From: Methylobacterium sp. CB376 | GTDB taxonomy: Bacteria; Pseudomonadota; Alphaproteobacteria; Rhizobiales; Beijerinckiaceae | DNA length: 64,000 bases | Assembly (NCBI RefSeq): GCF_029714205.1 | Contig: NZ_CP121648.1 | Location: forward strand, 3,676,001-3,740,000 | Reading direction: 5' to 3' | Notes under the pieces: generated by a model | Told to the model about the DNA's origin: nothing | The model's input: only the letters and a program-made list of their open reading frames with translations | The model's database searches: none | Made by a program: the position numbers and the translations under genes | Shown here: positions 1 to 64,000 of the stretch, piece by piece | Layout: every line of letters starts with the position of its first letter | Numbering within the stretch: position 1 is the stretch's first letter

Positions 1-1089
1 CTCCTCGCGGAATTGCGGGCGCTGATCGCCCAGAACGGCCCGATCCCGGTCGAGCGCTACATGGCGCTCTGCCTCGGCCACCCGCTCCACGGCTACTACA
101 CGACCCGGGACCCGCTCGGCGCGGCCGGCGACTTCACCACCGCCCCGGAGATCAGCCAGATCTTCGGCGAGCTCCTCGGCCTGTGGGCGGCGGAGGTCTG
201 GCACGGGATGGGCCGGCCCTCGCCCTGCCGCGTGGTGGAACTCGGCCCCGGACGCGGCACGCTGATCGCCGACGCGCTGCGGGCGATCCGCGCGGCGCTG
301 CCGCCCTTCGCCGAGGCCCTCGATCTCCACCTCGTCGAGACGAGCCCGGTCCTGCGGGCCGCGCAGGCGGCGCGCCTCGCCGCGATCGGCCGGGAGGCCG
401 CGTGGCACGCGCGGATCGAGGACGTGCCGGAGGGCCCCGCAATCGTCCTCGCCAACGAGTTCTTCGACGCGCTGCCGGTGCGCCAGTTCGCGCGCGGCGC
501 CGGCGCGTGGCACGAGCGCCGGATCGGCCTCGACCCGGAGGGCGGGGGCCTCGTCGTGGGGCTCGACCCCGACCCGACGCCGGAGATCGCCGCCGCCGCG
601 CCCGAGGGCGCGGTGCTGACCCTCCCCTCCGCGGCGCTCGCCGCCATGCGGGCGATCGCGGGCCGGCTCGCCCGCCAGGGGGGCGCGCTGCTCGCCATCG
701 ATTACGGCGAGGCGACGCTCGGCCTCACCGACACCCTGCAGGCGGTCTCCCGCCACCGCGCGGTCGGGATCCTCGACGCGCCCGGCGAGACCGACCTGAC
801 CGTGCCGGTCGATTTCGGCGCCCTCGCCCGCGCCGCCCGGGAGGCGGGCGCCGCGCTGCACGGCCCGGTGCCCCAGCGCGACTTCCTCCTCGCCCTCGGC
901 CTCGCCCAGCGGGCCGAGCGCCTCGCCGCCCGCGCGACGCCCGATCAGGCGCGGGCCGTCGCCGAGGCCGCGGCGCGGCTGACCGATCCCGCGCCGACCG
1001 GGATGGGTCGGCTCTTCAAGGTTTTGGGCGTCTCTGATGCGGGGATGGCGGGCCTGCCCGCCCTGCCCCGCTCGACCCTGTCCCGTTGA
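1..1089 (+). CDS. MidA/NDUFAF7-family SAM-dependent methyltransferase (5' partial)
   Basis: The frame is open from base 1, so the true start lies upstream of the window; the TTG at 13 is internal. The visible 362 residues begin with the family's N-terminal block (RYMALCLGHP, then GDFTTAPEISQIFGELLG). The glycine-rich SAM-binding loop ELGPGRGTL lies near residue 80, and ANEFFDALPVRQF follows. In mitochondria, NDUFAF7 dimethylates an arginine of a complex I subunit; bacterial members are usually annotated only as SAM-dependent methyltransferases, so the substrate here is not known. The next gene is pgeF. In many alphaproteobacteria lgt, this gene and pgeF lie together, so lgt is expected just outside the window (inference). 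Confidence 0.85.
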   Translation, partial: LLAELRALIAQNGPIPVERYMALCLGHPLHGYYTTRDPLGAAGDFTTAPEISQIFGELLGLWAAEVWHGMGRPSPCRVVELGPGRGTLIADALRAIRAALPPFAEALDLHLVETSPVLRAAQAARLAAIGREAAWHARIEDVPEGPAIVLANEFFDALPVRQFARGAGAWHERRIGLDPEGGGLVVGLDPDPTPEIAAAAPEGAVLTLPSAALAAMRAIAGRLARQGGALLAIDYGEATLGLTDTLQAVSRHRAVGILDAPGETDLTVPVDFGALARAAREAGAALHGPVPQRDFLLALGLAQRAERLAARATPDQARAVAEAAARLTDPAPTGMGRLFKVLGVSDAGMAGLPALPRSTLSR

Positions 1090-1197
1090 GCAGGAGCGCG
1101 TGCTGCTCTCCTGCTTCGATCCTCGTTTCCGCATCATCCCTGCCACCGCACCGGTGCGCGTCGCGGCGGATGGTGCCCAGGCCCGAGAGGCGTCGCC

Positions 1198-1965
1198 ATG
1201 CTCCTGGAAGCTCCCGCGCTGAGCGCGCTCCCCGGTCTCCGCCACGGCTTCTTCACGCGCGAGGGCGGGGTCTCGGGCGGGCTCTACGCCAGCCTGAACG
1301 GCGGGCTCGGCTCGGGCGACGACCCGGGCGCGGTCGCCGAGAACCGGCGCCGGATGACCGAGCGCCTCGGCGTCGCGCCGGACGCCCTGGTCAGCCTCTA
1401 CCAGATCCACTCGGCCGAATGCGTCACCGTGGAGGCCCCCTTCCCCGACCGCCCGCGGGCGGACGGCATGGCGACCCGGGTCCCGGGCCTCGCGCTGGGC
1501 ATCCTCACGGCGGATTGCGGGCCGATCCTGTTCGCCGATCCCGAGAACCGCGTCGTCGGCGCCGCCCATGCGGGCTGGAAGGGCGCCTTCACGGGGATCA
1601 TCGAGGCGACGCTCGCCGCCATGGAGCGCCTCGGCGCCGAGCGCGGCCGCATCGTCGCGGTGCTCGGCCCCACGATCGGCCGCGAGAATTACGAGGTCGG
1701 CCCGGAATTCCACGCCCGCTTCGCGCAGGCCGGGCCCGCCCACGCGGATTTCTTCGCCCCGAGCCCGGGCCGCGCCGGCCACCACCTCTTCGACCTGCCC
1801 GCCTACATCGCCGCGCGCCTGCGCGCCGCCGGGATCGGCACCGTGGCCGATCTCGGCCTCTGCACCTACGCGGATCCGGACCGGTTCTTCAGCTACCGGC
1901 GCACCACGCACCGGGCCGAGCCCGATTACGGCCGCCTCGTCTCGGCCATTGCGCTGGTGCCATAG
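1198..1965 (+). CDS. pgeF: Peptidoglycan editing factor PgeF (laccase-domain protein)
   Basis: The product is 255 residues, the usual length for this family (YfiH, DUF152). The family removes wrongly incorporated L-Ser from the peptidoglycan precursor UDP-MurNAc-peptide. The metal-site motifs are all present: QIHS with H71, TADC with C107 and HAGWKG with H124. These are the three ligand positions described for the E. coli enzyme. The ATG at 1198 is preceded by GAGAGG at a suitable distance. It lies 108 bp after the methyltransferase gene on the same strand and is probably co-transcribed with it. No signal peptide is seen, as expected for a cytoplasmic enzyme. Confidence 0.9.
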   Translation: MLLEAPALSALPGLRHGFFTREGGVSGGLYASLNGGLGSGDDPGAVAENRRRMTERLGVAPDALVSLYQIHSAECVTVEAPFPDRPRADGMATRVPGLALGILTADCGPILFADPENRVVGAAHAGWKGAFTGIIEATLAAMERLGAERGRIVAVLGPTIGRENYEVGPEFHARFAQAGPAHADFFAPSPGRAGHHLFDLPAYIAARLRAAGIGTVADLGLCTYADPDRFFSYRRTTHRAEPDYGRLVSAIALVP

Positions 1966-2236
1966 CGGGCATTCCGCCGGCGGGAAGCATTCGGGTCTAG
2001 GCGCAGCGAAAAATTTTTGTGGGCGCGTGAACCTTGGCCATACGGGCGCGTTGTCGGGGTAAGGAGCCAAGGGAGTCCGGGCGGCGAAACGCCGACAAGG
2101 CCGCGGTGAACCTCACCAGCGTTGTCGCCAGGACACAGCTTTCACAAGGCTGCCGGGATATGTCGAGGCACTGCTTCGGGAGAACGTTCGGCTGCGGCCG
2201 CAACGGCGCCGGGGCATCGTAGAGAGGACCAGAACC

Positions 2237-3127
2237 ATGAAGTCGCTTCTCAAGAGCGCCACCGCCCTCGCGGGTGTTGTTATTGCCGGCTCGGCCATGG
2301 CGGCTGACCTGCCGCGTCGCGCGGCGCCGCCGCCGGTCTTCACGCCGGTGCCGGTCTTCACCTGGACGGGCTTCTACGCCGGTTTCAACGCTGGCTACGG
2401 GTTCGGCACCAGCGACAACAACAACTCGACCCTGATCGGCGTGAACGCCGCGACCGGCCTCGTGCCCCCCGGCACGACCGCGGTCCTCGGCTTCCGCAAC
2501 CGCGACAACAACGACGGCTTCGTCGGCGGCGGTCAGGTCGGCTACAACTACCAGTTCACGCCGGGCGCCGGCGTCGTGATCGGCATCGAGGCGGACGCCC
2601 AGTACGCCGATTTCGGCCGTGAGCGGAACCGCTTCAGCCTCGTCACCAACAACCCGGCGGTGACCGGGCTGGCCGCCCAGCAGGTCTTCAACCCGAACGG
2701 CCTGTCGGGTCTGGACTACTTCGGCACGGTGCGCGGCCGGCTCGGCTACGCCTTCGACCGCACCCTCGTCTACGCCACCGGCGGCTTCGCCTACGGCGGC
2801 GGCGGCGGCACCAGCTTCGGCCTGCCCAACCGCGACGACTTCCAGACCGGCTGGACGGTCGGCGGCGGCGTCGAGTACGCCCTGCCCACCGACTCGTTCC
2901 TGAACTTCTTCAAGTCGAACGCGGTGACCCTGAAGGTCGAAGGTCTCTACGTGAACCTCGACCGCGGCAACGGCCTCAACGGCGCCTTCGCGGTCAACAA
3001 CGCCGGCACCCTGATCACCGTGACCAGCCCCGGCGTGGTGCTGGTCCCGGGCAGCGGCCTGGTGCGTCGCGACACCGAGTTCGCGGTGGTGCGCGCCGGC
3101 CTGAACTACAAGTTCGGCACCTACTGA
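2237..3127 (+). CDS. Omp25/RopB-like outer-membrane beta-barrel protein
   Basis: The 296-residue product starts with a clear signal peptide (MKSLLKSATALAGVVIAGSA) and a cleavage site at A-M-A before A-D-L-P, a hallmark of rhizobial Omp25-type proteins. FTWTGFYAGFNAGYGFG is the first barrel strand. Alternating hydrophobic/glycine strands follow, and the protein ends in YKFGTY, a C-terminal aromatic residue as recognised by the BAM complex. The start is supported by AGAGAGG at 2220-2226. The 271-bp upstream gap holds an AT-rich patch (GAAAAATTTTTG around 2008-2019) that may belong to its promoter. Such proteins are abundant structural or porin-like barrels; no substrate can be named. Confidence 0.85.
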   Translation: MKSLLKSATALAGVVIAGSAMAADLPRRAAPPPVFTPVPVFTWTGFYAGFNAGYGFGTSDNNNSTLIGVNAATGLVPPGTTAVLGFRNRDNNDGFVGGGQVGYNYQFTPGAGVVIGIEADAQYADFGRERNRFSLVTNNPAVTGLAAQQVFNPNGLSGLDYFGTVRGRLGYAFDRTLVYATGGFAYGGGGGTSFGLPNRDDFQTGWTVGGGVEYALPTDSFLNFFKSNAVTLKVEGLYVNLDRGNGLNGAFAVNNAGTLITVTSPGVVLVPGSGLVRRDTEFAVVRAGLNYKFGTY

Positions 3128-3145
3128 GCCTCGGCTCGGTCACCG

Positions 3146-3205
3146 GCCGGACTTGCCCCGGCCGGACTTGCCCCAGCCGAACCTGCCCCGGCCGAACCTG
3201 CCCCG
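3146..3205. repeat. Four tandem 15-bp repeats after the porin gene
   Basis: Four head-to-tail 15-bp units at 3146-3160, 3161-3175, 3176-3190 and 3191-3205 follow the pattern GCCGGACTTGCCCCG / GCCGAACCTGCCCCG, with a degenerate fifth unit next to them. They lie between the porin stop codon and its terminator hairpin, so they would be in the 3' untranslated part of the mRNA. No function is evident. Confidence 0.85.
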
Positions 3206-3214
3206 TTCGAACCC

Positions 3215-3246
3215 GAAGCCCGGCCCACAGGCCGGGCTTCTTCCTT
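3215..3246 (+). terminator. Rho-independent terminator of the porin gene
   Basis: A perfect 11-bp stem, GAAGCCCGGCC at 3215-3225 and its complement at 3230-3240, encloses a CACA loop and is followed by TTCCTT. The T tract is weak, but the stem is strong and the position after the porin gene is right. It also lies between converging genes and could act in both directions. Confidence 0.75.
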
Positions 3247-3273
3247 GTCGGTCGCCCCGGGCCGGGCGCGCGG

Positions 3274-3708
3274 TCAGTGCAGCGAGGCAGGATCGCCGGC
3301 AAAGCCGTTCGGCACGCCGCGGACGTCCGCCTCGCCCGGCGCCGACACGCCCGGCCCCTCCTGACCCGAACTCGCCTCCGCGAGGATCCGCCGCGCCCGG
3401 GCGATCCGCGCCTGCGACTCCGCGAGGCGGGCCTCCAGCCGGCGCACCCGCTCGCGCTCCGCGGCGAGCAGCGCCTCCGCAGCCCCGCAGCGCGCCCGCG
3501 CCTCCGCCGCCTCGCGCCGGGCCGCCGCCTCCCGGTCGGCCGCCTCGCGCAGAACCCTCTCCACCCGCTCCACCAGGGGCCGCACCTGCCCGGCGATGCG
3601 CCGCGCCCGCGCCTCGGCCGCCTCCGCGCGCGCCGTCGCGTGGCGCACCGTCTCGGTCGCCCGCCGCAGCAGGGTCAGGATCGTCTCGGGATCGGGCAAG
3701 GACGGCAT
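3274..3708 (-). CDS. Hypothetical coiled-coil protein
   Basis: This 144-residue protein is not recognised. Residues about 10-115 are almost entirely charged heptad-like helix rich in Ala, Arg and Glu (for example LRRATETVRHATARAEAAEA), pointing to a long coiled coil. The tail from about 118 is short and Gly/Pro-rich. No membrane segment or signal peptide is visible. It runs toward the porin gene and is divergent from the DUF892 gene. High-GC DNA can produce spurious Ala/Arg-rich frames, so the coding call is moderate; the regular heptads are the main support. Confidence 0.55.
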   Translation of the reverse strand: MPSLPDPETILTLLRRATETVRHATARAEAAEARARRIAGQVRPLVERVERVLREAADREAAARREAAEARARCGAAEALLAAERERVRRLEARLAESQARIARARRILAEASSGQEGPGVSAPGEADVRGVPNGFAGDPASLH

Positions 3709-3847
3709 GGCGGCACTCGGGACCGGCGGGGGATCGCCCTACGACGCCCGGCCGCGGCGGCGCGGTCAAGACGGCGGCGGGCGCCGCGCCCGGAACGATC
3801 GCGGCAGGCCTGGGTTTTCGGGGTGCGTGATACCGATCGGGAGTACC

Positions 3848-4339
3848 ATGATGGCCGGGAAAGACCTCAGGACGCTGTTCCTGCACCAGCTCAAGGACAC
3901 CTACTTCGCCGAGAACGCCATCCTGAAGGCGCTCCCGAAGATGGCCGAGGCGGCCCAGACCGACGCCCTGCGCGGGGCCTTCGGGGTCCATCTCCAGGAG
4001 ACGCGCGAGCAGGTGAAGCGCCTCGACCAGGTCTTCCGCAGCCTCGGCGAGAAGCCCGAGGGCGTGACCTGCAAGGCCATCCAGGGCATCATCGCCGAGG
4101 GCGAGGAGGTGATGCAGGAATTCGGCGGCAGCGGCGCCCTCGATGCCGGCCTGATCGCCGCCGCCCAGGCCGTGGAGCATTACGAGATCACCCGCTACGG
4201 CACCCTGATCGCCTGGGCGCGCCAGCTCGGCCTCGCCGAGGCCGAGAGCCTGCTCAAGGAGACCCTGGTCGAGGAGGAGAACACCGACGAGGTGCTCTCG
4301 GAACTCGCCGAGGAGGCCGTGAACCCGGCCGCGGCGTGA
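3848..4339 (+). CDS. Ferritin-like DUF892 protein (YciE/YciF family)
   Basis: The product has 163 residues, the normal family size. It begins MMAGKDLRTLFLHQLKDTYF, which matches the first helix of the YciE/YciF four-helix bundle. Candidate metal-site residues are visible in LQETREQV (H48, E51) and AVEHYEITRYG (E110, H111, E113). The frame stays open upstream, but the start was placed at ATG 3848, or the adjacent ATG 3851, because GGGAG lies just before them and family similarity begins there. Family members are stress-induced and form diiron bundles; their exact role is uncertain. Two GC-rich hairpins separate it from the next gene. Confidence 0.85.
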   Translation: MMAGKDLRTLFLHQLKDTYFAENAILKALPKMAEAAQTDALRGAFGVHLQETREQVKRLDQVFRSLGEKPEGVTCKAIQGIIAEGEEVMQEFGGSGALDAGLIAAAQAVEHYEITRYGTLIAWARQLGLAEAESLLKETLVEEENTDEVLSELAEEAVNPAAA

Positions 4340-4341
4340 CG

Positions 4342-4391
4342 TGCGGGGGCCCGGCCCCCGCATCCCGGCCGGAGGGAGCCTCCCTCCGGCC
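4342..4391 (+). terminator. Tandem GC-rich hairpins between the DUF892 and VOC genes
   Basis: Two perfect inverted repeats lie side by side. The first has 9-bp arms at 4342-4350 and 4354-4362 with a 3-nt loop. The second has 11-bp arms at 4367-4377 and 4381-4391 with a 3-nt loop. There is no T tract. The second hairpin ends just before the ribosome-binding site of the VOC gene (GGAGGGAAGG), so the pair may terminate the upstream message, attenuate the downstream one or stabilise a processed transcript. Confidence 0.5.
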
Positions 4392-4409
4392 TCCCTGGAG
4401 GGAAGGACG

Positions 4410-4823
4410 ATGCCGGAGGTCGCGGGCGTCCTCGAGACCGTGCTCTACGTCGACGACCTGGAGCGGGCCGCCGCCTTCTGGGGCGGGCCGATGGGCCTGC
4501 CCTGCATCCACAGCGACCACCGCATGCGGGCCTTCGACGTGGCCGGGCGGGGCGTGCTGCTGCTCTTCCCCCGCGGGGGCTCCCTCCACCCGATCGAGAC
4601 GCCCGGCGGCACCATCCCGCCCCATGACGGGCAGGGACCGCTTCACCTCGCCCTCGCGATCCCGGCCGAGGCCCTGGGCGCCTGGGAGGCCCACCTCGCC
4701 GAGGCCGGCATCGCGGTCGAGGGGCGGACGCACTGGCCGCGGGGCGGCACCAGCCTCTACTTCCGCGACCCGGACGGCCACCTCGTCGAGCTGGCGACGC
4801 CGGGCCTCTGGAAGGGCTACTGA
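4410..4823 (+). CDS. VOC-family (glyoxalase/dioxygenase-fold) protein
   Basis: The start at ATG 4410 is chosen over an upstream in-frame start because GGAGGGAAGG precedes it and the conserved fold begins at once (VLETVLYVDDLERAAAFW). The 137 residues form one VOC unit of paired beta-alpha-beta-beta-beta modules. GPLHLAL near the middle and YFRDPDGHLVELATPGLW at the end carry the His and Glu used as metal ligands in the superfamily. The reaction cannot be deduced; members include glyoxalases, resistance proteins and dioxygenases. Its 3' end overlaps the glucokinase gene on the other strand by 7 bp. Confidence 0.85.
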   Translation: MPEVAGVLETVLYVDDLERAAAFWGGPMGLPCIHSDHRMRAFDVAGRGVLLLFPRGGSLHPIETPGGTIPPHDGQGPLHLALAIPAEALGAWEAHLAEAGIAVEGRTHWPRGGTSLYFRDPDGHLVELATPGLWKGY

Positions 4824-5815
4824 GCGGGCGCCCGCCAGACCTGCCCGTCATAGGCGAAGCGCTCCGGCCTGGAGGCGAGCGCCGCCAGCCCGGTGAAGGC
4901 CGGATCCGCGATCGTGATCACGCAGGTCGGAATCCGCTCCATCATCGCCACGAAGGGCGGCTTGTGCACGAAGGCCTGCCGGAAAGCGCCCCGCCGCAGC
5001 ACCGGCAGGAGGCGCGGCGCGATGCCCCCGCCGATATAGACGCCCCCGGTCGCCAGGAAGGTGAGCGCGAGGTCGCCGCACAGCCGCCCGAGCAGCTTGG
5101 CGAACAGCGCGAGGGTCTCAGCGGCGGCCGGATCCTCGCCGGACAGCCCGCGCGCGGTCACGGCCTCGGGGGCGAGCGCCCGCCCGCCGCTCACGGCGGC
5201 GTAGAGGCGGCACAGGCCGGGGCCGGAGAGCAGCGCCTCGACGGTGATGCGCCCCTCGATCCGCTCCAGGGCCGGCCAGAGGGCCGCCTCGGCGGCGTCG
5301 CTCGGGCCGAAATCGGTGTGGCCCGCCTCCGTCGACACGATCGCCAGCTGTTCGCCGAAAGGCACGAGCGCGGCGGCGCCGAAGCCGGTCCCCGGCCCGA
5401 GCACGAGGCGGCTGCCGCGCCCCGGTGCCAGGGCCGGCCCGACCGCGGAGAGCGCGGCCCCGTCGCCGTCGAGCGGGTCGAGCGCGGCGGCCCCGGCCGC
5501 GACCGGCACGTAGTCGTTGACGAGGACGCAGGCGCCGAGGCCGAAATCGCGGCCGATCCGCTCGCCCTCGATCACCCAGGCGGCGTTGGTGAGCGGCACC
5601 GCCGGGCCGTCGACCCGCCCCGCGATGGCGAGGATCGCCGAGCGCGGTGCCGCCCCGCCCTTGGCGAGGGCGTGCCGGATCGCCGCGCTCGGGTCCGGGA
5701 AGGCCCCGGTCTGCACGTGATCGAGCGGCAGGGGCGCGGCTCCCGGCCGCGGCACCAGCGCGAAGCGCGCGTTGGTGCCGCCGATATCGCCGATGAGGAC
5801 GGGGAAGTCGAACAT
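4817..5815 (-). CDS. glk: Glucokinase
   Basis: The 332-residue product begins with the glucokinase ATP/phosphate motif GDIGGTNARFAL (residues 9-20). The catalytic aspartate is in VLVNDY (N100-D101), and the sugar- and nucleotide-binding motifs LVLGPGTGFGAA and STEAGHTDFG follow, with GGGIAPRL toward the C-terminus. It phosphorylates glucose with ATP to glucose 6-phosphate in the cytoplasm. Its length matches proteobacterial Glk. It is convergent with the VOC gene, which it overlaps by 7 bp, and lies 74 bp downstream of the 3-hydroxyacyl-CoA dehydrogenase promoter-distal end in the opposite reading order. Confidence 0.9.
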   Translation of the reverse strand: MFDFPVLIGDIGGTNARFALVPRPGAAPLPLDHVQTGAFPDPSAAIRHALAKGGAAPRSAILAIAGRVDGPAVPLTNAAWVIEGERIGRDFGLGACVLVNDYVPVAAGAAALDPLDGDGAALSAVGPALAPGRGSRLVLGPGTGFGAAALVPFGEQLAIVSTEAGHTDFGPSDAAEAALWPALERIEGRITVEALLSGPGLCRLYAAVSGGRALAPEAVTARGLSGEDPAAAETLALFAKLLGRLCGDLALTFLATGGVYIGGGIAPRLLPVLRRGAFRQAFVHKPPFVAMMERIPTCVITIADPAFTGLAALASRPERFAYDGQVWRAPAQ

Positions 5816-5889
5816 GGAGGGCCGCTTTCCGCCGGGTGAGGAGGGGAAACGGCCCCGTTATAGCGCCGCCCGCCCGGGAATCGACCGGG

Positions 5890-6840
5890 TCAGCGCCCCT
5901 CCATCCGCCCGATCTCGCGCATCGCCCGCTTCAGGGCGAGCAGCCGCCGGTCGCGGTCGCGAAACAGCTCGGCCGGGTCGCGCCCGCCCCAGTCGAAGAA
6001 GCCGTGCCCCGCCATCACGCCCGTGCGCCCCTCCGCCGCCAGCGCGTCGAGGGCCGGCGAGGCGGTGCGGGCCGGGGGCGGGCTGTAGCTCGCATTGGCC
6101 AGCGCGTGGCGCAGGAGCTCGATCCCAGTGAAGTCGGCCTTGGCGAGGTGGCCGAGGACCGGGATGCGCAGGGCCAGCCCGTGGATGATCGCGTCGTCGA
6201 TGTCCCGCGGCGAGGCGAGCCCCTCGTCGAGGAGGTGGTAGACCTCCGCCGAGATCGCCGACTGGATACGGTTGGCGACGTAGCCCGGCACGAAGCGCTT
6301 GAGGACGATCGGGACCTGGCCGAGGCCGAGGACGAGCTCGCGCATCGTCTCGACCACGGCCGGATCGGTCCGCGGCCCCGGTACCACGTCGACGAGGTCG
6401 ACGATGTAGGGCGGCGTGTACCAATGCGCGACGAGGGCCCGCGCCTGCCGGGCCTCCGGGATCAGCGGGAAGACGTCGAGGTAGCTCGTGTTGCTGGCCA
6501 GGATCGTGCCGGGGGCGCAGAGCCGGTCGAGTTCGGCGAAGAGCGCCCGCTTGGCCTCCGGGTTCTCGGTGATCGCCTCGATGACGAGGTCCGCCCCTGC
6601 CACCGTCCCGGCGAGGTCCGGCGACAGGCGCACGGCCGCCTCCAGCCGCTCGGGCGTCCACTCCGCCGCGACGGCCTGCGCCTCCCGCAAGGTGGCGAGG
6701 GCCGAGCCCATCAGGCCCGGCACCCGCTCCAGGGCCTCGGCCCGGCTGTCGGTCAGGCGCACCCCGTGCCCGCCGAGGGCCAGGACCAGCGCGATGCCGT
6801 GCCCCATCAGGCCGGCCCCGATCACCGCGATCTCGCTCAT
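5890..6840 (-). CDS. 3-hydroxyacyl-CoA dehydrogenase family protein
   Basis: The ATG at 6840 is used because GGGGAGGAAC lies just upstream and the Rossmann fold starts at once: MSEIAVIGAG, with the NAD loop GAGLMGHGIA at residues 8-17. The frame remains open far upstream but has no protein-like character there. The 316 residues contain the N-terminal NAD domain, ASNTSYLDVFP, and the helical C-terminal domain (GYVANRIQSAISAEVYHLLDEG). The catalytic histidine is H139. The usual glutamate 12 residues later is aspartate here (D151, in IVDLVDVVPG). The closest subtype may be a gulonate- or carnitine-dehydrogenase-like enzyme rather than fatty-acid beta-oxidation; the substrate is unknown. The GntR gene is divergent. 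Confidence 0.8.
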   Translation of the reverse strand: MSEIAVIGAGLMGHGIALVLALGGHGVRLTDSRAEALERVPGLMGSALATLREAQAVAAEWTPERLEAAVRLSPDLAGTVAGADLVIEAITENPEAKRALFAELDRLCAPGTILASNTSYLDVFPLIPEARQARALVAHWYTPPYIVDLVDVVPGPRTDPAVVETMRELVLGLGQVPIVLKRFVPGYVANRIQSAISAEVYHLLDEGLASPRDIDDAIIHGLALRIPVLGHLAKADFTGIELLRHALANASYSPPPARTASPALDALAAEGRTGVMAGHGFFDWGGRDPAELFRDRDRRLLALKRAMREIGRMEGR

Positions 6841-6970
6841 GCGTTCCTCCCCGGCGAGGTCTCCGCCGCGCTCCCGGCCCGCCGGGCACCGGCGCGGCGT
6901 CGGGGCGGTGGCGCGGTCCGCCCGTTCACCTCGCCCGCCCTGCCTCGCCCGCCCACCTGGCCCGAGCCGC

Positions 6971-7072
6971 CCGCCTCGCGCAAGGGGCCGCCTCGCGCAA
7001 GGACCCGCCTGGCGCAAGGGGCCGCTTGGCGCAAGGGGCCGCTTGGCGCAAGGACCCGCCTGGCGCAAGCGG
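6971..7072. repeat. Six tandem 17-bp repeats in a divergent promoter region
   Basis: Six contiguous units of exactly 17 bp run from 6971 to 7072 with consensus CCGCYTSGCGCAAGGRS. The later units contain CTTGGCGCAAG, an imperfect palindrome with CTTG/CAAG arms around GCG. The array lies between the divergent dehydrogenase gene (start 6840) and the GntR gene (start 7141). It could be an array of regulator-binding sites, for instance for the GntR protein; it is not CRISPR-like because there are no spacers. Confidence 0.85.
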
Positions 7073-7140
7073 GAATGCGGGCGCGAGCGCATCCTTGCGT
7101 GCGCGTTGACAGGTCCGGGGACCGATGCGACGGCTTGGCG

Positions 7141-7821
7141 ATGAGCCGCACCGCCGACCCTGAGCGCAGCCTCGGCCCGACCCGCGCCGAGGAGATCCGC
7201 CGCCGGCTCGCGGACGAGATCGTCCGGGGCCTGCGCGCGCCCGGCACGCCGCTCGACGAGGCGGAGCTGGCGGCCCTGTTCGGCGTCTCGCGCACCCCGG
7301 TGCGCGAGGCCCTGCGGCAGCTCGAAGTGGAGGGCTTCGCCACCTCCCGCCCGCGCCGCGGGGCCCTGGTGAGCACGATCGCCCCGGCGGCGCTCGCCGA
7401 GATGTTCTTCGTGATGGCGGAGCTGGAGGCCCTCTGCTGCCGCCTCGCCGCCCAGGCCATGACCGCCGAGGAGGGCGCGGAGCTGGAGCGGGCGCGCCGC
7501 CTCTGCGAGGCGGCGGTCGCCGCCGACGCGATCGAGGAGTACCGCGAGGCCAACGACCGCTTCCACGACCTGATCTATCGGGCGAGCCACAACGGCTTCC
7601 TGATGGAGCAGACCCGGGCGGTGCGCCGCCGCGTGGCGCCCTTCCGGCGGGCGCAGTTCCAGTCCTCCGGCCGGCTGGCGAAGTCCCTCGCCGAGCACGA
7701 GCGCATCGCCGCCTCCCTGCGCGCCCGCGACGGCGAGACGGCGGCGCGCGAGGTGCGCGCCCACATCTTCACGGTGGAATACGCCTACTACCACCAGAAG
7801 GCCCAGGGGCCGGCCTCCTGA
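7141..7821 (+). CDS. GntR-family transcriptional regulator (FCD/FadR subfamily)
   Basis: The start at ATG 7141 gives a 226-residue protein. The winged helix-turn-helix spans about residues 15-75 (EEIRRRLADEIVRG, then LAALFGVSRTPVREALRQLE). The helical FCD effector domain follows, with RFHDLIYRASHN and a C-terminal histidine in HIFTVEY that are typical metal/ligand positions. Upstream, the frame runs through the 17-bp repeats and is not protein-like. A TTGACA box occurs at 7106-7111, but no convincing -10 follows it. Being divergent from the dehydrogenase gene, it probably controls that gene and itself in response to a small carboxylate or acyl compound (inference). Confidence 0.88.
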   Translation: MSRTADPERSLGPTRAEEIRRRLADEIVRGLRAPGTPLDEAELAALFGVSRTPVREALRQLEVEGFATSRPRRGALVSTIAPAALAEMFFVMAELEALCCRLAAQAMTAEEGAELERARRLCEAAVAADAIEEYREANDRFHDLIYRASHNGFLMEQTRAVRRRVAPFRRAQFQSSGRLAKSLAEHERIAASLRARDGETAAREVRAHIFTVEYAYYHQKAQGPAS

Positions 7822-7980
7822 GCCTCATTCGCCGACGCGGTCGCCGGTTCGGCGGCGAGAATGATCGGCAACGAGACCCGAACGGGATCGCCCCGCGCCC
7901 CTCTGATACGCAACCCGACGGAGCGCTTCGCAATGCGGATGAGGGCGGCGCCGGCGACCCGCGGGGCGCGCTCCGTCCGC

Positions 7981-8856
7981 TCAGCCCGGACGCGCGCAGG
8001 AATCGCACAAGGCGGCGTGCAGCGCGTCGATCAGCGCGATCCGCGCGCCCCGGCGGTGCAGGATGCCGATCGACCGGACGAAGGCGCGATCCGCGATGGG
8101 GATCTTGCGGATCGGGCGATCGTCGCTCGACCGGAAGCCGTAATCCGGGAGCAGCGCGATGCCGAGCCCGAGCGAGACCAGGATGGTGATGGTGTCCGGC
8201 GCGTCCAGCTCGAACAGCTCGTTCGGCACGATCCGGCGGCTGTTCAGGTAGTCGGTGACGATGGCGCCGGTCGGCGAGCGGCGATCCATGCGGATCAGCG
8301 GCGCCGCCGAGAGATACGCGTCCGTCGTGTCGCGGCGGAGGCCGACCGGGCTGACCAGCGTCAGCGGCTCCCGCCGCACCGGCAGCCATCCCCAGCCCTT
8401 CGCGAGCGCGAAGCGCGGCTGGACGGTGAGGGCGCAATCGATCTCGCCCGCCTCCAGCATGCGCGCGAGCTGCGAGGAGGTGCCCGGTGCGATGTGGAGG
8501 GCGATCTCGGGGCTGCGCTCCGCCATAAGCTTCAGGGCCGGCGGCAGGATCGAGATCAGCGCGGTCGACACGGCCCCGACCCGCAGGCCGCCGCGCAGCC
8601 GGCCGAGCTGCGCGACCTGGGCCAGGTCCGCCACCCGCGCCAGGATGTCCCGCCCCGCGGCGACCACCGCGCGCCCCTCGTCCGTGAGGGTGACGGCCCG
8701 GCCCTGGCGCCCCACCAGCCGGACGCCGAGCTCCCGCTCCAGCGCCTGAACCTGCTCGGCCACCGTGGCGCTCGCCAGGCCGAGGGCGCGCGCCGCGCCG
8801 GCCAGCGATCCCGCCTCGGCGATGGCGCAGAGCGTGGCGAGGAAGCGGGTGTTCAC
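7981..8856 (-). CDS. LysR-family transcriptional regulator
   Basis: The GTG at 8856 is preferred because LysR proteins begin a few residues before the helix-turn-helix, here NTRFLATLCAIAEAGSLAGA. An ATG at 8913 would add 19 atypical residues and run through the probable operator. The product has 291 residues: the DNA-binding domain at about 1-60 (ALGLASATVAEQVQALERELG) and a periplasmic-binding-protein-like effector domain behind it (SLGLGIALLPDYG near the C-terminus). It is divergent from the DapA-family gene at 8952, the usual arrangement for a LysR regulator and its target. A 159-bp gap separates it from the convergent GntR gene. Confidence 0.87.
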   Translation of the reverse strand: MNTRFLATLCAIAEAGSLAGAARALGLASATVAEQVQALERELGVRLVGRQGRAVTLTDEGRAVVAAGRDILARVADLAQVAQLGRLRGGLRVGAVSTALISILPPALKLMAERSPEIALHIAPGTSSQLARMLEAGEIDCALTVQPRFALAKGWGWLPVRREPLTLVSPVGLRRDTTDAYLSAAPLIRMDRRSPTGAIVTDYLNSRRIVPNELFELDAPDTITILVSLGLGIALLPDYGFRSSDDRPIRKIPIADRAFVRSIGILHRRGARIALIDALHAALCDSCARPG

Positions 8857-8872
8857 GCGCCGGATTTTCCTG

Positions 8873-8896
8873 TTCCCGAACACGGGAGAACACGGG
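8873..8896. promoter_or_regulatory. Candidate operator between the LysR and DapA-family genes
   Basis: TTCCCG at 8873-8878 and CGGGAG at 8883-8888 form a near-perfect inverted repeat around AACA. The 9-mer GAACACGGG is also directly repeated at 8878-8886 and 8888-8896, one helical turn apart. The site lies in the 95-bp gap between two divergent start codons, where a LysR regulator usually binds. The assignment is positional; no consensus for this regulator is known. Confidence 0.5.
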
Positions 8897-8951
8897 TATT
8901 TCCGCCGGCGCAAGTCCGTATCGTCCCGGGCAGGCCGCCAGGAGAGGAAGC

Positions 8952-9890
8952 ATGTCGCTCACGCCGTCCGCGCAGGGTGTCTACCCGATCGCCCCGACCC
9001 CGTTTCACCCGGACGGCAGCATCGACGTCGCCTCGATCGACGGGCTGACCGACTTCTACGTGGGATGCGGCGCGACGGGCCTGACCGTGCTCGGCGTGAT
9101 GGGCGAGGCGCCCAAGCTCGACCACGCCGAGGGGCTCGCGGTCGCCACCCGCTTCATCCGGCGCGCCCGCGGCCTGCCGGTGATCGTCGGCGTCTCGGCG
9201 CCGGGCTTCGCCGCGATGGCCTCGCTCGCCCGCGGCGCCATGGAGGCCGGGGCGGCGGGCGTGATGATCGCCCCCCCCAGCACGCTGCGCACCGACGACC
9301 AGATCGCGGCCTATTATCGCCAAGCCGTCGAGGCGATCGGGCCCGACGTGCCCTTCGTGATCCAGGATTACCCCCTCACCTTCTCGGTGGTGATGACGCC
9401 CGGGATCATCCGCCGGATCGTCACCGAGAACCCGTCCTGCGTCATGCTCAAGCACGAGGATTGGCCCGGGCTCGAGAAGATCTCGGCGCTGCGGGCCTTC
9501 GAGGCGGAGGGCGCGATGCGGCCCATCTCGATCCTGTGCGGCAATGGCGGCCTGTTCCTCGACTTCGAGTGCGAGCGCGGCGCCGACGGCGCCATGACCG
9601 GCTACGCCTTCCCCGACATGCTGGTCGACGTGGTGCGGCTGTCGAAGGCGGGCGAGCGCGACCGCGCCCACGACCTGTTCGACGCGCACCTGCCGCTCCT
9701 GCGCTACGAGCAGCAGCCCGGGATCGGCCTCGCCGTGCGCAAGTACGTGATGGCGCGGCGCGGGCTGATCGCCTCGGACGCGCAGCGCAAGCCCGCGGGC
9801 GGGCTCGGCCCGGCCGCGCGGGCCGAGGTCGAGTACCTGCTGGGCCGGCTCGCCCGGCACGATCCCCGCGCGCGGGTGCGGCCGCTCTGA
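8952..9890 (+). CDS. Dihydrodipicolinate synthase / N-acetylneuraminate lyase family protein
   Basis: The 312-residue class I aldolase of the DapA superfamily has the conserved N-terminal block GVYPIAPTPFHPDGSID. The substrate loop is GVMGEAPKLDHAEG, in which canonical DapA would have GTTGE. The conserved tyrosine is Y140 in VIQDYPLTF, and the Schiff-base lysine is K167 in CVMLKHED. GGAGAGGAAG just before ATG 8952 is an excellent ribosome-binding site. Departures from the DapA signature make housekeeping lysine synthesis unlikely; a catabolic aldolase or hydratase acting on a 2-keto acid, under the adjacent LysR regulator, is more plausible (inference). Confidence 0.82.
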   Translation: MSLTPSAQGVYPIAPTPFHPDGSIDVASIDGLTDFYVGCGATGLTVLGVMGEAPKLDHAEGLAVATRFIRRARGLPVIVGVSAPGFAAMASLARGAMEAGAAGVMIAPPSTLRTDDQIAAYYRQAVEAIGPDVPFVIQDYPLTFSVVMTPGIIRRIVTENPSCVMLKHEDWPGLEKISALRAFEAEGAMRPISILCGNGGLFLDFECERGADGAMTGYAFPDMLVDVVRLSKAGERDRAHDLFDAHLPLLRYEQQPGIGLAVRKYVMARRGLIASDAQRKPAGGLGPAARAEVEYLLGRLARHDPRARVRPL

Positions 9891-9891
9891 T

Positions 9892-9922
9892 ACGGGATCC
9901 GCTTGGATCAACCGGATCCCGT
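9892..9922. repeat. REP-like palindrome after the DapA-family gene
   Basis: Perfect 10-bp arms ACGGGATCCG at 9892-9901 and CGGATCCCGT at 9913-9922 flank an 11-nt loop. The palindrome begins one base after the stop codon (TGA 9888-9890). The same motif family occurs at 13,561-13,590. It probably acts as a transcript-end hairpin, although no T tract follows. Confidence 0.75.
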
Positions 9923-9972
9923 GCGACGCGCCGCGGACGACCGGCCGGCCCCGCCGCGGGCGCGGCCGTGCC

Positions 9973-10892
9973 TCAGAGCGTCGTCGGCCGCGCGCTGCGC
10001 TCCGCCTCCGCGGTGCCGGGGACCCGGCCCTTCCCGGCGACGTGCCGGATGAACGCCGCCGCCCAGGCGTCGAAGCAGGCCATCGCGTCGGGCTCGCGAG
10101 CCATGTCGTCGGCCTGGTCGTCCGCGTAGGCCCTGCCCCGGCCCACCGTCGCGTGGCGCCAGAGCGCGTCCGGCACCTCGATCCCGCTGTAGCGGCACTG
10201 CCAGACGAGGCCCTGATAGGCCAGCCGCTCCTCGCCCTGGTAGGGCTGGGTCGCCGGATCGAACCACGCCTTGTGCCGCAGGATCCGGGGGCGGCCGTCG
10301 GCGTCGAGCTCGTCGCCGCCCTCGTTGCCGTAGCAGAAGAAGGCGGCGCTGCGCCCCTCCAGGTGGTTGCGGCTGAGCTCGCGCCAGAGCGGCGAGCGCT
10401 CCAGCGCCTGCGCCTTCGCGGTGCTCTTCTTGTCGATCAGGTCCGGGCGCGGGTTGCCGCCGCTCGCGCAGACGAGGCGGTCGAACAGCGCCTTGAGGTT
10501 CGTGGTGGGGCCGTACCACCAGACCGGCCCGATGATCGCCCAGGCGTCGGCCCGGGCGAGGCGCGCGTAGAGGTTCTCGTTCCAGAGCAGGTCCGGCTGG
10601 TGGTCGCTGCCCGGGGCGTAGCAGTTGCAGGGCCAGACGCAGAGCGCCATCGCGGAGCCGACGCAGCCGTTGCAGCCCTGGATCTTGGGCTTGCCGTGCT
10701 CGTTGCCGAGATCGACGTGGTCCGCCTGCCAGTCGGGCGGCAGCTGACCGAGCAGGCGGTGCATCAGGAAGCGCGCCTTGCCGTCGAGACCCGGGCAGCC
10801 GTCGAGCCGCGGGCCGAGCCGGCGATCACCAGCACGCGCAGCGGCCGCTCCTCCAGGGAAAGCGCGCCGGCCGCGGCCCTCAGCTCATCCAT
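9973..10892 (-). pseudogene. Flavodoxin-like NAD(P)H-dependent oxidoreductase, frameshifted
   Basis: The protein is read in two frames. The N-terminal part starts at ATG 10,892 after GGGGGGAGGG and reads MDELRAAAGALSLEERPLRV followed by LVIAGSARGS, the flavodoxin-fold first strand and FMN loop. That frame ends at a TGA. Family sequence resumes in the next frame at about 10,810 with DGCPGLDGKARFLMHRLLG and continues to 9973 through VWPCNCYAPGSD, GPVWWYGPTTNLKALFDRL and CRYSGIEVPDALWRHA. Joining the two needs one extra base near 10,810 (GGCTCGACGGC). It is therefore either a recent single-base deletion or a sequencing error; everything else in the gene looks intact. Confidence 0.75.
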
Positions 10893-11115
10893 CGCGCCCT
10901 CCCCCCGGATGCGGGACCGCCACGCGCCGGCCCGGCAGGCGAAAAATCCCGGCCGCACCCGTTGTTCCCGGGGAGCTGTGCCGTGCGGCGCCCGGTCGCC
11001 GCGGCGGAACCGCCGTCCCGAGCGCCCATTCCCCCCACCGTCCCCGCAGGCCGGGGCGGGCGCCGCGTCGGCCGATCACGCGGCGCCGGACGGCTAGGAA
11101 CCGGGAGATCCCCTC

Positions 11116-11595
11116 ATGCGACGACTTGCTCTTCCCCTGCTGCTCGCGATCGGCGTCGCGACGTCCGCCGCGGCGCAGCCGCCCCTGTCCGGCCGGGAGC
11201 CGGCCCTCCTCTTCCACGGCAATTACTGCGGCCCGGGCAACAATGCCCCGCTCCTGCCGGTCGACGCGCTCGACCTCGCCTGCGCCCGCCACGATGCCTG
11301 CACGCCGGACGGAGGCCTGCCGTCCCGGGCCTGCAACGCGCGCCTCGCCCGGGAGGCCGAGGCGGTCGCCCGCGACGCGAGCCAGCCGCAGGACCTGCGG
11401 GCGCTCGCCGGGATGGTCGCGACCGGTGCCGCGCTCCTGCCCACCGCGCCGGGCGCCGCGCCGCGCCCGGCGCTGTCGATGCGGGCCGCGCCGCTCGCCG
11501 GTCCGGTCACCCTGATCGCGCCCCGGCCGGCCGCGGACCCGGACGCCCTGGAGCCGGATTCCCCGGACCTGGAGCCCGCGGACGAGGCCGAGTAG
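11116..11595 (+). CDS. Small secreted phospholipase A2-like protein
   Basis: The 159-residue product has a signal peptide (residues 1-20, ending SAAA before QPP). The pattern GNYCGPGN (35-42) resembles the calcium loop of secreted phospholipases A2, and LACARHDAC (54-62) supplies the catalytic His59-Asp60 pair flanked by Cys56 and Cys62. The C-terminal half is Ala/Pro-rich and probably disordered. GGGAG lies 9 bases before ATG 11,116. If active it would hydrolyse the sn-2 ester of phospholipids outside the cytoplasm. The core is shorter than animal enzymes and closer to bacterial/fungal PLA2-like proteins; a non-enzymatic role is possible. Its stop is 6 bp from the convergent oxidoreductase gene. 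Confidence 0.6.
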   Translation: MRRLALPLLLAIGVATSAAAQPPLSGREPALLFHGNYCGPGNNAPLLPVDALDLACARHDACTPDGGLPSRACNARLAREAEAVARDASQPQDLRALAGMVATGAALLPTAPGAAPRPALSMRAAPLAGPVTLIAPRPAADPDALEPDSPDLEPADEAE

Positions 11596-11601
11596 GCCCG
11601 G

Positions 11602-13245
11602 TCAGGCGCCGCGGGCATCCTCCAGGATCATCGCGGCCCCCTTCTCGGCCATCATGATGGTGGGCGAGTTGGTGTTGCCGGAGGTGATGCGCGGCATCGC
11701 CGAGGCGTCGACGACGCGCAAGCCCCGCACCCCCCGCACCCGCATCCGCGCGTCGAGCACCGCGCCGGGCTCGTGGTCCGGCCCCATCCGGGCGGTGCCG
11801 ACCGGATGGAAGATCGTGGTGCCGAGGTCCCCGGCGGCGCGCAGCAGCCCCTCGTCGCTCGTCACCTCGGGGCCCGGCCGGTACTCCTCGGGCCGGTAGC
11901 GGGCGAGGGGCGGCTGCGCGACGATGCGGCGGGTGAGCTTGAGCGCGTCGACCGCGACGCGCCGATCCTCGTCCGTCGAGAGGTAGTTCGGCCGGATCGC
12001 GGGCGGCGCGGCCGGGTCGGGGCTCGCCGCGTGGACGCTGCCGCGGCTCGACGGGCGCAGGTTGCACACGCTCGCCGTAAAGGCCCCGAACGGGTGCAGC
12101 CCCTCGCCCCACTTGTCGAGGGAGAGCGGCTGGAAGTGGAATTCGAGGTTGGCGGTGGCGTAGTCCGGCGAGGACTTGGCGAAGACCCCGACCTGGCTCG
12201 GCGCCATGGTGAGCGGCCCGGTCCGGAACAGGGCGTACTCGATCCCCATCCAGGCCCGCTTGAACAGGTTCGCGTAGGTCAGGTTGAGGGTCGGCACGCC
12301 GGTCACCTTGTAGACCGGGCGGATCTGCAGGTGGTCCTGCAGATTCTCGCCGACCCCGGGGGCGTGGTGGACGAGGCCGATGCCGAGATCCCGCAGCCGC
12401 GCGCCGTCGCCGATGCCCGAGAGTTCGAGGAGCTTGGGCGAGGCCACGGCGCCGGCCGAGAGCACCACCTCGCCGCGCGCCCGGGCGAGGGCGCGCCGTC
12501 CGTCCGGCCGCGCGAAGACCACGCCCGCCGCGCGGCCCTCCTCGATCAGCACCCGCTCGACGTGGATCCCGGTCTCCAGCCGCAGGTTCGGCCGGCCGAG
12601 GGCGGGCTTGAGGAAGCCCCGCGCGGCGCTCCAGCGCCGGCCCCGGCGCTGGTTGACCTGGAAGTAGGACGAGCCCTCGTTGTCGCCGGTGTTGAAGTCC
12701 GGGATCTTGCGGATGCCGGCCGCCTCGGCGGCGTCCCGGATCGCGTCGAGCACCGCCCAGCGGATGCGGGGCGGCTCGACGCGCCACTCGCCGCCCGAGC
12801 GGTGGAAGGCGTTGGGCGGCGCGATGTGGTCCTCGTGCTTAAGGAAGAAGGGCAGGACGTCGTCCCAGCCCCAGCCGCTGAGGCCGAGCTGGCGCCAGCC
12901 GTCGTAATCGGCCGCCTGGCCGCGCATGTAGATCATGGCGTTGATGGCCGAGGAGCCGCCGATGACCTTGCCGCGCGGATAGGCGAGCTGGCGCCCGTTG
13001 AGCCCCGCCTCCGCCTCGGTGGTGAAGAGCCAGTCCGCCCGCTTGTTGCCGATGGCGAACAGGTAGCCGGCCGGGATGTGGAACCAGATCCAGTTGTCGC
13101 GCCCGCCCGCCTCCAGGACCAGGACCGAGCGGCGCGGATCCGCCGACAGGCGGTTGGCGAGCACGCAGCCCGCCGAGCCCGCCCCCACCACGATGTGGTC
13201 GTAGGTCCCGAAATCAACCGGAGCCTCGCCCTCGCTCGCTGTCAT
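11602..13245 (-). CDS. GMC-family FAD oxidoreductase (choline/alcohol dehydrogenase-like)
   Basis: The start at ATG 13,245 follows GGAGGAG and gives 547 residues, normal for the family. The FAD dinucleotide loop is in DHIVVGAGSAGCVLANRL. The GMC signatures GKVIGGSSAINAMIYMRGQ and SAGAVASPKLLELSGIG are present, and the C-terminal half has FHPVGTARMG with the catalytic histidine followed by SGNTNSPTIMMAEKGA. It oxidises a primary alcohol, with choline dehydrogenase, glucose dehydrogenase and polyethylene-glycol dehydrogenase as relatives; the substrate is open. The upstream frame continues to 13,398 but is not conserved-looking. REP-like hairpins lie upstream at 13,435-13,590. Confidence 0.88.
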   Translation of the reverse strand: MTASEGEAPVDFGTYDHIVVGAGSAGCVLANRLSADPRRSVLVLEAGGRDNWIWFHIPAGYLFAIGNKRADWLFTTEAEAGLNGRQLAYPRGKVIGGSSAINAMIYMRGQAADYDGWRQLGLSGWGWDDVLPFFLKHEDHIAPPNAFHRSGGEWRVEPPRIRWAVLDAIRDAAEAAGIRKIPDFNTGDNEGSSYFQVNQRRGRRWSAARGFLKPALGRPNLRLETGIHVERVLIEEGRAAGVVFARPDGRRALARARGEVVLSAGAVASPKLLELSGIGDGARLRDLGIGLVHHAPGVGENLQDHLQIRPVYKVTGVPTLNLTYANLFKRAWMGIEYALFRTGPLTMAPSQVGVFAKSSPDYATANLEFHFQPLSLDKWGEGLHPFGAFTASVCNLRPSSRGSVHAASPDPAAPPAIRPNYLSTDEDRRVAVDALKLTRRIVAQPPLARYRPEEYRPGPEVTSDEGLLRAAGDLGTTIFHPVGTARMGPDHEPGAVLDARMRVRGVRGLRVVDASAMPRITSGNTNSPTIMMAEKGAAMILEDARGA

Positions 13246-13434
13246 GTCTCCTCCCGGGCTTCGCGTCGTTTCCGCGCTGTGTAGCGCAAAGCGGGCGCGG
13301 GGCAGTAGCGGCTCCCGGCGGGGCCGGGCCGCTCCCGCCGCCTCGCAGGCCGGTCCGGCCGGTGTCTCCCGGGAGACTCCGCTCCGGGAGGCCGTCACGG
13401 AAGCGAAGCAAGCGCGAATGTGGTGTCATACCAA

Positions 13435-13590
13435 ATCCGCTTGATCTCTTCGGGATGGCGGATTTGGGCTTCGCTCAGGCGCCGCGCGGGCTGGTGATCC
13501 GCTTGATCCCTTCGGGATGGCGGATTCGGGCTTCGCTCAGGCGCCGCGCGGGCTCGTGATACGGGACCCGCCTTGATGAAGCGGATCCCG
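13435..13590. repeat. 62-bp direct repeat pair plus a third REP-like hairpin
   Basis: Two 62-bp units, 13,435-13,496 and 13,497-13,558, differ at only a few positions. Each contains ATCCGC...GCGGAT arms around TTGATC.CTTCGGGATG. A third hairpin, ACGGGACCCG (13,561-13,570) with CGGATCCCG (13,582-13,590), follows directly and matches the palindrome at 9892-9922. The cluster sits between the end of the glycosyltransferase gene (13,593) and the start of the GMC gene (13,245), which run in the same direction. Confidence 0.8.
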
Positions 13591-13592
13591 GA

Positions 13593-14621
13593 TCAGCTGC
13601 CCGGCTCGATCGAGCAGGTATCCGCTGCGCCCACCTTGAAGAATTGACCGATGAGAGGGCTCGTGGGGAGTTTTCGATCTTTGTTTCGACCGTGACCCTT
13701 AAATCCTCCGTAAACCACCCTATAATGTCTGAAAGATCGCACAACCGCGATCGGGGATCTCATCAGGAGAGAAAAAGCAAACTCCGCGGCCGTCAAGAAC
13801 TTTCTGTCTCGTAGGGCAAGAGATAGCAGCCAGGAAAGAACATTAACGTTTGCTTCCCTCAGGAGCGCCGCGGAACCAGCATCACGTCTGAGGTGGTCCC
13901 GGGCGACAAGGAGGAACGATTTGTACATCCTCCTGTGATTGCTTGACATGTTGTCGGAGGCTTGCCTGTATCCGGTCAGAAACTCGGGAACCAGCGCGAA
14001 GTTGTACTTTCTGGAGATTGCCAGGTAGAGGGCCCAATCCTCGCATCCTTGGGCACCTCGGTCTCGCAAGCTCGCGTCGTAGCCCCCCACCTCACGAACG
14101 GCGGCGGTCCGCATCAGGGTGGCGCTTCCGTTGCCGATGAAATTCATCGTGCACAGCGCCTCGTAGACCCTTCCCTCGTGAGCTGGTTTCCAGTCGGCGA
14201 CGATGATGATGCCCCGCTCGTCGATCTGGGCCGACCACGTATAGGCGAGCGCCGCATCGGCGCCGGCCGCCTCGATCGCGACCAGCTGCTTCGCGATGCG
14301 GTCCGGCGAACAGAGATCGTCCGCGTCGACGGGAGCGACGAAGGCGCCCCGGGCCTGCGCGATCCCCTCGTTCCGCGCCCGCGCAACCCCTCCGTTCGCC
14401 TGCCTGATCAACCGTATCCGTGCGTCGAGCGCCGCGTGACGCGCCACGATCGCGGTCGTGCGATCCGTCGAGCCGTCATCAACGACCAGGATCTCCAAAT
14501 CACGATGGCTCTGTGACCTGACACTCACCAATGTAGCGTCGATCGTCTTCTCGGCGTTGTACGCTGGAATAACCACGGTGACCAAAGTGTGGCAGTTACA
14601 CGAACTTGAATTCACGCTCAT
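13593..14621 (-). CDS. Family 2 glycosyltransferase
   Basis: The start at ATG 14,621 gives MSVNSSSCNC, followed by the GT-A fold (TLVTVVIPAYNAEKTIDATL, then EILVVDDGSTDRT). An ATG 18 bases further upstream is an alternative. The metal-binding DXD-type motif is APVDADDLCSPDRI, and GGYDASLRDRGAQGCEDWAL supplies the acceptor-side acidic residues. At 342 residues with no membrane helix, it resembles non-processive transferases of exopolysaccharide or O-antigen assembly; donor and acceptor are not predictable. A 7-bp inverted repeat CGAGACG/CGTCTCG (14,704-14,726) lies in its upstream region. It is the last of three same-strand glycan genes. Confidence 0.85.
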   Translation of the reverse strand: MSVNSSSCNCHTLVTVVIPAYNAEKTIDATLVSVRSQSHRDLEILVVDDGSTDRTTAIVARHAALDARIRLIRQANGGVARARNEGIAQARGAFVAPVDADDLCSPDRIAKQLVAIEAAGADAALAYTWSAQIDERGIIIVADWKPAHEGRVYEALCTMNFIGNGSATLMRTAAVREVGGYDASLRDRGAQGCEDWALYLAISRKYNFALVPEFLTGYRQASDNMSSNHRRMYKSFLLVARDHLRRDAGSAALLREANVNVLSWLLSLALRDRKFLTAAEFAFSLLMRSPIAVVRSFRHYRVVYGGFKGHGRNKDRKLPTSPLIGQFFKVGAADTCSIEPGS

Positions 14622-14857
14622 GCCACATCCATACAGCACGGAATCGCCTTATAGTGCACGATCTATGCGATATACCGGCAATCCGAACGGGCGCACTCGC
14701 CCCCGAGACGATACATTCACGTCTCGTATACATTGCGTGGTCGGATGAAGCAAATCGGCCGGCAATTCCGAGGTTGAAGCCTCGCCCGAACGGGCCGCGC
14801 TCGGTGTCGGCGGCGCCGAGAGCTGACCATGTGTCGGCCTGGACTGGGCGAGGCCTG

Positions 14858-15868
14858 TCATCCATCTCCGAGCGCCCGCGCGAGCACTGCCTTGCCGGCA
14901 TTCGGTGCGGCGATCCTGGGCAGGGCGTAGCGCTGAAAGTCTGCGGGCTCCACCGCCGTCGCGACGGTCGAGCATGCCCACGCGAAGCCGCACGCGGCCA
15001 CGGCGGCCTGAGCGGAGGCGTCCATCGCGCCGTACGGGTAGGCGAAGCCGTCGACGCGCTGCCCGCTCATCTCCTCCGCGGCGCGCTTGCCCTCCGCGAT
15101 TTCCCATCGCTGCTCGGCGGGCGTGAGCGTCGGCAGCGCCGGGTGACTGAGCGTGTGGCCTCCGATGGTGAGGACGCCGCGCCGCGCCATCCCGCGGACC
15201 TCGTCCGGCGTCATCGCCCTCTCCTCCTCGCAGGCCGCCCCCGCTCCCCCCAGAGCCCGTCGCAGCGTCGCCATCGCGCCCTCGCGCTCGGGACGCGAGG
15301 CGTCGCGGATCACGCGCCAGAGGGCCTGGTAGGCCGCCTCCCGCGCCGTCCGGGGACTCTCCCACGCGCGCCACCTCCGCCGGTCGCGGTCGAGCCGGTC
15401 GGGTTCGCCGAATTGCAGGCGGTATCGCCCGTCCGCGATCCCGACCGAGAGGTCGGCCGGGGCGGAGCGGTCGAGGATCAGGTGGGCGAGCTCGTCCCAC
15501 CAGAACGGCTCGGGACGCCCGATCGCGGCGGTCGTCAGGAAGAGGGTCGCCGGGATCCCGGCCGCCGCGAGCCTGGGCTCGGCCTGGCGCAGGTTGTCGA
15601 CGTAGCCGTCGTCGAAGGTGAGCGCCACCGCGTCGCGCGGGAGGGTGCCGGCGGTGAGCGCGGCGACGAAGGCGGCGAGGTCCATGGGGGTCCGGGAGCG
15701 CCGGAGATGCTCCAGATGCGCCTCGAAATGGCGCGGGGAGACCGCGAGTTGCCAGGGATCGGAGTCGAGCTCGGCGACCCGGTGATACATGAGGATCACC
15801 GGACGCGGTCCCGAGCCGAACGGCCAGGCCCTGCGCAGCTGGCGCTTGAGGAAGCCCACGCCCCTCAC
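14858..15868 (-). CDS. Polysaccharide deacetylase (NodB-homology domain)
   Basis: The product has 336 residues. VILMYHRV opens the fold, ALTFDDGYVDN (D86, D87) is NodB motif 1 with the catalytic base and metal ligand, and GGHTLSHPALPTL near residue 230 is motif 2 with both metal-binding histidines. All residues needed for a divalent-metal deacetylase are present. It removes N- or O-acetyl groups from a polysaccharide. No clear signal peptide is seen, although FLKRQLRRAW at the start could be membrane-associating. The start is GTG 15,868, one base after the stop of the upstream glycosyltransferase-methyltransferase gene, so translation is probably coupled. Confidence 0.85.
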   Translation of the reverse strand: MRGVGFLKRQLRRAWPFGSGPRPVILMYHRVAELDSDPWQLAVSPRHFEAHLEHLRRSRTPMDLAAFVAALTAGTLPRDAVALTFDDGYVDNLRQAEPRLAAAGIPATLFLTTAAIGRPEPFWWDELAHLILDRSAPADLSVGIADGRYRLQFGEPDRLDRDRRRWRAWESPRTAREAAYQALWRVIRDASRPEREGAMATLRRALGGAGAACEEERAMTPDEVRGMARRGVLTIGGHTLSHPALPTLTPAEQRWEIAEGKRAAEEMSGQRVDGFAYPYGAMDASAQAAVAACGFAWACSTVATAVEPADFQRYALPRIAAPNAGKAVLARALGDG

Positions 15869-15869
15869 C

Positions 15870-17504
15870 TCACGGCCTCCGCGCCGCCCGGGCGGCCACG
15901 ATCACCGGGTAGGATGCGTCCGCGACGTCGAGCTTCGTCGGATCCACCTCCGAGAGGGCGAGCCCCTGGAGGAAGGCCGTCGCGGCGTAGACGTTGCCGT
16001 GGCTCCGGACCGTCGCCGCGCCGGCGCCGAACACCTCGTCGAGGAGGCGCGTCAGCGCGGCGGGGGTCAGGGACCAGAACCAGGTCCCGGACCACTCGCC
16101 GCGGTCGATCGGGCTGATGCCGGGCACGGTCAGCAGGAGCACGCCGCCGGGCCTGAGGGCGCCGTGCAGCTGGCGCAGGGCGCTCGCCATGTCGAAGATG
16201 AGGTGCAGCGTCTGGGTGAGGACGATGCAATCGAAGGCGGCCTGCGGCAGCGTGCCCGCCCGGCTGATGTCGCCGATGAGCGTCGCCCTGGGATTGCCGG
16301 CCTCGACGTGGAGGATGTCCTGCCGCTCGACCCGCGCGCCGCCGAAGCGCCGTGAGTAGGCGTCGTCGCCGATCTCGAGCACGCGGCCGCGGATGTCGGC
16401 GGCCGCCCCCTCCAGAAATCGCTCGATGTAGAACCTGTCCACCGGGAGCCCGCGATCCCAGCCGAAATCCTCGCTCACCGGCCAGGGCGTTCCGAAATCA
16501 CCCCAATCAACCCGGCCGACCGGGGGCGAGGCGCGACCGACGAGGCGGCGGCGCAGCCGATAGCCCGCGCGGCGGGAGACGGCACCGCCGAGCCGGATCG
16601 CCGCCCGGCGCGCCAGCTCGCCCGCGGTCCACAGCGGGTCGAGACGCGCGGCGGCCGCCACGCCGCGCGGCGAGATGCGTCCGCCGGCCCGCAGCGCCTC
16701 GCCCGCGTAGTACCGGCGCCAGAAGCGGCGCCCCTCGGACCAGGTCTCCCTGCGCAGCGAGTCGGCCTCCGCCGCGGGCCGGTACCGCGCGTGGACGGCG
16801 AGGGCCGCGTCCCGCATCGCGCGGAAGTCGTAGGACATGTTGCTGTCGTGCCACCGATAGCGGGCGACGACCGTCGGGTGCGACGCGATCGCGTGGGCCT
16901 GCGCGAGGCGCAGGTAGACGTCGTAATCCTCGCATCGCCTCAGCCGGGTGTCGAAACCGCCCGCGGCCGAGAGGATGTCGCGGCGGTACAGGACCGTCGC
17001 GTGCATGCCGACGATGTTGTGGTGCAGCAGCGCGGCGACGGGATCACCGGCCATCGCGTGGTAGACGGCTCCTCCGAGGGGATTCCCATCGCGGTCCACC
17101 CTCTCGTGGGCACCGTACACGAAGGCGACGCCCGGCGAGCGGGCGAACGCGGCGAGGCCCTGCGCGATCGCGGCGGGGCGCAGCATGTCGTCGGCGTCCA
17201 GGAACAGGATGTAGGTCGTGCGGGCCTGCGCGAGCCCGGTGTTGCGGGCGGAGGAGAGGCCCTGATTGGGCTGACGGATGAGCCGCACCCCCGGCCACCG
17301 GGCCACGATCGCGGCCGGATCGTCGCTCGACCCGTCGTCGACGACGATCACCTCCTCCGGCACCCTGGTCTGCGCGGCGACGCTCGCCAGTGCCTCGCCC
17401 AAGAAGTGGGCGTGGTTGTAGGTGGTGATGACGACCGTGACGTCGCTCCCGGCGATGAGCTGGATCGACTTCTCATTCGACGGGGTGGTAATCGGCGCCT
17501 CCAT
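15870..17504 (-). CDS. Glycosyltransferase family 2 fused to a SAM-dependent methyltransferase
   Basis: The start at ATG 17,504 is chosen because AAGGA precedes it; two further in-frame ATGs upstream lack spacing. The 544 residues have two domains. Residues about 20-240 are a GT-A transferase (DVTVVITTYNHAHFLGEAL, VIVVDDGSS, FLDADDMLRP with the DXD-type motif at 103-106). Residues about 350-540 are a class I methyltransferase (GRVLEIGDDAYSRRFGG, FDCIVLTQTLHLI, ALRPGGVLLLTVPG). The fusion would let one protein add a sugar and methylate the growing glycan, for example as a capping step. It is translationally coupled to the deacetylase and divergent from the ABC exporter. Confidence 0.85.
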   Translation of the reverse strand: MEAPITTPSNEKSIQLIAGSDVTVVITTYNHAHFLGEALASVAAQTRVPEEVIVVDDGSSDDPAAIVARWPGVRLIRQPNQGLSSARNTGLAQARTTYILFLDADDMLRPAAIAQGLAAFARSPGVAFVYGAHERVDRDGNPLGGAVYHAMAGDPVAALLHHNIVGMHATVLYRRDILSAAGGFDTRLRRCEDYDVYLRLAQAHAIASHPTVVARYRWHDSNMSYDFRAMRDAALAVHARYRPAAEADSLRRETWSEGRRFWRRYYAGEALRAGGRISPRGVAAAARLDPLWTAGELARRAAIRLGGAVSRRAGYRLRRRLVGRASPPVGRVDWGDFGTPWPVSEDFGWDRGLPVDRFYIERFLEGAAADIRGRVLEIGDDAYSRRFGGARVERQDILHVEAGNPRATLIGDISRAGTLPQAAFDCIVLTQTLHLIFDMASALRQLHGALRPGGVLLLTVPGISPIDRGEWSGTWFWSLTPAALTRLLDEVFGAGAATVRSHGNVYAATAFLQGLALSEVDPTKLDVADASYPVIVAARAARRP

Positions 17505-17826
17505 GAGATCCTTGCTTCCCTTCATCCTGAGAGGCCCGCTCTGCATCGGCGCGCGTCGCGACGCGCGGACGGCGCCGGTCGTCGCCGGCCCGGGCACCCC
17601 GCGGCTGATCGTGGAACGGCGGCCCGCCCTCATCGCTGTTGCGCCGCCGGTCCGCGCGTTCGCGACGCCCCGCGCCGCGCCCGCCGCGCGAGGCGTCTTG
17701 GAGCGTCACTTCGGAAGCCCGCGTGATCGGGTACCGGCATGATGAGGGGAACGACCCGAGCCGCGGCGTCGGATCCGCCCATGCCTCCGTTCAAGATCCA
17801 TTCGTCGCGACCGATCGAAGATTTGC
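17505..17826. promoter_or_regulatory. Divergent intergenic region between glycan genes and ABC exporter
   Basis: This 322-bp gap separates two divergent start codons and must carry both promoters. The GC-rich left part contains only weak reading frames. The stretch 17,795-17,830 is AT-richer (CGATCGAAGATTTGCATG) and leads directly into the exporter gene. No recognisable -35/-10 pair or operator can be assigned with confidence. Confidence 0.4.
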
Positions 17827-19590
17827 ATGTTTTTATTCGATAAGCATCGCCCGCTCGTCAACATCGCGCGCCGCTATCTGTGGTCGGTTCCAGCCGTCAC
17901 GGTTCTCGGCCTCATCTCCACGGGACTCGAGGGCATCGGGGTCGGCCTGATCGCGCCCCTGGTCGTGAGCTTGACGTCGAGCGAGTCGGTGGCCTCGTCC
18001 GGCCCGTTCCGCGTGCTGATGCAGTTCGGGGCGGATTTGCCGGCGAATACACGCCTCGTTTACATCTGCGCAGGGATCGCGGGTCTCGTCATCCTGAAGA
18101 ACGCGGTCGCGTTCCTCAACACGCTCCTGATCTCGTTCGTGGATGGTCGGGCCAGCCACGACGTGCGCGTCGCTCTCGCGCACCAGCTTCTCACGGTGGA
18201 GTACGGCTTCTTCCTGGTCGAGCCGCCGGGCCGGATCATCAACATCCTGGCCAATGAATCGTGGCGGGCGTCGGAGGCCATACGGGCCTTCTTCCAGGCC
18301 CTGTCCAGCGCCGCGTCCCTCATCCTGTTCGGGATCTTCCTGCTCTGGAGCGAGTGGCGGCTGGGATTGGCGGTCGGACTGGGCGTCCTGGCCATCCGGC
18401 ACGCGATCGCCCGGATCACCCGTCGGGTGAACGACCTCAGCAGCCAGATGTCGGCGGAGAACGAGTCGCTGGCGAGCGCGATGATGATCAGCGTCCTGGC
18501 CATGCGCCCGATCCGCATCTTCGGGCAGGAGGCGCGGGAGGAGGCCCGCTTCCGCGACGCGTCCGAGAAGGTTCGGGCGCTCATCTTCGCGATGGAGCGG
18601 AAATCGGCGCTGATCCAACCCCTGAGCGAGAGCCTGCGGACCTGCGTGCTGGTCCTCCTGCTGGCCGGCACCGTCCGGGTCGCGGCCGACGTTCCCCTGC
18701 CGGTCCTCGCGACGTTTCTGGTCCTGCTCCAACGCACGCAGCCGCACCTCGCCACGTTCGAGGCCGCCCGCGCCAAGATCTCACAGACCTCCGGCGCCGT
18801 GCAGGAGGTGGAGTGGCTCCTGGCGGTGACGCGCAAGGCTGCGCCGCGATCGCTGGGCCAGGTCAAGCCCAGCTTCGACAGGGATATCCGTTTCGCCGAC
18901 GTGAGCTTCCGGTATCACAGTTCCTCCGAGATCCGAACGATCGACAGTGCCTCTTTCGTCATCCGCGCCGGCTCATCGACGGCGCTGATCGGACCGTCCG
19001 GCTCAGGGAAGTCAACGATCATCAATCTCCTGTGCGGCCTGCTCGAGCCCACATCGGGTGAGATTCTGGTGGACGGGACCTCATTGGACCGGCTCGATCG
19101 TTCGGAATGGCTGAATCTGATCGGCATCGCCGGACAGGACACCGAGATCATCGAGGGGACGATCGCCGAGAACATCGCCTACGGCGCCCCGCATGTCGGC
19201 CAGGCCGAGATCGAGGAGGCCGCGCGAGTGGCGGACGCCGACGCCTTCGTCCGGTCCCTGCCGCTGGGCTACGCGACGAATGTCGGCAGCAGGGGACTCA
19301 ACCTGTCGGGAGGCCAGCGGCAGAGGATCGGCCTCGCACGCGCCATCGTCCGCAAGCCCAGATTGCTGATCCTGGATGAGGCGACGAGCGCGGTCGACGG
19401 CCTGTCGGAGAGGACGATCATGGATCTCCTCGCGTCGTCGCGCCGGTCCTGCACGATGCTCGTCGTGAGCCACCGCATGAGCACGCTCTCGCGATGCGAC
19501 AGCGCGATCGTGCTGGAGGGGGGCCGGGTGGTCCGGGCGTCACCGATGACCGACGTCATGCGCGACCGCGAGGCGATCCCGATCCCGTAG
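17827..19590 (+). CDS. MsbA-like ABC exporter (fused membrane and ATPase domains)
   Basis: The 587-residue half-transporter has six membrane segments within about residues 15-320 (for example VPAVTVLGLISTGLEGIGVG and ALSSAASLILFGIFLL). The ATPase domain carries Walker A GPSGSGKST near residue 390, signature LSGGQRQRIGLARA near 493, Walker B LLILDEATSAVD near 513, and the H-loop VVSHRMS. It would dimerise and flip or export a lipid-linked glycan or related amphiphile. Its position, divergent from two glycosyltransferases and a deacetylase, makes export of their product the best guess. The start is ATG 17,827; a good ribosome-binding site is not evident. Confidence 0.85.
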   Translation: MFLFDKHRPLVNIARRYLWSVPAVTVLGLISTGLEGIGVGLIAPLVVSLTSSESVASSGPFRVLMQFGADLPANTRLVYICAGIAGLVILKNAVAFLNTLLISFVDGRASHDVRVALAHQLLTVEYGFFLVEPPGRIINILANESWRASEAIRAFFQALSSAASLILFGIFLLWSEWRLGLAVGLGVLAIRHAIARITRRVNDLSSQMSAENESLASAMMISVLAMRPIRIFGQEAREEARFRDASEKVRALIFAMERKSALIQPLSESLRTCVLVLLLAGTVRVAADVPLPVLATFLVLLQRTQPHLATFEAARAKISQTSGAVQEVEWLLAVTRKAAPRSLGQVKPSFDRDIRFADVSFRYHSSSEIRTIDSASFVIRAGSSTALIGPSGSGKSTIINLLCGLLEPTSGEILVDGTSLDRLDRSEWLNLIGIAGQDTEIIEGTIAENIAYGAPHVGQAEIEEAARVADADAFVRSLPLGYATNVGSRGLNLSGGQRQRIGLARAIVRKPRLLILDEATSAVDGLSERTIMDLLASSRRSCTMLVVSHRMSTLSRCDSAIVLEGGRVVRASPMTDVMRDREAIPIP

Positions 19591-19618
19591 CGCGGCGGCG
19601 CGTCACCTCGCGTCCGGC

Positions 19619-19731
19619 CCATCCGGGCGGAGGGGTGCTCCGAAGGGCAGCTCCGCGGCGTGCCGGCGATCCACTCGACCGGGAGCCGCAGGCCCGGGCG
19701 ATCGTCGCGGGCGGCGCGTCGCGCCCGGTGC
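19619..19731 (+). pseudogene. Short fragment of the chemoreceptor-like gene
   Basis: About 112 bp here align with 26,812-26,921 inside the chemoreceptor-like gene. The shared core GGGAGCCGCAGGCCCGGGCG is identical in both. Overall identity judged by eye is near 80 percent. The reading frame is not preserved and no start is available, so this is a gene relic. The rest of the 315-bp gap between the ABC exporter and the next gene shows nothing recognisable. Confidence 0.7.
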
Positions 19732-19905
19732 CGGCCAGCAGTTCGGGGGCTCACGCTCCCTTCCGATCCCGCCCCCGCGCAGCGGTTGCTCGTTGAGACC
19801 AGCCCGATCGAGATCCTTGTCACGGCGCGAGCCGAGCGTCGAAGCGGGAGCCGCCAACGATCGGCCGGACCGACTCAGACCGAAGACATCGTTGCATCAG
19901 GGCTG

Positions 19906-20166
19906 CTACCAGCGGAACGGCGGCTCCGGTTTGTAGCAAACATACCCGTAGGGACCGTACCAGCGGCTTCCGACGGAGCAGGGTGGCAGCCCTCGCAGGC
20001 AGCGCCCCAAGCAGAACGGCGAAATGACGTCACCGTAAACCGGGCTCATGGAGGTGGCGCGGACGACGGCAACTCCTCGACCTCGAGCCGAGGCCGGCAT
20101 GGCCGAAGAACTCATGGCAATCGCGATCAACAACGCAGCTGATCCTGTAGCCTTGCAGACTTTCAT
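19906..20166 (-). CDS. Small secreted cysteine-containing protein of unknown function
   Basis: This 86-residue product is not recognised. It begins with a convincing signal peptide (MKVCKATGSAALLIAIAMSS, with processing near A-S-A-R). The mature part has CLGRCLRGLPPCSVGSRW and GYVCYKPEPPFRW, four cysteines suited to two disulfides. GGAAGG lies 7 bases before ATG 20,166, which supports expression. It lies between the ABC exporter and a RIME-type repeat, with no obvious partner. A periplasmic or extracellular location is the only firm inference. Confidence 0.55.
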   Translation of the reverse strand: MKVCKATGSAALLIAIAMSSSAMPASARGRGVAVVRATSMSPVYGDVISPFCLGRCLRGLPPCSVGSRWYGPYGYVCYKPEPPFRW

Positions 20167-20288
20167 GGTCAGACCTTCCGTCGCAGACGTGCTGGATCCG
20201 CCCGTGTCGATTCAGCACGCACGTTCTGAACGTCTCAGAAGCGCAACGGTTCTCATGTACTCCACGCGGAGTGGCGCTGCCTCCGTTC

Positions 20289-20395
20289 CTAGAGCAGCAC
20301 CCGGTCACGTTGCAATCGGGTACTGCTCTAGGTCTTTGATCTTGCCGCATTTTCTGCGACGAACCGGCATCCACTTCGTCGGAAAATGCTCTAGG
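20289..20395. repeat. RIME-type intergenic mosaic element, copy 1
   Basis: The roughly 105-bp element starts and ends with CTAGAGC/GCTCTAG. The left half is a hairpin with CTAGAGCAG...CTGCTCTAG arms. The right half pairs GCATTTTCTGCGACGAA with TTCGTCGGAAAATGC. The same element, in the same orientation and over 90 percent identical by eye, lies at 39,257-39,361. It matches the widespread rhizobial intergenic palindromes of the RIME kind. The following stretch 20,396-20,867 (about 470 bp) holds no gene I can support. Confidence 0.8.
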
Positions 20396-20867
20396 ATAAC
20401 GGCTGCCGGCCTCCCGGCACCGCGCGCGACGACGGTGCGGCCGGAGTCGGGCCGAAGCAAGTGCCCAAAGCTTCCTCTGAGGCTCCTTGAGGGCCTCAGC
20501 CGGACGCTGCCGATGGATTCCTGCGACATCACGCATTCCGCCTGGCCGGCGAAGCGGGGAGACGATGGTGAGGGACCGGCAACGGACTCGGCACGAGGCG
20601 CGTCTGCATGATGTCGTTGCGCGGGCGGAGATGGACGAGGCGTGAACCGTCGCGTTCGCGGCAGACGCCTTCGGGCTCCCTCCTCCGGCACGCCCTCATC
20701 GCGTGACCGGCCCTCCGCCGCATCGGTGCCGCCGGATCACAAGTCGCTTGCCGGTTGAGGCGCTCCCCTATCCAAACAACCAGCCGCGCTTGAGTCATAA
20801 AGATAAATCTTCTACCGTTGCCACCTGCGATCCGTTCAGAATAAAGGCTCAGCTTCGGAGGAGAGAT

Positions 20868-21128
20868 TTGACCTATTATCTAACATCAGTGCAAATCGCA
20901 AACATTCAAAATCAGAACAAAGAAGCCCCTCGCCGGCGCGCTGAGGTAGTATTTACAGTCGAAAACGACGAAGGTCACCCAACAGTCGCGACGACCATGC
21001 TTGTTGATATATCTTACGAGGATGGGATTACATTTGGCGAACTGAAGGAGGAGGCAATTGCGCAAGCCACTAAGATAATTGAGGTTATTCATGGCAACTT
21101 GAGCGCGAAAAGCGCTTCGCCGGCCTGA
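20868..21128 (+). CDS. Small protein of unknown function with TTG start
   Basis: The frame is open further upstream, but the start is placed at TTG 20,868 because a strong ribosome-binding site (GGAGG at 20,857-20,861) lies six bases before it and upstream residues are not protein-like. The 86 residues (TYYLTSVQIANIQNQNKEA, AEVVFTVENDEGHPTVATTM, then an acidic helix GELKEEAIAQATKIIEVI) are soluble and unfamiliar. The gene is clearly less GC-rich than its surroundings, suggesting acquisition by transfer. It lies between a RIME element and the glycan-secretion operon, running toward the latter. Confidence 0.55.
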   Translation: MTYYLTSVQIANIQNQNKEAPRRRAEVVFTVENDEGHPTVATTMLVDISYEDGITFGELKEEAIAQATKIIEVIHGNLSAKSASPA

Positions 21129-21617
21129 CAAGAAATGCGCATCGACATTCTTGCGCGCTGAAACCTGCGGCGGTTCACGAGGTCCTTGCGAAGCGGTGCG
21201 GTGGCCTCGGATTGCGCGCCGGCCATGTGAAGCGCGCCATCGAACCCCGGGATCAAGCGTCGAAAGGCCGTCGGCATCCGGCGCTCGATCGTGATGAGGG
21301 CGCGACAGCGCTCACACGGGAGTTCAACCGCCCTCACGGATCGCGGTCGACCTTTCCATCCAGCCCTCGAGGCGGCTGGCTCGGCCGCAAGCCTCATTCA
21401 ACGATTTGCGGCCACTGCCCTTGCCGGACCTTGGGAGCACGCGGCGCAGCGTCCGATCCCGCGCCCCGCTCACAGATGCGGCTGGAATGCGCCGCACGAT
21501 CCTGCCACCGACGCGCCGGCGTGAACCTATTCACAGTCTGATAGAGGCGCGGGCTTCGATTTTCATCAAATATATCTTTCAAAGGATCGTATATTTCGCC
21601 CAACATGTATTGTCCTT
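21129..21617. other. Gap without recognisable gene
   Basis: This 489-bp gap lies between two convergent genes. Several Arg/Ala-rich frames exist on both strands, but none has a ribosome-binding site or a familiar domain. The right third (21,540-21,617) is AT-rich. No terminator hairpin with a T tract was found for either neighbour. Confidence 0.5.
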
Positions 21618-22706
21618 TCATGGCTTTACTGATGCTTCTCGCTTAATCCGCTCAGCGTGAGCTGGGCTGGACAGCAAATTTCCGAATGTCAGGATCACGC
21701 GAGCCTTGGCCTGCTCGACGTAGCTCTCTTTACATCCGGTCACGATGCAACTTGAGACGCGAATTTTCTGATCCACCGCGAAGCGGTCAGCATCGTTCAA
21801 TGAGATTTTGACGACCTGCCCGCGATCGCGCGCCCTGTTCGGGGGCTGAAACTCGGGGGGCAGCGCGTCGGTGACCGGAAGGATGCGGGCGATCTGGCCC
21901 GACACACTCTGGCGATGGGCGGAGACCTGCACCGACTGGCCCTCGGCAGCTTCGAAGAGATAGCTTTCAGGCATGTAGGCGAGCACGAAACTCGTGCCGG
22001 TGTAGATCGAGGCCAGCCGATTCGAGCCTGGCGTGAGGACCTCGCCGGGGCTCGCGATCGCGCTTCCGACGACGCCGGAGACCGGCGCGGTGAGCACGCC
22101 GTCCGCGTAGACCCTGCGCAGGTTGTCGGAAGCACTGGTGATTTCGGCGAGCGCCGCCCGGTTCGACGCGAGTTCCGTATCGAGCGAGATCTTCTCGGAG
22201 ATCATCGTGAGCAGGCGCTCGGTCGCGGTGAATGATGCGGCGGTGACCTCATGCAGCGAGCGGTTGAGGGCAAGACCCGAACTCTTAGCCTTGTTCAAGT
22301 CGGCCATGAACTCGTTGGCCTGCTTCGCGCCGGCACGGGCGACAGGGACCATCGCGGCCACGATCGTCGTGCGGGCCTCGAGTTGAGCGACGCGCGAGGA
22401 GATCTTCGCGCGCTCAATGGAGAATTCCGCGAGCGTCTTCGAGATCGAGGGAGAGTCGACCACAGCAATCTTCTGGCCGGCGACGACCGTGTCGCCCGGG
22501 CGCACGAAGACCTCACGGACGCGGGCATCATAGGGCGTCGCCACGTAGACTCGGTCGCGCGTGACCAAACCGTCCGCATTCAGAACCAGAACGCCACTTG
22601 AGTAATAATAGAAGCCTATCGCTCCGCTGCCGATCACCGCAGTACCGGTCACGAGAACTCGGAACAGCTTGCCCCAGCTCATCTGGCTCACCTTGAGTTC
22701 AGACAT
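21618..22706 (-). CDS. HlyD-family membrane-fusion adaptor, polysaccharide-secretion type
   Basis: The 362-residue product has one N-terminal membrane helix (about 15-40, LFRVLVTGTAVIGSGAIGFYY). A split biotinyl-lipoyl-like domain follows (ATPYDARVREVFVRPGDTVV and GVLTAPVSGVVGSAIASPGE) around a helical hairpin at about 95-200, then a beta-barrel C-terminal part. This is the layout of adaptors such as Alg44 or HlyD. GGGAGAG precedes ATG 22,706. It is the third gene of an operon, 15 bp after wecB, downstream of an NfrB-like glycosyltransferase. It probably guides the nascent polysaccharide through the periplasm (inference). The protein has no c-di-GMP-binding PilZ segment. Confidence 0.85.
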   Translation of the reverse strand: MSELKVSQMSWGKLFRVLVTGTAVIGSGAIGFYYYSSGVLVLNADGLVTRDRVYVATPYDARVREVFVRPGDTVVAGQKIAVVDSPSISKTLAEFSIERAKISSRVAQLEARTTIVAAMVPVARAGAKQANEFMADLNKAKSSGLALNRSLHEVTAASFTATERLLTMISEKISLDTELASNRAALAEITSASDNLRRVYADGVLTAPVSGVVGSAIASPGEVLTPGSNRLASIYTGTSFVLAYMPESYLFEAAEGQSVQVSAHRQSVSGQIARILPVTDALPPEFQPPNRARDRGQVVKISLNDADRFAVDQKIRVSSCIVTGCKESYVEQAKARVILTFGNLLSSPAHAERIKREASVKP

Positions 22707-22721
22707 CTTGCTCTCCCAAGC

Positions 22722-23846
22722 TCAGGCGGCAGCCGACCGACGGAGCGTGCGCGCGATCAGCGCGTCAGCGATCCGGACCGATGCATGCCCGTCACCGAAC
22801 GGGTTCGGCCCGCCCAGCCGGTGAGGCGTCCTTCCGCGCGTGCGTTCGCGGGCCATCGCCGTGATGACGTCGTGGTCGGACCCGACGAGGCTTCCGAAGC
22901 CGGCCGCCACCACTTCCGGACGCTCGGTCGTCGTCCGGGTAATGAGGATCGGCAGGCCGAAGGTCGGCGCCTCCTCTTGCACACCTCCCGAATCGCTGAT
23001 CACCAGCCACGCGCGGCTGAGGAGATGGACGAAGTCGAGATACTGAAGCGGCGCGAGCAGACACACATTCTCGATTCCACCGAGAATTGCTAAAACCTCG
23101 CGACGCACTTCGGGGTTGAGGTGAACCGGCAGCGCGACGACCTTGTCGCCGTCCTCGGCCAGCGAGCGGAGCGCCCGAAGCACCTCGCGCATCGGGCTAC
23201 CGATGTTCTCGCGGCGATGCATCGTCGCGAGAATCAGCTTCTTGTTGAGCGGAATGCCGGCAATGCCCGAATCGACCGGCGCGTAGTTCGGGGCGGTATT
23301 CTCGCGAGCGTAGAGAAGCGCGTCCACCACCGTGTTCCCGACCGTGATCACAGACTTCGGATCAACGCCTTCCCTGAGCAGATTCGCCGCACTCTCCGCG
23401 GTCGGCGAAAAATGCAGGCTGGAACTCACCGAGATGACACGTCGGTTGTACTCCTCGGGCCAGGGTGACGAGAGGTCACCGGTGCGCAAACCAGCCTCGA
23501 CATGGGCGACGGGTACCCTGGACAAGAACCCAGCGCTCGCGGCGGCGGAAGCAGTGGCCGTGTCACCCTGGACCACGATCCAGTCGTAATGGGTCGCTCG
23601 AAGCGCCGCGGCGATCTGGTTCGTCATCAAGCCGAACTTCTCGGCCAGGCCGGGTTCGCTCATCACCGCTTCGCCATGGTACCTGACGGTGATGTTGAAC
23701 AACTGCAACAGGCCGGCCGCCAGCTCAATGTGCTGGCCGGTCCAGTATGCGTCCACCTGAATGCCAGGCTGCGCCACAAGGGCCCGATACACCGGTCCAA
23801 GTTTGATGATCTCGGGACGCGTCCCAAAGGCGATCAGAATACGCAT
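22722..23846 (-). CDS. wecB: UDP-N-acetylglucosamine 2-epimerase (non-hydrolysing)
   Basis: The 374-residue product shows GTRPEIIKLGPVY at residues 8-20 and the catalytic residues D95 (VVQGDTATA), E117 (HVEAGLRTGD) and E131 (WPEEYNRR), the same numbers as in E. coli WecB. The MHRREN histidine is at 210, and SDSGGVQEEAP binds UDP. It interconverts UDP-GlcNAc and UDP-ManNAc in the cytoplasm. Its place between a processive glycosyltransferase and a HlyD-like adaptor implies that it supplies UDP-ManNAc to that transferase rather than to enterobacterial common antigen, for which no other gene is present. The gap to the upstream stop codon is 22 bp. Confidence 0.92.
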   Translation of the reverse strand: MRILIAFGTRPEIIKLGPVYRALVAQPGIQVDAYWTGQHIELAAGLLQLFNITVRYHGEAVMSEPGLAEKFGLMTNQIAAALRATHYDWIVVQGDTATASAAASAGFLSRVPVAHVEAGLRTGDLSSPWPEEYNRRVISVSSSLHFSPTAESAANLLREGVDPKSVITVGNTVVDALLYARENTAPNYAPVDSGIAGIPLNKKLILATMHRRENIGSPMREVLRALRSLAEDGDKVVALPVHLNPEVRREVLAILGGIENVCLLAPLQYLDFVHLLSRAWLVISDSGGVQEEAPTFGLPILITRTTTERPEVVAAGFGSLVGSDHDVITAMARERTRGRTPHRLGGPNPFGDGHASVRIADALIARTLRRSAAA

Positions 23847-23868
23847 GTACTTCTTCCTTTAATTTTTT

Positions 23869-25197
23869 TTACCGAGTGGCTTTCCCGAAATCCTCAGGAA
23901 GATCGTGCGCCGTTTTCGACCAGCCGATCGGCTTGGTCGCGAATTCCGACTCACCGATGTAAGTCTTCCACGCGCGGAAGACGGCTGCCGCGTTGATATA
24001 GAGTCCAACCGGCCAACGATACGCGATGCCGAGCAGATCATACGTACCGTAAACTTCGCGGCAAGCTGCGACCCTGACCACATAACGGGTGAACAGCGCA
24101 ACGAGGTTCACGGTGACAGACGCCGACAAAAACGGCTCCAAAGACTCAGGTACACCAGAAAGATCGATGATGCCGCCTGCGATCAGGAGTAAGATCATCA
24201 GCGAGACAGGTGGAAGCAAATTCGTGACAACGCCCTTCCTGTCACGCACAAAAAAGTACTTATCCCAAGCATCACCCTTCCAGCCCAGCTTGTGCGTGGC
24301 TTCGAAGTTTATGCCGTATACCCAGCGCGTCTTCTGCTTTATACTTGCCGACAAGCTTTTTGGGAAAAACTCCCGTGTTGCGACGTAGTTCAGACCGCGC
24401 TCATCGTCGGCAGAAACCGCCGCGAAAGCCGATCTGAAGCCTGCGCGCTTGGCTTCTACGCCGAGGATGTAGTCTTCCGTGACCGTCCCGGACATGAGGA
24501 CCTGACCCCGCGTTGCTAGGAAGTGCTGCAGCAGCTTCCTGGTCATCGCGGTGCCCACCCCGGCCGACGGGATGGCCGCACCCACCGCGTTCCTCACGAT
24601 CATCTCGCGAGTGTGCCTTTCAGCGAATTCGTCCATGTAGGTCGACGCGACGGGAAGCCCCTCGCCCCGATCGAGCGAGAACACGGGGACCTGAATAAAG
24701 TCGTGATCTTTGCTATATTCGGCATAGATAGAAAAGGTGCGCGGATCAATGACATCCTCGCTGTCATGCAGGACGGCGATGTCCGGGCAGTCCTCGCGCT
24801 CGAAGACCTGTCGGAACATTTCATTCAGCATCTGGCCCTTCGAGGTCGGACCGCTGAGCGTATTGACGATGACGGTGACGCGACTCGGGTATTTGCACTC
24901 GAGTTCCCTGGCGACGCGCAAAGTACCCGTGTCGTTCGGGTAAACGCCAAGGTACAAGCTCACGTCGGGGCAGGTAATCCGCGCGAGATTGCCTTCGACC
25001 ATCCGCCCGAGGACGTCCTCCTCATGCCAGTTTGCAACAAACACGGCGATGCGGGGGATAGCGGACTTCCCGGACAGGCTCGGGAGACCCCTTCTCGAAA
25101 TCCCGAATGCCATCAAATCGATGAACGCATCGTCGAGTGAGGAGATATTGATCAATGAACTAACGGCAAACATAGCTATTGGAATGACTTCACTCAT
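23869..25197 (-). CDS. NfrB-like processive glycosyltransferase (family 2, membrane-bound)
   Basis: The 442-residue product resembles the glycosyltransferase part of NfrB, the inner-membrane phage-N4 receptor component. Shared blocks are ISSLDDAFIDLMAF, FVANWHEEDVLGRMVEGNLA, LGVYPNDTGT, VTVIVNTLSGPTSKGQMLNE and AAIPSAGVGTAMTRK. The processive motifs are all present: DSEDV (145-149), TED (240-242) and QKTRW (288-292). One hydrophobic segment lies near the N-terminus and about three near the C-terminus (LLPPVSLMILLLIAGGIIDL and on). E. coli NfrB has about 745 residues including a C-terminal c-di-GMP-binding MshEN domain, which is missing here. It is the first gene of the operon with wecB and the HlyD-like adaptor. 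Confidence 0.82.
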   Translation of the reverse strand: MSEVIPIAMFAVSSLINISSLDDAFIDLMAFGISRRGLPSLSGKSAIPRIAVFVANWHEEDVLGRMVEGNLARITCPDVSLYLGVYPNDTGTLRVARELECKYPSRVTVIVNTLSGPTSKGQMLNEMFRQVFEREDCPDIAVLHDSEDVIDPRTFSIYAEYSKDHDFIQVPVFSLDRGEGLPVASTYMDEFAERHTREMIVRNAVGAAIPSAGVGTAMTRKLLQHFLATRGQVLMSGTVTEDYILGVEAKRAGFRSAFAAVSADDERGLNYVATREFFPKSLSASIKQKTRWVYGINFEATHKLGWKGDAWDKYFFVRDRKGVVTNLLPPVSLMILLLIAGGIIDLSGVPESLEPFLSASVTVNLVALFTRYVVRVAACREVYGTYDLLGIAYRWPVGLYINAAAVFRAWKTYIGESEFATKPIGWSKTAHDLPEDFGKATR

Positions 25198-26072
25198 AGC
25201 ACCACACTCAATACGCTCACGATAAGCGCTGCGCTCCGCGCGTCGCTGATCGGTGAAAAATGTCTTAACTGGCGTGCTTTGTAAATTCGAAGGGTATCGG
25301 TATGAGTACGTACGTCGTCTGATTTATAGTGAATAAGAGCAGTTACTCGGATCCAAGGCCCCCGTTAACCATCTATATTCGAATTGATAATGAGAAAAAG
25401 TTTCTGTCTTCGCTCCTGACAAGCGATTTCATATCCGACCTTGAGCCGGTTTTATGGTTAAGTTCTAGTTCATTTCGTGCATGCCTTGCGACGCTTGGAA
25501 CCTCGTGCCAGCCGGTTCGTCGGTCACGACTTAAATCCCTGGTGACGCCCTCGAGCGCATACGGACCGGCCGGCCGGATGGTTGCCGGCTCGGCTTGGGT
25601 TCACTTGATCGGGGTCAGCCTGCGTTGCGCGCGGTCCGCCCCGAGGACCGGCTCTCGAACCTGTTGACGGCCTGCGGGTCTCAGTCGGGCCCGAGGGCCC
25701 GAGAGCGGCGCGCGACGGCCCTTGTTCACGGGCCCGACGGCCCCCGACAACGCCGCCGGGGGAGACGGTCGCTCCTCGCACGCCGTCCTGCTGCATGCGC
25801 AGTCGCTCCCGACGCCGCGCGGTGCGATCCGATCCGCGCGGCCCAGCGACCATCCGCCCCGCGGCACGAAACTCGATCTGGCGCACTCAACTTCGACGCG
25901 CAAAATCCAGCAAGGTTTCCGTCGTACCGGCGAGAGCCAAGAGCCTCGCCCCAACTGTCTCAGCACAATATTTAGGCAGCATCTGTCCTTACGGCATCTT
26001 TGTAGGATTTAATGCTTTCGCAATCCGCCCCAATCATATTGCCCGACATGCGAGCAAGGGGCGCGCGGCGCG
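25198..26072. other. Long intergenic region upstream of the glycan-secretion operon
   Basis: These 875 bp separate two divergent genes. The left 300 bp (25,198-25,500) are AT-rich, with runs such as TTTGTAAATTCG and TTGATAATGAGAAAAAG, and should contain the promoter of the NfrB-like operon. The right part (25,520-25,870) is GC-rich, with dense palindromic stretches (GGGCCCGAGGGCCCGAG near 25,690 and CGACAACGCCGCCGG near 25,745) but no supportable gene. An AT-rich patch at 25,960-26,050 precedes the chemoreceptor-like gene. Confidence 0.45.
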
Positions 26073-27158
26073 ATGAAGGCCAGGACGACGGAAATCCGAC
26101 CCGGCGAGTCCGCCCGGGTTAGCCTGACGCAGGTCGCGGGCGAGACGGAGTCCGTCCGCCAGATCGTGACCGACAAGACGCGCGCCATCCAGGCGGTCAC
26201 CGCGCAGGTCAAGATCCTCGCCCTCAACGCGCTGATCGAGGCGGCCCGGGCCGGCGAGCAGGGGCGGGGCTTCTCGGTCGTCGCGCAGGAGGTGCGGGCG
26301 ATCGGCGCGCAGATCGAGGCGATCGCCGGAGCGCTCGACGCGGAGCTCGCCGGACGCATCACCGGCCTGCAGGGCATGATGAAGGACCTCGCCGACGCGG
26401 CCCAGGGCGAGCGCCTGGTCGATCTGGCGCTGAACGCCATCGAGCTGATCGACCGCAACCTCTACGAGCGCACCTGCGACGTGCGCTGGTGGGCGACCGA
26501 TCCGGCGATCGTGGCCTGCGCGGAGGAGCCGACGCCGGAGCGGGTCGCCTACGCGACGGAGCGGCTGGGCGTGATCCTCTCGGCCTACACGGTCTATCTC
26601 GACCTCTGGGTCTGCGACGCGGCCGGTCGGGTCGTGGCGAATGGCCGGCCCGACCGCTTTCCCGCGATTCGCGGCGCGAGCGTCGCCCACGAGGAGTGGT
26701 TCCGGCGCGCGGCGGCCCTGCCGAACGGCGACACCTACGTGGCGGCCGAGGTGGCGACGCGCCCGCTCCTCCAGGGCGCGCAGGCCGCGACCTACTGCGC
26801 CAGCATCCGGACGGACGGGCGCTCCGACGGGCGGCCGCGCGGCGTGCTGGCGATCCACTTCGACTGGGAGCCGCAGGCCCGGGCGATCGTCGCGGGCGTG
26901 CGCGTCGCGCCCGAGGACCGGGAGCGGACGCGCGTCCTGCTGGTCGATGCCGGCGGGCGGGTTCTGGCCGCCTCGGACGGGCGCGGCCTGCTGACGGAGA
27001 CGCTCCGCCTCGACGCCCGCGAGCGCACGGGCGGTTTCGACCAGGATGCCGGGGGCGCGGTGACCGCCTTCCACCGCACGCCGGGCTACGAGACCTATGC
27101 GGGGCTCGGCTGGTACGGCGTGATCACGCAGCATCCGGCCCGGCGGGCGGCCCGCTGA
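26073..27158 (+). CDS. Soluble chemoreceptor-like protein with C-terminal sensor domain
   Basis: Residues about 15-110 form a coiled coil containing the conserved chemoreceptor signalling tip ([20 protein letters not shown], then [13 protein letters not shown], residues 47-78). Only one side of the usual antiparallel hairpin is present. The remaining 250 residues form a Cache/PAS-type sensor ([66 protein letters not shown]). There is no membrane helix, and the order is reversed relative to ordinary chemoreceptors. It probably senses a cytoplasmic ligand and contacts a CheA/CheW system, or has another role. Degenerate copies of its sensor part lie at 19,619 and 48,754. The start codon is uncertain. 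Confidence 0.7.
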
Positions 27159-27582
27159 GCCGGGCCCGGACCCGGACCGGGCGAGGCGGCCGGGCGACCT
27201 CGGCGAAGCGGCCGTTGAGGACGGAGATGAAGCGCTGAAACCTGTGCCGGGGCCGGCGCCAGAACCGGGGCGCCCGCACGCGAAGGTTGTCCTGGGGAGA
27301 GACCCGCCGGGCGCGCACTCCGATTGGGCGCCGAGGGGCCGAACACCCGACATGTCCAGGCCGGCAGGGCGCTTCCTGCCCAGGCACCCGCCGCGCGTCT
27401 CATCATGGTGGTCGATGATCACCCTCAACGCCGACGCGGCCCGGAAATCCTCAGCGGAAACCCGCACTCTTGCCCGAATAATCCGTTTGGATGATGCTGG
27501 CCTTCTCCTGGCGTTTCTATGCTGCGGAAGCGGACGCGGCATTCGCGTGCCGTCTCCCAGGCTTCAGGTGAGCAAACCACTG

Positions 27583-27813
27583 ATGTCGGTCCCGATCGAG
27601 GTCGCGCGCCCACAGGGCCACGAGGAGGCACGCCTGATCATGGTCAGGGATGTGCTGGCAGCGATCGTGGTGCGCGTGCATGCCGACCCGGATCTCGGCA
27701 TCGACGAGGGATGGTTCCTGAAGGTCGGATTCGGACCGTGCGATCACGAAGGTGTCATTTTTAGCTGTGTTGAGGAGTCCCAATCCTGGGCCGAGAAGCT
27801 GCTCGGCGGGTGA
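27583..27813 (+). CDS. Small conserved-looking protein of unknown function
   Basis: The start is set at ATG 27,583 with AGGTGAG about ten bases upstream; the longer open frame before it reads through non-coding-like sequence. The 76 residues (SVPIEVARPQGHEEARLIMV, VVRVHADPDLGIDEGWFLKV, GPCDHEGVIFSCVEESQSWA) are balanced in composition, soluble and without a signal peptide. The acidic/tryptophan pattern looks like a real folded small protein, but I do not recognise the family. A 12-bp palindrome overlaps the region just after the stop codon. Confidence 0.5.
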   Translation: MSVPIEVARPQGHEEARLIMVRDVLAAIVVRVHADPDLGIDEGWFLKVGFGPCDHEGVIFSCVEESQSWAEKLLGG

Positions 27814-27825
27814 ATACATATGTAT
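27814..27825. promoter_or_regulatory. 12-bp perfect palindrome ATACATATGTAT
   Basis: This AT-rich perfect palindrome lies directly after the stop of the small gene and about 100 bp before the LuxR-type regulator gene. A related TGTATG follows at 27,822-27,830, and CTTGTATGTCGG occurs at the regulator's start. It may be a regulator-binding site; there is no direct evidence. Confidence 0.3.
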
Positions 27826-27923
27826 GTATGGTCGGGCACGGTCCGCGATGGATCGGTCGGCCTCCTGCTGCATTGCCTTATAGTTAAAACCGCATCCGGG
27901 ATAGGCAGTTTATACGCACTTGT

Positions 27924-28547
27924 ATGTCGGCAAATTTGATGCAAAGCTCATCACTAGTGAAGCTTTCATCTCTTGGTTGCATAATGTTGTCGGGAGAGAC
28001 CCTCCTCCTCGTCCTACAACGACTCGGCTACTGCGCATTCCTTCTCGACGAATCTGGTCATGTGACGGCGGGCAATGCTCTGGGAGCAGTCCTCCTGAAA
28101 CACGAGGCCGTGGGGAATGAGGAGATCTTTCGGCCGCCCCACGAAGGCAACGGGGCGTTGCGGCAGCTTCTCGGTCAGCCGACGAGACCCGCCGCGATGC
28201 CCAGGCGCCCCTGGATCGTCCAGGACGGGACACGTCGCCTGCTCTGCTCCTTCGAGCAGCCCGCGGGCGCAGAGAGCTCCTCGCCGCACGTTCTCGTCAT
28301 CATTGACCTTGAGGAGCGTCAGCGGCCGAAAGGGACCACGCTGCAGGAACTGTTCGCCTTAACCAACGCCGAGGCGAAGCTCGCGCTGCAACTCGCGAAG
28401 GGCGGAACGCTCGAGGCCTGCGCGGAGGAGAACGGCACGAGCGTGAACACCGCTCGCGTTCAGCTCCGGTCGATCTTTGCCAAGACCGGCACGGCGCGGC
28501 AATCGGATCTCGTGGCCTTCCTCAACCGCGTCGCCATGCTCGGCTGA
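27924..28547 (+). CDS. LuxR-type (HTH) transcriptional regulator
   Basis: The 207-residue product carries a C-terminal LuxR/GerE helix-turn-helix (ALTNAEAKLALQLAKGGTLE, then CAEENGTSVNTARVQLRSIF and AKTGTARQSDLVAFLNRVA, about residues 143-205). The N-terminal part (LLLVLQRLGYCAFLLDESGH, then VTAGNALGAVLL) looks like a PAS fold, giving a ligand- or redox-sensing regulator without a receiver domain. The ATG at 27,924 has no clear ribosome-binding site; ATG 27,984 is an alternative. It is the nearest regulator to the type I secretion operon that begins 640 bp downstream on the same strand and is a candidate controller of it (inference). Confidence 0.8.
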   Translation: MSANLMQSSSLVKLSSLGCIMLSGETLLLVLQRLGYCAFLLDESGHVTAGNALGAVLLKHEAVGNEEIFRPPHEGNGALRQLLGQPTRPAAMPRRPWIVQDGTRRLLCSFEQPAGAESSSPHVLVIIDLEERQRPKGTTLQELFALTNAEAKLALQLAKGGTLEACAEENGTSVNTARVQLRSIFAKTGTARQSDLVAFLNRVAMLG

Positions 28548-29188
28548 CCCGTGAGGGCGGGCCCGTCGGACAGGGCGGCCTGAGGCCGGGCTCGACATCC
28601 GCTCGACCCGAGCGGAGGCGACGCCGGATCCTGTCGGAAGCTCGCCGCCGTGGCGTCGGCCCCAGAGGCATTTCGACCCCGACCCGGAGGCTTGGCGACA
28701 CGCCGAGAGCGGCGCCAGAGGCTATGTCCACCGTTTCGATGATCTGGCCGGGAGGGCCGCCACACCCGCGCCCGCGCCGACCACGGGACGAGACCCGCGC
28801 GACCCCGTCGCGGACGCGCCGTCCGGCCAATACGGCCGCTGCGGTCCCCGACGAGAAGGCATCCGGGCCCCTGCCCGGCAGCTGCCGCACCGAGTTCGTC
28901 ATCGCACCCGCGAGCAGGATTGCCGGACGCGAGCGGCTCCCCGGCCGAGCCTAATCCATTCGATCTAGTTCTTCACGGTTAAAAAATCGTTGCCGCATAA
29001 TCAAAACCGATGATGTGCGCTCATGTTTGGCTGAGATATACGATGGTCATGTGTACCAAAAGCGCTTCGGGCAGAACGTACTTATACTGAAATCGAGCTG
29101 TACCACTTGGTGTTTTCAAACCCAAGACTTTGGCTAAAGATCTGCACATTGGACAGCAGTCGAGCGCTCATTCCACAAAGAGGCATCC
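28548..29188. promoter_or_regulatory. Leader region of the type I secretion operon
   Basis: This is 641 bp without a supportable gene. Bases 28,550-28,950 are GC-rich. From 28,960 the sequence becomes AT-rich (GGTTAAAAAATCG, CCGCATAATC, GAGATATACGATGG, ACGTACTTATACTG), as expected of a promoter and long leader. A good ribosome-binding site, AAAGAGG at 29,177-29,183, lies before the ABC transporter start. The combination of an A-tract with CCGCATAATC recurs at 49,820-49,838 near the second adhesin locus. Confidence 0.45.
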
Positions 29189-30991
29189 ATGAGTTCAGAT
29201 GCTAACAATGCCTGCTCACCATCAGGAGCCGCACGCAGCATCCAGATGGATCCGGCATCTGCGCTGTCACGCTGCAAGTACGCGCTGTTAGGGGTCGCTC
29301 TGATGAGCGGTTTGGTCAACATCCTTTACCTGACCGGCTCGTTCTTCATGCTCGAAATTTACGACCGCGTCATTCCGAGCCGCAGCGTGCCGACGCTCGT
29401 CGGGCTGATGACGCTCGCCCTGGTCCTCTACGTGTTTCAAGGAATGCTCGAGACCCTGCGCTCACGCGTCCTGACCCGGATCGCGATGAGCCTGGACGAG
29501 TCGCTCTCGGATCGGGTGTTCGACCTGATGGTGCGTGCGCCGCTCAAGGGGGCAGCCCCGAGCGACGGCCTGCTGCCGATGCGCGACCTCGACCAGCTGC
29601 GGGGTTTCCTCGCCGGTTCGGGCCCAGGGGCGTTCTTCGACCTGCCCTGGATGCCGATCTACCTGGCGATCTGCTTCCTGTTCCACCCGCTCGTCGGCGT
29701 TGCCGCCGTTGCGGGGGGCGCCGTCCTGGCCTGTGTGACCCTGGCGACGGATTGCCTGACGCGCCGCTCCACGAAGAAAGCGATGGCGCACGCCTCGCAG
29801 CGCTACGCGCTCGCCGAGGCCGGTCGCCGCAACGCCGAGGTGCTCGCCGCCATGGGCATGCAGGAGCGCTTCGCGACGCGCTGGGCCGTGGCGAACCACG
29901 GCTACCTCGTCGAGCAGCGGCGTTTGGCGGACGTCACCGGCGGGTTCGGCGCGGGCTCCAAGGTGTTCCGGGCCGCGCTGCAATCGGGCGTGTTGGCGCT
30001 CGGCGCCTGGCTCGTCGTGAACAACCTGGCCACGGGCGGCATCATCATCGCGAGCTCGATCCTGGTCTCGCGCGCCCTCGCGCCGGTCGAGCTCGGCATC
30101 GCCAACTGGAAGGGCTTCGTGCAGGCGCGCCAGGCCTGGCAGCGCCTCGGCACGGCGTTCGAGCGGATCCCTGCGGTGCGCGAGCCCCACGGGCTCCCCG
30201 CGCCGCAGCAGGCGCTGAGTGTCGAGAGCGTCAGCGTCGCGCCGCCCGGCACGCCGCGGGTCGTGGTGCAGGACGTTTCGCTCGCCCTCGAGGCGGGCCA
30301 TGGGCTCGGCGTGATCGGCCCCTCGGCCTCGGGAAAGTCCTCGCTGGTGAGGGCGATCGTGGGCGTGTGGTCGCCGCTGCGGGGCAAGGTGCGCCTCGAT
30401 GGGGCCGCGCTTGACCAATGGACGAGCGCCGCGCTCGGCCGGCATATCGGCTTCCTGCCGCAGGAGGTCGAGCTATTCGCCGGCACGATCGCGGAGAACA
30501 TCGCCCGCTTCGAGCCGCAGGCCGCCCCCGAGCACGTCATCGCGGCGGCGCGGGCGGCGGGCGTCCACGAGTTGATCCTGCGCCTGCCGGAGGGCTACGA
30601 CACCCCGATCGGCGAGGGCGGGGCTGGTCTCTCGGCTGGACAGCGCCAGCGGGTAGGGCTCGCGCGCGCCCTCTACCGCGATCCCTTCCTCGTCGTCCTC
30701 GACGAGCCGAACGCGAACCTCGACACCGAGGGCGAGAACGCGCTGACGCAAGCGATTCTGGGCGTGCGCCGGCGGGGCGGGATCTGCGTGGTGGTGGCCC
30801 ACCGGCCCAGCGCGCTCGCCGCCGTCGACATGGTCCTGATGATGACCGACGGCCGCGCCCAGGCCTTCGGCCCGAAGGACGAGGTGTTGAAGCGCGTGCT
30901 GCAGCCGGTCGCCGCGCCAGTGCAGGCCCCGGCCCAGCCTCACCTGCCCCGGGCGGTGCCACTCCCCGAGACAATGCGGGAGACTGCGTGA
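29189..30991 (+). CDS. Type I secretion ABC transporter (PrtD-like permease/ATPase)
   Basis: The 600-residue product has a membrane domain (about 30-320) that opens with the PrtD-type pattern ILYLTGSFFMLEIYDRVIPS and includes FFDLPWMPIYLAICFLFHP. The ATPase domain has Walker A GPSASGKSS near residue 378, signature LSAGQRQRVGLARAL, Walker B VVLDEPNANLD, and the H-loop in VVVAHRPS. There is no C39 peptidase or C39-like N-terminal domain, as in transporters of RTX proteases and giant adhesins. It powers secretion across both membranes with a membrane-fusion protein and TolC. The stop overlaps the next start as TGATG, so the pair is translationally coupled. No TolC gene lies in the window. Confidence 0.92.
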   Translation: MSSDANNACSPSGAARSIQMDPASALSRCKYALLGVALMSGLVNILYLTGSFFMLEIYDRVIPSRSVPTLVGLMTLALVLYVFQGMLETLRSRVLTRIAMSLDESLSDRVFDLMVRAPLKGAAPSDGLLPMRDLDQLRGFLAGSGPGAFFDLPWMPIYLAICFLFHPLVGVAAVAGGAVLACVTLATDCLTRRSTKKAMAHASQRYALAEAGRRNAEVLAAMGMQERFATRWAVANHGYLVEQRRLADVTGGFGAGSKVFRAALQSGVLALGAWLVVNNLATGGIIIASSILVSRALAPVELGIANWKGFVQARQAWQRLGTAFERIPAVREPHGLPAPQQALSVESVSVAPPGTPRVVVQDVSLALEAGHGLGVIGPSASGKSSLVRAIVGVWSPLRGKVRLDGAALDQWTSAALGRHIGFLPQEVELFAGTIAENIARFEPQAAPEHVIAAARAAGVHELILRLPEGYDTPIGEGGAGLSAGQRQRVGLARALYRDPFLVVLDEPNANLDTEGENALTQAILGVRRRGGICVVVAHRPSALAAVDMVLMMTDGRAQAFGPKDEVLKRVLQPVAAPVQAPAQPHLPRAVPLPETMRETA

Positions 30992-32334
30992 TGGCCGCGA
31001 GCCTCGATCCCGTCAGGATCCCTCTGGTGCGCCCGCCGGCGACCGCCGACGCCTCGATCCGGCGGCACCTCCGAGCCTCTCTCCTCCTCGGCACCGTCCT
31101 GGTCGGCGGGGTCGGCGGCTGGGCAACCTTCACGCAGATCTCGGGCGCGGTGATCGCCCCGGGCCAGCTCGTGGTCGAATCGGACGTCAAGAAGGTGCAG
31201 CACCCGACGGGCGGCGTCGTCGGCGAGCTCCTGGTGCAAGACGGCGACCCTGTCAAAGCGGGCGACGTCCTCATCCGTCTCGATGAGACGCAGACCCGGG
31301 CGGGCCTCGACATCCTGCTCAAGGCCCTCGACGAGCTCAGCGCCCGGCGCGCCCGCAACGAGGCGGAGCGCGACGGAGCGGGAGGCATCACCTTTCCGGC
31401 TGACCTGCTGCAGCGCGCCAAGGCTGACGCCACGGCCGCCCGCCTGATCGACGGCGAGACGAAGCTGTTCACCTCGCGGGTGAACGCCCGGGAGGGTCAG
31501 AAGGCGCAGCTGCGCGAGCGCCTCGCGCAACTCCAGCAGGAGATCGGCGGGCTCACCCAGCAGGCGAGCGCGAAGGAGCGCGAGATCGCCTTCATCGGGA
31601 GCGAGCTCAAGGGCGTGCGCGAGCTCTACGCCAAGAACCTCGTGCAGCTGCCGCGGCTCAACGCGCTCGAGCGCGACGCAACCCGGCTCGAAGGCGAGCG
31701 CGGCCAGCTCCTCGCCTCGACCGCGGCCCAACGAGGCAAGATGTCGGAGATCGAGCTGCAGATCCTGCAGATCGACCAGGACATGCGCACCGAGGTCGGC
31801 AAGGAGCTCGCCGAGATCCGCAGCAAGTGGTCGGAACTCGTTGAGAAGCGGGTCGCGGCCGAGGACCAGCTCAAGCGGGTCGAGCTGCGCGCCCCGCAGG
31901 ACGGAATCGTGCACCAGATGACGGTGCACACGATCGGCGGCCTCGTCACCCCGAACGAGCCCGCGATGCTGATCGTCCCCTCCTCCGACCGGCTGGCGCT
32001 CGAGGTGAAGATCCAGCCCCACGACATCGACAACGTGCGTTTCGACCAGAAAGCGGTGCTGCGCTTCTCCGCCTTCAACCAGCGCACCACGCCCGAAATC
32101 GACGGCCAGGTGACGCGCGTCTCGGCCGACGTGACCACCGATCCCAAGACGGGGGCGAGTTTCTACACAGCCCGCATCAGCGTGCCCGACGACCAAAGGG
32201 CACGCTTGGGCGCCGTTCGCCTCGTGCCCGGCATGCCGGTGGAGAGCTTCATCCAGACCGGCGAGCGCACCGTACTGTCGTACCTAACCAAGCCGCTCAC
32301 TGATCAGATCACCAAAGCGTGGCGGGAGCGCTGA
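30991..32334 (+). CDS. Type I secretion membrane-fusion protein (HlyD/PrtE family)
   Basis: The start at ATG 30,991 overlaps the transporter's stop by one base. The 447 residues have a single membrane helix (about 27-47, ASLLLGTVLVGGVGGWATFT), the lipoyl half-motifs (KKVQHPTGGVVGELLVQDGD and VELRAPQDGIVHQMTVHTIG) and a long coiled coil between about 95 and 275. The C-terminal block (ARISVPDDQRARLG, VRLVPGMPVESFIQTGERTV, LTKPLTDQITKAWRER) is the family end signature. A degraded copy of that block lies at 50,843-51,021. It bridges the ABC transporter to the outer-membrane channel. The giant substrate gene begins 55 bp later. Confidence 0.92.
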   Translation: MAASLDPVRIPLVRPPATADASIRRHLRASLLLGTVLVGGVGGWATFTQISGAVIAPGQLVVESDVKKVQHPTGGVVGELLVQDGDPVKAGDVLIRLDETQTRAGLDILLKALDELSARRARNEAERDGAGGITFPADLLQRAKADATAARLIDGETKLFTSRVNAREGQKAQLRERLAQLQQEIGGLTQQASAKEREIAFIGSELKGVRELYAKNLVQLPRLNALERDATRLEGERGQLLASTAAQRGKMSEIELQILQIDQDMRTEVGKELAEIRSKWSELVEKRVAAEDQLKRVELRAPQDGIVHQMTVHTIGGLVTPNEPAMLIVPSSDRLALEVKIQPHDIDNVRFDQKAVLRFSAFNQRTTPEIDGQVTRVSADVTTDPKTGASFYTARISVPDDQRARLGAVRLVPGMPVESFIQTGERTVLSYLTKPLTDQITKAWRER

Positions 32335-32389
32335 ACGGCCTCAGCGCTGTTTCCGACTTCAGAAATAAATCCAAAAGGGAGTACGAGTC

Positions 32390-35300
32390 ATGGCTATCTC
32401 GCTCACGTCCGGCATTCTGGAAGTCGATGAGGGCTCCTTCTCGACGGCGGACGAGCTTCTCTACGCGGGCAACACCGTGACGTTCTATGATACCGGCTTA
32501 GGCTCGCTTTACGCCAACTTGGCGGCTCAAGCGGTGACCGGCGCAGCAGCCCTGTCCACCCCCCAGAAGGCGGTGGACCAGGGCATGTTCAACATCGCGA
32601 CGAACACCAAGGATCTGCTGCTCTCGTCGGCGGGCACGCTGTCGAGCGGCGCGGTCCAACAGTTCAGCACAAGCATCGGTGTCGACAGCGGCCTCACGAC
32701 CGTCGACGGAAAGAAGATTTTCTTGTTCGCCGTGTCGGGCGACGACGACATCGTGGTCGGTCGCGTCGGTGCCGATGCGACCTCGGCGAAAGATGGCGGC
32801 ATTGCCTTCTCGATCGCGCTCGACGAGCAGGTTGACCAGACGACCGGCTACGTCACGAAAGCTCAACTCTGGATCACACAATACGCAGCGATCACGAACG
32901 TGGGCGTTGACAAAATTGACGCCAATGATTTCCAGGCGCTGACACAGAAGCTGTTCGTCGCCTCCAGCGAGTCGGTCACTAACGAGAACACGACCTTCAG
33001 CACAGCGTCATCCGGCGCGCCCGTTTACGCCATCGTCACGCCGCCATCCAACTCACAGGACCTTAGCGTCCTGGTGACCGCGTTCAACAGCGACGACCCG
33101 AGCACAACCATCCATGAGGACTACCTGTCCCAGCGGTTGAACATCAGCACGACCGGCTTTGGCGTCGGCAGCCAATCGGTCACGGCACCACCCAACGGGG
33201 CCGGCATCCGACTCGACTACGTGCGAAACGGCGTCGCCGGCGCAGGATCGGACCCGACGGGTTCCTTCTCTAGCCACAATCACAACATCACCAACGCTGG
33301 ATTTGGGATCACTCAGATCCAGGGCGGAGGCACCACGGCCGATGTCAAGGTGACGGCGATCCAGGCGAATGCGCCGGATGATGATGCAACCAATTTCTTC
33401 GCTGATCTTGGCAAGAACGACACGGTGGTTACGATCGAGGCGGTTCGCGTCAAGGACGCGAGCGGCAATGTCGTCTACCTGGGCGGCAATGTCGCCAATG
33501 CGAACGGCCTGACGATCTCCGGCGTCGGCTCGGCCTCGGCCGTGACCGTGAAGGGCGTTCAGCTGAACTGGACGGTCGAAGTCGTGAACAAGATCGGGAC
33601 CTTCGACCGCCTTACGGTCGAAAATGTCGGCTCCAAGGGGTTCGATGTTGGCCACCTGATCTATACAGCACCGCCGACGGTCCAGAATACGGTCGTCGAA
33701 CTCGGCTCGCATGTTCACTTTCTCGACGGGGGGCCGTCTGTCACGACCGACGCAACGCAGGTCGGCGCCTGGATCGTGGACGAAAGCACCCCGAATTCCA
33801 GTGATCACCACAGCGTTGCGGCGGCGTTCACCGCGAGCGGCGGCCCCGACGGGACCGATACGATCGCTTACGCGCTAAGTGCCACGGCCGGCAAGAGCGG
33901 CTTGAAGAGCGGCGGTGAGGACGTTCTGCTGCGCCTGTCCAACGGCGTCGTGGAAGGCTATACGGCGAGCAACAATAAGGTCATCTTCTCCGTCAGCGTG
34001 AATTCCAGCACCGGCGATGTGACGGTCACGGAGAGCGGTCATCTCGACCATCCGGGCACCAGCGATCCCGACGACGCCGTGGCGATGGCCGCCAGCCTGA
34101 TTCAGGTGAGCCAAACGGTTACGGACAAGGACGGCGACCACGCGACCGGCTCCGTCTCGATCTCCGACAAGATAAGTTTCAAGGACGACGGTCCGACCGC
34201 GGTCGCGGGCTCCGACGTGAGCCTCTCCAGCACGGACGGCAGCAGCATCGCCGGCCAGGGGACCGCGTCGTTTACCATCGGATACGGCGCGGACGGCGCC
34301 GGCACTACGACCTATGCCCTTACGATCAACACGGCTGCTACCGGCCTGACGTCCGGCGGCAAAGCGATCACCCTGTCCATGAGCGGCGCCGACGTGGTCG
34401 GCAAGACCAGCGACGGCGTCCTGGTGTTCACGGTGTCTTCGACGGGCAGCGGTGCCTTGACACTCGTCCAGTCGGCCGCGCTCGACCACAGCGGCGGGAC
34501 GGCGCGCACCCTGAATGGGGCGATCTCCCTGACGGCCACCGTGAAGGACGGGGATGGCGACGCGGCGTCGGCCAGCGACAAGATCAATCTGTCATTCGCG
34601 GACGGTGCTCCGACCATCACCGGCTCAGGGCCAGTCTCGCTCGCCACCAGCGATGCGAATCTCGGGCCCTCGGGCCACGACGTGAAGGCGGCCACGTTCA
34701 CGCCGGACTACGGACCGGATGGAGCCGGCTCGGTCAGCTACAGCCTAATCGGCACGGGCAGCACGAGTCTCACGTCGGCCGGCAAGGCGATCAGCCTGTC
34801 GAAAGATGCCGGGGGCGTGATCCATGGCGCGACTTCGGACGGTAACGTGTTCACCGTGTCGGTCGATCCGTCAGGTCAGGTCACGCTCACGCAGTTCAAG
34901 GCCATCGACCATGCCGCGGGCTCCGACACGGCCAGCCTGAACGGCGCGATCAGCATCAGCGCCGTCGCGACGGACGGTGACGGCTCGACCTCAGCTCCTG
35001 CGTCGCAGGGGGTCAATCTGACCTTCGCCGATGACAAGCCGACGATCACGGCCGATGCGTCGGCCTCGCTGAGCACCAGTGACGCGACGCTCGGGACGGA
35101 CACGAAGGCGGTGACCATCACGCCGGCTTACGGTGCCGACGGTGCGGGTGCGACCCACTCGGCGCTCGTCATCAATGCCGCCACCACGGGTCTGACGTCC
35201 CACGGCTCCGCGATCACGCTCGTGGCGGATGGCGCCGACGTGGTCGGCAAGGCCGACACGACCGAAGTCTTCCGCGTCTCGTTCAGCGGAGGGCAGGTTA

Positions 35301-38300
35301 CGCTCAAGCAGTCAGCCACCATCGACCACCAGGTGGGCTCCGACACCGCATCGCTGACCGGTGCGATTTCGCTCTCGTCCTCAGCGACCGACTCGGACGG
35401 CGACGTCTCGTCGGCAGCCACGACGGCCCTGAACCTGGCATTCGGCGACGCAACGCCCACCGCGACGGCCGCCGCACCCTCGGTGACCCTGACCACCAGC
35501 GATGACAGCCTGGGCGGCGCCGGGGCGGCAAGCCAGGCGACGGCCTTCATCACCGCCTACGGCAACGATGGTGCGGGCAGCACGGCGTTCGCGCTGGCGC
35601 TGACCGGCGGCAGCAGCACCGCCCTGACCAGCGGCACGAAGCCGATCAAGCTGTCGATCGACGGGTCAGGGGTCGTCCACGGCGCGACCGCGGATGGGGA
35701 CGTGTTCACCGTCTCGGTGGATGCTGGTGGCAAGGTCACCCTGACGCAACTCAAGGCCGTTGATCAGGCCGCCGACGCGGTTGATCTGACCGGTGCCCTC
35801 ACCGTGACATGCACCGTCACCGATTCCGACGGCGATAAGGCCAGCGCCTCGGAAGGCGTGAACCTGTCATTCACCGACAGCAAGCCCTCGATCACCGCGA
35901 CCGGCAGCACGGTTGCGTTCGCGGTGGATGAGTCGAGCTTGAACGTCGGCGACAAGCACTCGATCCTGGCCCTGTTCGACGGCAAGTACGGAGCCGACGG
36001 CGCGGGCACTACGACCTACGCTCTGACGGCCACCACCGGCACGGCGACCAACCTCCTGGACACGCTCACCGGGGAGCAGGTCACGCTGAAAGCCGTCAGC
36101 GGCACGGAGGTCGATGGCGTGAACGGGCACGGCGACGTCGTGTTCACGGTCACGCTCTCGGGCAGCGATGCCACCCTCACTCAGCTGCGCGCCGTCAAGC
36201 ATGGGGACACGTCAAACCCGAATGACACCGTCACGCTGACCCCGCAGCTGATCACGGTCACGGCCACGATCACTGACGCGGACGGCGACGCGAAGGCGGC
36301 GGGCGCGGATCTGTCGGCGAGCATGACCTTCAGCGACGACGGTCCGTCCATCGCGCTGAAGCAAGGCGCGACGGCGGTGGCCCTGGCCAGCAGCGACGCG
36401 GCGCTCAACACGCCTTCCGTGTCGGCGAGCGACTTCGCCGCGGCCCAGTACGGGGCCGATTCCAACGGCACGACCACGTACAGCCTGACCTGCTCGGCCG
36501 GTGACAGCGGCTTGATGTCGGGCGGTGAGGCCGTCCAGCTCAAGACGGAGAACGGCAGCGTCGTCGGCTACACGTCGAAGGGCAGCGTGTTCACCGTGTC
36601 GGTCGACGTGACCGGCAAGGTCAGCCTGACCCAGGCGGCCGCGATCGACCACGACGCGAACTCGGATACGGCATCGCTGACTGGCAAGATCCAGGTCACC
36701 GCGGCGGCGACGGACGGGGACGGCGACAAAGCCGCGGCATCGGAGGCGGTCAATCTGACCTTCGCCGATGACAAGCCGACGATTGCGCTTAGTGGCACCA
36801 AGGTGTCGTTCATCGTGGATGAGAGCGGCCTCGGCACGGGCTCAACGCCGAACTCGGCTCTGGTCACCTCGCAACAGGACATCACCGGCCTGTTCATCGG
36901 CAAGCCGGGTGCCGACTCGATCGGGGCCACGACCACCTACAGCCTAGCGGCAGCGTCAGACGGGACCCCGACCGGCCTGGTCGATACGCTCACGCAGTCG
37001 GGTGTGGCGCTGAGGACCATCAGCGCCACGGAAGTCGACGGCGTCAACGCCAACAACGACGTCGTCTTCACCGTCACCCTGGCGAGCGGCAAGGTCACGC
37101 TGACGCATGCGCGATCGGTGGTCCAGAACAACAAGCTTGACCCGAACGATGGGGCGACGCTGGCGGCGGGCCTCATCAGCCTCTCCGCGACGATCACGGA
37201 CGGAGATCACGACTCAGCCTCACGGACGATCTCAATCTCCGACCTCATGACCTTCAACGACGACGGCCCCTCGCTCGCCACGAAGTCGGGTACAGGCTCG
37301 GTGACCGCCGATGACGCTCAGCTGAAGCAAGCGTTCACAGGCAGCTTTGCCGACTACTTCGCCACCCCGACCTTCGGTGCGGACGGCGCGGGCTCTCTGG
37401 ACTACAAATTCGCGATCAAGAGCACGAACAGCGGCCTCACCGATGTGAACGGAAAGCAAGTGTTCCTGACCCTGTCGGCGGATGGAAAGACCATCACCGG
37501 CAAGGAGACGGACGCCGCCGGCACCACGGTGTTCACCCTCGCGCTGGATAGCTCCGGAAACGCCTCGCTGACGCAGAGCATCGCGATCAAGCACGCCGTT
37601 AACACGTCCCTCGCCACGCTGTCAGCCAATGCGCTGCACCTCATTGCGACGGCGACGGATGGCGACGGCGACACCAAGACTCAAGAAATCGACGTGAGCG
37701 GCAACATCGGTTTCAAGGATGCGGCCCCAGAATTCATTGAGACAACGGTGGCTGGCGGCACCAAAGCCGTCGATGACATGATCTTGCAGTATAGAAATGG
37801 CATCCAAGGCAACGACACATTCAAAGTTGACTTCCACAACGACGTCCCTGGCACGAGCGTAACGATCTCGAGCTTCGATGCATCGTCGCACGAGGGCCTC
37901 CTTGCAAATCAAACGAGTGCAACTCACGTTGACTACGTCAAGAGCCTCGACCCCCTTACCAAGCCGATTTACTCACTTGATGTAACGGACACGGGATACA
38001 CCGTCAGTGTTGTGAATGCACCGGACGGCCTGCCGCAGAAGATTGCCTTCGAGAAGCTGCCTTCAGGCTCCCCCACGGAGACCGTGACGGCTACCTTGAC
38101 CGGCGACTACGGCGGCTCGGTCAAGATCGACGGTCTGATCTTCGACCCGAGCAAGGCGATCAAGGCAACGAGTTCGGTCGTCGGTGGCGTGACGGTCTGG
38201 AAAGCTGATTACACCGCCGCCCTGGACCCCAAGCAGAATGGCGCGGCCTCCGACGCGGATGACGTCAACACCAACAACATCGGCTTCGGTATCAAGGGAG

Positions 38301-38869
38301 GGCAAGCGTCCCAGATCAACCCCAATGAGGGGTTCCGGGTGGATTACCTGGCGCCGACGCACCCGGATCAGACAGGCGGTCTCGACCACCTGAAGCATCT
38401 CAGCTTCGATGTCTATGGCATCGGGAATATCCCTAACGTCAATATTCACTACTGGCTGTATCGCACCGACGGCAGCCTTGTGGACGAAGGCTGGCGGAAG
38501 ACCTCGGAGCACATCACCAACGGCGCGGTCGACAAGACTGGGCTCACGCTGACGGACAACAAAGCGCACAACATCGACCTGTTCGATGATGGCACAGCAA
38601 CTGGCACCGCAGGCCTGCAGGGGGCGAACGACTACTTTGATTACGCTGTCGTCCAGTTCGATTTCTCGCCCGCTGCAGCGAAGAACGGGTCCATCCCTGA
38701 TAACATCGGTGTCCGAGTGGGCACGTTCTTCACCGAGATCATCCAAACGCCGGAGAAGGACAGCTTTAACTTTGAAGTAAAAGCCACAGACGTAGATGGC
38801 GATGTGGCGCTGGGTGGAAGCACGCACGTTGCGCTTGATCCCGCTCATAGCGGCTGGCACCTCGTCTGA
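32390..38869 (+). CDS. Giant type I-secreted repeat protein (DUF5801 / T1SS-143-like)
   Basis: The 2,159-residue product, with AAAAGGGA before ATG 32,390, has no Sec signal peptide, as expected of a type I substrate. About 450 N-terminal residues are followed by roughly nine imperfect repeats of 110-150 residues. These are recognised by YGADGAGTTTYAL-like openings, the middle motif LTQ.AAIDH..GSDTAS, and a D-G-D-G-D segment before FADDKPTI or FSDDGPS. This is the pattern of DUF5801/T1SS-143 repeats in giant adhesins and RTX proteins. No classical RTX nonapeptide block is visible. The C-terminus (FEVKATDVDGDV to SGWHLV) should hold the uncleaved secretion signal. The two preceding genes are its likely secretion machinery; a surface adhesin or biofilm role is inferred. 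Confidence 0.85.
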   Translation: MAISLTSGILEVDEGSFSTADELLYAGNTVTFYDTGLGSLYANLAAQAVTGAAALSTPQKAVDQGMFNIATNTKDLLLSSAGTLSSGAVQQFSTSIGVDSGLTTVDGKKIFLFAVSGDDDIVVGRVGADATSAKDGGIAFSIALDEQVDQTTGYVTKAQLWITQYAAITNVGVDKIDANDFQALTQKLFVASSESVTNENTTFSTASSGAPVYAIVTPPSNSQDLSVLVTAFNSDDPSTTIHEDYLSQRLNISTTGFGVGSQSVTAPPNGAGIRLDYVRNGVAGAGSDPTGSFSSHNHNITNAGFGITQIQGGGTTADVKVTAIQANAPDDDATNFFADLGKNDTVVTIEAVRVKDASGNVVYLGGNVANANGLTISGVGSASAVTVKGVQLNWTVEVVNKIGTFDRLTVENVGSKGFDVGHLIYTAPPTVQNTVVELGSHVHFLDGGPSVTTDATQVGAWIVDESTPNSSDHHSVAAAFTASGGPDGTDTIAYALSATAGKSGLKSGGEDVLLRLSNGVVEGYTASNNKVIFSVSVNSSTGDVTVTESGHLDHPGTSDPDDAVAMAASLIQVSQTVTDKDGDHATGSVSISDKISFKDDGPTAVAGSDVSLSSTDGSSIAGQGTASFTIGYGADGAGTTTYALTINTAATGLTSGGKAITLSMSGADVVGKTSDGVLVFTVSSTGSGALTLVQSAALDHSGGTARTLNGAISLTATVKDGDGDAASASDKINLSFADGAPTITGSGPVSLATSDANLGPSGHDVKAATFTPDYGPDGAGSVSYSLIGTGSTSLTSAGKAISLSKDAGGVIHGATSDGNVFTVSVDPSGQVTLTQFKAIDHAAGSDTASLNGAISISAVATDGDGSTSAPASQGVNLTFADDKPTITADASASLSTSDATLGTDTKAVTITPAYGADGAGATHSALVINAATTGLTSHGSAITLVADGADVVGKADTTEVFRVSFSGGQVTLKQSATIDHQVGSDTASLTGAISLSSSATDSDGDVSSAATTALNLAFGDATPTATAAAPSVTLTTSDDSLGGAGAASQATAFITAYGNDGAGSTAFALALTGGSSTALTSGTKPIKLSIDGSGVVHGATADGDVFTVSVDAGGKVTLTQLKAVDQAADAVDLTGALTVTCTVTDSDGDKASASEGVNLSFTDSKPSITATGSTVAFAVDESSLNVGDKHSILALFDGKYGADGAGTTTYALTATTGTATNLLDTLTGEQVTLKAVSGTEVDGVNGHGDVVFTVTLSGSDATLTQLRAVKHGDTSNPNDTVTLTPQLITVTATITDADGDAKAAGADLSASMTFSDDGPSIALKQGATAVALASSDAALNTPSVSASDFAAAQYGADSNGTTTYSLTCSAGDSGLMSGGEAVQLKTENGSVVGYTSKGSVFTVSVDVTGKVSLTQAAAIDHDANSDTASLTGKIQVTAAATDGDGDKAAASEAVNLTFADDKPTIALSGTKVSFIVDESGLGTGSTPNSALVTSQQDITGLFIGKPGADSIGATTTYSLAAASDGTPTGLVDTLTQSGVALRTISATEVDGVNANNDVVFTVTLASGKVTLTHARSVVQNNKLDPNDGATLAAGLISLSATITDGDHDSASRTISISDLMTFNDDGPSLATKSGTGSVTADDAQLKQAFTGSFADYFATPTFGADGAGSLDYKFAIKSTNSGLTDVNGKQVFLTLSADGKTITGKETDAAGTTVFTLALDSSGNASLTQSIAIKHAVNTSLATLSANALHLIATATDGDGDTKTQEIDVSGNIGFKDAAPEFIETTVAGGTKAVDDMILQYRNGIQGNDTFKVDFHNDVPGTSVTISSFDASSHEGLLANQTSATHVDYVKSLDPLTKPIYSLDVTDTGYTVSVVNAPDGLPQKIAFEKLPSGSPTETVTATLTGDYGGSVKIDGLIFDPSKAIKATSSVVGGVTVWKADYTAALDPKQNGAASDADDVNTNNIGFGIKGGQASQINPNEGFRVDYLAPTHPDQTGGLDHLKHLSFDVYGIGNIPNVNIHYWLYRTDGSLVDEGWRKTSEHITNGAVDKTGLTLTDNKAHNIDLFDDGTATGTAGLQGANDYFDYAVVQFDFSPAAAKNGSIPDNIGVRVGTFFTEIIQTPEKDSFNFEVKATDVDGDVALGGSTHVALDPAHSGWHLV

Positions 38870-38984
38870 AGACCTGCGGGGGAACTGCAATCGCGGCTCC
38901 CCCGCGACCACCTTGCGAATGAATGCTTCTTTCTGACAAGGTCTACGTCCCTGATGACCTTGCATGCACTTGAGTTGCAGGGCG

Positions 38985-39101
38985 CTTCTCGACGGCGTCC
39001 GCGAGCGCCGGAGCGTCGAGCCCATCCACGCCCTCGAACGCGGCGGGGCCGATGATCTCACCACCGTGGATCCAGCGCACGAAGCCGGCGGCCGCATCAA
39101 A
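38985..39101 (+). pseudogene. HNH-nuclease gene fragment
   Basis: The 39 codons read LLDGVRERRSVEPIHALERG and on to GADDLTTVDPAHEAGGRIK. They match the HNH core of the gene at 46,285-47,472 (IDGVRERWIVEHIRALELGG, GADDLANMGPAHEACGRTK). The first motif histidine is retained (H22 in the local reading), but the E-H pair is changed to E-P and the fragment lacks both ends. It lies immediately after the giant protein gene, next to an IS3 relic, and marks an old insertion or recombination point. Confidence 0.7.
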
Positions 39102-39116
39102 CTCTGGGATCAAACA

Positions 39117-39256
39117 TCAGGGTGGCTCAAGAGAGACGGTCCTGCTTCGGGAAAGTGGAGAGCGGTTGAGGAGCCGCCTCTCGAACTGGACGGGGCTGAG
39201 GAAGCCGAGCGCGGAATGGCGCCGGCGGGGATTGCAGACGCCGTCGATGTCGCGGG
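39117..39256 (-). pseudogene. IS3-family transposase, C-terminal relic
   Basis: On the minus strand the frame reads DIDGVCNPRRRHSALGFLSP followed by VQFERRLLNRSPLSRSRTV, which is the C-terminal end of IS3-type integrase domains (usual form YNPRRRHSALGFLSPVQFER). Everything upstream of this end has been removed and replaced by a RIME element that starts at 39,257. It is non-functional. Confidence 0.75.
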
Positions 39257-39361
39257 TAGAGCGGCACCCGATCACGTTGCAACCGGGTGCCGCTCTCGAT
39301 CTTTGATCTTGCCGCATTTTCTGCGACGAACCGGCATCCACTTCGTCGGAAAATGCTCTAG
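39257..39361. repeat. RIME-type intergenic mosaic element, copy 2
   Basis: This is the second copy of the element at 20,289-20,395, in the same orientation. It contains TAGAGCGGCACCCG...CGGGTGCCGCTCT, then the long identical stretch from ATCTTTGATCTTGCCGCATT to AATGCTCTAG. It separates the transposase relic from the next small gene, and its right border supplies that gene's stop codon. Confidence 0.82.
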
Positions 39362-39570
39362 TGAACCGTCGCACAGTTGGTGATCATCCAAGTGGCGCGC
39401 TCGGCACGCAGGAAATCCATGATCTCCAGCGATGCGGCGAGCTGCGAGGCAACCTCAAGCGAGAGTCCTGTTTGAGGCTGCCCATCGAGCAGGACTGGTT
39501 TCCCCGTCCGAGAAGCACAAACGCTCCAACCTTCACGGTCCTTTTGTATACCGTATACCAGCGTCTGCAT
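39358..39570 (-). CDS. Small hypothetical protein, C-terminus ended by a RIME border
   Basis: GGAGAAG lies six bases before ATG 39,570. The 70 residues (QTLVYGIQKDREGWSVCASR, GLSLEVASQLAASLEIMDFL) read like a small alpha/beta protein with a two-strand start and a C-terminal helix, unfamiliar to me. The stop codon TAG at 39,360-39,358 is formed by the CTAGAGC border of the RIME element, so the original protein was probably longer and was truncated by insertion of the element. It may still be functional. Confidence 0.5.
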   Translation of the reverse strand: MQTLVYGIQKDREGWSVCASRTGKPVLLDGQPQTGLSLEVASQLAASLEIMDFLRAERATWMITNCATVH

Positions 39571-40022
39571 GGCGCTTCTCCGGCTGTGCTTTTCCTCTTA
39601 GTTTAGACATGACGAAGCGCGCAGCAACAGCAAGCTTCCCGGGCCAAATGGCGCCGGTCGCGCTTGGGGCGGAGGACCGGCGCGAGCCGAGCATGATGCG
39701 CCGGGGCTTCCCGCCCCCGCCAAAGCTCGGCACGCCGCCCGCCACCAAACGGTTGCCGAGCAGTTGGAGCGGTGCCGCACGGCAGGCCGGGGCAGGCGCC
39801 CCCGGAGTGGGCTCCGTCGAGGAAGCGCGGCCGGCCGCGGCGGCATCAAGGCCCGGTGCAGCTCGACCTGTTCGCCATGCTCTGACGCGAAGAAGGCCCC
39901 GCCGCGGGCGAGGCCTTCTCGACGTCGCTGTCTCTGTAGGTCCGGGACGTTGCCCGGCCGCCCCGGGTTCTGCCTCCCAGCCCCGAAGTCGTGAGGGCAG
40001 AGTAGGAGACCCGATGATCAGC
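39571..40022. other. Gap with one terminator-like hairpin, no clear gene
   Basis: This 452-bp GC-rich gap shows no recognisable gene. A frame ending in HQGPVQLDLFAML before the TGA near 39,884 looks like the tail of a coding sequence but has no identifiable beginning. An 8-bp stem AGAAGGCC (39,891-39,898) / GGCCTTCT (39,912-39,919) follows it and could be that lost gene's terminator. Confidence 0.4.
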
Positions 40023-40861
40023 CTACCGCGCCCCGGCAATACCCGTACTCGGTCTCGTCCTGGCGATCGCGTCCTCGCCGCTCAGGTGTAGGTAGTCAGG
40101 GCCGAATAGCGCGATGCGCTGAATCGCCTTGAAGTTTGGGATTGTGCGGGTCCGACTCCTCAGCACAATCAGCCCTCGTGCGCGCATTTTCCGCAGGGTG
40201 CGGTTCACGTGGATGTTGGTGAGCCCGAGCGCGTCGCCGAGATCGAATTGGGTCAGTGGCATTGAGCAGCTTGAGCCGTCCGTGAGACCAACGGAGCGTA
40301 AGCGCACGAATAGCTCGCAGAAGAGGTGGGCCATGCGCTCCGAGGCGACCCGCTGCCCCAGGCATAGCAGCCATTCGCGCCGAATATCCCCCCCTCGCCA
40401 ACGTCTCGCGCCAGAGCGCCTCGAGCACTTGCGGGCGATCCCGTGTTGCTGCGCCGTCGATGTCGGTAGGGATCTCTGCCAGGGTCACAGCGGCAAGCGT
40501 CGCGAGGGAGTGTCCATCGGACGCAGGACTGGCACGTTCAGATCGCAGAGGTCCCGGGAAGGACGAACGCGACGGTCGCGCGTCGACCGTCCTCCAGCAT
40601 CATGTAGCGGCACGCCCAGCCGGACAGCTCCAGACGCAGCACATTCGGTGGCTCGCCATCCCGGACGATGTCTACGCCTGGGGCATAGTCCCTCTGACGG
40701 AGGGACGCGAGATGACCGAGGACGGGCCCGTCCTGCGCCGAGAAGCGGCTGCCATTCGCAAGTTTTCTGGTCAGCGGGTTCACTGACCGGATCACCTCCA
40801 CGATCGACCCGCCAGCGACGCTCACTCTTGCGTAAAGTTCATCGACATGGCTCAAGAGCAC
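40023..40861 (-). pseudogene. Crp/Fnr-family regulator with three frameshifts
   Basis: Three collinear pieces lie in different frames. The cyclic-nucleotide-binding domain starts near 40,786 (NPLTRKLANGSRFSAQDGPV, then NVLRLELSGWACRYMMLEDG, VAFVLPG). The linker helix reads VTLAEIPTDI and VLEALWRETLARG. The C-terminal winged helix runs to 40,023 (ASERMAHLFCELFVRLRSVG, LGDALGLTNIHVNRTLRKMR). Re-joining needs one added base near 40,545 (after CCCGGG), one near 40,510 (after ATGGAC) and one shift in the G-run at 40,385-40,391. All are homopolymer-adjacent single-base changes. Multiple hits favour a true pseudogene, but assembly indels cannot be excluded. Confidence 0.75.
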
Positions 40862-40967
40862 GATCGCCTCGCCGCTTGATTCTCGCTGCGGCCGCTACGC
40901 GCACCTCACGCTTCAAGGCCCTCGCGGCGTAGCCGCCGAATTCGCCAGAAGTGTCCGGTCGTTTTCA

Positions 40968-43889
40968 TTACATTCCGATTTGCAAGTGAGGTGCAGGTGG
41001 CGTGTCTCGATTGGGCGCGGAACACAGCTGCTCAATGACATCGAACAGTTCCGTCCACTTGATCGGCTTGCCGACGTGGGCGTCCATGCCACCGGCCCGG
41101 CACCGCTCTGCATCCTCGTTCATGGCATTCGCCGTGAGCGCCACGATCGGCATCGGAGGCCGACCCTGCGCACGCTCCCACGCCCGCACCGCAGCCGTTG
41201 CACCAAGCCCGTCGAGCACCGGCATCTGCACGTCCATGAGCACGATGTCGAAGGCCGGTCCTGTCTTGATCGCCTCCACGGCTTGAGCCCCGTCCTCAAC
41301 AAGCACGACCTCGTAGCCCCGGCGGCTCAGCACGGCGCGGATCACCTCCTGGTTTATCTCGTTGTCCTCGGCAACCAGGATCCGGTGGCCGCGGGCAACA
41401 GGACCCGCGAGGACTTGCGGCGCGGCCTGACCCTGTCGATCCGACTCGGCCAAGGGCAGCGGCAGTTCGAACCAGAAGGTCGAGCCTCGCCCAGGAACGC
41501 TCTCCACGCCGATCGTGCCCCCCATGAGTTCCACGAGACGCTTGCAGATCACCAGACCCAGGCCCGTGCCGCCGTAGCGACGGGTGGTCGAAGCGTCGGC
41601 TTGACTGAACCGCTCGAACAGCAGGGGCAGCTTGTCGGCCGGGATGCCGATGCCAGTGTCCGTGACCGCGACCCGCACTCGCCCGGTGCTCGCCGCGAAG
41701 CCAACCCGCATCGTGATCTCACCTCTCGGCGTGAACTTCACGGCGTTGCTGGCGAGGTTGAGCAGGATCTGGCGCAAGCGGGTCGGATCGCCGACGAACC
41801 GGTCAGGCGCGTCACCCTCGATGTCCGTGACCAGCCGGAGCGGCTTGTCCTTGGCGCTCTCCGCGACCAGGGCCCGACAGCTCTCGACGAGCGCCCGCAG
41901 AGAGAAAGGCACGCTCTCGATCGCCATCTGGCCGGCTTCGATCTTGGAGAAGTCCAGGATGTCGTTGACGATGGCCAGGAGCGAGCGCCCGGCCTCCTGC
42001 GCCAGCCCGACCAGGTGCCGCTGGGCGTCCGACAGCGAGGCGTCGCCGGCCAAGAGATCATGCACGCCGAGCATGCCGGTGAGCGGCGTCCTGAGCTCGT
42101 GGCTCATGTTGGCCAGGAACTCGGCCTTGGCCCGGGCGCCAGCCTCCGCCTCGACCCTGGCCCGCTCCAGATGGCGTTCCTGACGGACCCGCTGGGTGAC
42201 GTCCCGGATGGCGGTGACGATGGTGACCTCGTCGGCGTCCTCGATCCGCTTGTACGCGGCCTCGACCCAGACGTAGTGCCCCGCCTTGTGCTTGAGGCGG
42301 AACACGACCGAGGCGGTCGGCCTCTCCCGGGAGAGGCTCGCTGCAGCCGCCGACACCCGGTTCAGATCATCCGGGTGAAGGCAGTCGCGCACCCTGATCC
42401 GGTGCGCCTCCTCGACCGCGTAGCCGAGCATGGCGTGCACCGAGGGCGAGATGTAGGAGCGGCGCCCGTCGGCGTGGCCGAGGACGATCAGGTCGGAGAC
42501 GTTGTCGGCGAGAACCTTGTAGCGGGCCTCGCTCTCACGCCGGGCCCGCTCCGCGCCATGCCGGGCGGTGATGTCGGTGTAGGTTCGCACCGCACCACCG
42601 CCCGCCAGGGGCACGGTGCGGATCTCCAGAACGGTGCCGTTCGGACGCTCGCGCTCGTAGGTGTGCTCCCTGGGCTCGAGTCCCGCCGTGGCCACCCAGG
42701 TGCGGAAGGCCTCGTCGGAATGGGCGAACTCGTTGTGCGCGAGCTGGTGATTGCGCACCGCCGTGAAAGTTGGCTTTCGCGCCATGAAGGCAGGGGGTAG
42801 ATCGAGGAGTTCCAGGGCGCGCCGGTTGCAGACCTGGACCCGATCGTCGGCATCGATCATCATCAGACCTTGGTCCATGTTCTCGAGCGTCACAGCGAGC
42901 AGGTCCGCGCTCGCGCGCGCCTCGGCTTCGGCGGCCCGCACGCGCCGGTCGCGCCGCCCGAGGCCGACACCGAGCCCGACGAGAGCGAGCACCGCCGTGC
43001 TGATCGCGCTGGCCTGGACGAGCGCCTCCCGCCGCCAAGCCGCGAGGGCGTCATCGGTCGCGATCCCGGCCGTGACCACCAAGGCGGGGTACTTCACCAG
43101 CCGCTCGTAGGCGACGATGCGCTTGACGCCATCGATGGGTGCCGGTGGCGCGTCGTAGACGCCGGTCGAGATGCGTCTCAGGTTGTGGAAGAGAGGCGTG
43201 GACGAGAAGTCCTTGTCCTGGCTCTCGGTCGGTGCCGCTGGGTCTCGCGAGAGGAGCCTGCCGTTCGAGCTCCACAACCCGATCGTCCCTCGCTCGCCTA
43301 GGCCGAAGGTCGCGTAGAACTGTGCGAAGTAGTCCGGCTCCAGTTCGGCCACAACGACGCCGGCGAACGAGCCATCGAAATTGTTCAGCCGCCGCGCGAG
43401 AGGGAGGATCGGCTTCTGATCGTAATGGCTGCGGATCAGCGCACCGATGAACATGGCCCGATCTTCCGGGTGATCTCGGAGCCAAGCGAAGTAAGGCCGA
43501 TCGGCGCTGCTGAGGGGGGGATGCGGCGAGAGGGAGTCGGCAATCCACGAGCCGCTCGCATCGGTGATGGCGATATTGCGCACCTGCGCAATGGTCCCGG
43601 TGCGGCGGACGAGAAAACTCCCCAGGGTTGCTCGATCAGGGTTGCCCTCGACCCACTCGGTCGTGCCCGAGAGGATGAGGTCCACGGCCTCGATGGTGCG
43701 CTCGGCGTGCTGGGCCAGTGAACGGCTGAGATTGCGGGCGTCCTTGCGCGCGTCCGCGAGAGCAGCGTCGCGTGAGCGCATGATCTGCCACGCGCCGAGG
43801 GTCACCAGGAGCAAGGCAGTGAGCAAGGTGATGCCGACCGCACCGCGCAGGGGATAGGCAGAACGAGGACGGAGGGGCACGAACTGCAT
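40968..43889 (-). CDS. Membrane-bound hybrid sensor histidine kinase
   Basis: The 973-residue product has, in order: a membrane helix (about 17-37); an extracytoplasmic Cache-like sensor ([40 protein letters not shown]); a second helix near 285-308; a PAS domain with the [20 protein letters not shown] pattern; a second PAS with PAC segment; HisKA with [15 protein letters not shown] (phospho-acceptor His near 596); HATPase ([31 protein letters not shown]); and a C-terminal receiver ([21 protein letters not shown] with the acceptor Asp near 880). No HPt domain or partner regulator is adjacent, so it must signal to an unlinked protein. It may regulate the surface genes around it (inference). Confidence 0.9.
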
Positions 43890-44478
43890 GGGGTGTCTCG
43901 AGGGACGCTGGACGATCCACGTACGACCGCGAGCATAGCCAACAGTGCTCTCCCAAGCTGAGGCCAGAGTGCGGTCCTACCCAGCTTACATCCCGCATGG
44001 CTCTCTCGGCCGCTCCACTTGCAGCGGGCGCGCAGCCGATCAGATTGGCACTTCGCTCAGCAAAAATCTCCCATTGTCCAGCGTATTTCGTAGGGTCAGA
44101 CTCTCAATTTTGTAGATAAAGAGCCGAAATCTCAGGTGCACAGAGAATAATAGTGCCCATGTGCACATCCAGACAAGCGATTTCTAAATTAATTCTGGAT
44201 GGACGGATCGATGTATTATCTATAAGTTTTTCCCTCGCTTGGGCACGGAACAAATCTCGTCGCAGGGTGCAGCCTCGCTTGAGGGCTAGTCTCGCGAAGC
44301 GGCGGACATGGCTGGTTCCATACGCCGCCCCGCTGTGGCTCCGGCTCTTCTCGCCTCAGCGCGCCGGGCGCGCTCTTTCGCCGCCTGCATGCGCTGCTCG
44401 CTGACTTTTCGAGCCTCGGTCAGCTCGTGCACGTTGCTGAGCGCCATCGACGAATCATAGCTCTCGTTCGCGTAGATC
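43890..44478. other. Gap containing only weak reading frames
   Basis: Bases 44,040-44,240 are AT-rich and probably hold promoters. On the minus strand, 44,286-44,480 could encode 64 residues (MIYANESYDSSMALSNVHEL, then a basic helix TEARKVSEQRMQAAKERARR) of plausible coiled-coil character, but no ribosome-binding site supports it. Nothing else can be assigned. Confidence 0.35.
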
Positions 44479-44829
44479 ATGCCCGATTCGATGACCCACA
44501 CCTCGGCGAGCACTGGTTGCGGGGCCTCACTCGCACCGTGGGAGGGGCTGTGGACCGCGCAGCAGGACCACTGCGCCACGGCCAAGGCGGGCGTCGCCAC
44601 CCCAGACATCGCGGCGATCAGGATCACGTCGACCGAGGTGCAGGGGCACGACATGCGCTGCAGGGTCGCGAGCAAGCGCCCTCAGGGCGACGAGGTCGCG
44701 GTCACGATGCAGTGCGCCTCCGGTGCGGATCGCTGGAACCGCACTGCCCGCTGGCAAGTCGGCGCAAGCGGCACGATGCTCGTTCAGACCGAGGACGGGC
44801 AGAAGATGTTCTTCTATCGCTGCCGGTGA
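44479..44829 (+). CDS. Small cysteine-containing protein, probably lacking its signal peptide
   Basis: From about residue 22 the product is well ordered (GLWTAQQDHCATAKAGVATP, IRITSTEVQGHDMRCRVASK, GTMLVQTEDGQKMFFYRCR), beta-rich, with four cysteines in this segment. It looks like a small periplasmic or secreted domain. The preceding residues (MPDSMTHTSASTGCG) are not a signal peptide, and an in-frame stop TAG lies just before the ATG at 44,479. The gene has therefore probably lost its original 5' end or is a relic. The family is not recognised. Confidence 0.45.
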   Translation: MPDSMTHTSASTGCGASLAPWEGLWTAQQDHCATAKAGVATPDIAAIRITSTEVQGHDMRCRVASKRPQGDEVAVTMQCASGADRWNRTARWQVGASGTMLVQTEDGQKMFFYRCR

Positions 44830-45312
44830 CGAGGCGGTCCGTGGCATGCCCATGGCGTTGGACAAGGCCTTCGCCAAAAGACCCTGCTCGACAGTGTCGG
44901 CAGGGTAAGTCCTTTTGGGGCGCTCTTGCGAGCGGTTGGTGCATAGGCGCCTAAGCTTGTGCCAGGCTGAGGATCGAGGGCGTAAAAAGGTCATTTACAC
45001 GCGGAGACAGCACACCAAGCGGTTGAGTTTCGCGGTTGTACTGTCCCATCTGCTGCCCGCCCCAGGTGGCGGAAACTGAACTCCGGCTTCGCCAGGAGGG
45101 GCCATTCTCCTAACGCGGTCGTCCTAAGAGGCCTGCCGCAGCCCCGCCGCGCCTCTGACGAGCGGGGCCGCGAGAGCCCGCCGCCTGTGATCGGCTGGCT
45201 TCGGTCTGAAGCCGGCCGCACAGCCTCAGAGCTCGGCCGGCGCTTCCTCCTCACCCCTGAAGTCTGACAAGCTGTCATTCTCGCCAGTGACGCTACGTCA
45301 TTTACTCCCGAT
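44830..45312. other. Gap without recognisable gene
   Basis: This 483-bp gap lies between two convergent genes. The frames on both strands are Arg/Ser-rich and lack ribosome-binding sites. CGAGAGCCCGCCGCCTGTGA and other GC-rich stretches can form hairpins, but no clean terminator is present. Confidence 0.4.
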
Positions 45313-46044
45313 CTAGATGTCTTCCATCCAATCAACATCACCATCCGCCAAGCTATAGCGCGCGGCAACGATCTTCAGCTTGTTCTCCTGGCGGAGACGA
45401 TCCTGTATGACCGTGCTCTGCGTCTTGAGGCGAGCGGCAACACGCCGTGCGTTCGAGCGCACGGCCGCATCCAGGAGGTCACTTGACTGGCCCCGGGCCG
45501 CGAGCACCGCTGGAATGATCGGCTGGACCATCTCGCCGATCACGCCCGGAAAGGTTGCGTTCTTCTCCACGACATCGACCGCCGCAGCGACAGCCCCGCA
45601 TGACTGGTGACCGAGGACGACGATCAGCGGGCAGCCGAGCACGCCCACGCCGTACTCAATGCTGCCGAGCGCGGCCGTGTCGACGGTGTTGCCCGCGTTG
45701 CGAACGATGAACAGTTCACCCAGGCCGCGGCCGAAGAGCAGCTCGGGGGGAACGCGACTGTCAGAGCAGCCGACGAGCACACAAAACGGCGCCTGGCCGC
45801 GCGCGAGTTCGACGCGCCGCTCGCGGCCCTGCTGAGCACGGTAGGGCGCCTCGGTGCGGAAGCTGTCGTTGCCCTCCTTGAGGATCTGCAACGCTTGGTC
45901 AGGGGTGAGCGTGGTCTTCGAAACGGGATCCGCAGCGAACGCCGGCTTACCGCCTCCCGAGAATGTGGCAGCCGCGGCAATAGCACCGCCGAGGAAAGCG
46001 CGCCTGGCAAGCGGAATGCAACACGAGCATGAGGCCTTCAGCAT
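45313..46044 (-). CDS. Beta-class carbonic anhydrase with Tat-type signal
   Basis: The 243-residue product begins MLKASCSCCIPLARRAFLGG, a twin-arginine export signal processed near AFAADP (about residue 38). The zinc and catalytic residues of beta carbonic anhydrases are complete: C93, D95 and R97 in VGCSDSRVPPE, H146 and C149 in GHQSCGAV. It interconverts CO2 and bicarbonate, here probably in the periplasm. GAGAGGAG precedes ATG 46,044. The gene overlaps by 7 bp the 3' end of the truncated accessory gene upstream on the same strand. Confidence 0.9.
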   Translation of the reverse strand: MLKASCSCCIPLARRAFLGGAIAAAATFSGGGKPAFAADPVSKTTLTPDQALQILKEGNDSFRTEAPYRAQQGRERRVELARGQAPFCVLVGCSDSRVPPELLFGRGLGELFIVRNAGNTVDTAALGSIEYGVGVLGCPLIVVLGHQSCGAVAAAVDVVEKNATFPGVIGEMVQPIIPAVLAARGQSSDLLDAAVRSNARRVAARLKTQSTVIQDRLRQENKLKIVAARYSLADGDVDWMEDI

Positions 46045-46283
46045 TGAGCGCTCCTCTCAGGAGGCGGGCTTCTGTGTCCCGCCCTAATCGGGGTCAACAC
46101 GCGGCGAGCCTCCACAGGTTCCTTGACGCGGCGCGGACTGCCTCGATCGCCAAGTGGCCGCCGGCTGGCCCGCAGTCCGTGCTTGCGGGCGTTCTGGCTC
46201 GCGCGCGCCTTGCCCTCCGCCGTGCGCGGGCCGCCGCCCCTCGGGGTCCCCGGCGTCGACTGCCCTGTCCGGCACGAGGTCAT
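46038..46283 (-). CDS. Hypothetical protein with GPRTAEGKARASQNARKHGL motif, probably truncated
   Basis: The start ATG 46,283 lies one base after the stop of the HNH/DUF gene (TGAGATG), so translation is coupled. Residues about 16-36 show GPRTAEGKARASQNARKHGL. This motif begins many short proteins of mobile or prophage-like loci in alphaproteobacteria. After it, family members normally continue for over 100 residues; here the frame ends after 81 residues at the carbonic anhydrase start, so the gene seems cut off. Its function is unknown. Confidence 0.55.
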   Translation of the reverse strand: MTSCRTGQSTPGTPRGGGPRTAEGKARASQNARKHGLRASRRPLGDRGSPRRVKEPVEARRVLTPIRAGHRSPPPERSAQC

Positions 46284-46284
46284 C

Positions 46285-47472
46285 TCAGCCTTGAGGGAGC
46301 GAAGCCCCCTCCCCCGCCACGGGCTCGACATTGAGCACGTCCGTCGAGGCGGCGCGCAGCTGTTGGCCAACGCTGGTGCGGCTGCGCTCGATCTCGCGAA
46401 GCAGGGCATCGCGCCGGTGGTCGGCTGCGGCTGCCATGCGGTCGATGCGCTCCATGTCGGAGAGCCGGAGGTGGAACGCCGCCGCGGTCACGTCAGCAGT
46501 CGTCGAGCCGCGTGATGCAAGTCTGTTGTCGACCTCGGCTCGGCTCTCTGCTTCGCCTCCGAGCCAGCCGAGCGCGAGCTTCCTGGCTCGGGCTTCCGCA
46601 GACTTGATTTCGAACGTTCCCCCATATTGGCTCCCCAGAAACGTCGGGTGCAGCAAGTTCGTTAGGGCCGCAAAGTGACCCTGCTTGAGGATCTCGAGTC
46701 GCATGCGCCGCAGGCGCTTGGCTTCCCAGATCAGGTCGACGACGTCTTTAACCCAGATCGCCTCGATTGCGTCCGCCGGTCTGACCTTCCGCACGATCTC
46801 GCGCAGGAGCGCGTCGTACTGATGCGGGCTCTCACCCGGGAGAACCGGCCGGTCGTCGAACATGAAACCGAGCTGGTGCGGGACGGCGGGCAGGATGTCG
46901 GTCGTGGGGGCCGTCTCGGACGCCTGTGCCTGTGAGGATGGGGTGGACGGCTGGTCGTGCGGGGCGGGCATGATCTGATCTGTTCGATGTTCGTTCACCA
47001 TGCCAGGTGGGTTGTTGCCCGTGCAAGGAGGATGTGGATCAGATGGTTTGTTGTGCACGCGTGAGCGCGTCCCGGAGATCGGGGCCCGGCAGGCGACGGC
47101 GTCCGGGCTGTCCGTCTCGGGCTCCTCGCCATTTCGCATGACCACGCGGCCGTTGATCTTGCGCTTGAAGCGTGTGCCGCGCGAGCCGGGGACGGGGCGG
47201 CTCGGCTCTGCGGCCCCGAGGTGCTGGATCTTCTGCCGCTTGGCCTGCGCCGTGCGGGCGTGGTCGTCGCGGGTCTTGGTGCGCCCGCAGGCCTCGTGGG
47301 CTGGCCCCATGTTGGCGAGATCATCGGCCCCGCCGAGCTCGAGGGCCCGGATGTGCTCGACGATCCAGCGCTCGCGGACGCCGTCGATCGGCGCTTCGCA
47401 GATGACGCAGACGCCTCCGGTTCTCTCCCAAGCCTGCAGGCGGCGGTGGGCGGAGAGGGAGCGGCGGGGCAT
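46285..47472 (-). CDS. HNH-endonuclease-domain protein with long C-terminal extension
   Basis: With start ATG 47,472 (AGGA nine bases before it; the frame also has ATG 47,505), the 395-residue product opens with an HNH domain: RRLQAWERTGGVCVICEAPI, RWIVEHIRALELGGADDLAN and MGPAHEACGRTKTRDDHA, with the H-N-H residues in place. A low-complexity linker spans about residues 110-200. The C-terminal half is a separate helical domain (HQYDALLREIVRKVRPADAI, EAIWVKDVVDLIWEAKRLRR) that usually occurs as its own protein. The two may once have been separate genes. The likely role is a mobile-element or phage-type nuclease locus. A fragment of the HNH part is at 38,985. Confidence 0.7.
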   Translation of the reverse strand: MPRRSLSAHRRLQAWERTGGVCVICEAPIDGVRERWIVEHIRALELGGADDLANMGPAHEACGRTKTRDDHARTAQAKRQKIQHLGAAEPSRPVPGSRGTRFKRKINGRVVMRNGEEPETDSPDAVACRAPISGTRSRVHNKPSDPHPPCTGNNPPGMVNEHRTDQIMPAPHDQPSTPSSQAQASETAPTTDILPAVPHQLGFMFDDRPVLPGESPHQYDALLREIVRKVRPADAIEAIWVKDVVDLIWEAKRLRRMRLEILKQGHFAALTNLLHPTFLGSQYGGTFEIKSAEARARKLALGWLGGEAESRAEVDNRLASRGSTTADVTAAAFHLRLSDMERIDRMAAAADHRRDALLREIERSRTSVGQQLRAASTDVLNVEPVAGEGASLPQG

Positions 47473-47485
47473 GGTGCCGACGTCC

Positions 47486-47722
47486 TCAGGGGCGACGTAC
47501 GGCATGGCGGGACTCGGTGGCGGCGGGAGAGCGGCGGGAGAGAGCTCTAAGCGCGCGGTGGGAGAGACTCTCCCACTCGCAGAGGAGGCGCTCGTAGCGC
47601 TCGATGAGGGCGCGGAGCTCTGCGTCGTCCTCGCGGGCGACGAGGGTCGCCGCGAGTCCGAGGGAGGCGACAGTTGGGCGTGCGGGATCGGCCGCACGTG
47701 AGCGCGGTGCTTTCTTGGTCAT
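47486..47722 (-). CDS. Small helical hypothetical protein
   Basis: The 78 residues start MTKKAPRSRAADPARPTVAS and have a well-formed acidic helix DDAELRALIERYERLLCEWE near the middle. It lies 13 bp upstream of the preferred HNH start on the same strand, as part of a compact operon. No domain is recognised; a DNA-associated or regulatory accessory to the nuclease is possible. Confidence is limited by its size and by the lack of a strong ribosome-binding site. Confidence 0.5.
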   Translation of the reverse strand: MTKKAPRSRAADPARPTVASLGLAATLVAREDDAELRALIERYERLLCEWESLSHRALRALSRRSPAATESRHAVRRP

Positions 47723-47793
47723 CGGAAGCGTCGCCTGTCTCGTGAGAGCGAGGGGTGAACGGCTGAGAGCCTTTAGGTCCGGGCCGGGGATGG

Positions 47794-47925
47794 TTACGGC
47801 GGCAGCGCGCCCTCACCACAGCGGGCGAGCTTCAGGGCGAAGCGGTCGCGCAGCAGACGGGCGGCCTCGGTGGCAAGAACAGAGCAGGAGGCGGCGTGGT
47901 CGGTCTGGGCGGCGATGCCGACCAT
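47794..47925 (-). CDS. 43-residue coupled peptide in the HNH operon
   Basis: The start ATG 47,925 lies one base after the stop TGA of the upstream gene (TGACATG), so translation is probably coupled. The peptide (MVGIAAQTDHAASCSVLATE, ARLLRDRFALKLARCGEGAL) is helical with two cysteines. It is unknown and could be a small accessory protein; at this length the call rests mainly on the coupling. Confidence 0.4.
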   Translation of the reverse strand: MVGIAAQTDHAASCSVLATEAARLLRDRFALKLARCGEGALPP

Positions 47926-47926
47926 G

Positions 47927-48244
47927 TCAGTGCGCCCAAGCGAAGCGAGCAGCCTTGGCGACCTGCCAGACGCCCTTGAGGGCAGCAGAAAGACAGACGC
48001 TCCACGCCTCTCCCGTGCAGGCGCGGTGGCTGCGTGCCGCAGCAATGGCAGCGGTCATGAGGGCACGGCGATTGTAAGAGCCGGCGACGACAAGGGGGGC
48101 GGTGGTGCGAGCCCGATCAGCGGCCAGCTTGACGAAGACAGTAGCCCGCGCGATGGCCTTTCTCTCGCCCGGCCTAAACGCGCGGCGCGGCGCGTCGAGG
48201 TCGTGCATCACTTGTGACCACGAGAAGGAGCGCCGGGCGGACAT
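47927..48244 (-). CDS. Hypothetical basic protein, first gene of the HNH operon
   Basis: The 105-residue product starts at ATG 48,244 with AGAGG upstream. It contains MSARRSFSWSQVMHDLDAPR and ends ALKGVWQVAKAARFAWAH, with a helical, basic, alanine-rich middle. It looks like the small DNA- or nucleoid-associated proteins at the head of prophage-like operons, but I do not recognise the family with certainty. The divergent Xre gene begins 98 bp away, so the two probably share an operator region. Confidence 0.55.
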   Translation of the reverse strand: MSARRSFSWSQVMHDLDAPRRAFRPGERKAIARATVFVKLAADRARTTAPLVVAGSYNRRALMTAAIAAARSHRACTGEAWSVCLSAALKGVWQVAKAARFAWAH

Positions 48245-48342
48245 TAACGAACCTCTAGCATCGCTTCTGCTACTATTCGGATCATAGCTCGTCTCGACGA
48301 GCCGTCAACCCATTACGCATCATTTTCGAGCCGAAAAGCATC

Positions 48343-48576
48343 ATGTATCGATCGCAGCTTCGTGCCGCTCGAGCGCTCATTGGCTGGTCCCAAGACGCGC
48401 TGTCAGAAGCGTCTGGCGTGTCAGTCGCCACCATCAAGAGATTAGAACCGGGAGAGGGCTTATTGCAGACCCGTCTGGAGACGCTCGAGAAGCTGCGGCG
48501 TGCGCTTGAGGCGCAAGGCGTGGTATTCACCAACGGCGGAGAGCCAGGCGTCAAGCTAGTTAGAAGGTTAGAATGA
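48343..48576 (+). CDS. Xre-family HTH regulator
   Basis: The 77-residue protein is almost entirely a helix-turn-helix of the Xre/Cro type: YRSQLRAARALIGWSQDALS, EASGVSVATIKRLEPGEG, then LETLEKLRRALEAQGVVFTN. The last segment, in which the regulated helix ends with V-V-F-T-N-G-G-E-P-G-V-K-L, is common in alphaproteobacterial accessory loci. It is divergent from the HNH operon and likely represses it. The upstream DNA is AT-rich (CATTACGCATCATTTTCGAG), consistent with a promoter. Confidence 0.8.
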   Translation: MYRSQLRAARALIGWSQDALSEASGVSVATIKRLEPGEGLLQTRLETLEKLRRALEAQGVVFTNGGEPGVKLVRRLE

Positions 48577-48753
48577 CACTGGTCAACATCTCTTGCCGAA
48601 GCGATCGACCGGTGAAATCTGTTAAGGTGGAGGCGTCGCATGGCCGAAGCTGCTATCTGACCGTGCGAGTTGGACGCCTTTGCACGGGACCTCGAACGTG
48701 TGGTCAGACGCAAGACGCTGGGGTCGAGATGCTCAAGAAAGCGCTGCCCGTAG

Positions 48754-49118
48754 CGCACCTGCGACATGCGCTGGTGGGCGACCGATCCGGCGATCGTGGC
48801 CTGCGCGGAGGAGCCGACGCCGGAGCGGGTCGCCTACGCGACGGAGCGGCTGGGCGTGATCCTCTCGGCCTACACGGTCTATCTCGACCTCTGGGTCTGC
48901 GACGCGGCCGGTCGGGTCGTGGCGAATGGCCGGCCCGACCGCTTTCCCGCGATTCGCGGCGCGAGCGTCGCCCACGAGGAGTGGTTCCGGCGCGCGGCGG
49001 CCCTGCCGAACGGCGACACCTACGTGGCGGCCGAGGTGGCGACGCGCCCGCTCCTCCAGGGCGCGCAGGCCGCGACCAACTGCGCCAGCATCCGGGCGGA
49101 CGGGCGATCCGACGGGGG
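48754..49118 (+). pseudogene. Partial copy of the chemoreceptor-like gene (sensor part)
   Basis: About 365 bp are nearly identical to 26,469-26,833, the start of the sensor domain in the chemoreceptor-like gene; only a handful of substitutions were seen by eye. The copy opens at [20 protein letters not shown] and ends at IRADGRSDGG, where the match stops abruptly and reads into a curlin-like sequence. It lacks the signalling helix and most of the sensor. The high identity implies a recent duplication or gene conversion. Confidence 0.85.
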
Positions 49119-49121
49119 ATA

Positions 49122-49640
49122 CGCAGATCGGACCGCCCTCGCCGTCGCGGCTGCCCTCTGGTGCGCCTCCTCTCCGCTGGCGGGCGAGATCTGGCTCCAT
49201 GACGTCGCGGCGACCAGCTTGAGCGAGCCGGGATCCGCCCGGTCCGGTGCCGGATTGCTGATCCGGCCCCCCTTCCTCAACAAGCGGTAGCGCCAGCGCA
49301 ACGGTCCTTTTCGCCACCGGATCCAGAGGCAAGGCTCACGTGATCTCGTCCGGGACGAGACTGCGGGGTCCCGGCGACGGTCTCCCAATCGCCTCAACAC
49401 GACAGAGGAGAGTCGTCGTCGGGCGCCCGGCTGCGCACTCCTGAAAGCAACCGGTCAGTTGTAATGCAGGAGGGCAAACACCTGCTGGTTATCGCCTTCC
49501 GAACAGGATCGCGGAACGCGGCAGATCTGCAACAGCGTGGCACGCGTGACACGGTCACCGCCCAGCAGAGCGGCGTTGGCAATCGCGTGGTTTCAGTGCA
49601 GATCGGTTCCGGCCGGTATTTGACGTTGCGTCATATCTAA
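49122..49640 (+). pseudogene. Curlin-like gene, disrupted
   Basis: Directly after the chemoreceptor fragment, the frame reads RTALAVAAALWCASSPLAGE, a signal peptide with its start lost. The same frame has a TAG at 49,288-49,290, continues with RIQRQGSRDLV, and then a shift of frame near 49,360 gives QSPQHDRGESSSGARLRTPE, SNRSVVMQEGKHLLVIAFRT, GSRNAADLQQRG, TRDTVTAQQSGVGNRVVSVQ and IGSG to the TAA at 49,640. The spaced N, Q and G residues (Q-x-G-x-x-N) are the curlin/CsgA repeat signature. It is a non-functional amyloid-subunit gene with one nonsense and at least one frameshift change. Confidence 0.65.
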
Positions 49641-50421
49641 CGTGGCCGCATCAGTGCGCGAATTACGCTGGCCATTTAAAGCAAAAAGTCCGCATTTGGC
49701 ACGACAAACGCACCAACCAGCAACATTGCATTATGGTTATCTGAACCGTAAAACGAGTTACAGAGCGTTGATACCAGCATGACAATCGTCAACGCACCGC
49801 TCGTGCGCCCATTATTCCTCGGTAAAAAACCGCATAATCCTAAATTTGCTAGCCCATATGTTGCTACAGAGGGTGATCAACGCCCCCGCCGGCCCTGTCA
49901 TCAAATACACACATGTGGTCGAAAACGGCCGCTCCTTGCGCCCCAACACCACCATTGAGCGGGAGAGCGCCGCGGTTCCGACAGGCTGCATTTTAAGATC
50001 TGCCAGACGTCACCTGCCAGTTCCTGCTGCAAAAACTGCGATGCTCGGCCAGACATAACGGGGCCGGCGCGGACCTGCTGCTCAGCTTCAAGATAGCAAC
50101 CGTGGCCGTTTCCCAGCGGCGAAGGCTTGCCCCAGGATGCCGAAATCGCTTGCCTGGCGATCTCGGGATCTTCCATGTCATTTGACCGACCCCCGATCTT
50201 ATGAACGAATACAGGCGCAGACAGGCAACTAATTCAAATGCATTATGCGCATTAGCTACAATGCACAGCAGATTGCGCAGACCGAATTATCGTCCTCGAC
50301 AGGCTGACAGATTGGGTTATGAAGTCGCTAAGGTCGCAGCAGGACGGCAGGCCCGCTTTGAGACCCCGCCGCGGTCGGATCAATCGGGTGATACCGATCC
50401 GGTTCCACAATGGAGAACAAT
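49641..50421. other. AT-rich gap between two curlin-like sequences
   Basis: Bases 49,640-49,860 are strikingly AT-rich for this genome (ATTTAAAGCAAAAAGTCCGC, CGGTAAAAAACCGCATAATC), which suggests an old promoter. A frame from 49,846 to 50,058 (MLAHMLLQRVINAPAGPVIK) and several minus-strand frames exist, but none is convincing. A 6-bp inverted repeat CGGATC/GATCCG (50,376-50,401) lies just before the next gene's ribosome-binding site. Confidence 0.4.
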
Positions 50422-50877
50422 GTGAGAAAGCATTTGTTCGCCCTGTCGAGTCACGTCCCTAGCTTCGCGCACGCGGCGGCGGCCTATGCGGACAAGAAAT
50501 GCGCCTACACGGGCCAGAGCAGCTCTAACGGCGGCGATAGTCTGACGACTAACAGGAGTGACGACGGTAACGGAGCCTGCAGAGTGACCGCGGGTGCGGG
50601 CGGCGGTAACCCAGTCGGCGACGACGGGACCCCATTCCTGCAGGGTGAAGACGCTGGCAACGTGACCGTCATTCAGACCGGCACAGGAGATCAGCTCGGC
50701 GTCGCCGGGCGAGGCAAGCGGGCCGGTTCGGGCAACACCCCCAACGTGACGCAGGCGGGCCCGAATGGCCGCGACGAGCTGCAGGAGATCAGCAGCAACC
50801 ATGGTGTGGCACCGGGTCCTGGGATGCTCTCGTATTTTGGGCGCGAACGACCACACCGGGCGGATCAGCGTGCCTGA
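50422..50877 (+). CDS. Curlin-like secreted protein, probably damaged
   Basis: The start is placed at GTG 50,422, which has GGAGAA five to ten bases upstream and gives a signal-peptide-like start (RKHLFALSSHVPSFAHAAAA, with processing near A-Y-A). The body has weak curlin spacing (NVTVIQTGTGDQLGVAGRGK, GNTPNVTQAGPNGRDELQEI). From about 50,836 the DNA belongs to a HlyD-gene relic, so the last dozen residues (FGRERPHRADQRA) are not original. The gene is either a truncated curlin homologue still expressed or a pseudogene. No curli export gene (csgG) is near. Confidence 0.45.
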   Translation: MRKHLFALSSHVPSFAHAAAAYADKKCAYTGQSSSNGGDSLTTNRSDDGNGACRVTAGAGGGNPVGDDGTPFLQGEDAGNVTVIQTGTGDQLGVAGRGKRAGSGNTPNVTQAGPNGRDELQEISSNHGVAPGPGMLSYFGRERPHRADQRA

Positions 50878-51021
50878 GGACCGGAAGGCGCGGCGCGGGA
50901 GCTTTCGGCTTGTGCCCGCATGATGGTCGAGAGCTTCATGCAGCTCGAGCATCGCTTAGTGCTAGGTCATCTGGCAAAGCCGCTCGCTGAGCAAGTCGCA
51001 AAAGCGTCGAGCACGCGATGA
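50843..51021 (+). pseudogene. C-terminal relic of a HlyD-type membrane-fusion protein
   Basis: In one frame the sequence reads GRISVPEDRKARRGSFRLVP. After a one-base shift at 50,918 it reads MMVESFMQLEHRLVLGHLAK and PLAEQVAKASSTR to the TGA at 51,021. This aligns residue by residue with the end of the intact fusion protein (ARISVPDDQRARLG, VRLVPGMPVESFIQTGERTV, LTKPLTDQITKAWRER). Everything upstream is gone. It sits 650 bp before the giant VCBS adhesin, the place where a dedicated secretion operon would be expected. Confidence 0.8.
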
Positions 51022-51670
51022 GACGACGCAATTTCGCGCCGTGCGGACGCTGAAATGTCCGTGCTTCTTTGTGCTGCGGGATGTGCGGTATGACTTTTCT
51101 AGTGCCAAAGCATCAAAGGAGATGGGTTCAGGGCCGGGGCAAACTACGTAGCATAGTCCATCTGGACGATGCGTGATCGGTAGTCAGTCGTGTATGACAC
51201 CGGAAAGCGGGGGGCAGACTGGAGTCTGCTTGCACAGAAGGCTGGTAGGGGGATTGAATGACATCTGATGCCGGCTGCATCGAGCGCCCTGTTCGGCAGG
51301 AGCGCTCCCCTGGCGTCCAGCTTGTTGGTCATTTGATATCTCAACCTGACGACAGCTGTGACATGCTTTCCGACCAGCAGGCGGCGCCGCGCTTCTCCGC
51401 TTTCTCCAGCGCACGACGCCCGACATCGGCGGCTAGGCAACGCGAGTCTCGGCTGATGTCGCCGCCGGCTATGACGTTCCGCGTCAGCGTGTCAGGCGCG
51501 CAGAGAGCCCGACTACGCAACGTGCCCGCGTCCTCGGCCTGTCCTTTGTGAATGTCGCGCAGCTCAGGAGCGATCCGTCCTGAGCTACCTCACCCAATCC
51601 TCGCCAATCATGCCGCCAAATCTTGGTGTGAGCACTGATCTGGCTTGAAGAATTTGATCGGAACAGCAAG
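51022..51670. promoter_or_regulatory. Upstream region of the giant VCBS adhesin
   Basis: These 649 bp have no supportable gene; frames at 51,144-51,440 (minus) and 51,258-51,551 (plus) are Arg/Ala-rich and lack ribosome-binding sites. The region must contain the adhesin promoter. Only a weak ribosome-binding site (GGAA at 51,660-51,663) precedes ATG 51,671. A direct TTGAAGAATTTGATCGG segment near 51,645 is the AT-richest part. Confidence 0.4.
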
Positions 51671-54600
51671 ATGGCTACCATCGCGAACACCTCGACCGCT
51701 TCGGTGACTTTTTCTAACTCCACGGCTGCCGCGAACATGGCGCAGTCTATTGTGGAGGATAATGCGCTTATATTCTCATTTGATGTTCTAAAAGCGAGCG
51801 GCGGCGGCACTAACACGACCGTGTATTCCGTTGATGACGGTATTAAGAACGATGATGGTGGGGCAGCCATCACTGTCACCAACACGGCGTTCGCGAATTA
51901 CAACAAAGATCTTCTCATAGCTGATCAGGTGGGTGGCGCCTGGGAATATAAAGACGTAAATTGGAACGGCAATAAGTACACAATTGCATTCAGAATCGGA
52001 TCCGACAACAAGATTGTCGTTGATGCACGCAGCATGGCTTCTGCAGTCGATGCTATGGCGGCAGGCGACATTTTCAGCGACTCGATCCAATATACAATAA
52101 AGATGGCGAACGGCACGCTGAGCGTTGGAACGCTCACGTATACGATCGTTGGTCAGAACGATGCGGCGGTGATTGGGAACGCGACCAACACGAGCGTGAT
52201 TGAGGACGTGGGTGTCACCGCCGGCAAGTTGGTCGCGAGTGGCACCATCTCGGTGTCCGACGCTGATCACGATCAGTCTTATTTCCAGACCACCGTCACG
52301 CCTGGCGCAGTGACCGGTACCACGAATGGAGCGGCTGACACGGCTCCGCTGGGCACGCTCATCATCAGCGCGAACGGGAACTACTCCTACTCAGTGGACA
52401 ACAGCGCGGTGCAATACCTGCGCAGCGGTGAAAGCCGGATTGAGAGCTTCACGATCAAGTCGGCCGACGGCACATCCAAGGTGGTGAGCTTCACCGTCAA
52501 CGGCGCGAACGACGTGGCGGTGATCGGAAACGCGTCCAACACGAGCGTGACCGAGGATGCAGGTGTCACGGCCGGCAAGTTGGTCGCGAGTGGCACCATC
52601 TCGGTGTCCGACGCTGATCACGATCAGGCCTCGTTCCAGATGACCGTCACCAAGGCGGACGGCACGCTGGGCGATCTCGTCCTGAACACGGACGGCACCT
52701 ACACCTACTCCGTGGCCAACAGCGCCGTGCAGTACCTGGGCGCCAGCGACAGCAAGGTCGAGACCTTCACGATCAAGTCGGCGGATGGCACCACCAAGGA
52801 CGTGAGCTTCACGATCCACGGTGCCAACGATGCCGCGGTGATCGGCGACCCGACCGTGGCGGACGTCACGGAAGACGCCAACGTCAACGGCTCGGGCAAC
52901 CTGACTGCCGCTGGCTCGATCTCGATCAGCGATGCGGATCAGAACCAGGCCTCGTTCCAGACCACCGTCACCAAGGCGGACGGCACGCTGGGCGATCTCG
53001 TCCTGAACACGGACGGCAGCTACACCTACTCGGTCGCTAACAGCGCCGTGCAGTTCCTGGGCGCCAGCGACAGCAAGGTTGAGACCTTCACGGTCACGGC
53101 TCAGGACGGGACGACCAAGCAGGTCAGCTTCACGATCCACGGTGCCAACGATGCCGCGGTGATCGGCGACCCGACCGTGGCGGACGTCACGGAAGACGCC
53201 AACGTCAACGGCTCGGGCAACCTGACTGCCGCTGGCTCGATCTCGATCAGCGATGCGGATCAGAACCAGGCCTCGTTCCAGACCACCGTCACCAAGGCGG
53301 ACGGCACGCTGGGCGATCTCGTCCTGAACACGGACGGCAGCTACACCTACTCGGTCGCTAACAGCGCCGTGCAGTTCCTGGGCGCCAGCGACAGCAAGGT
53401 TGAGACCTTCACGGTCACGGCTCAGGACGGGACGACCAAGCAGGTCAGCTTCACGATCCACGGTGCCAACGATGCCGCGGTGATCGGCGACCCGACCGTG
53501 GCGGACGTCACCGAGGATGTTGCCATCAACGGCTCGGGTAACCTGACCGCCAGCGGCACGATCTCGATCAGCGATGCGGATCAGAACCAGGCCACGTTCC
53601 TGACCTCGGTCACCAAGGCGGACGGCACGCTGGGCGATCTCGTCCTGAACACGGACGGCAGCTACACCTACTCGGTCGCTAACAGCGCCGTGCAGTACCT
53701 GGGCGCCAGCGACAGCAAGGTTGAGACCTTCACGATCAAGTCGGCGGATGGCACCACCAAGGACGTGAGCTTCACGATCCATGGTGCCAACGACGCCGCC
53801 GTGATCGGCACGCCCACCGTGGCGGACGTCACCGAGGATGTTGCCATCAACGGCTCGGGTAACCTGACCGCCAGCGGCACGATCTCGATCAGCGATGCGG
53901 ATCAGAACCAGGCCTCGTTCCAGACCACCGTCACCAAGGCGGACGGCACGCTGGGCGATCTCGTCCTGAACACGGACGGCAGCTACACCTACTCGGTCGC
54001 TAACAGCGCCGTGCAGTTCCTGGGCGCCAGCGACAGCAAGGTTGAGACCTTCACGGTCACGGCTCAGGACGGGACGACCAAGCAGGTCAGCTTCACGATC
54101 CACGGTGCCAACGATGCCGCGGTGATCGGCGACCCGACCGTGGCGGACGTCACGGAAGACGCCAACGTCAACGGCTCGGGCAACCTGACTGCCGCTGGCT
54201 CGATCTCGATCAGCGATGCGGATCAGAACCAGGCCTCGTTCCAGACCACCGTCACCAAGGCGGACGGCACGCTGGGCGATCTCGTCCTGAACACGGACGG
54301 CAGCTACACCTACTCGGTCGCTAACAGCGCCGTGCAGTTCCTGGGCGCCAGCGACAGCAAGGTTGAGACCTTCACGATCAAGTCGGCGGATGGCACCACC
54401 AAGGACGTGAGCTTCACGATCCATGGTGCCAACGACGCCGCCGTGATCGGCACGCCCACCGTGGCGGACGTCACCGAGGATGTTGCCATCAACGGCTCGG
54501 GTAACCTGACCGCCAGCGGCACGATCTCGATCAGCGATGCGGATCAGAACCAGGCCACGTTCCTGACCTCGGTCACCAAGGCGGACGGCACGCTGGGCGA

Positions 54601-57600
54601 TCTCGTCCTGAACACGGACGGCAGCTACACCTACTCGGTCGCTAACAGCGCCGTGCAGTTCCTGGGCGCCAGCGACAGCAAGGTTGAGACCTTCACGATC
54701 AAGTCGGCGGATGGCACCACCAAGGACGTGAGCTTCACGATCCATGGTGCCAACGACGCCGCCGTGATCGGCACGCCCACCGTGGCGGACGTCACCGAGG
54801 ATGTTGCCATCAACGGCTCGGGTAACCTGACCGCCAGCGGCACGATCTCGATCAGCGATGCGGATCAGAACCAGGCCTCGTTCCAGACCACCGTCACCAA
54901 GGCGGACGGCACGCTGGGCGATCTCGTCCTGAACACGGACGGCAGCTACACCTACTCGGTCGCTAACAGCGCCGTGCAGTTCCTGGGCGCCAGCGACAGC
55001 AAGGTTGAGACCTTCACGGTCACGGCTCAGGACGGGACGACCAAGCAGGTCAGCTTCACGATCCACGGTGCCAACGATGCCGCGGTGATCGGCGACCCGA
55101 CCGTGGCGGACGTCACGGAAGACGCCAACGTCAACGGCTCGGGCAACCTGACTGCCGCTGGCTCGATCTCGATCAGCGATGCGGATCAGAACCAGGCCTC
55201 GTTCCAGACCACCGTCACCAAGGCGGACGGCACGCTGGGCGATCTCGTCCTGAACACGGACGGCAGCTACACCTACTCGGTCGCTAACAGCGCCGTGCAG
55301 TTCCTGGGCGCCAGCGACAGCAAGGTTGAGACCTTCACGGTCACGGCTCAGGACGGGACGACCAAGCAGGTCAGCTTCACGATCCACGGTGCCAACGATG
55401 CCGCGGTGATCGGCGACCCGACCGTGGCGGACGTCACCGAGGATGTTGCCATCAACGGCTCGGGTAACCTGACCGCCAGCGGCACGATCTCGATCAGCGA
55501 TGCGGATCAGAACCAGGCCTCGTTCCAGACCACCGTCACCAAGGCGGACGGCACGCTGGGCGATCTCGTCCTGAACACGGACGGCAGCTACACCTACTCG
55601 GTCGCTAACAGCGCCGTGCAGTTCCTGGGCGCCAGCGACAGCAAGGTTGAGACCTTCACGGTCACGGCTCAGGACGGGACGACCAAGCAGGTCAGCTTCA
55701 CGATCCACGGTGCCAACGATGCCGCGGTGATCGGCGACCCGACCGTGGCGGACGTCACGGAAGACGCCAACGTCAACGGCTCGGGCAACCTGACTGCCGC
55801 TGGCTCGATCTCGATCAGCGATGCGGATCAGAACCAGGCCTCGTTCCAGACCACCGTCACCAAGGCGGACGGCACGCTGGGCGATCTCGTCCTGAACACG
55901 GACGGCAGCTACACCTACTCGGTCGCTAACAGCGCCGTGCAGTTCCTGGGCGCCAGCGACAGCAAGGTTGAGACCTTCACGATCAAGTCGGCGGATGGCA
56001 CCACCAAGGACGTGAGCTTCACGATCCATGGTGCCAACGACGCCGCCGTGATCGGCACGCCCACCGTGGCGGACGTCACCGAGGATGTTGCCATCAACGG
56101 CTCGGGTAACCTGACCGCCAGCGGCACGATCTCGATCAGCGATGCGGATCAGAACCAGGCCTCGTTCCAGACCACCGTCACCAAGGCGGACGGCACGCTG
56201 GGCGATCTCGTCCTGAACACGGACGGCAGCTACACCTACTCGGTCGCTAACAGCGCCGTGCAGTTCCTGGGCGCCAGCGACAGCAAGGTTGAGACCTTCA
56301 CGATCAAGTCGGCGGATGGCACCACCAAGGACGTGAGCTTCACGATCCATGGTGCCAACGACGCCGCCGTGATCGGCACGCCCACCGTGGCGGACGTCAC
56401 CGAGGATGTTGCCATCAACGGCTCGGGTAACCTGACCGCCAGCGGCACGATCTCGATCAGCGATGCGGATCAGAACCAGGCCTCGTTCCAGACCACCGTC
56501 ACCAAGGCGGACGGCACGCTGGGCGATCTCGTCCTGAACACGGACGGCACCTACACCTACTCCGTGGCCAACAGCGCCGTGCAGTACCTGGGCGCCAGCG
56601 ACAGCAAGGTCGAGACCTTCACGATCAAGTCGGCGGATGGCACCACCAAGGACGTGAGCTTCACGATCCATGGTGCCAACGACGCCGCCGTGATCGGCAC
56701 GCCCACCGTGGCGGACGTCACCGAGGATGTTGCCATCAACGGCTCGGGTAACCTGACCGCCAGCGGCACGATCTCGATCAGCGATGCGGATCAGAACCAG
56801 GCCTCGTTCCAGACCACCGTCACCAAGGCGGACGGCACGCTGGGCGATCTCGTCCTGAACACGGACGGCAGCTACACCTACTCGGTCGCTAACAGCGCCG
56901 TGCAGTTCCTGGGCGCCAGCGACAGCAAGGTTGAGACCTTCACGGTCACGGCTCAGGACGGGACGACCAAGCAGGTCAGCTTCACGATCCACGGTGCCAA
57001 CGATGCCGCGGTGATCGGCGACCCGACCGTGGCGGACGTCACGGAAGACGCCAACGTCAACGGCTCGGGCAACCTGACTGCCGCTGGCTCGATCTCGATC
57101 AGCGATGCGGATCAGAACCAGGCCTCGTTCCAGACCACCGTCACCAAGGCGGACGGCACGCTGGGCGATCTCGTCCTGAACACGGACGGCAGCTACACCT
57201 ACTCGGTCGCTAACAGCGCCGTGCAGTTCCTGGGCGCCAGCGACAGCAAGGTTGAGACCTTCACGGTCACGGCTCAGGACGGGACGACCAAGCAGGTCAG
57301 CTTCACGATCCACGGTGCCAACGATGCCGCGGTGATCGGCGACCCGACCGTGGCGGACGTCACGGAAGACGCCAACGTCAACGGCTCGGGCAACCTGACT
57401 GCCGCTGGCTCGATCTCGATCAGCGATGCGGATCAGAACCAGGCCTCGTTCCAGACCACCGTCACCAAGGCGGACGGCACGCTGGGCGATCTCGTCCTGA
57501 ACACGGACGGCAGCTACACCTACTCGGTCGCTAACAGCGCCGTGCAGTTCCTGGGCGCCAGCGACAGCAAGGTTGAGACCTTCACGGTCACGGCTCAGGA

Positions 57601-60600
57601 CGGGACGACCAAGCAGGTCAGCTTCACGATCCACGGTGCCAACGATGCCGCGGTGATCGGCGACCCGACCGTGGCGGACGTCACGGAAGACACGAACGTC
57701 AGCAACGGCAACCTGACCGCCACGGGCTCGATCTCGATCACCGATGCGGATCAGAACCAGGCCACGTTCCTGACCTCGGTCACCAAGGCGGACGGCACGC
57801 TGGGCGATCTCGTCCTGAACACGGACGGCACCTACACCTACTCCGTGGCCAACAGCGCCGTGCAGTTCCTGGGCGCCAGCGACAGCAAGGTCGAGACCTT
57901 CACGATCAAGTCGGCGGATGGCACCACCAAGGACGTGAGCTTCACGATCCACGGTGCCAACGACGCCGCCGTGATCGGCACGCCCACCGTGGCGGATGTC
58001 ACGGAAGACGCCAACGTCAACGGTTCGGGCAATCTGACCGCCACGGGCTCGATCTCGATCACCGATGCGGATCAGAACCAGGCCACGTTCCTGACCTCGG
58101 TCACCAAGGCGGACGGCACCCTCGGCAGCCTGACCCTGGCAGCCGACGGCACCTACACCTACTCGGTCGCTAACAGCGCTGTGCAGTTCCTGGGCGCCAG
58201 CGACAGCAAGGTCGAGACCTTCACGATCAAGTCGGCGGATGGCACCACCAAGGACGTGAGCTTCACGATCCACGGTGCCAACGACGCCGCCGTGATCGGC
58301 ACGCCCACCGTGGCGGACGTCACCGAGGATGTTGCCGTCAACGGCTCGGGTAATCTCACCGCCAGCGGCTCGATCTCGATCACCGATGCGGATCAGAACC
58401 AGGCCTCGTTCCAGACCACCGTCACCAAGGCGGACGGCACCCTCGGCAGCCTGACCCTGGCGGCCAATGGCACTTACACCTACTCGGTCGCTAACAGCGC
58501 CGTGCAGTTCCTGGGCGCCAGCGACACCAAGGTCGACACCTTCACGGTCACGGCCCTGGACGGGACTACCAAGCAGGTCAGCTTCACGGTCCAAGGCGCC
58601 AACGACGCCGCCGTGATCGGCACGCCTTCGGTGTCGACGGTGACCGAGGATGTTGCCGTCAACGGCTCGGGCAACCTGACCGCCACGGGTACGATCTCGA
58701 TCAGCGACGCGGATCAGAACCAGGCCTCGTTAAGCACCACGGTGACCGCGGCCCAGGGCACCCTCGGCAGCCTGAGCCTGGCGGCCAATGGCTCCTACAC
58801 CTACTCGGTCGCCAACAGCGCCGTGCAATACCTAGGAGCCGGTCAGACCAGGGTCGAGACATTCACGATCAAGTCAGCTGACGGCACAACCAAGGACGTG
58901 AGCTTCACGGTCCAAGGCGCCAACGACGCGGCCGTGATCGGCACGCCGTCGGTGTCGACGGTGACCGAGGATGTTGGCGTCAACGGCTCGGGCAACCTGA
59001 CCGCCACCGGCTCGATCTCGATCAGCGATGCGGACCAGAACCAGGCCTCGTTCAGCACCACGGTGGCTGCGGCCCAGGGAAACCTCGGCACCCTGAGCCT
59101 GGCGGCCAACGGCACCTACACCTACACGGTGGCCAACAGCGCCGTGCAGTTCCTGGGCGCCAGCGACACCAAGGTCGACACCTTCACGGTCACGGCCCTG
59201 GACGGGACTACCAAGCAGGTCAGCTTCACGGTCCAAGGCGCCAACGACGCCGCCGTGATCGGCACGCCTTCGGTGTCGACGGTGACCGAGGATGTTGCCG
59301 TCAACGGCTCGGGCAACCTGACCGCCACGGGTACGATCTCGATCAGCGACGCGGATCAGAACCAGGCCTCGTTAAGCACCACGGTGACCGCGGCCCAGGG
59401 CACCCTCGGCAGCCTGAGCCTGGCGGCCAATGGCTCCTACACCTACTCGGTCGCCAACAGCGCCGTGCAATACCTAGGAGCCGGTCAGACCAGGGTCGAG
59501 ACATTCACGATCAAGTCAGCTGACGGCACAACCAAGGACGTGAGCTTCACGGTCCAAGGCGCCAACGACGCGGCCGTGATCGGCACGCCGTCGGTGTCGA
59601 CGGTGACCGAGGATGTTGGCGTCAACGGCTCGGGCAACCTGACCGCCACCGGCTCGATCTCGATCAGCGATGCGGACCAGAACCAGGCCTCGTTCAGCAC
59701 CACGGTGGCTGCGGCCCAGGGAAACCTCGGCACCCTGAGCCTGGCGGCCAACGGCACCTACACCTACACGGTGGCCAACAGCGCCGTGCAGTTCCTGGGC
59801 GCCAGCGACACCAAGGTCGACACCTTCACGGTCACGGCCCTGGACGGGACTACCAAGCAGGTCAGCTTCACGGTCCAAGGCGCCAACGACGCCGCCGTGA
59901 TCGGCACGCCTTCGGTGTCGACGGTGACCGAGGATGTTGCCGTCAACGGCTCGGGCAACCTGACCGCCACGGGTACGATCTCGATCAGCGACGCGGATCA
60001 GAACCAGGCCTCGTTAAGCACCACGGTGACCGCGGCCCAGGGCACCCTCGGCAGCCTGAGCCTGGCGGCCAATGGCTCCTACACCTACTCGGTCGCCAAC
60101 AGCGCCGTGCAGTTCCTGAACAGCGGTGAGAGCCGGGTCGAGACGTTCACCGTCAAGGCGCTGGACGGCACCACCAAGGACGTCAGCTTCACCATCAACG
60201 GTGCAGATGAAGCGGTCGTGGCAGGGACAGCCACGATCAACGCAACTCCTGGAACTCCAAGCAATAAAACAACGGTAACTGTTCAGTTTTCAAAGTCAGT
60301 CTTCGCGCCGGGCGAAAGCACAGATGCAAATTCTGTCTTCGACATTAACGATTTCAGATGGAATGGCCAAGCTCTGCCAGGCAATTTCAACGTAACTGGA
60401 TCGCTTTCATCGGACGGCAAAACGTGGACTGGAACCTTCGACGTTCCAGAAAACGCAAACGATGCGGCAGGAACACTCTCGATCGCGTCGACATATAAAT
60501 TTAAGGATGGGTCTGCCGGTGCGACCGCGAGCCAGGCAACCACAATTCAGCCCGCCGGAGCGACGGGGGAGCCATTAAATCTGGCTTTAATGGTCCCCTC

Positions 60601-61990
60601 AAGTGCGCAGGGTGAGGTTACAGTTACGATCAAGGGGATACCGTCCGACTGGACCCTGAGCAGCGGCATCAAGAACGCCGACGGCTCTTGGACCGTGACG
60701 ACGACCGATGTCGCGTCCCTGAGCGTCACCACCCCTGCAACCTACGTTGGGGCCGCCGTCCTGAACGTGGCCCTGGCCTGGACCAACACGGACGGGACCA
60801 CCGGCACGACGACCATCGCGGACAACGTCGAGGCCTACGCCAAGGGCTCGCCGATCTTCGCCTGGTCCGGACACGACACGCTCACGGGCAGCACCGCTGC
60901 GGACCTGTTCGTGTTCGGCAACCCGATCGGAGAGGACAAGATCTACAGCTTCGACGCCGCGGCGGATAAGATCGACCTGATCGGCTACGGCGGGTTCAAG
61001 AGCTTCACGGACGTCCAGGCCCACTTGGCCGACGACGCGACCGGGAGCGCCGTGGTCACGCTCGCCGACGGCCAGACGATCACGCTCGATCACGTCCACG
61101 CCTCGGACCTGAGCGCGGCGAACTTCGTGTTCGACCAGACTCCGGCGGTGACCAACAGCGCGGCCATGGTCCTCAGCGACGGCGCGATGCTGCCGCTCAG
61201 CGGGGCGGTGACCAACACCGGCACCATCGCGCTCAACTCGACCGGCGGCGGCACCCTCCTGCAGGTCATCGACCAGGGCATCACCCTCACGGGGGGCGGC
61301 ACGGTCAAGATGTCGGACGACGATGGCAACACCATCGCGGGCACCAAGGGTTCGGTCACGCTCACGAACCTCGACAACACGATCTCGGGCGCGGGCCAAC
61401 TCGGGGGCGGCGCCCTCACGCTGACCAACCAGGCGTCCGGCAAGATCACCGCCGACGGCAGCCACGCCCTCGTGATCGACACCGGCACGACCGTGGTCGA
61501 GAATGCCGGCACCCTCGCGGCGACCGGAAGCGGCGGCCTCGTGGTGAAGGGTGCGCTCGACAACACCGGCACAGTGTGGGCCCACGGCGGCAACGTGACG
61601 GTCGAGGGCGCGGTGACCGGCTCCGGCACCGCACTCATCGACGGGAACGCGACCATGGAGTTCGGCGCGGCCTCCTCGGCCCACGTCGATCTCGGCCACG
61701 GCGACGGCACGCTGAAACTGGACGACAGCCTCCACTTCAATGGCAGCATCACCGGCTTCGGCGCTGGCGATCACGTCGACCTCGCCGACCTGCTGTTCGG
61801 ATCGAGCACCTCGGTCTCCTACGCGGCCAACGCGCAGGGCACGGGCGGTCTCCTGAACGTGAGCGATGGGGTGCACACGGCGGCTCTGGCTCTGCAGGGC
61901 ACCTATGACGCCGCGGCCTTCTCGCTCACCAAGGACAGCGACGGTCATGCTCTGGTCTCCTATGACCCGCTGCATCACGGGCTGGCCTGA
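51671..61990 (+). CDS. Giant VCBS-repeat adhesin (BapA-like), probably type I secreted
   Basis: The 3,439-residue product has about 160 N-terminal residues without a Sec signal, then 25 VCBS-type repeats (residues about 163-2846). The common unit is 107 residues and runs from NDAAVIG through VTEDVAINGSGNLTASGTIS, ISDADQNQASFQTTVTKADG, YTYSVANSAVQFLGASDSKV to DGTTKDVSFTIHGA. An Ig-like domain (about 2850-2965) and a linker follow. An RTX-like block (SGHDTLTGSTAADLFVFGNP, residues about 3066-3090) and a glycine/asparagine-rich C-terminal solenoid (DNTISGAGQLGGGALTLTNQ) complete it, with a final GSITGFGAGDHVDLADLLFG segment typical of type I secretion targets. It is likely a surface or biofilm adhesin. 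No transporter gene is adjacent, only a relic. Confidence 0.9.
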   Translation: MATIANTSTASVTFSNSTAAANMAQSIVEDNALIFSFDVLKASGGGTNTTVYSVDDGIKNDDGGAAITVTNTAFANYNKDLLIADQVGGAWEYKDVNWNGNKYTIAFRIGSDNKIVVDARSMASAVDAMAAGDIFSDSIQYTIKMANGTLSVGTLTYTIVGQNDAAVIGNATNTSVIEDVGVTAGKLVASGTISVSDADHDQSYFQTTVTPGAVTGTTNGAADTAPLGTLIISANGNYSYSVDNSAVQYLRSGESRIESFTIKSADGTSKVVSFTVNGANDVAVIGNASNTSVTEDAGVTAGKLVASGTISVSDADHDQASFQMTVTKADGTLGDLVLNTDGTYTYSVANSAVQYLGASDSKVETFTIKSADGTTKDVSFTIHGANDAAVIGDPTVADVTEDANVNGSGNLTAAGSISISDADQNQASFQTTVTKADGTLGDLVLNTDGSYTYSVANSAVQFLGASDSKVETFTVTAQDGTTKQVSFTIHGANDAAVIGDPTVADVTEDANVNGSGNLTAAGSISISDADQNQASFQTTVTKADGTLGDLVLNTDGSYTYSVANSAVQFLGASDSKVETFTVTAQDGTTKQVSFTIHGANDAAVIGDPTVADVTEDVAINGSGNLTASGTISISDADQNQATFLTSVTKADGTLGDLVLNTDGSYTYSVANSAVQYLGASDSKVETFTIKSADGTTKDVSFTIHGANDAAVIGTPTVADVTEDVAINGSGNLTASGTISISDADQNQASFQTTVTKADGTLGDLVLNTDGSYTYSVANSAVQFLGASDSKVETFTVTAQDGTTKQVSFTIHGANDAAVIGDPTVADVTEDANVNGSGNLTAAGSISISDADQNQASFQTTVTKADGTLGDLVLNTDGSYTYSVANSAVQFLGASDSKVETFTIKSADGTTKDVSFTIHGANDAAVIGTPTVADVTEDVAINGSGNLTASGTISISDADQNQATFLTSVTKADGTLGDLVLNTDGSYTYSVANSAVQFLGASDSKVETFTIKSADGTTKDVSFTIHGANDAAVIGTPTVADVTEDVAINGSGNLTASGTISISDADQNQASFQTTVTKADGTLGDLVLNTDGSYTYSVANSAVQFLGASDSKVETFTVTAQDGTTKQVSFTIHGANDAAVIGDPTVADVTEDANVNGSGNLTAAGSISISDADQNQASFQTTVTKADGTLGDLVLNTDGSYTYSVANSAVQFLGASDSKVETFTVTAQDGTTKQVSFTIHGANDAAVIGDPTVADVTEDVAINGSGNLTASGTISISDADQNQASFQTTVTKADGTLGDLVLNTDGSYTYSVANSAVQFLGASDSKVETFTVTAQDGTTKQVSFTIHGANDAAVIGDPTVADVTEDANVNGSGNLTAAGSISISDADQNQASFQTTVTKADGTLGDLVLNTDGSYTYSVANSAVQFLGASDSKVETFTIKSADGTTKDVSFTIHGANDAAVIGTPTVADVTEDVAINGSGNLTASGTISISDADQNQASFQTTVTKADGTLGDLVLNTDGSYTYSVANSAVQFLGASDSKVETFTIKSADGTTKDVSFTIHGANDAAVIGTPTVADVTEDVAINGSGNLTASGTISISDADQNQASFQTTVTKADGTLGDLVLNTDGTYTYSVANSAVQYLGASDSKVETFTIKSADGTTKDVSFTIHGANDAAVIGTPTVADVTEDVAINGSGNLTASGTISISDADQNQASFQTTVTKADGTLGDLVLNTDGSYTYSVANSAVQFLGASDSKVETFTVTAQDGTTKQVSFTIHGANDAAVIGDPTVADVTEDANVNGSGNLTAAGSISISDADQNQASFQTTVTKADGTLGDLVLNTDGSYTYSVANSAVQFLGASDSKVETFTVTAQDGTTKQVSFTIHGANDAAVIGDPTVADVTEDANVNGSGNLTAAGSISISDADQNQASFQTTVTKADGTLGDLVLNTDGSYTYSVANSAVQFLGASDSKVETFTVTAQDGTTKQVSFTIHGANDAAVIGDPTVADVTEDTNVSNGNLTATGSISITDADQNQATFLTSVTKADGTLGDLVLNTDGTYTYSVANSAVQFLGASDSKVETFTIKSADGTTKDVSFTIHGANDAAVIGTPTVADVTEDANVNGSGNLTATGSISITDADQNQATFLTSVTKADGTLGSLTLAADGTYTYSVANSAVQFLGASDSKVETFTIKSADGTTKDVSFTIHGANDAAVIGTPTVADVTEDVAVNGSGNLTASGSISITDADQNQASFQTTVTKADGTLGSLTLAANGTYTYSVANSAVQFLGASDTKVDTFTVTALDGTTKQVSFTVQGANDAAVIGTPSVSTVTEDVAVNGSGNLTATGTISISDADQNQASLSTTVTAAQGTLGSLSLAANGSYTYSVANSAVQYLGAGQTRVETFTIKSADGTTKDVSFTVQGANDAAVIGTPSVSTVTEDVGVNGSGNLTATGSISISDADQNQASFSTTVAAAQGNLGTLSLAANGTYTYTVANSAVQFLGASDTKVDTFTVTALDGTTKQVSFTVQGANDAAVIGTPSVSTVTEDVAVNGSGNLTATGTISISDADQNQASLSTTVTAAQGTLGSLSLAANGSYTYSVANSAVQYLGAGQTRVETFTIKSADGTTKDVSFTVQGANDAAVIGTPSVSTVTEDVGVNGSGNLTATGSISISDADQNQASFSTTVAAAQGNLGTLSLAANGTYTYTVANSAVQFLGASDTKVDTFTVTALDGTTKQVSFTVQGANDAAVIGTPSVSTVTEDVAVNGSGNLTATGTISISDADQNQASLSTTVTAAQGTLGSLSLAANGSYTYSVANSAVQFLNSGESRVETFTVKALDGTTKDVSFTINGADEAVVAGTATINATPGTPSNKTTVTVQFSKSVFAPGESTDANSVFDINDFRWNGQALPGNFNVTGSLSSDGKTWTGTFDVPENANDAAGTLSIASTYKFKDGSAGATASQATTIQPAGATGEPLNLALMVPSSAQGEVTVTIKGIPSDWTLSSGIKNADGSWTVTTTDVASLSVTTPATYVGAAVLNVALAWTNTDGTTGTTTIADNVEAYAKGSPIFAWSGHDTLTGSTAADLFVFGNPIGEDKIYSFDAAADKIDLIGYGGFKSFTDVQAHLADDATGSAVVTLADGQTITLDHVHASDLSAANFVFDQTPAVTNSAAMVLSDGAMLPLSGAVTNTGTIALNSTGGGTLLQVIDQGITLTGGGTVKMSDDDGNTIAGTKGSVTLTNLDNTISGAGQLGGGALTLTNQASGKITADGSHALVIDTGTTVVENAGTLAATGSGGLVVKGALDNTGTVWAHGGNVTVEGAVTGSGTALIDGNATMEFGAASSAHVDLGHGDGTLKLDDSLHFNGSITGFGAGDHVDLADLLFGSSTSVSYAANAQGTGGLLNVSDGVHTAALALQGTYDAAAFSLTKDSDGHALVSYDPLHHGLA
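52159..60207 (+). repeat. 25 VCBS-coding tandem repeats, mostly exact 321-bp units
   Basis: Unit starts (codon after the conserved Asn) fall at 52,159, 52,510, 52,828 and then every 321 bp (53,149, 53,470 and so on) to 57,643. Unit 18 is one codon shorter, so the series continues at 57,961 in 321-bp steps to 59,887. The first two units are diverged. Units 3-17 are two DNA types, DANV...AQDGTTKQ and DVAI...KSADGTTKD, mixed in irregular order with almost no point differences. This indicates recent expansion and homogenisation by recombination. Confidence 0.9.
58497..60111 (+). repeat. Higher-order 642-bp repeat inside the adhesin gene
   Basis: Units 21+22 (58,603-59,244) and units 23+24 (59,245-59,886) are identical by eye across 642 bp, and unit 25 repeats the first half until 60,111, where the sequence changes to NSGESRVETF. 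The pair alternates DVAV/ASLSTTVTAAQGTLGS with DVGV/ASFSTTVAAAQGNLGT. The duplicated block therefore contains two repeat types and arose as a unit after the single-unit expansion. Confidence 0.88.
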
Positions 61991-62026
61991 GGGTCTCCGC
62001 CACTCCTGATTTCATGATCGTCTGAA

Positions 62027-62060
62027 GAAGGGGCCCGGTTCGCCGGGCCCCTTCGCTTTT
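62027..62060 (+). terminator. Strong rho-independent terminator of the adhesin gene
   Basis: A perfect 12-bp stem, GAAGGGGCCCGG (62,027-62,038) and its complement (62,043-62,054), closes a TTCG tetraloop and is followed by GCTTTT. It starts 36 bp after the adhesin stop codon. It is the cleanest terminator in the window. Confidence 0.9.
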
Positions 62061-62344
62061 GCAATCCGCCCCGGGCCCGACGGACGCCACCGAGGGCAGA
62101 CGGGCCGTCCCTCGACGAAGCGCGGGCTGCAGGAGGAGCACCGGCACGGTTTCCGAGTTCGCCGGACCCTGCCCAGTTGAGAGTCGGCGAGGGCCCCGCT
62201 AAAGGATTCCGTCTCTGGCGCTGCCGGTGGATGCGGGACCGACAAAGCGAAGTGGTCGCGCCGAGGGGGCGAGGGCCGCGGGGGCACAACGCGCCGGTTT
62301 GGGCTTGTTCCTCCTTGAGCCGGAAGTGAAGCGGCGATTGAGCC

Positions 62345-62734
62345 ATGTCCGACGCAGACACACCCCAGGTCAGCTTCACGGTCGAGGTGGGCCCTCACGT
62401 CAGCCCGCTCATGAAGGTGCATGCGGGTGGCCGCGTGATCCCGATCGCCCTCACCGCGGCGCAGGCCGGCGAGCTGGGCCGGGCTCTTCTCGCGGTGAGT
62501 GCAGTGTGCAGCAGCACCGCCCCGCATCCCGAGGGCACCCGGGTCGACAACTGCCACTTCCCGGTCGAGGCCTGGGCCGCCGGCCAGTCTCAGAGCAACG
62601 GGTTGCCGATTCTGCTCATTCAGGTGACGGGCGGCACCCAGCTGGCGCTTCAGTTCTCCCCCACGGCGGCCGAGCAATGCGCGGCGAGCCTCGCCGGCGC
62701 TGCCGCCGCACGAGCGATCGCTCGCCCCTCATAG
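62345..62734 (+). CDS. Conserved-looking hypothetical protein
   Basis: The 129-residue product (SDADTPQVSFTVEVGPHVSP, GRVIPIALTAAQAGELGRAL, EGTRVDNCHFPVEAWAAGQS, LALQFSPTAAEQCAASLAGA) has the look of a real mixed alpha/beta protein without signal peptide or membrane segment. I do not recognise the family. It lies after the adhesin terminator and has its own start at ATG 62,345; GGAAG about 20 bases upstream is too far to be a good ribosome-binding site. No functional link to the adhesin is evident beyond position. Confidence 0.6.
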   Translation: MSDADTPQVSFTVEVGPHVSPLMKVHAGGRVIPIALTAAQAGELGRALLAVSAVCSSTAPHPEGTRVDNCHFPVEAWAAGQSQSNGLPILLIQVTGGTQLALQFSPTAAEQCAASLAGAAAARAIARPS

Positions 62735-62881
62735 CGCTCGACGGCGGCGAACTGCTTCACGACAACAGCGATGCGCGCTTGGGGCTCTGCATCCCGAGCG
62801 GCTCGCACGAACAAAGGATGATCAGCCCCCACAGGGTGGCCCGAGTGGAACGTTAGTGGACCGTCGGCCGGGTCATGACCA

Positions 62882-63211
62882 GTGCACTTCCGCTCCCTCA
62901 CCGAGCAGTTCGACAGCGACACCGCCCACGGCCGCTTCGCCCTGCAGTTGCACGAGGCCATGGCCGAGTACTTCCTCGACCTCAACCGCGCGCGGACCGT
63001 GGAGGGGCTCAGGGCCGCCCTGGCACGGGGCCGCAAGGGCGGGCGGCCCAAGGCCCTGTCCGCGGCGGACCTCGAGGTCGGGCGGGCGCTGCTGGCGTCG
63101 GGCACCGTCTCGGTGACGGCGATCGCCCAGCGGCTGGGGGTGAGCCGGATGACCTTCTACCAGTACTTCCCGCAAGCGCGGGCGCGCAGCCAGGTGGCGC
63201 GGGAGGGCTGA
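62882..63211 (+). pseudogene. Serine recombinase (resolvase/invertase), N-terminally truncated
   Basis: The 109 codons from GTG 62,882 read HFRSLTEQFDSDTAHGRFAL, then EYFLDLNRARTVEGLRAALA, RGRKGGRPKALSAADL and a C-terminal helix-turn-helix VSVTAIAQRLGVSRMTFYQY. This is the second half of Tn3-type resolvases and DNA invertases. The catalytic N-terminal domain with its serine is missing, and a TGA stands two codons before in the same frame. It indicates that a transposon or phage-type element once lay here. Confidence 0.82.
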
Positions 63212-63215
63212 GGGG

Positions 63216-63311
63216 ATGCCGATCGGTTCTCAGCACCGCGGCTTCTACCCGATCGACTGGCCCCAACTCTCGGCCGTGATCCGTTTCCGGCGCGCGGGCG
63301 GGCGCTGCTAG
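63216..63311 (+). pseudogene. Small gene truncated at a CTAGAGC element
   Basis: The ATG at 63,216 begins MPIGSQHRGFYPIDWPQLSA, VIRFRRAGGRC, then stops. The sequence has the look of a conserved N-terminus that would continue with a CxxC-type zinc or HNH motif. The stop codon TAG (63,309-63,311) is part of CTAGAGCGCTTC, the border of an intergenic palindromic element. The gene was thus probably cut by insertion of that element. It lies four bases after the resolvase relic, as in an original operon. Confidence 0.5.
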
Positions 63312-63376
63312 AGCGCTTCAAGGCAGTGATGCCTAGAACAATTTCTCCGGAGCCATCGTCCAGCACTGCCGTTTGA

Positions 63377-63532
63377 TTACCTTAGATTACCGGCGACGTT
63401 CTGGAAGGCAGTGCCTAAGTTTGTTCCAACTGAAGAAGCAGCAGCAATAAGAGCAATAGCAATCAAGGCAGCAAGCAGTCCATACTCGATCGCCGTCGCA
63501 CCCGACTCGTCGTAAAAAAAGCTCTTGATCAT
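63377..63532 (-). CDS. Flp-family type IVb pilin
   Basis: The 51-residue product reads MIKSFFYDESGATAIEYGLL, then AALIAIALIAAASSVGTNLG and a short tail ending AGNLR. The prepilin-peptidase site is G-A-T-A-I-E-Y, with cleavage after the glycine and the conserved Glu at mature position 5, followed by the hydrophobic helix of Flp pilins. Length and motif fit Flp/Fap tight-adherence pilins. The gene is solitary in the window; the tad assembly genes must lie elsewhere. It is less GC-rich than its neighbours. Its stop is TAA at 63,379-63,377. Confidence 0.85.
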   Translation of the reverse strand: MIKSFFYDESGATAIEYGLLAALIAIALIAAASSVGTNLGTAFQNVAGNLR

Positions 63533-64000
63533 AGCTCACAACCTTGAACTGTATGCCACCTGATTAGGCAGGAGAGCGTAGTCCGAAGAGACACTTACTG
63601 CGGAGTTTTTGCAAGATGCGGTCTGTATAAATGGATAATACATGATTTATTTTGGACCATAGTATGTTGCGCACGAGCTGGTTGATGCACGCGGAGGGGC
63701 ACCTTCGCATAGTGGCCCGATGGGGCCTCTGGGCGGTGTTCCGGAGATCTCGCGCGGGCCTAGAACTCACCGTTGGTCGAGAGGCAGGCTATCGGCCTTC
63801 GGCTAGGTCTTGCGGACCACTGCTTCGACTGTGCTAGTCTTCGGCCGTCCGCTCCAGGCCCGCACGCCCGGGGCAGGGCCGCGGGCTGGGTCCTCGTCCA
63901 CTGCGGGGCCCGGCCCGCACTCGCGTCCAGTCGCGTTTAGCGTGGGTGACAGACGGCCGGCTCATCCAGGGGCACGCTTCGGGTGTGACTGCCTCCTGCC
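63533..64000. other. Right end of the window, no gene recognised
   Basis: These 468 bp hold short frames on both strands but nothing with a domain, ribosome-binding site or convincing composition. Bases 63,540-63,660 are AT-rich and probably include the Flp pilin promoter. The rest is GC-rich. Confidence 0.4.

Follow-up and report, generated by a model that had tools for sequence, protein, structure and literature searches.

A putative operon for ManNAc-polymer synthesis and export with an NfrB-like glycosyltransferase, a WecB-type epimerase and an HlyD-type adaptor in Methylobacterium sp. CB376

What might a processive glycosyltransferase (GT), a nucleotide-sugar epimerase and a periplasmic adaptor accomplish together when they are encoded side by side in Methylobacterium sp. 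CB376? An earlier note on this locus, made from the sequence alone, read the three genes as a self-contained secretion system for a ManNAc polysaccharide. Our analysis confirmed the gene trio and partly supported that interpretation: judged by profiles and phylogeny, the trio is a variant of the known NfrB-type synthase system that possesses its own epimerase and an HlyD adaptor. We assign a probability of roughly 0.68 to its being a module that makes and exports a ManNAc-containing polymer, whatever the outer-membrane pore. The trio was not described in the open-licence papers searched.

Gene organization and protein families

The window, which is the whole 64,000-nucleotide stretch analysed, spans positions 3676001-3740000 of the 7.69-Mb genome. 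The genes are transcribed in the order GT, WecB, HlyD from the same strand with intergenic gaps of 22 and 15 bp, in agreement with the tight spacing noted earlier, and all three frames start with ATG (Table 1). A consensus scan of the presumed promoter region did not reveal a promoter-like site, scans for promoters and terminators gave results no better than chance, and an Rfam search of the window returned zero matches. PADLOC matched none of the three proteins, and an anti-phage defence role was rejected on this basis.

Table 1. Features of the operon in window coordinates.
Feature	Position	Strand	Basis
NfrB-like processive GT2 synthase, 442 aa, no MshEN found	23869..25197	-	Pfam, NCBIfam, alignment, tree, model
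WecB-type non-hydrolysing UDP-GlcNAc 2-epimerase, 374 aa	22722..23846	-	TIGR00236, residues, tree
HlyD-type periplasmic adaptor, 362 aa	21618..22706	-	HlyD_3, EmrA-like model
AT-rich stretch 5' of operon, presumed promoter region	25198..25500	.	composition

The GT scores 219.8 bits against Pfam Glyco_tranf_2_3 and 1002 bits against NCBIfam NF011306 (PRK14716.1-4; cut-off 504), a cut-off also exceeded by the GTs of L008, L012 and L016. Against the NfrB equivalog NF008411 it reaches 223 bits, below the cut-off of 1170. The GT carries the motifs D89, D145-x-E147-D148, T240-E241-D242 and Q288-x-x-R291-W292, the last three of which are invariant across 58 aligned rows including E. coli NfrB, whose catalytic half aligns with the window GT at 28.8% over 469 columns. 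In the tree as well as in the profile scores the GT domain groups with NfrB, away from cellulose and PNAG synthases; a grouping with cellulose- or hyaluronan-type GT2 enzymes, named beforehand as contrary evidence, did not occur, and the identity of the GT as a cellulose, hyaluronan or PNAG synthase was rejected by profile scores, sequence comparison and grouping. A PDB sequence search with the GT gave zero matches at E up to 10, and the fold searches with the GT and HlyD models had no NfrB, Alg44 or BgsB chain among the matches listed, a result that excludes nothing. The catalytic part of the GT most likely works like that of NfrB.

The absence of MshEN claimed at the outset was borne out. 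Pfam finds two GT2 models only in the window GT, with MshEN unmatched, and an HMM of the C-terminal region, made from E. coli NfrB and 28 long homologues, gave no match either. Among the best 80 of 335 relatives, this HMM was unmatched in 38 of the 80 locus GTs, a count in which the GTs of L018 and L057 are partial, so that their C-terminal domain cannot be judged, and the 28 long proteins match by construction; the unmatched proteins include every trio GT, every Bdellovibrio-group GT, the Methylocystis GTs and the Francisellaceae GT. In most GTs of 540-575 aa the match is confined to the first 60-80 positions of the HMM. The lack of MshEN is thus common to a wider set of GTs and no peculiarity of Methylobacterium; according to the accessible part of PMC8669469, MshEN is present in 1,705 of 1,841 NfrB homologues, which means that some homologues devoid of it were already known. 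With neither MshEN nor NfrA found, the window GT is, on its profiles, not NfrB by membership.

The second protein scores 355.7 bits against TIGR00236 (cut-off 210), and the positions matching K15, D95, E117, E131 and H213 of E. coli WecB, the last four of which we take to be active-site residues, are conserved in it and in 13 relatives, in line with the UDP-ManNAc-forming epimerase proposed earlier. K15 is a site residue of E. coli WecB according to the accessible part of PMC8669472. The trio WecBs form one clade (support 100/100). The operon WecB is the sole Epimerase_2 match in its own genome, and this family is single-copy in 11 of the 15 carrier genomes, the other four holding 2, 3, 3 and 2 members; two trios occur in the genome to which L012 and L013 belong. 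NeuB, which would be indicative of sialic-acid-type ManNAc use, was found in one of the 15 carrier genomes. Two UDP-sugar dehydrogenases of the own genome match the WecC model with 234 and 182 bits, short of the cut-off of 459; on these scores a UDP-ManNAcA branch is conceivable but unlikely there. WecB equilibrates UDP-GlcNAc and UDP-ManNAc; its linkage to the GT signifies a supply of UDP-ManNAc, from which exclusive use of this sugar by the GT does not follow.

Conservation and distribution of the trio

A contig scan, which undercounts because it works from exact peptides, confirmed 335 relatives of the GT, the best 80 of which were kept (79 loci). The close set consists of 16 GT loci (L004-L019; 61-99% identity by best segment) in 15 genomes and that of L018. 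By tblastn, all three genes are present in 14 of these 16 loci. The 14 are partly non-independent, as the GT of L004 (WSM2598) is 99% identical to that of the window and the loci L009/L010, L013-L015 and L005/L006 are mutually close. The carrier genomes are mostly drafts, and the own genome and WSM2598 are near-identical. The two loci short of the full trio are L011, whose contig stops inside WecB, and L018, a decayed copy in which GT and WecB are fragmentary and HlyD is unmatched. The neighbourhood survey suggested by the earlier note thus recovered the trio in several genera, including Methylobacterium, Microvirga, Hyphomicrobium, Bradyrhizobium and others, and two more genomes with the full trio were reached via HlyD (L103 and L104). 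Twelve of the 14 trio loci have GT and WecB side by side, 11-205 bp apart; the two Microvirga loci have the WecB-HlyD pair separate from the GT, and HlyD precedes the GT in L012. In the Bdellovibrio-group loci, WecB was unmatched in 5 of 13.

Of the other gene families, generic ABC transporters are the most widespread, with 7 of the 17 neighbourhoods, and a family present in 6 of them represents shadow ORFs over the trio genes; a conserved fourth gene was rejected on these counts. Set against them, the recurrence of the trio in 14 of 16 close loci exceeds chance. The flanking genes differ between genera and are common only to close relatives. No conserved linked regulator was found among the neighbourhoods; an AraC-type gene adjoins the trio genes of L012 and, as judged from its BLAST family, those of L018. 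The distribution of the GT within Methylobacterium is patchy: it is present in Methylobacterium sp. WSM2598 (L004, 99%) and M. nodulans (81%), and at E up to 1e-60 it was found in none of the nine other same-genus genomes listed. At the same threshold 2 of 199 genomes of the family gave a match, and in the second the matching protein is of NfrB type and carries MshEN. The GC3 values of GT (70%), HlyD (77%) and WecB (78%) lie below those of 10 of the 11 other window genes measured (10 at 82-95%, one at 75.5%), which makes a lateral gain of the operon likely.

The adaptor and the outer-membrane exit

The third protein scores 41.4 bits against PF13437 (HlyD_3; cut-off 22.2), and its structure model contains a single N-terminal helix, a hairpin whose two helices measure 57 and 56 residues, and lipoyl and barrel parts. 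Its best fold match is EmrA, within a fold that is common to many adaptors and in which helical hairpins inflate Z. EmrA docks to TolC. The overall fold is like that of EmrA from EmrAB-TolC, but the two proteins share 15% identity, and the gene partnered with the window HlyD encodes a synthase rather than an MFS pump. Alg44 carries a PilZ domain, and a search for PilZ in the window HlyD at E up to 0.1 gave no match; of the label HlyD/Alg44-like used in the earlier note, the HlyD part therefore stands, whereas an Alg44-type adaptor was rejected on the PilZ result and the EmrA fold match. A PDB sequence search with HlyD produced four weak matches (best E 0.094).

As a new finding, gene neighbourhoods place this HlyD in a family of synthase partners, consistent with the view that an adaptor has been added to the system. 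A PgaC-like GT2 adjoins HlyD in 19 of 20 distant relatives examined (G220 and G271 lie outside this count), the exception being L114, which has no GT2 match within 19.5 kb. In contrast, a GT2 lies beside none of 30 control adaptors, a set that represents one adaptor kind (type I secretion) and includes the window's own, while known positives in the same database were recovered in 11 of 11 cases.

NfrA_C (PF13283) was found in 0 of 15 carrier genomes with a model that was positive on the E. coli control and can overlook divergent pores; in Methylocystis, a TPR protein encoded close to an NfrB-like GT reaches 18.5 bits against it (cut-off 25). The neighbourhoods hold no outer-membrane gene conserved with the trio. 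To call the system self-contained was therefore too strong, as the operon is devoid of an outer-membrane pore and the carriers gave no NfrA_C match. OEP was matched eight times in the own genome, within four open frames that all lie outside the window, which makes a TolC-like exit possible.

Proposed pathway, alternatives and relation to known systems

It is proposed that the trio would be a module for synthase-dependent exopolysaccharide production. WecB would convert UDP-GlcNAc to UDP-ManNAc, which the membrane GT2, related to the catalytic half of NfrB, would polymerise, with the chain leaving through the GT2's own membrane channel. The HlyD adaptor, held by a one-helix anchor, would take up the chain in the periplasm, and its long hairpin would lead it to an outer-membrane channel of TolC type from another locus, which would stand in for the TPR-barrel exit NfrA of E. 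coli. Being devoid of MshEN, the GT would not be subject to NfrB-style c-di-GMP switching. That the trio exports a polymer is very probable. ManNAc is its probable substrate, an assignment that gains weight from the epimerase encoded in the operon, which is single-copy in most carriers; it is one inference placed upon another, as the use of UDP-ManNAc by NfrB rests on genetics in the accessible parts of PMC8669469 and PMC8669472. Absence of c-di-GMP control has a somewhat better than even chance. A TolC-type exit, the TolC-like genes being unlinked, falls a little short of even odds, and the full three-part route of a ManNAc polymer through synthase, adaptor and TolC, in which the adaptor family would serve as a swappable export part of NfrB-like and PgaC-like synthases, is offered as a tentative and rather doubtful idea.

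The same machine may handle another sugar, either by making a heteropolymer (e.g. of GlcNAc and ManNAc) or by using UDP-ManNAc as a minor substrate, given that the WecB equilibrium would keep both UDP-sugars present and that the GT structure model aligns also to hyaluronan synthase, a two-sugar enzyme. We consider this unlikely, as the trio is accompanied by no further conserved nucleotide-sugar enzyme (a phosphosugar mutase lies near it in L011, L012 and L018 only) and the NfrB genetics favour UDP-ManNAc in the accessible part of PMC8669469. Still less probable is a silent, recently acquired passenger. The low GC3 of the trio would suit this reading, its GT was not found in the nine same-genus genomes mentioned above, and L018 shows that the trio can decay, but the three intact frames and conserved catalytic residues argue against silence in the window.

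A more serious alternative to the TolC-type exit, although still on the unlikely side, is that the polymer leaves by an unlinked TPR-barrel, another pore or an unknown protein, with HlyD as a bridge or regulator. It would be compatible with the main reading of a ManNAc-polymer module and agrees with the want of any outer-membrane gene conserved with the trio, the pore families searched being NfrA_C and OEP, whereas the EmrA-like model with its long hairpin and the missing NfrA_C in the carriers speak against it. Many relatives of HlyD are called 'multidrug resistance efflux pump' in the source annotations, which would suit an ordinary efflux adaptor that neighbours sugar genes by chance; with the GT2 pairing contrasted above with the controls, and with no pump gene (ABC, MFS or RND) in an operon where its neighbours are WecB and GT, we regard this as very improbable. 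An MsbA-like ABC gene (17827-19590) lies on the opposite strand, 2 kb from the operon.

Compared with the E. coli NfrB-NfrA-YbcH and WecB system for the N4 glycan receptor (NGR), the trio has a homologous catalytic half with identical motifs but differs in that neither MshEN in its GT nor NfrA_C in the carriers was found, in having WecB inside the operon and in the added HlyD. In the accessible parts of PMC8669469 and PMC8669472, WecB provides UDP-ManNAc for NGR, whose sugar is a genetic inference and has not been isolated, and wecB clusters with nfrB in Pseudomonas soli and Achromobacter xylosoxidans, a linkage found likewise in the trio. Unlike the trio, the Achromobacter pulmonis locus (L045), the one locus of this kind examined, retains NfrA_C and a BcsB-like gene together with part of the C-terminal domain. 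The compact trio, with its own epimerase and a GT without MshEN, would offer a simple test system for NfrB-type polymerisation, and the adaptor result suggests, in a form open to testing, how polymers made by a synthase might cross the periplasm without an NfrA-type pore.

Precedent for a GT2 synthase and an HlyD-like partner in one operon comes from the rhizobial BgsBA operon for mixed-linkage glucan, as described in the accessible part of PMC9495663, where BgsA has a c-di-GMP site. BgsA belongs to another GT2 branch, being of cellulose-synthase type and grouping with BcsA (100/98), apart from the window GT; BgsB and the window HlyD, compared by BLASTP only, gave no match at E up to 1. The PgaC-like GT2 and HlyD loci of the same order (L092-L102, L105-L120), for which a search for an established name came up empty, have HlyD directly after a processive-type GT2 and carry the trio's HlyD family at 30-37% identity; they differ from the trio in their PgaC-branch GT, in WecB being unmatched and in a TackOD1 protein encoded upstream. 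The adaptor family thereby forms a link between unannotated loci of rhizobia and methylotrophs.

TackOD1 proteins beside the PgaC-like GT2 and HlyD pair

Upstream of the PgaC-like GT2 gene and its HlyD partner lies, at 16 loci from the same taxonomic order (L105-L120), a gene for a TackOD1 (PF18551) protein; the assignment was confirmed with Pfam in L105, L108 and L114, and in the remaining loci it is by membership of a merged BLAST family that also contains histidine kinases. Most of these proteins carry a response-regulator domain. The function of TackOD1 is called "obscure" in PMC5847659; its position here suggests a tie to polysaccharide synthesis. At L105 a HlyD of the trio-adaptor family carries a fused GH16 glycosidase domain.

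Other large or sugar-related genes in the window

The 2159-residue protein contains ten DUF5801 stretches, and one of the two GT2 proteins in the second sugar cluster bears a methyltransferase domain.

Features in the window and at other loci
Position	Feature
window 13593-17633	pair of GT2 proteins and a polysaccharide deacetylase, forming a second sugar cluster
window 29189-38869	ABC transporter of type I secretion with its HlyD neighbour, then 2159-aa protein
window 51671-61990	3439-aa protein, 24 Cadherin_4 stretches
L008:7657-9342	DUF2334 (PF10096) protein after the trio HlyD
L020:9350-11164	DUF2334 (PF10096) protein after the GT (Bdellovibrio)
L038:3054-6125	GT without MshEN and nearby TPR protein (Methylocystis)
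L105:8739-10676	GH16-HlyD fusion

Neighbours of related glycosyltransferases

DUF2334, found at two loci, is deacetylase-like. At the Microvirga locus L006 the HlyD of the trio (NfrB-like GT2, WecB-type epimerase and HlyD-type adaptor) lies immediately 5' of a Big_9/cadherin protein, and a single Bradyrhizobium diazoefficiens genome holds two trios (L012 and L013) that differ in gene order. The Methylocystis GT at L038 lacks MshEN and has WecB immediately upstream; the TPR protein near it matches the outer-membrane pore model NfrA_C weakly (18.5 bits against a cut-off of 25).
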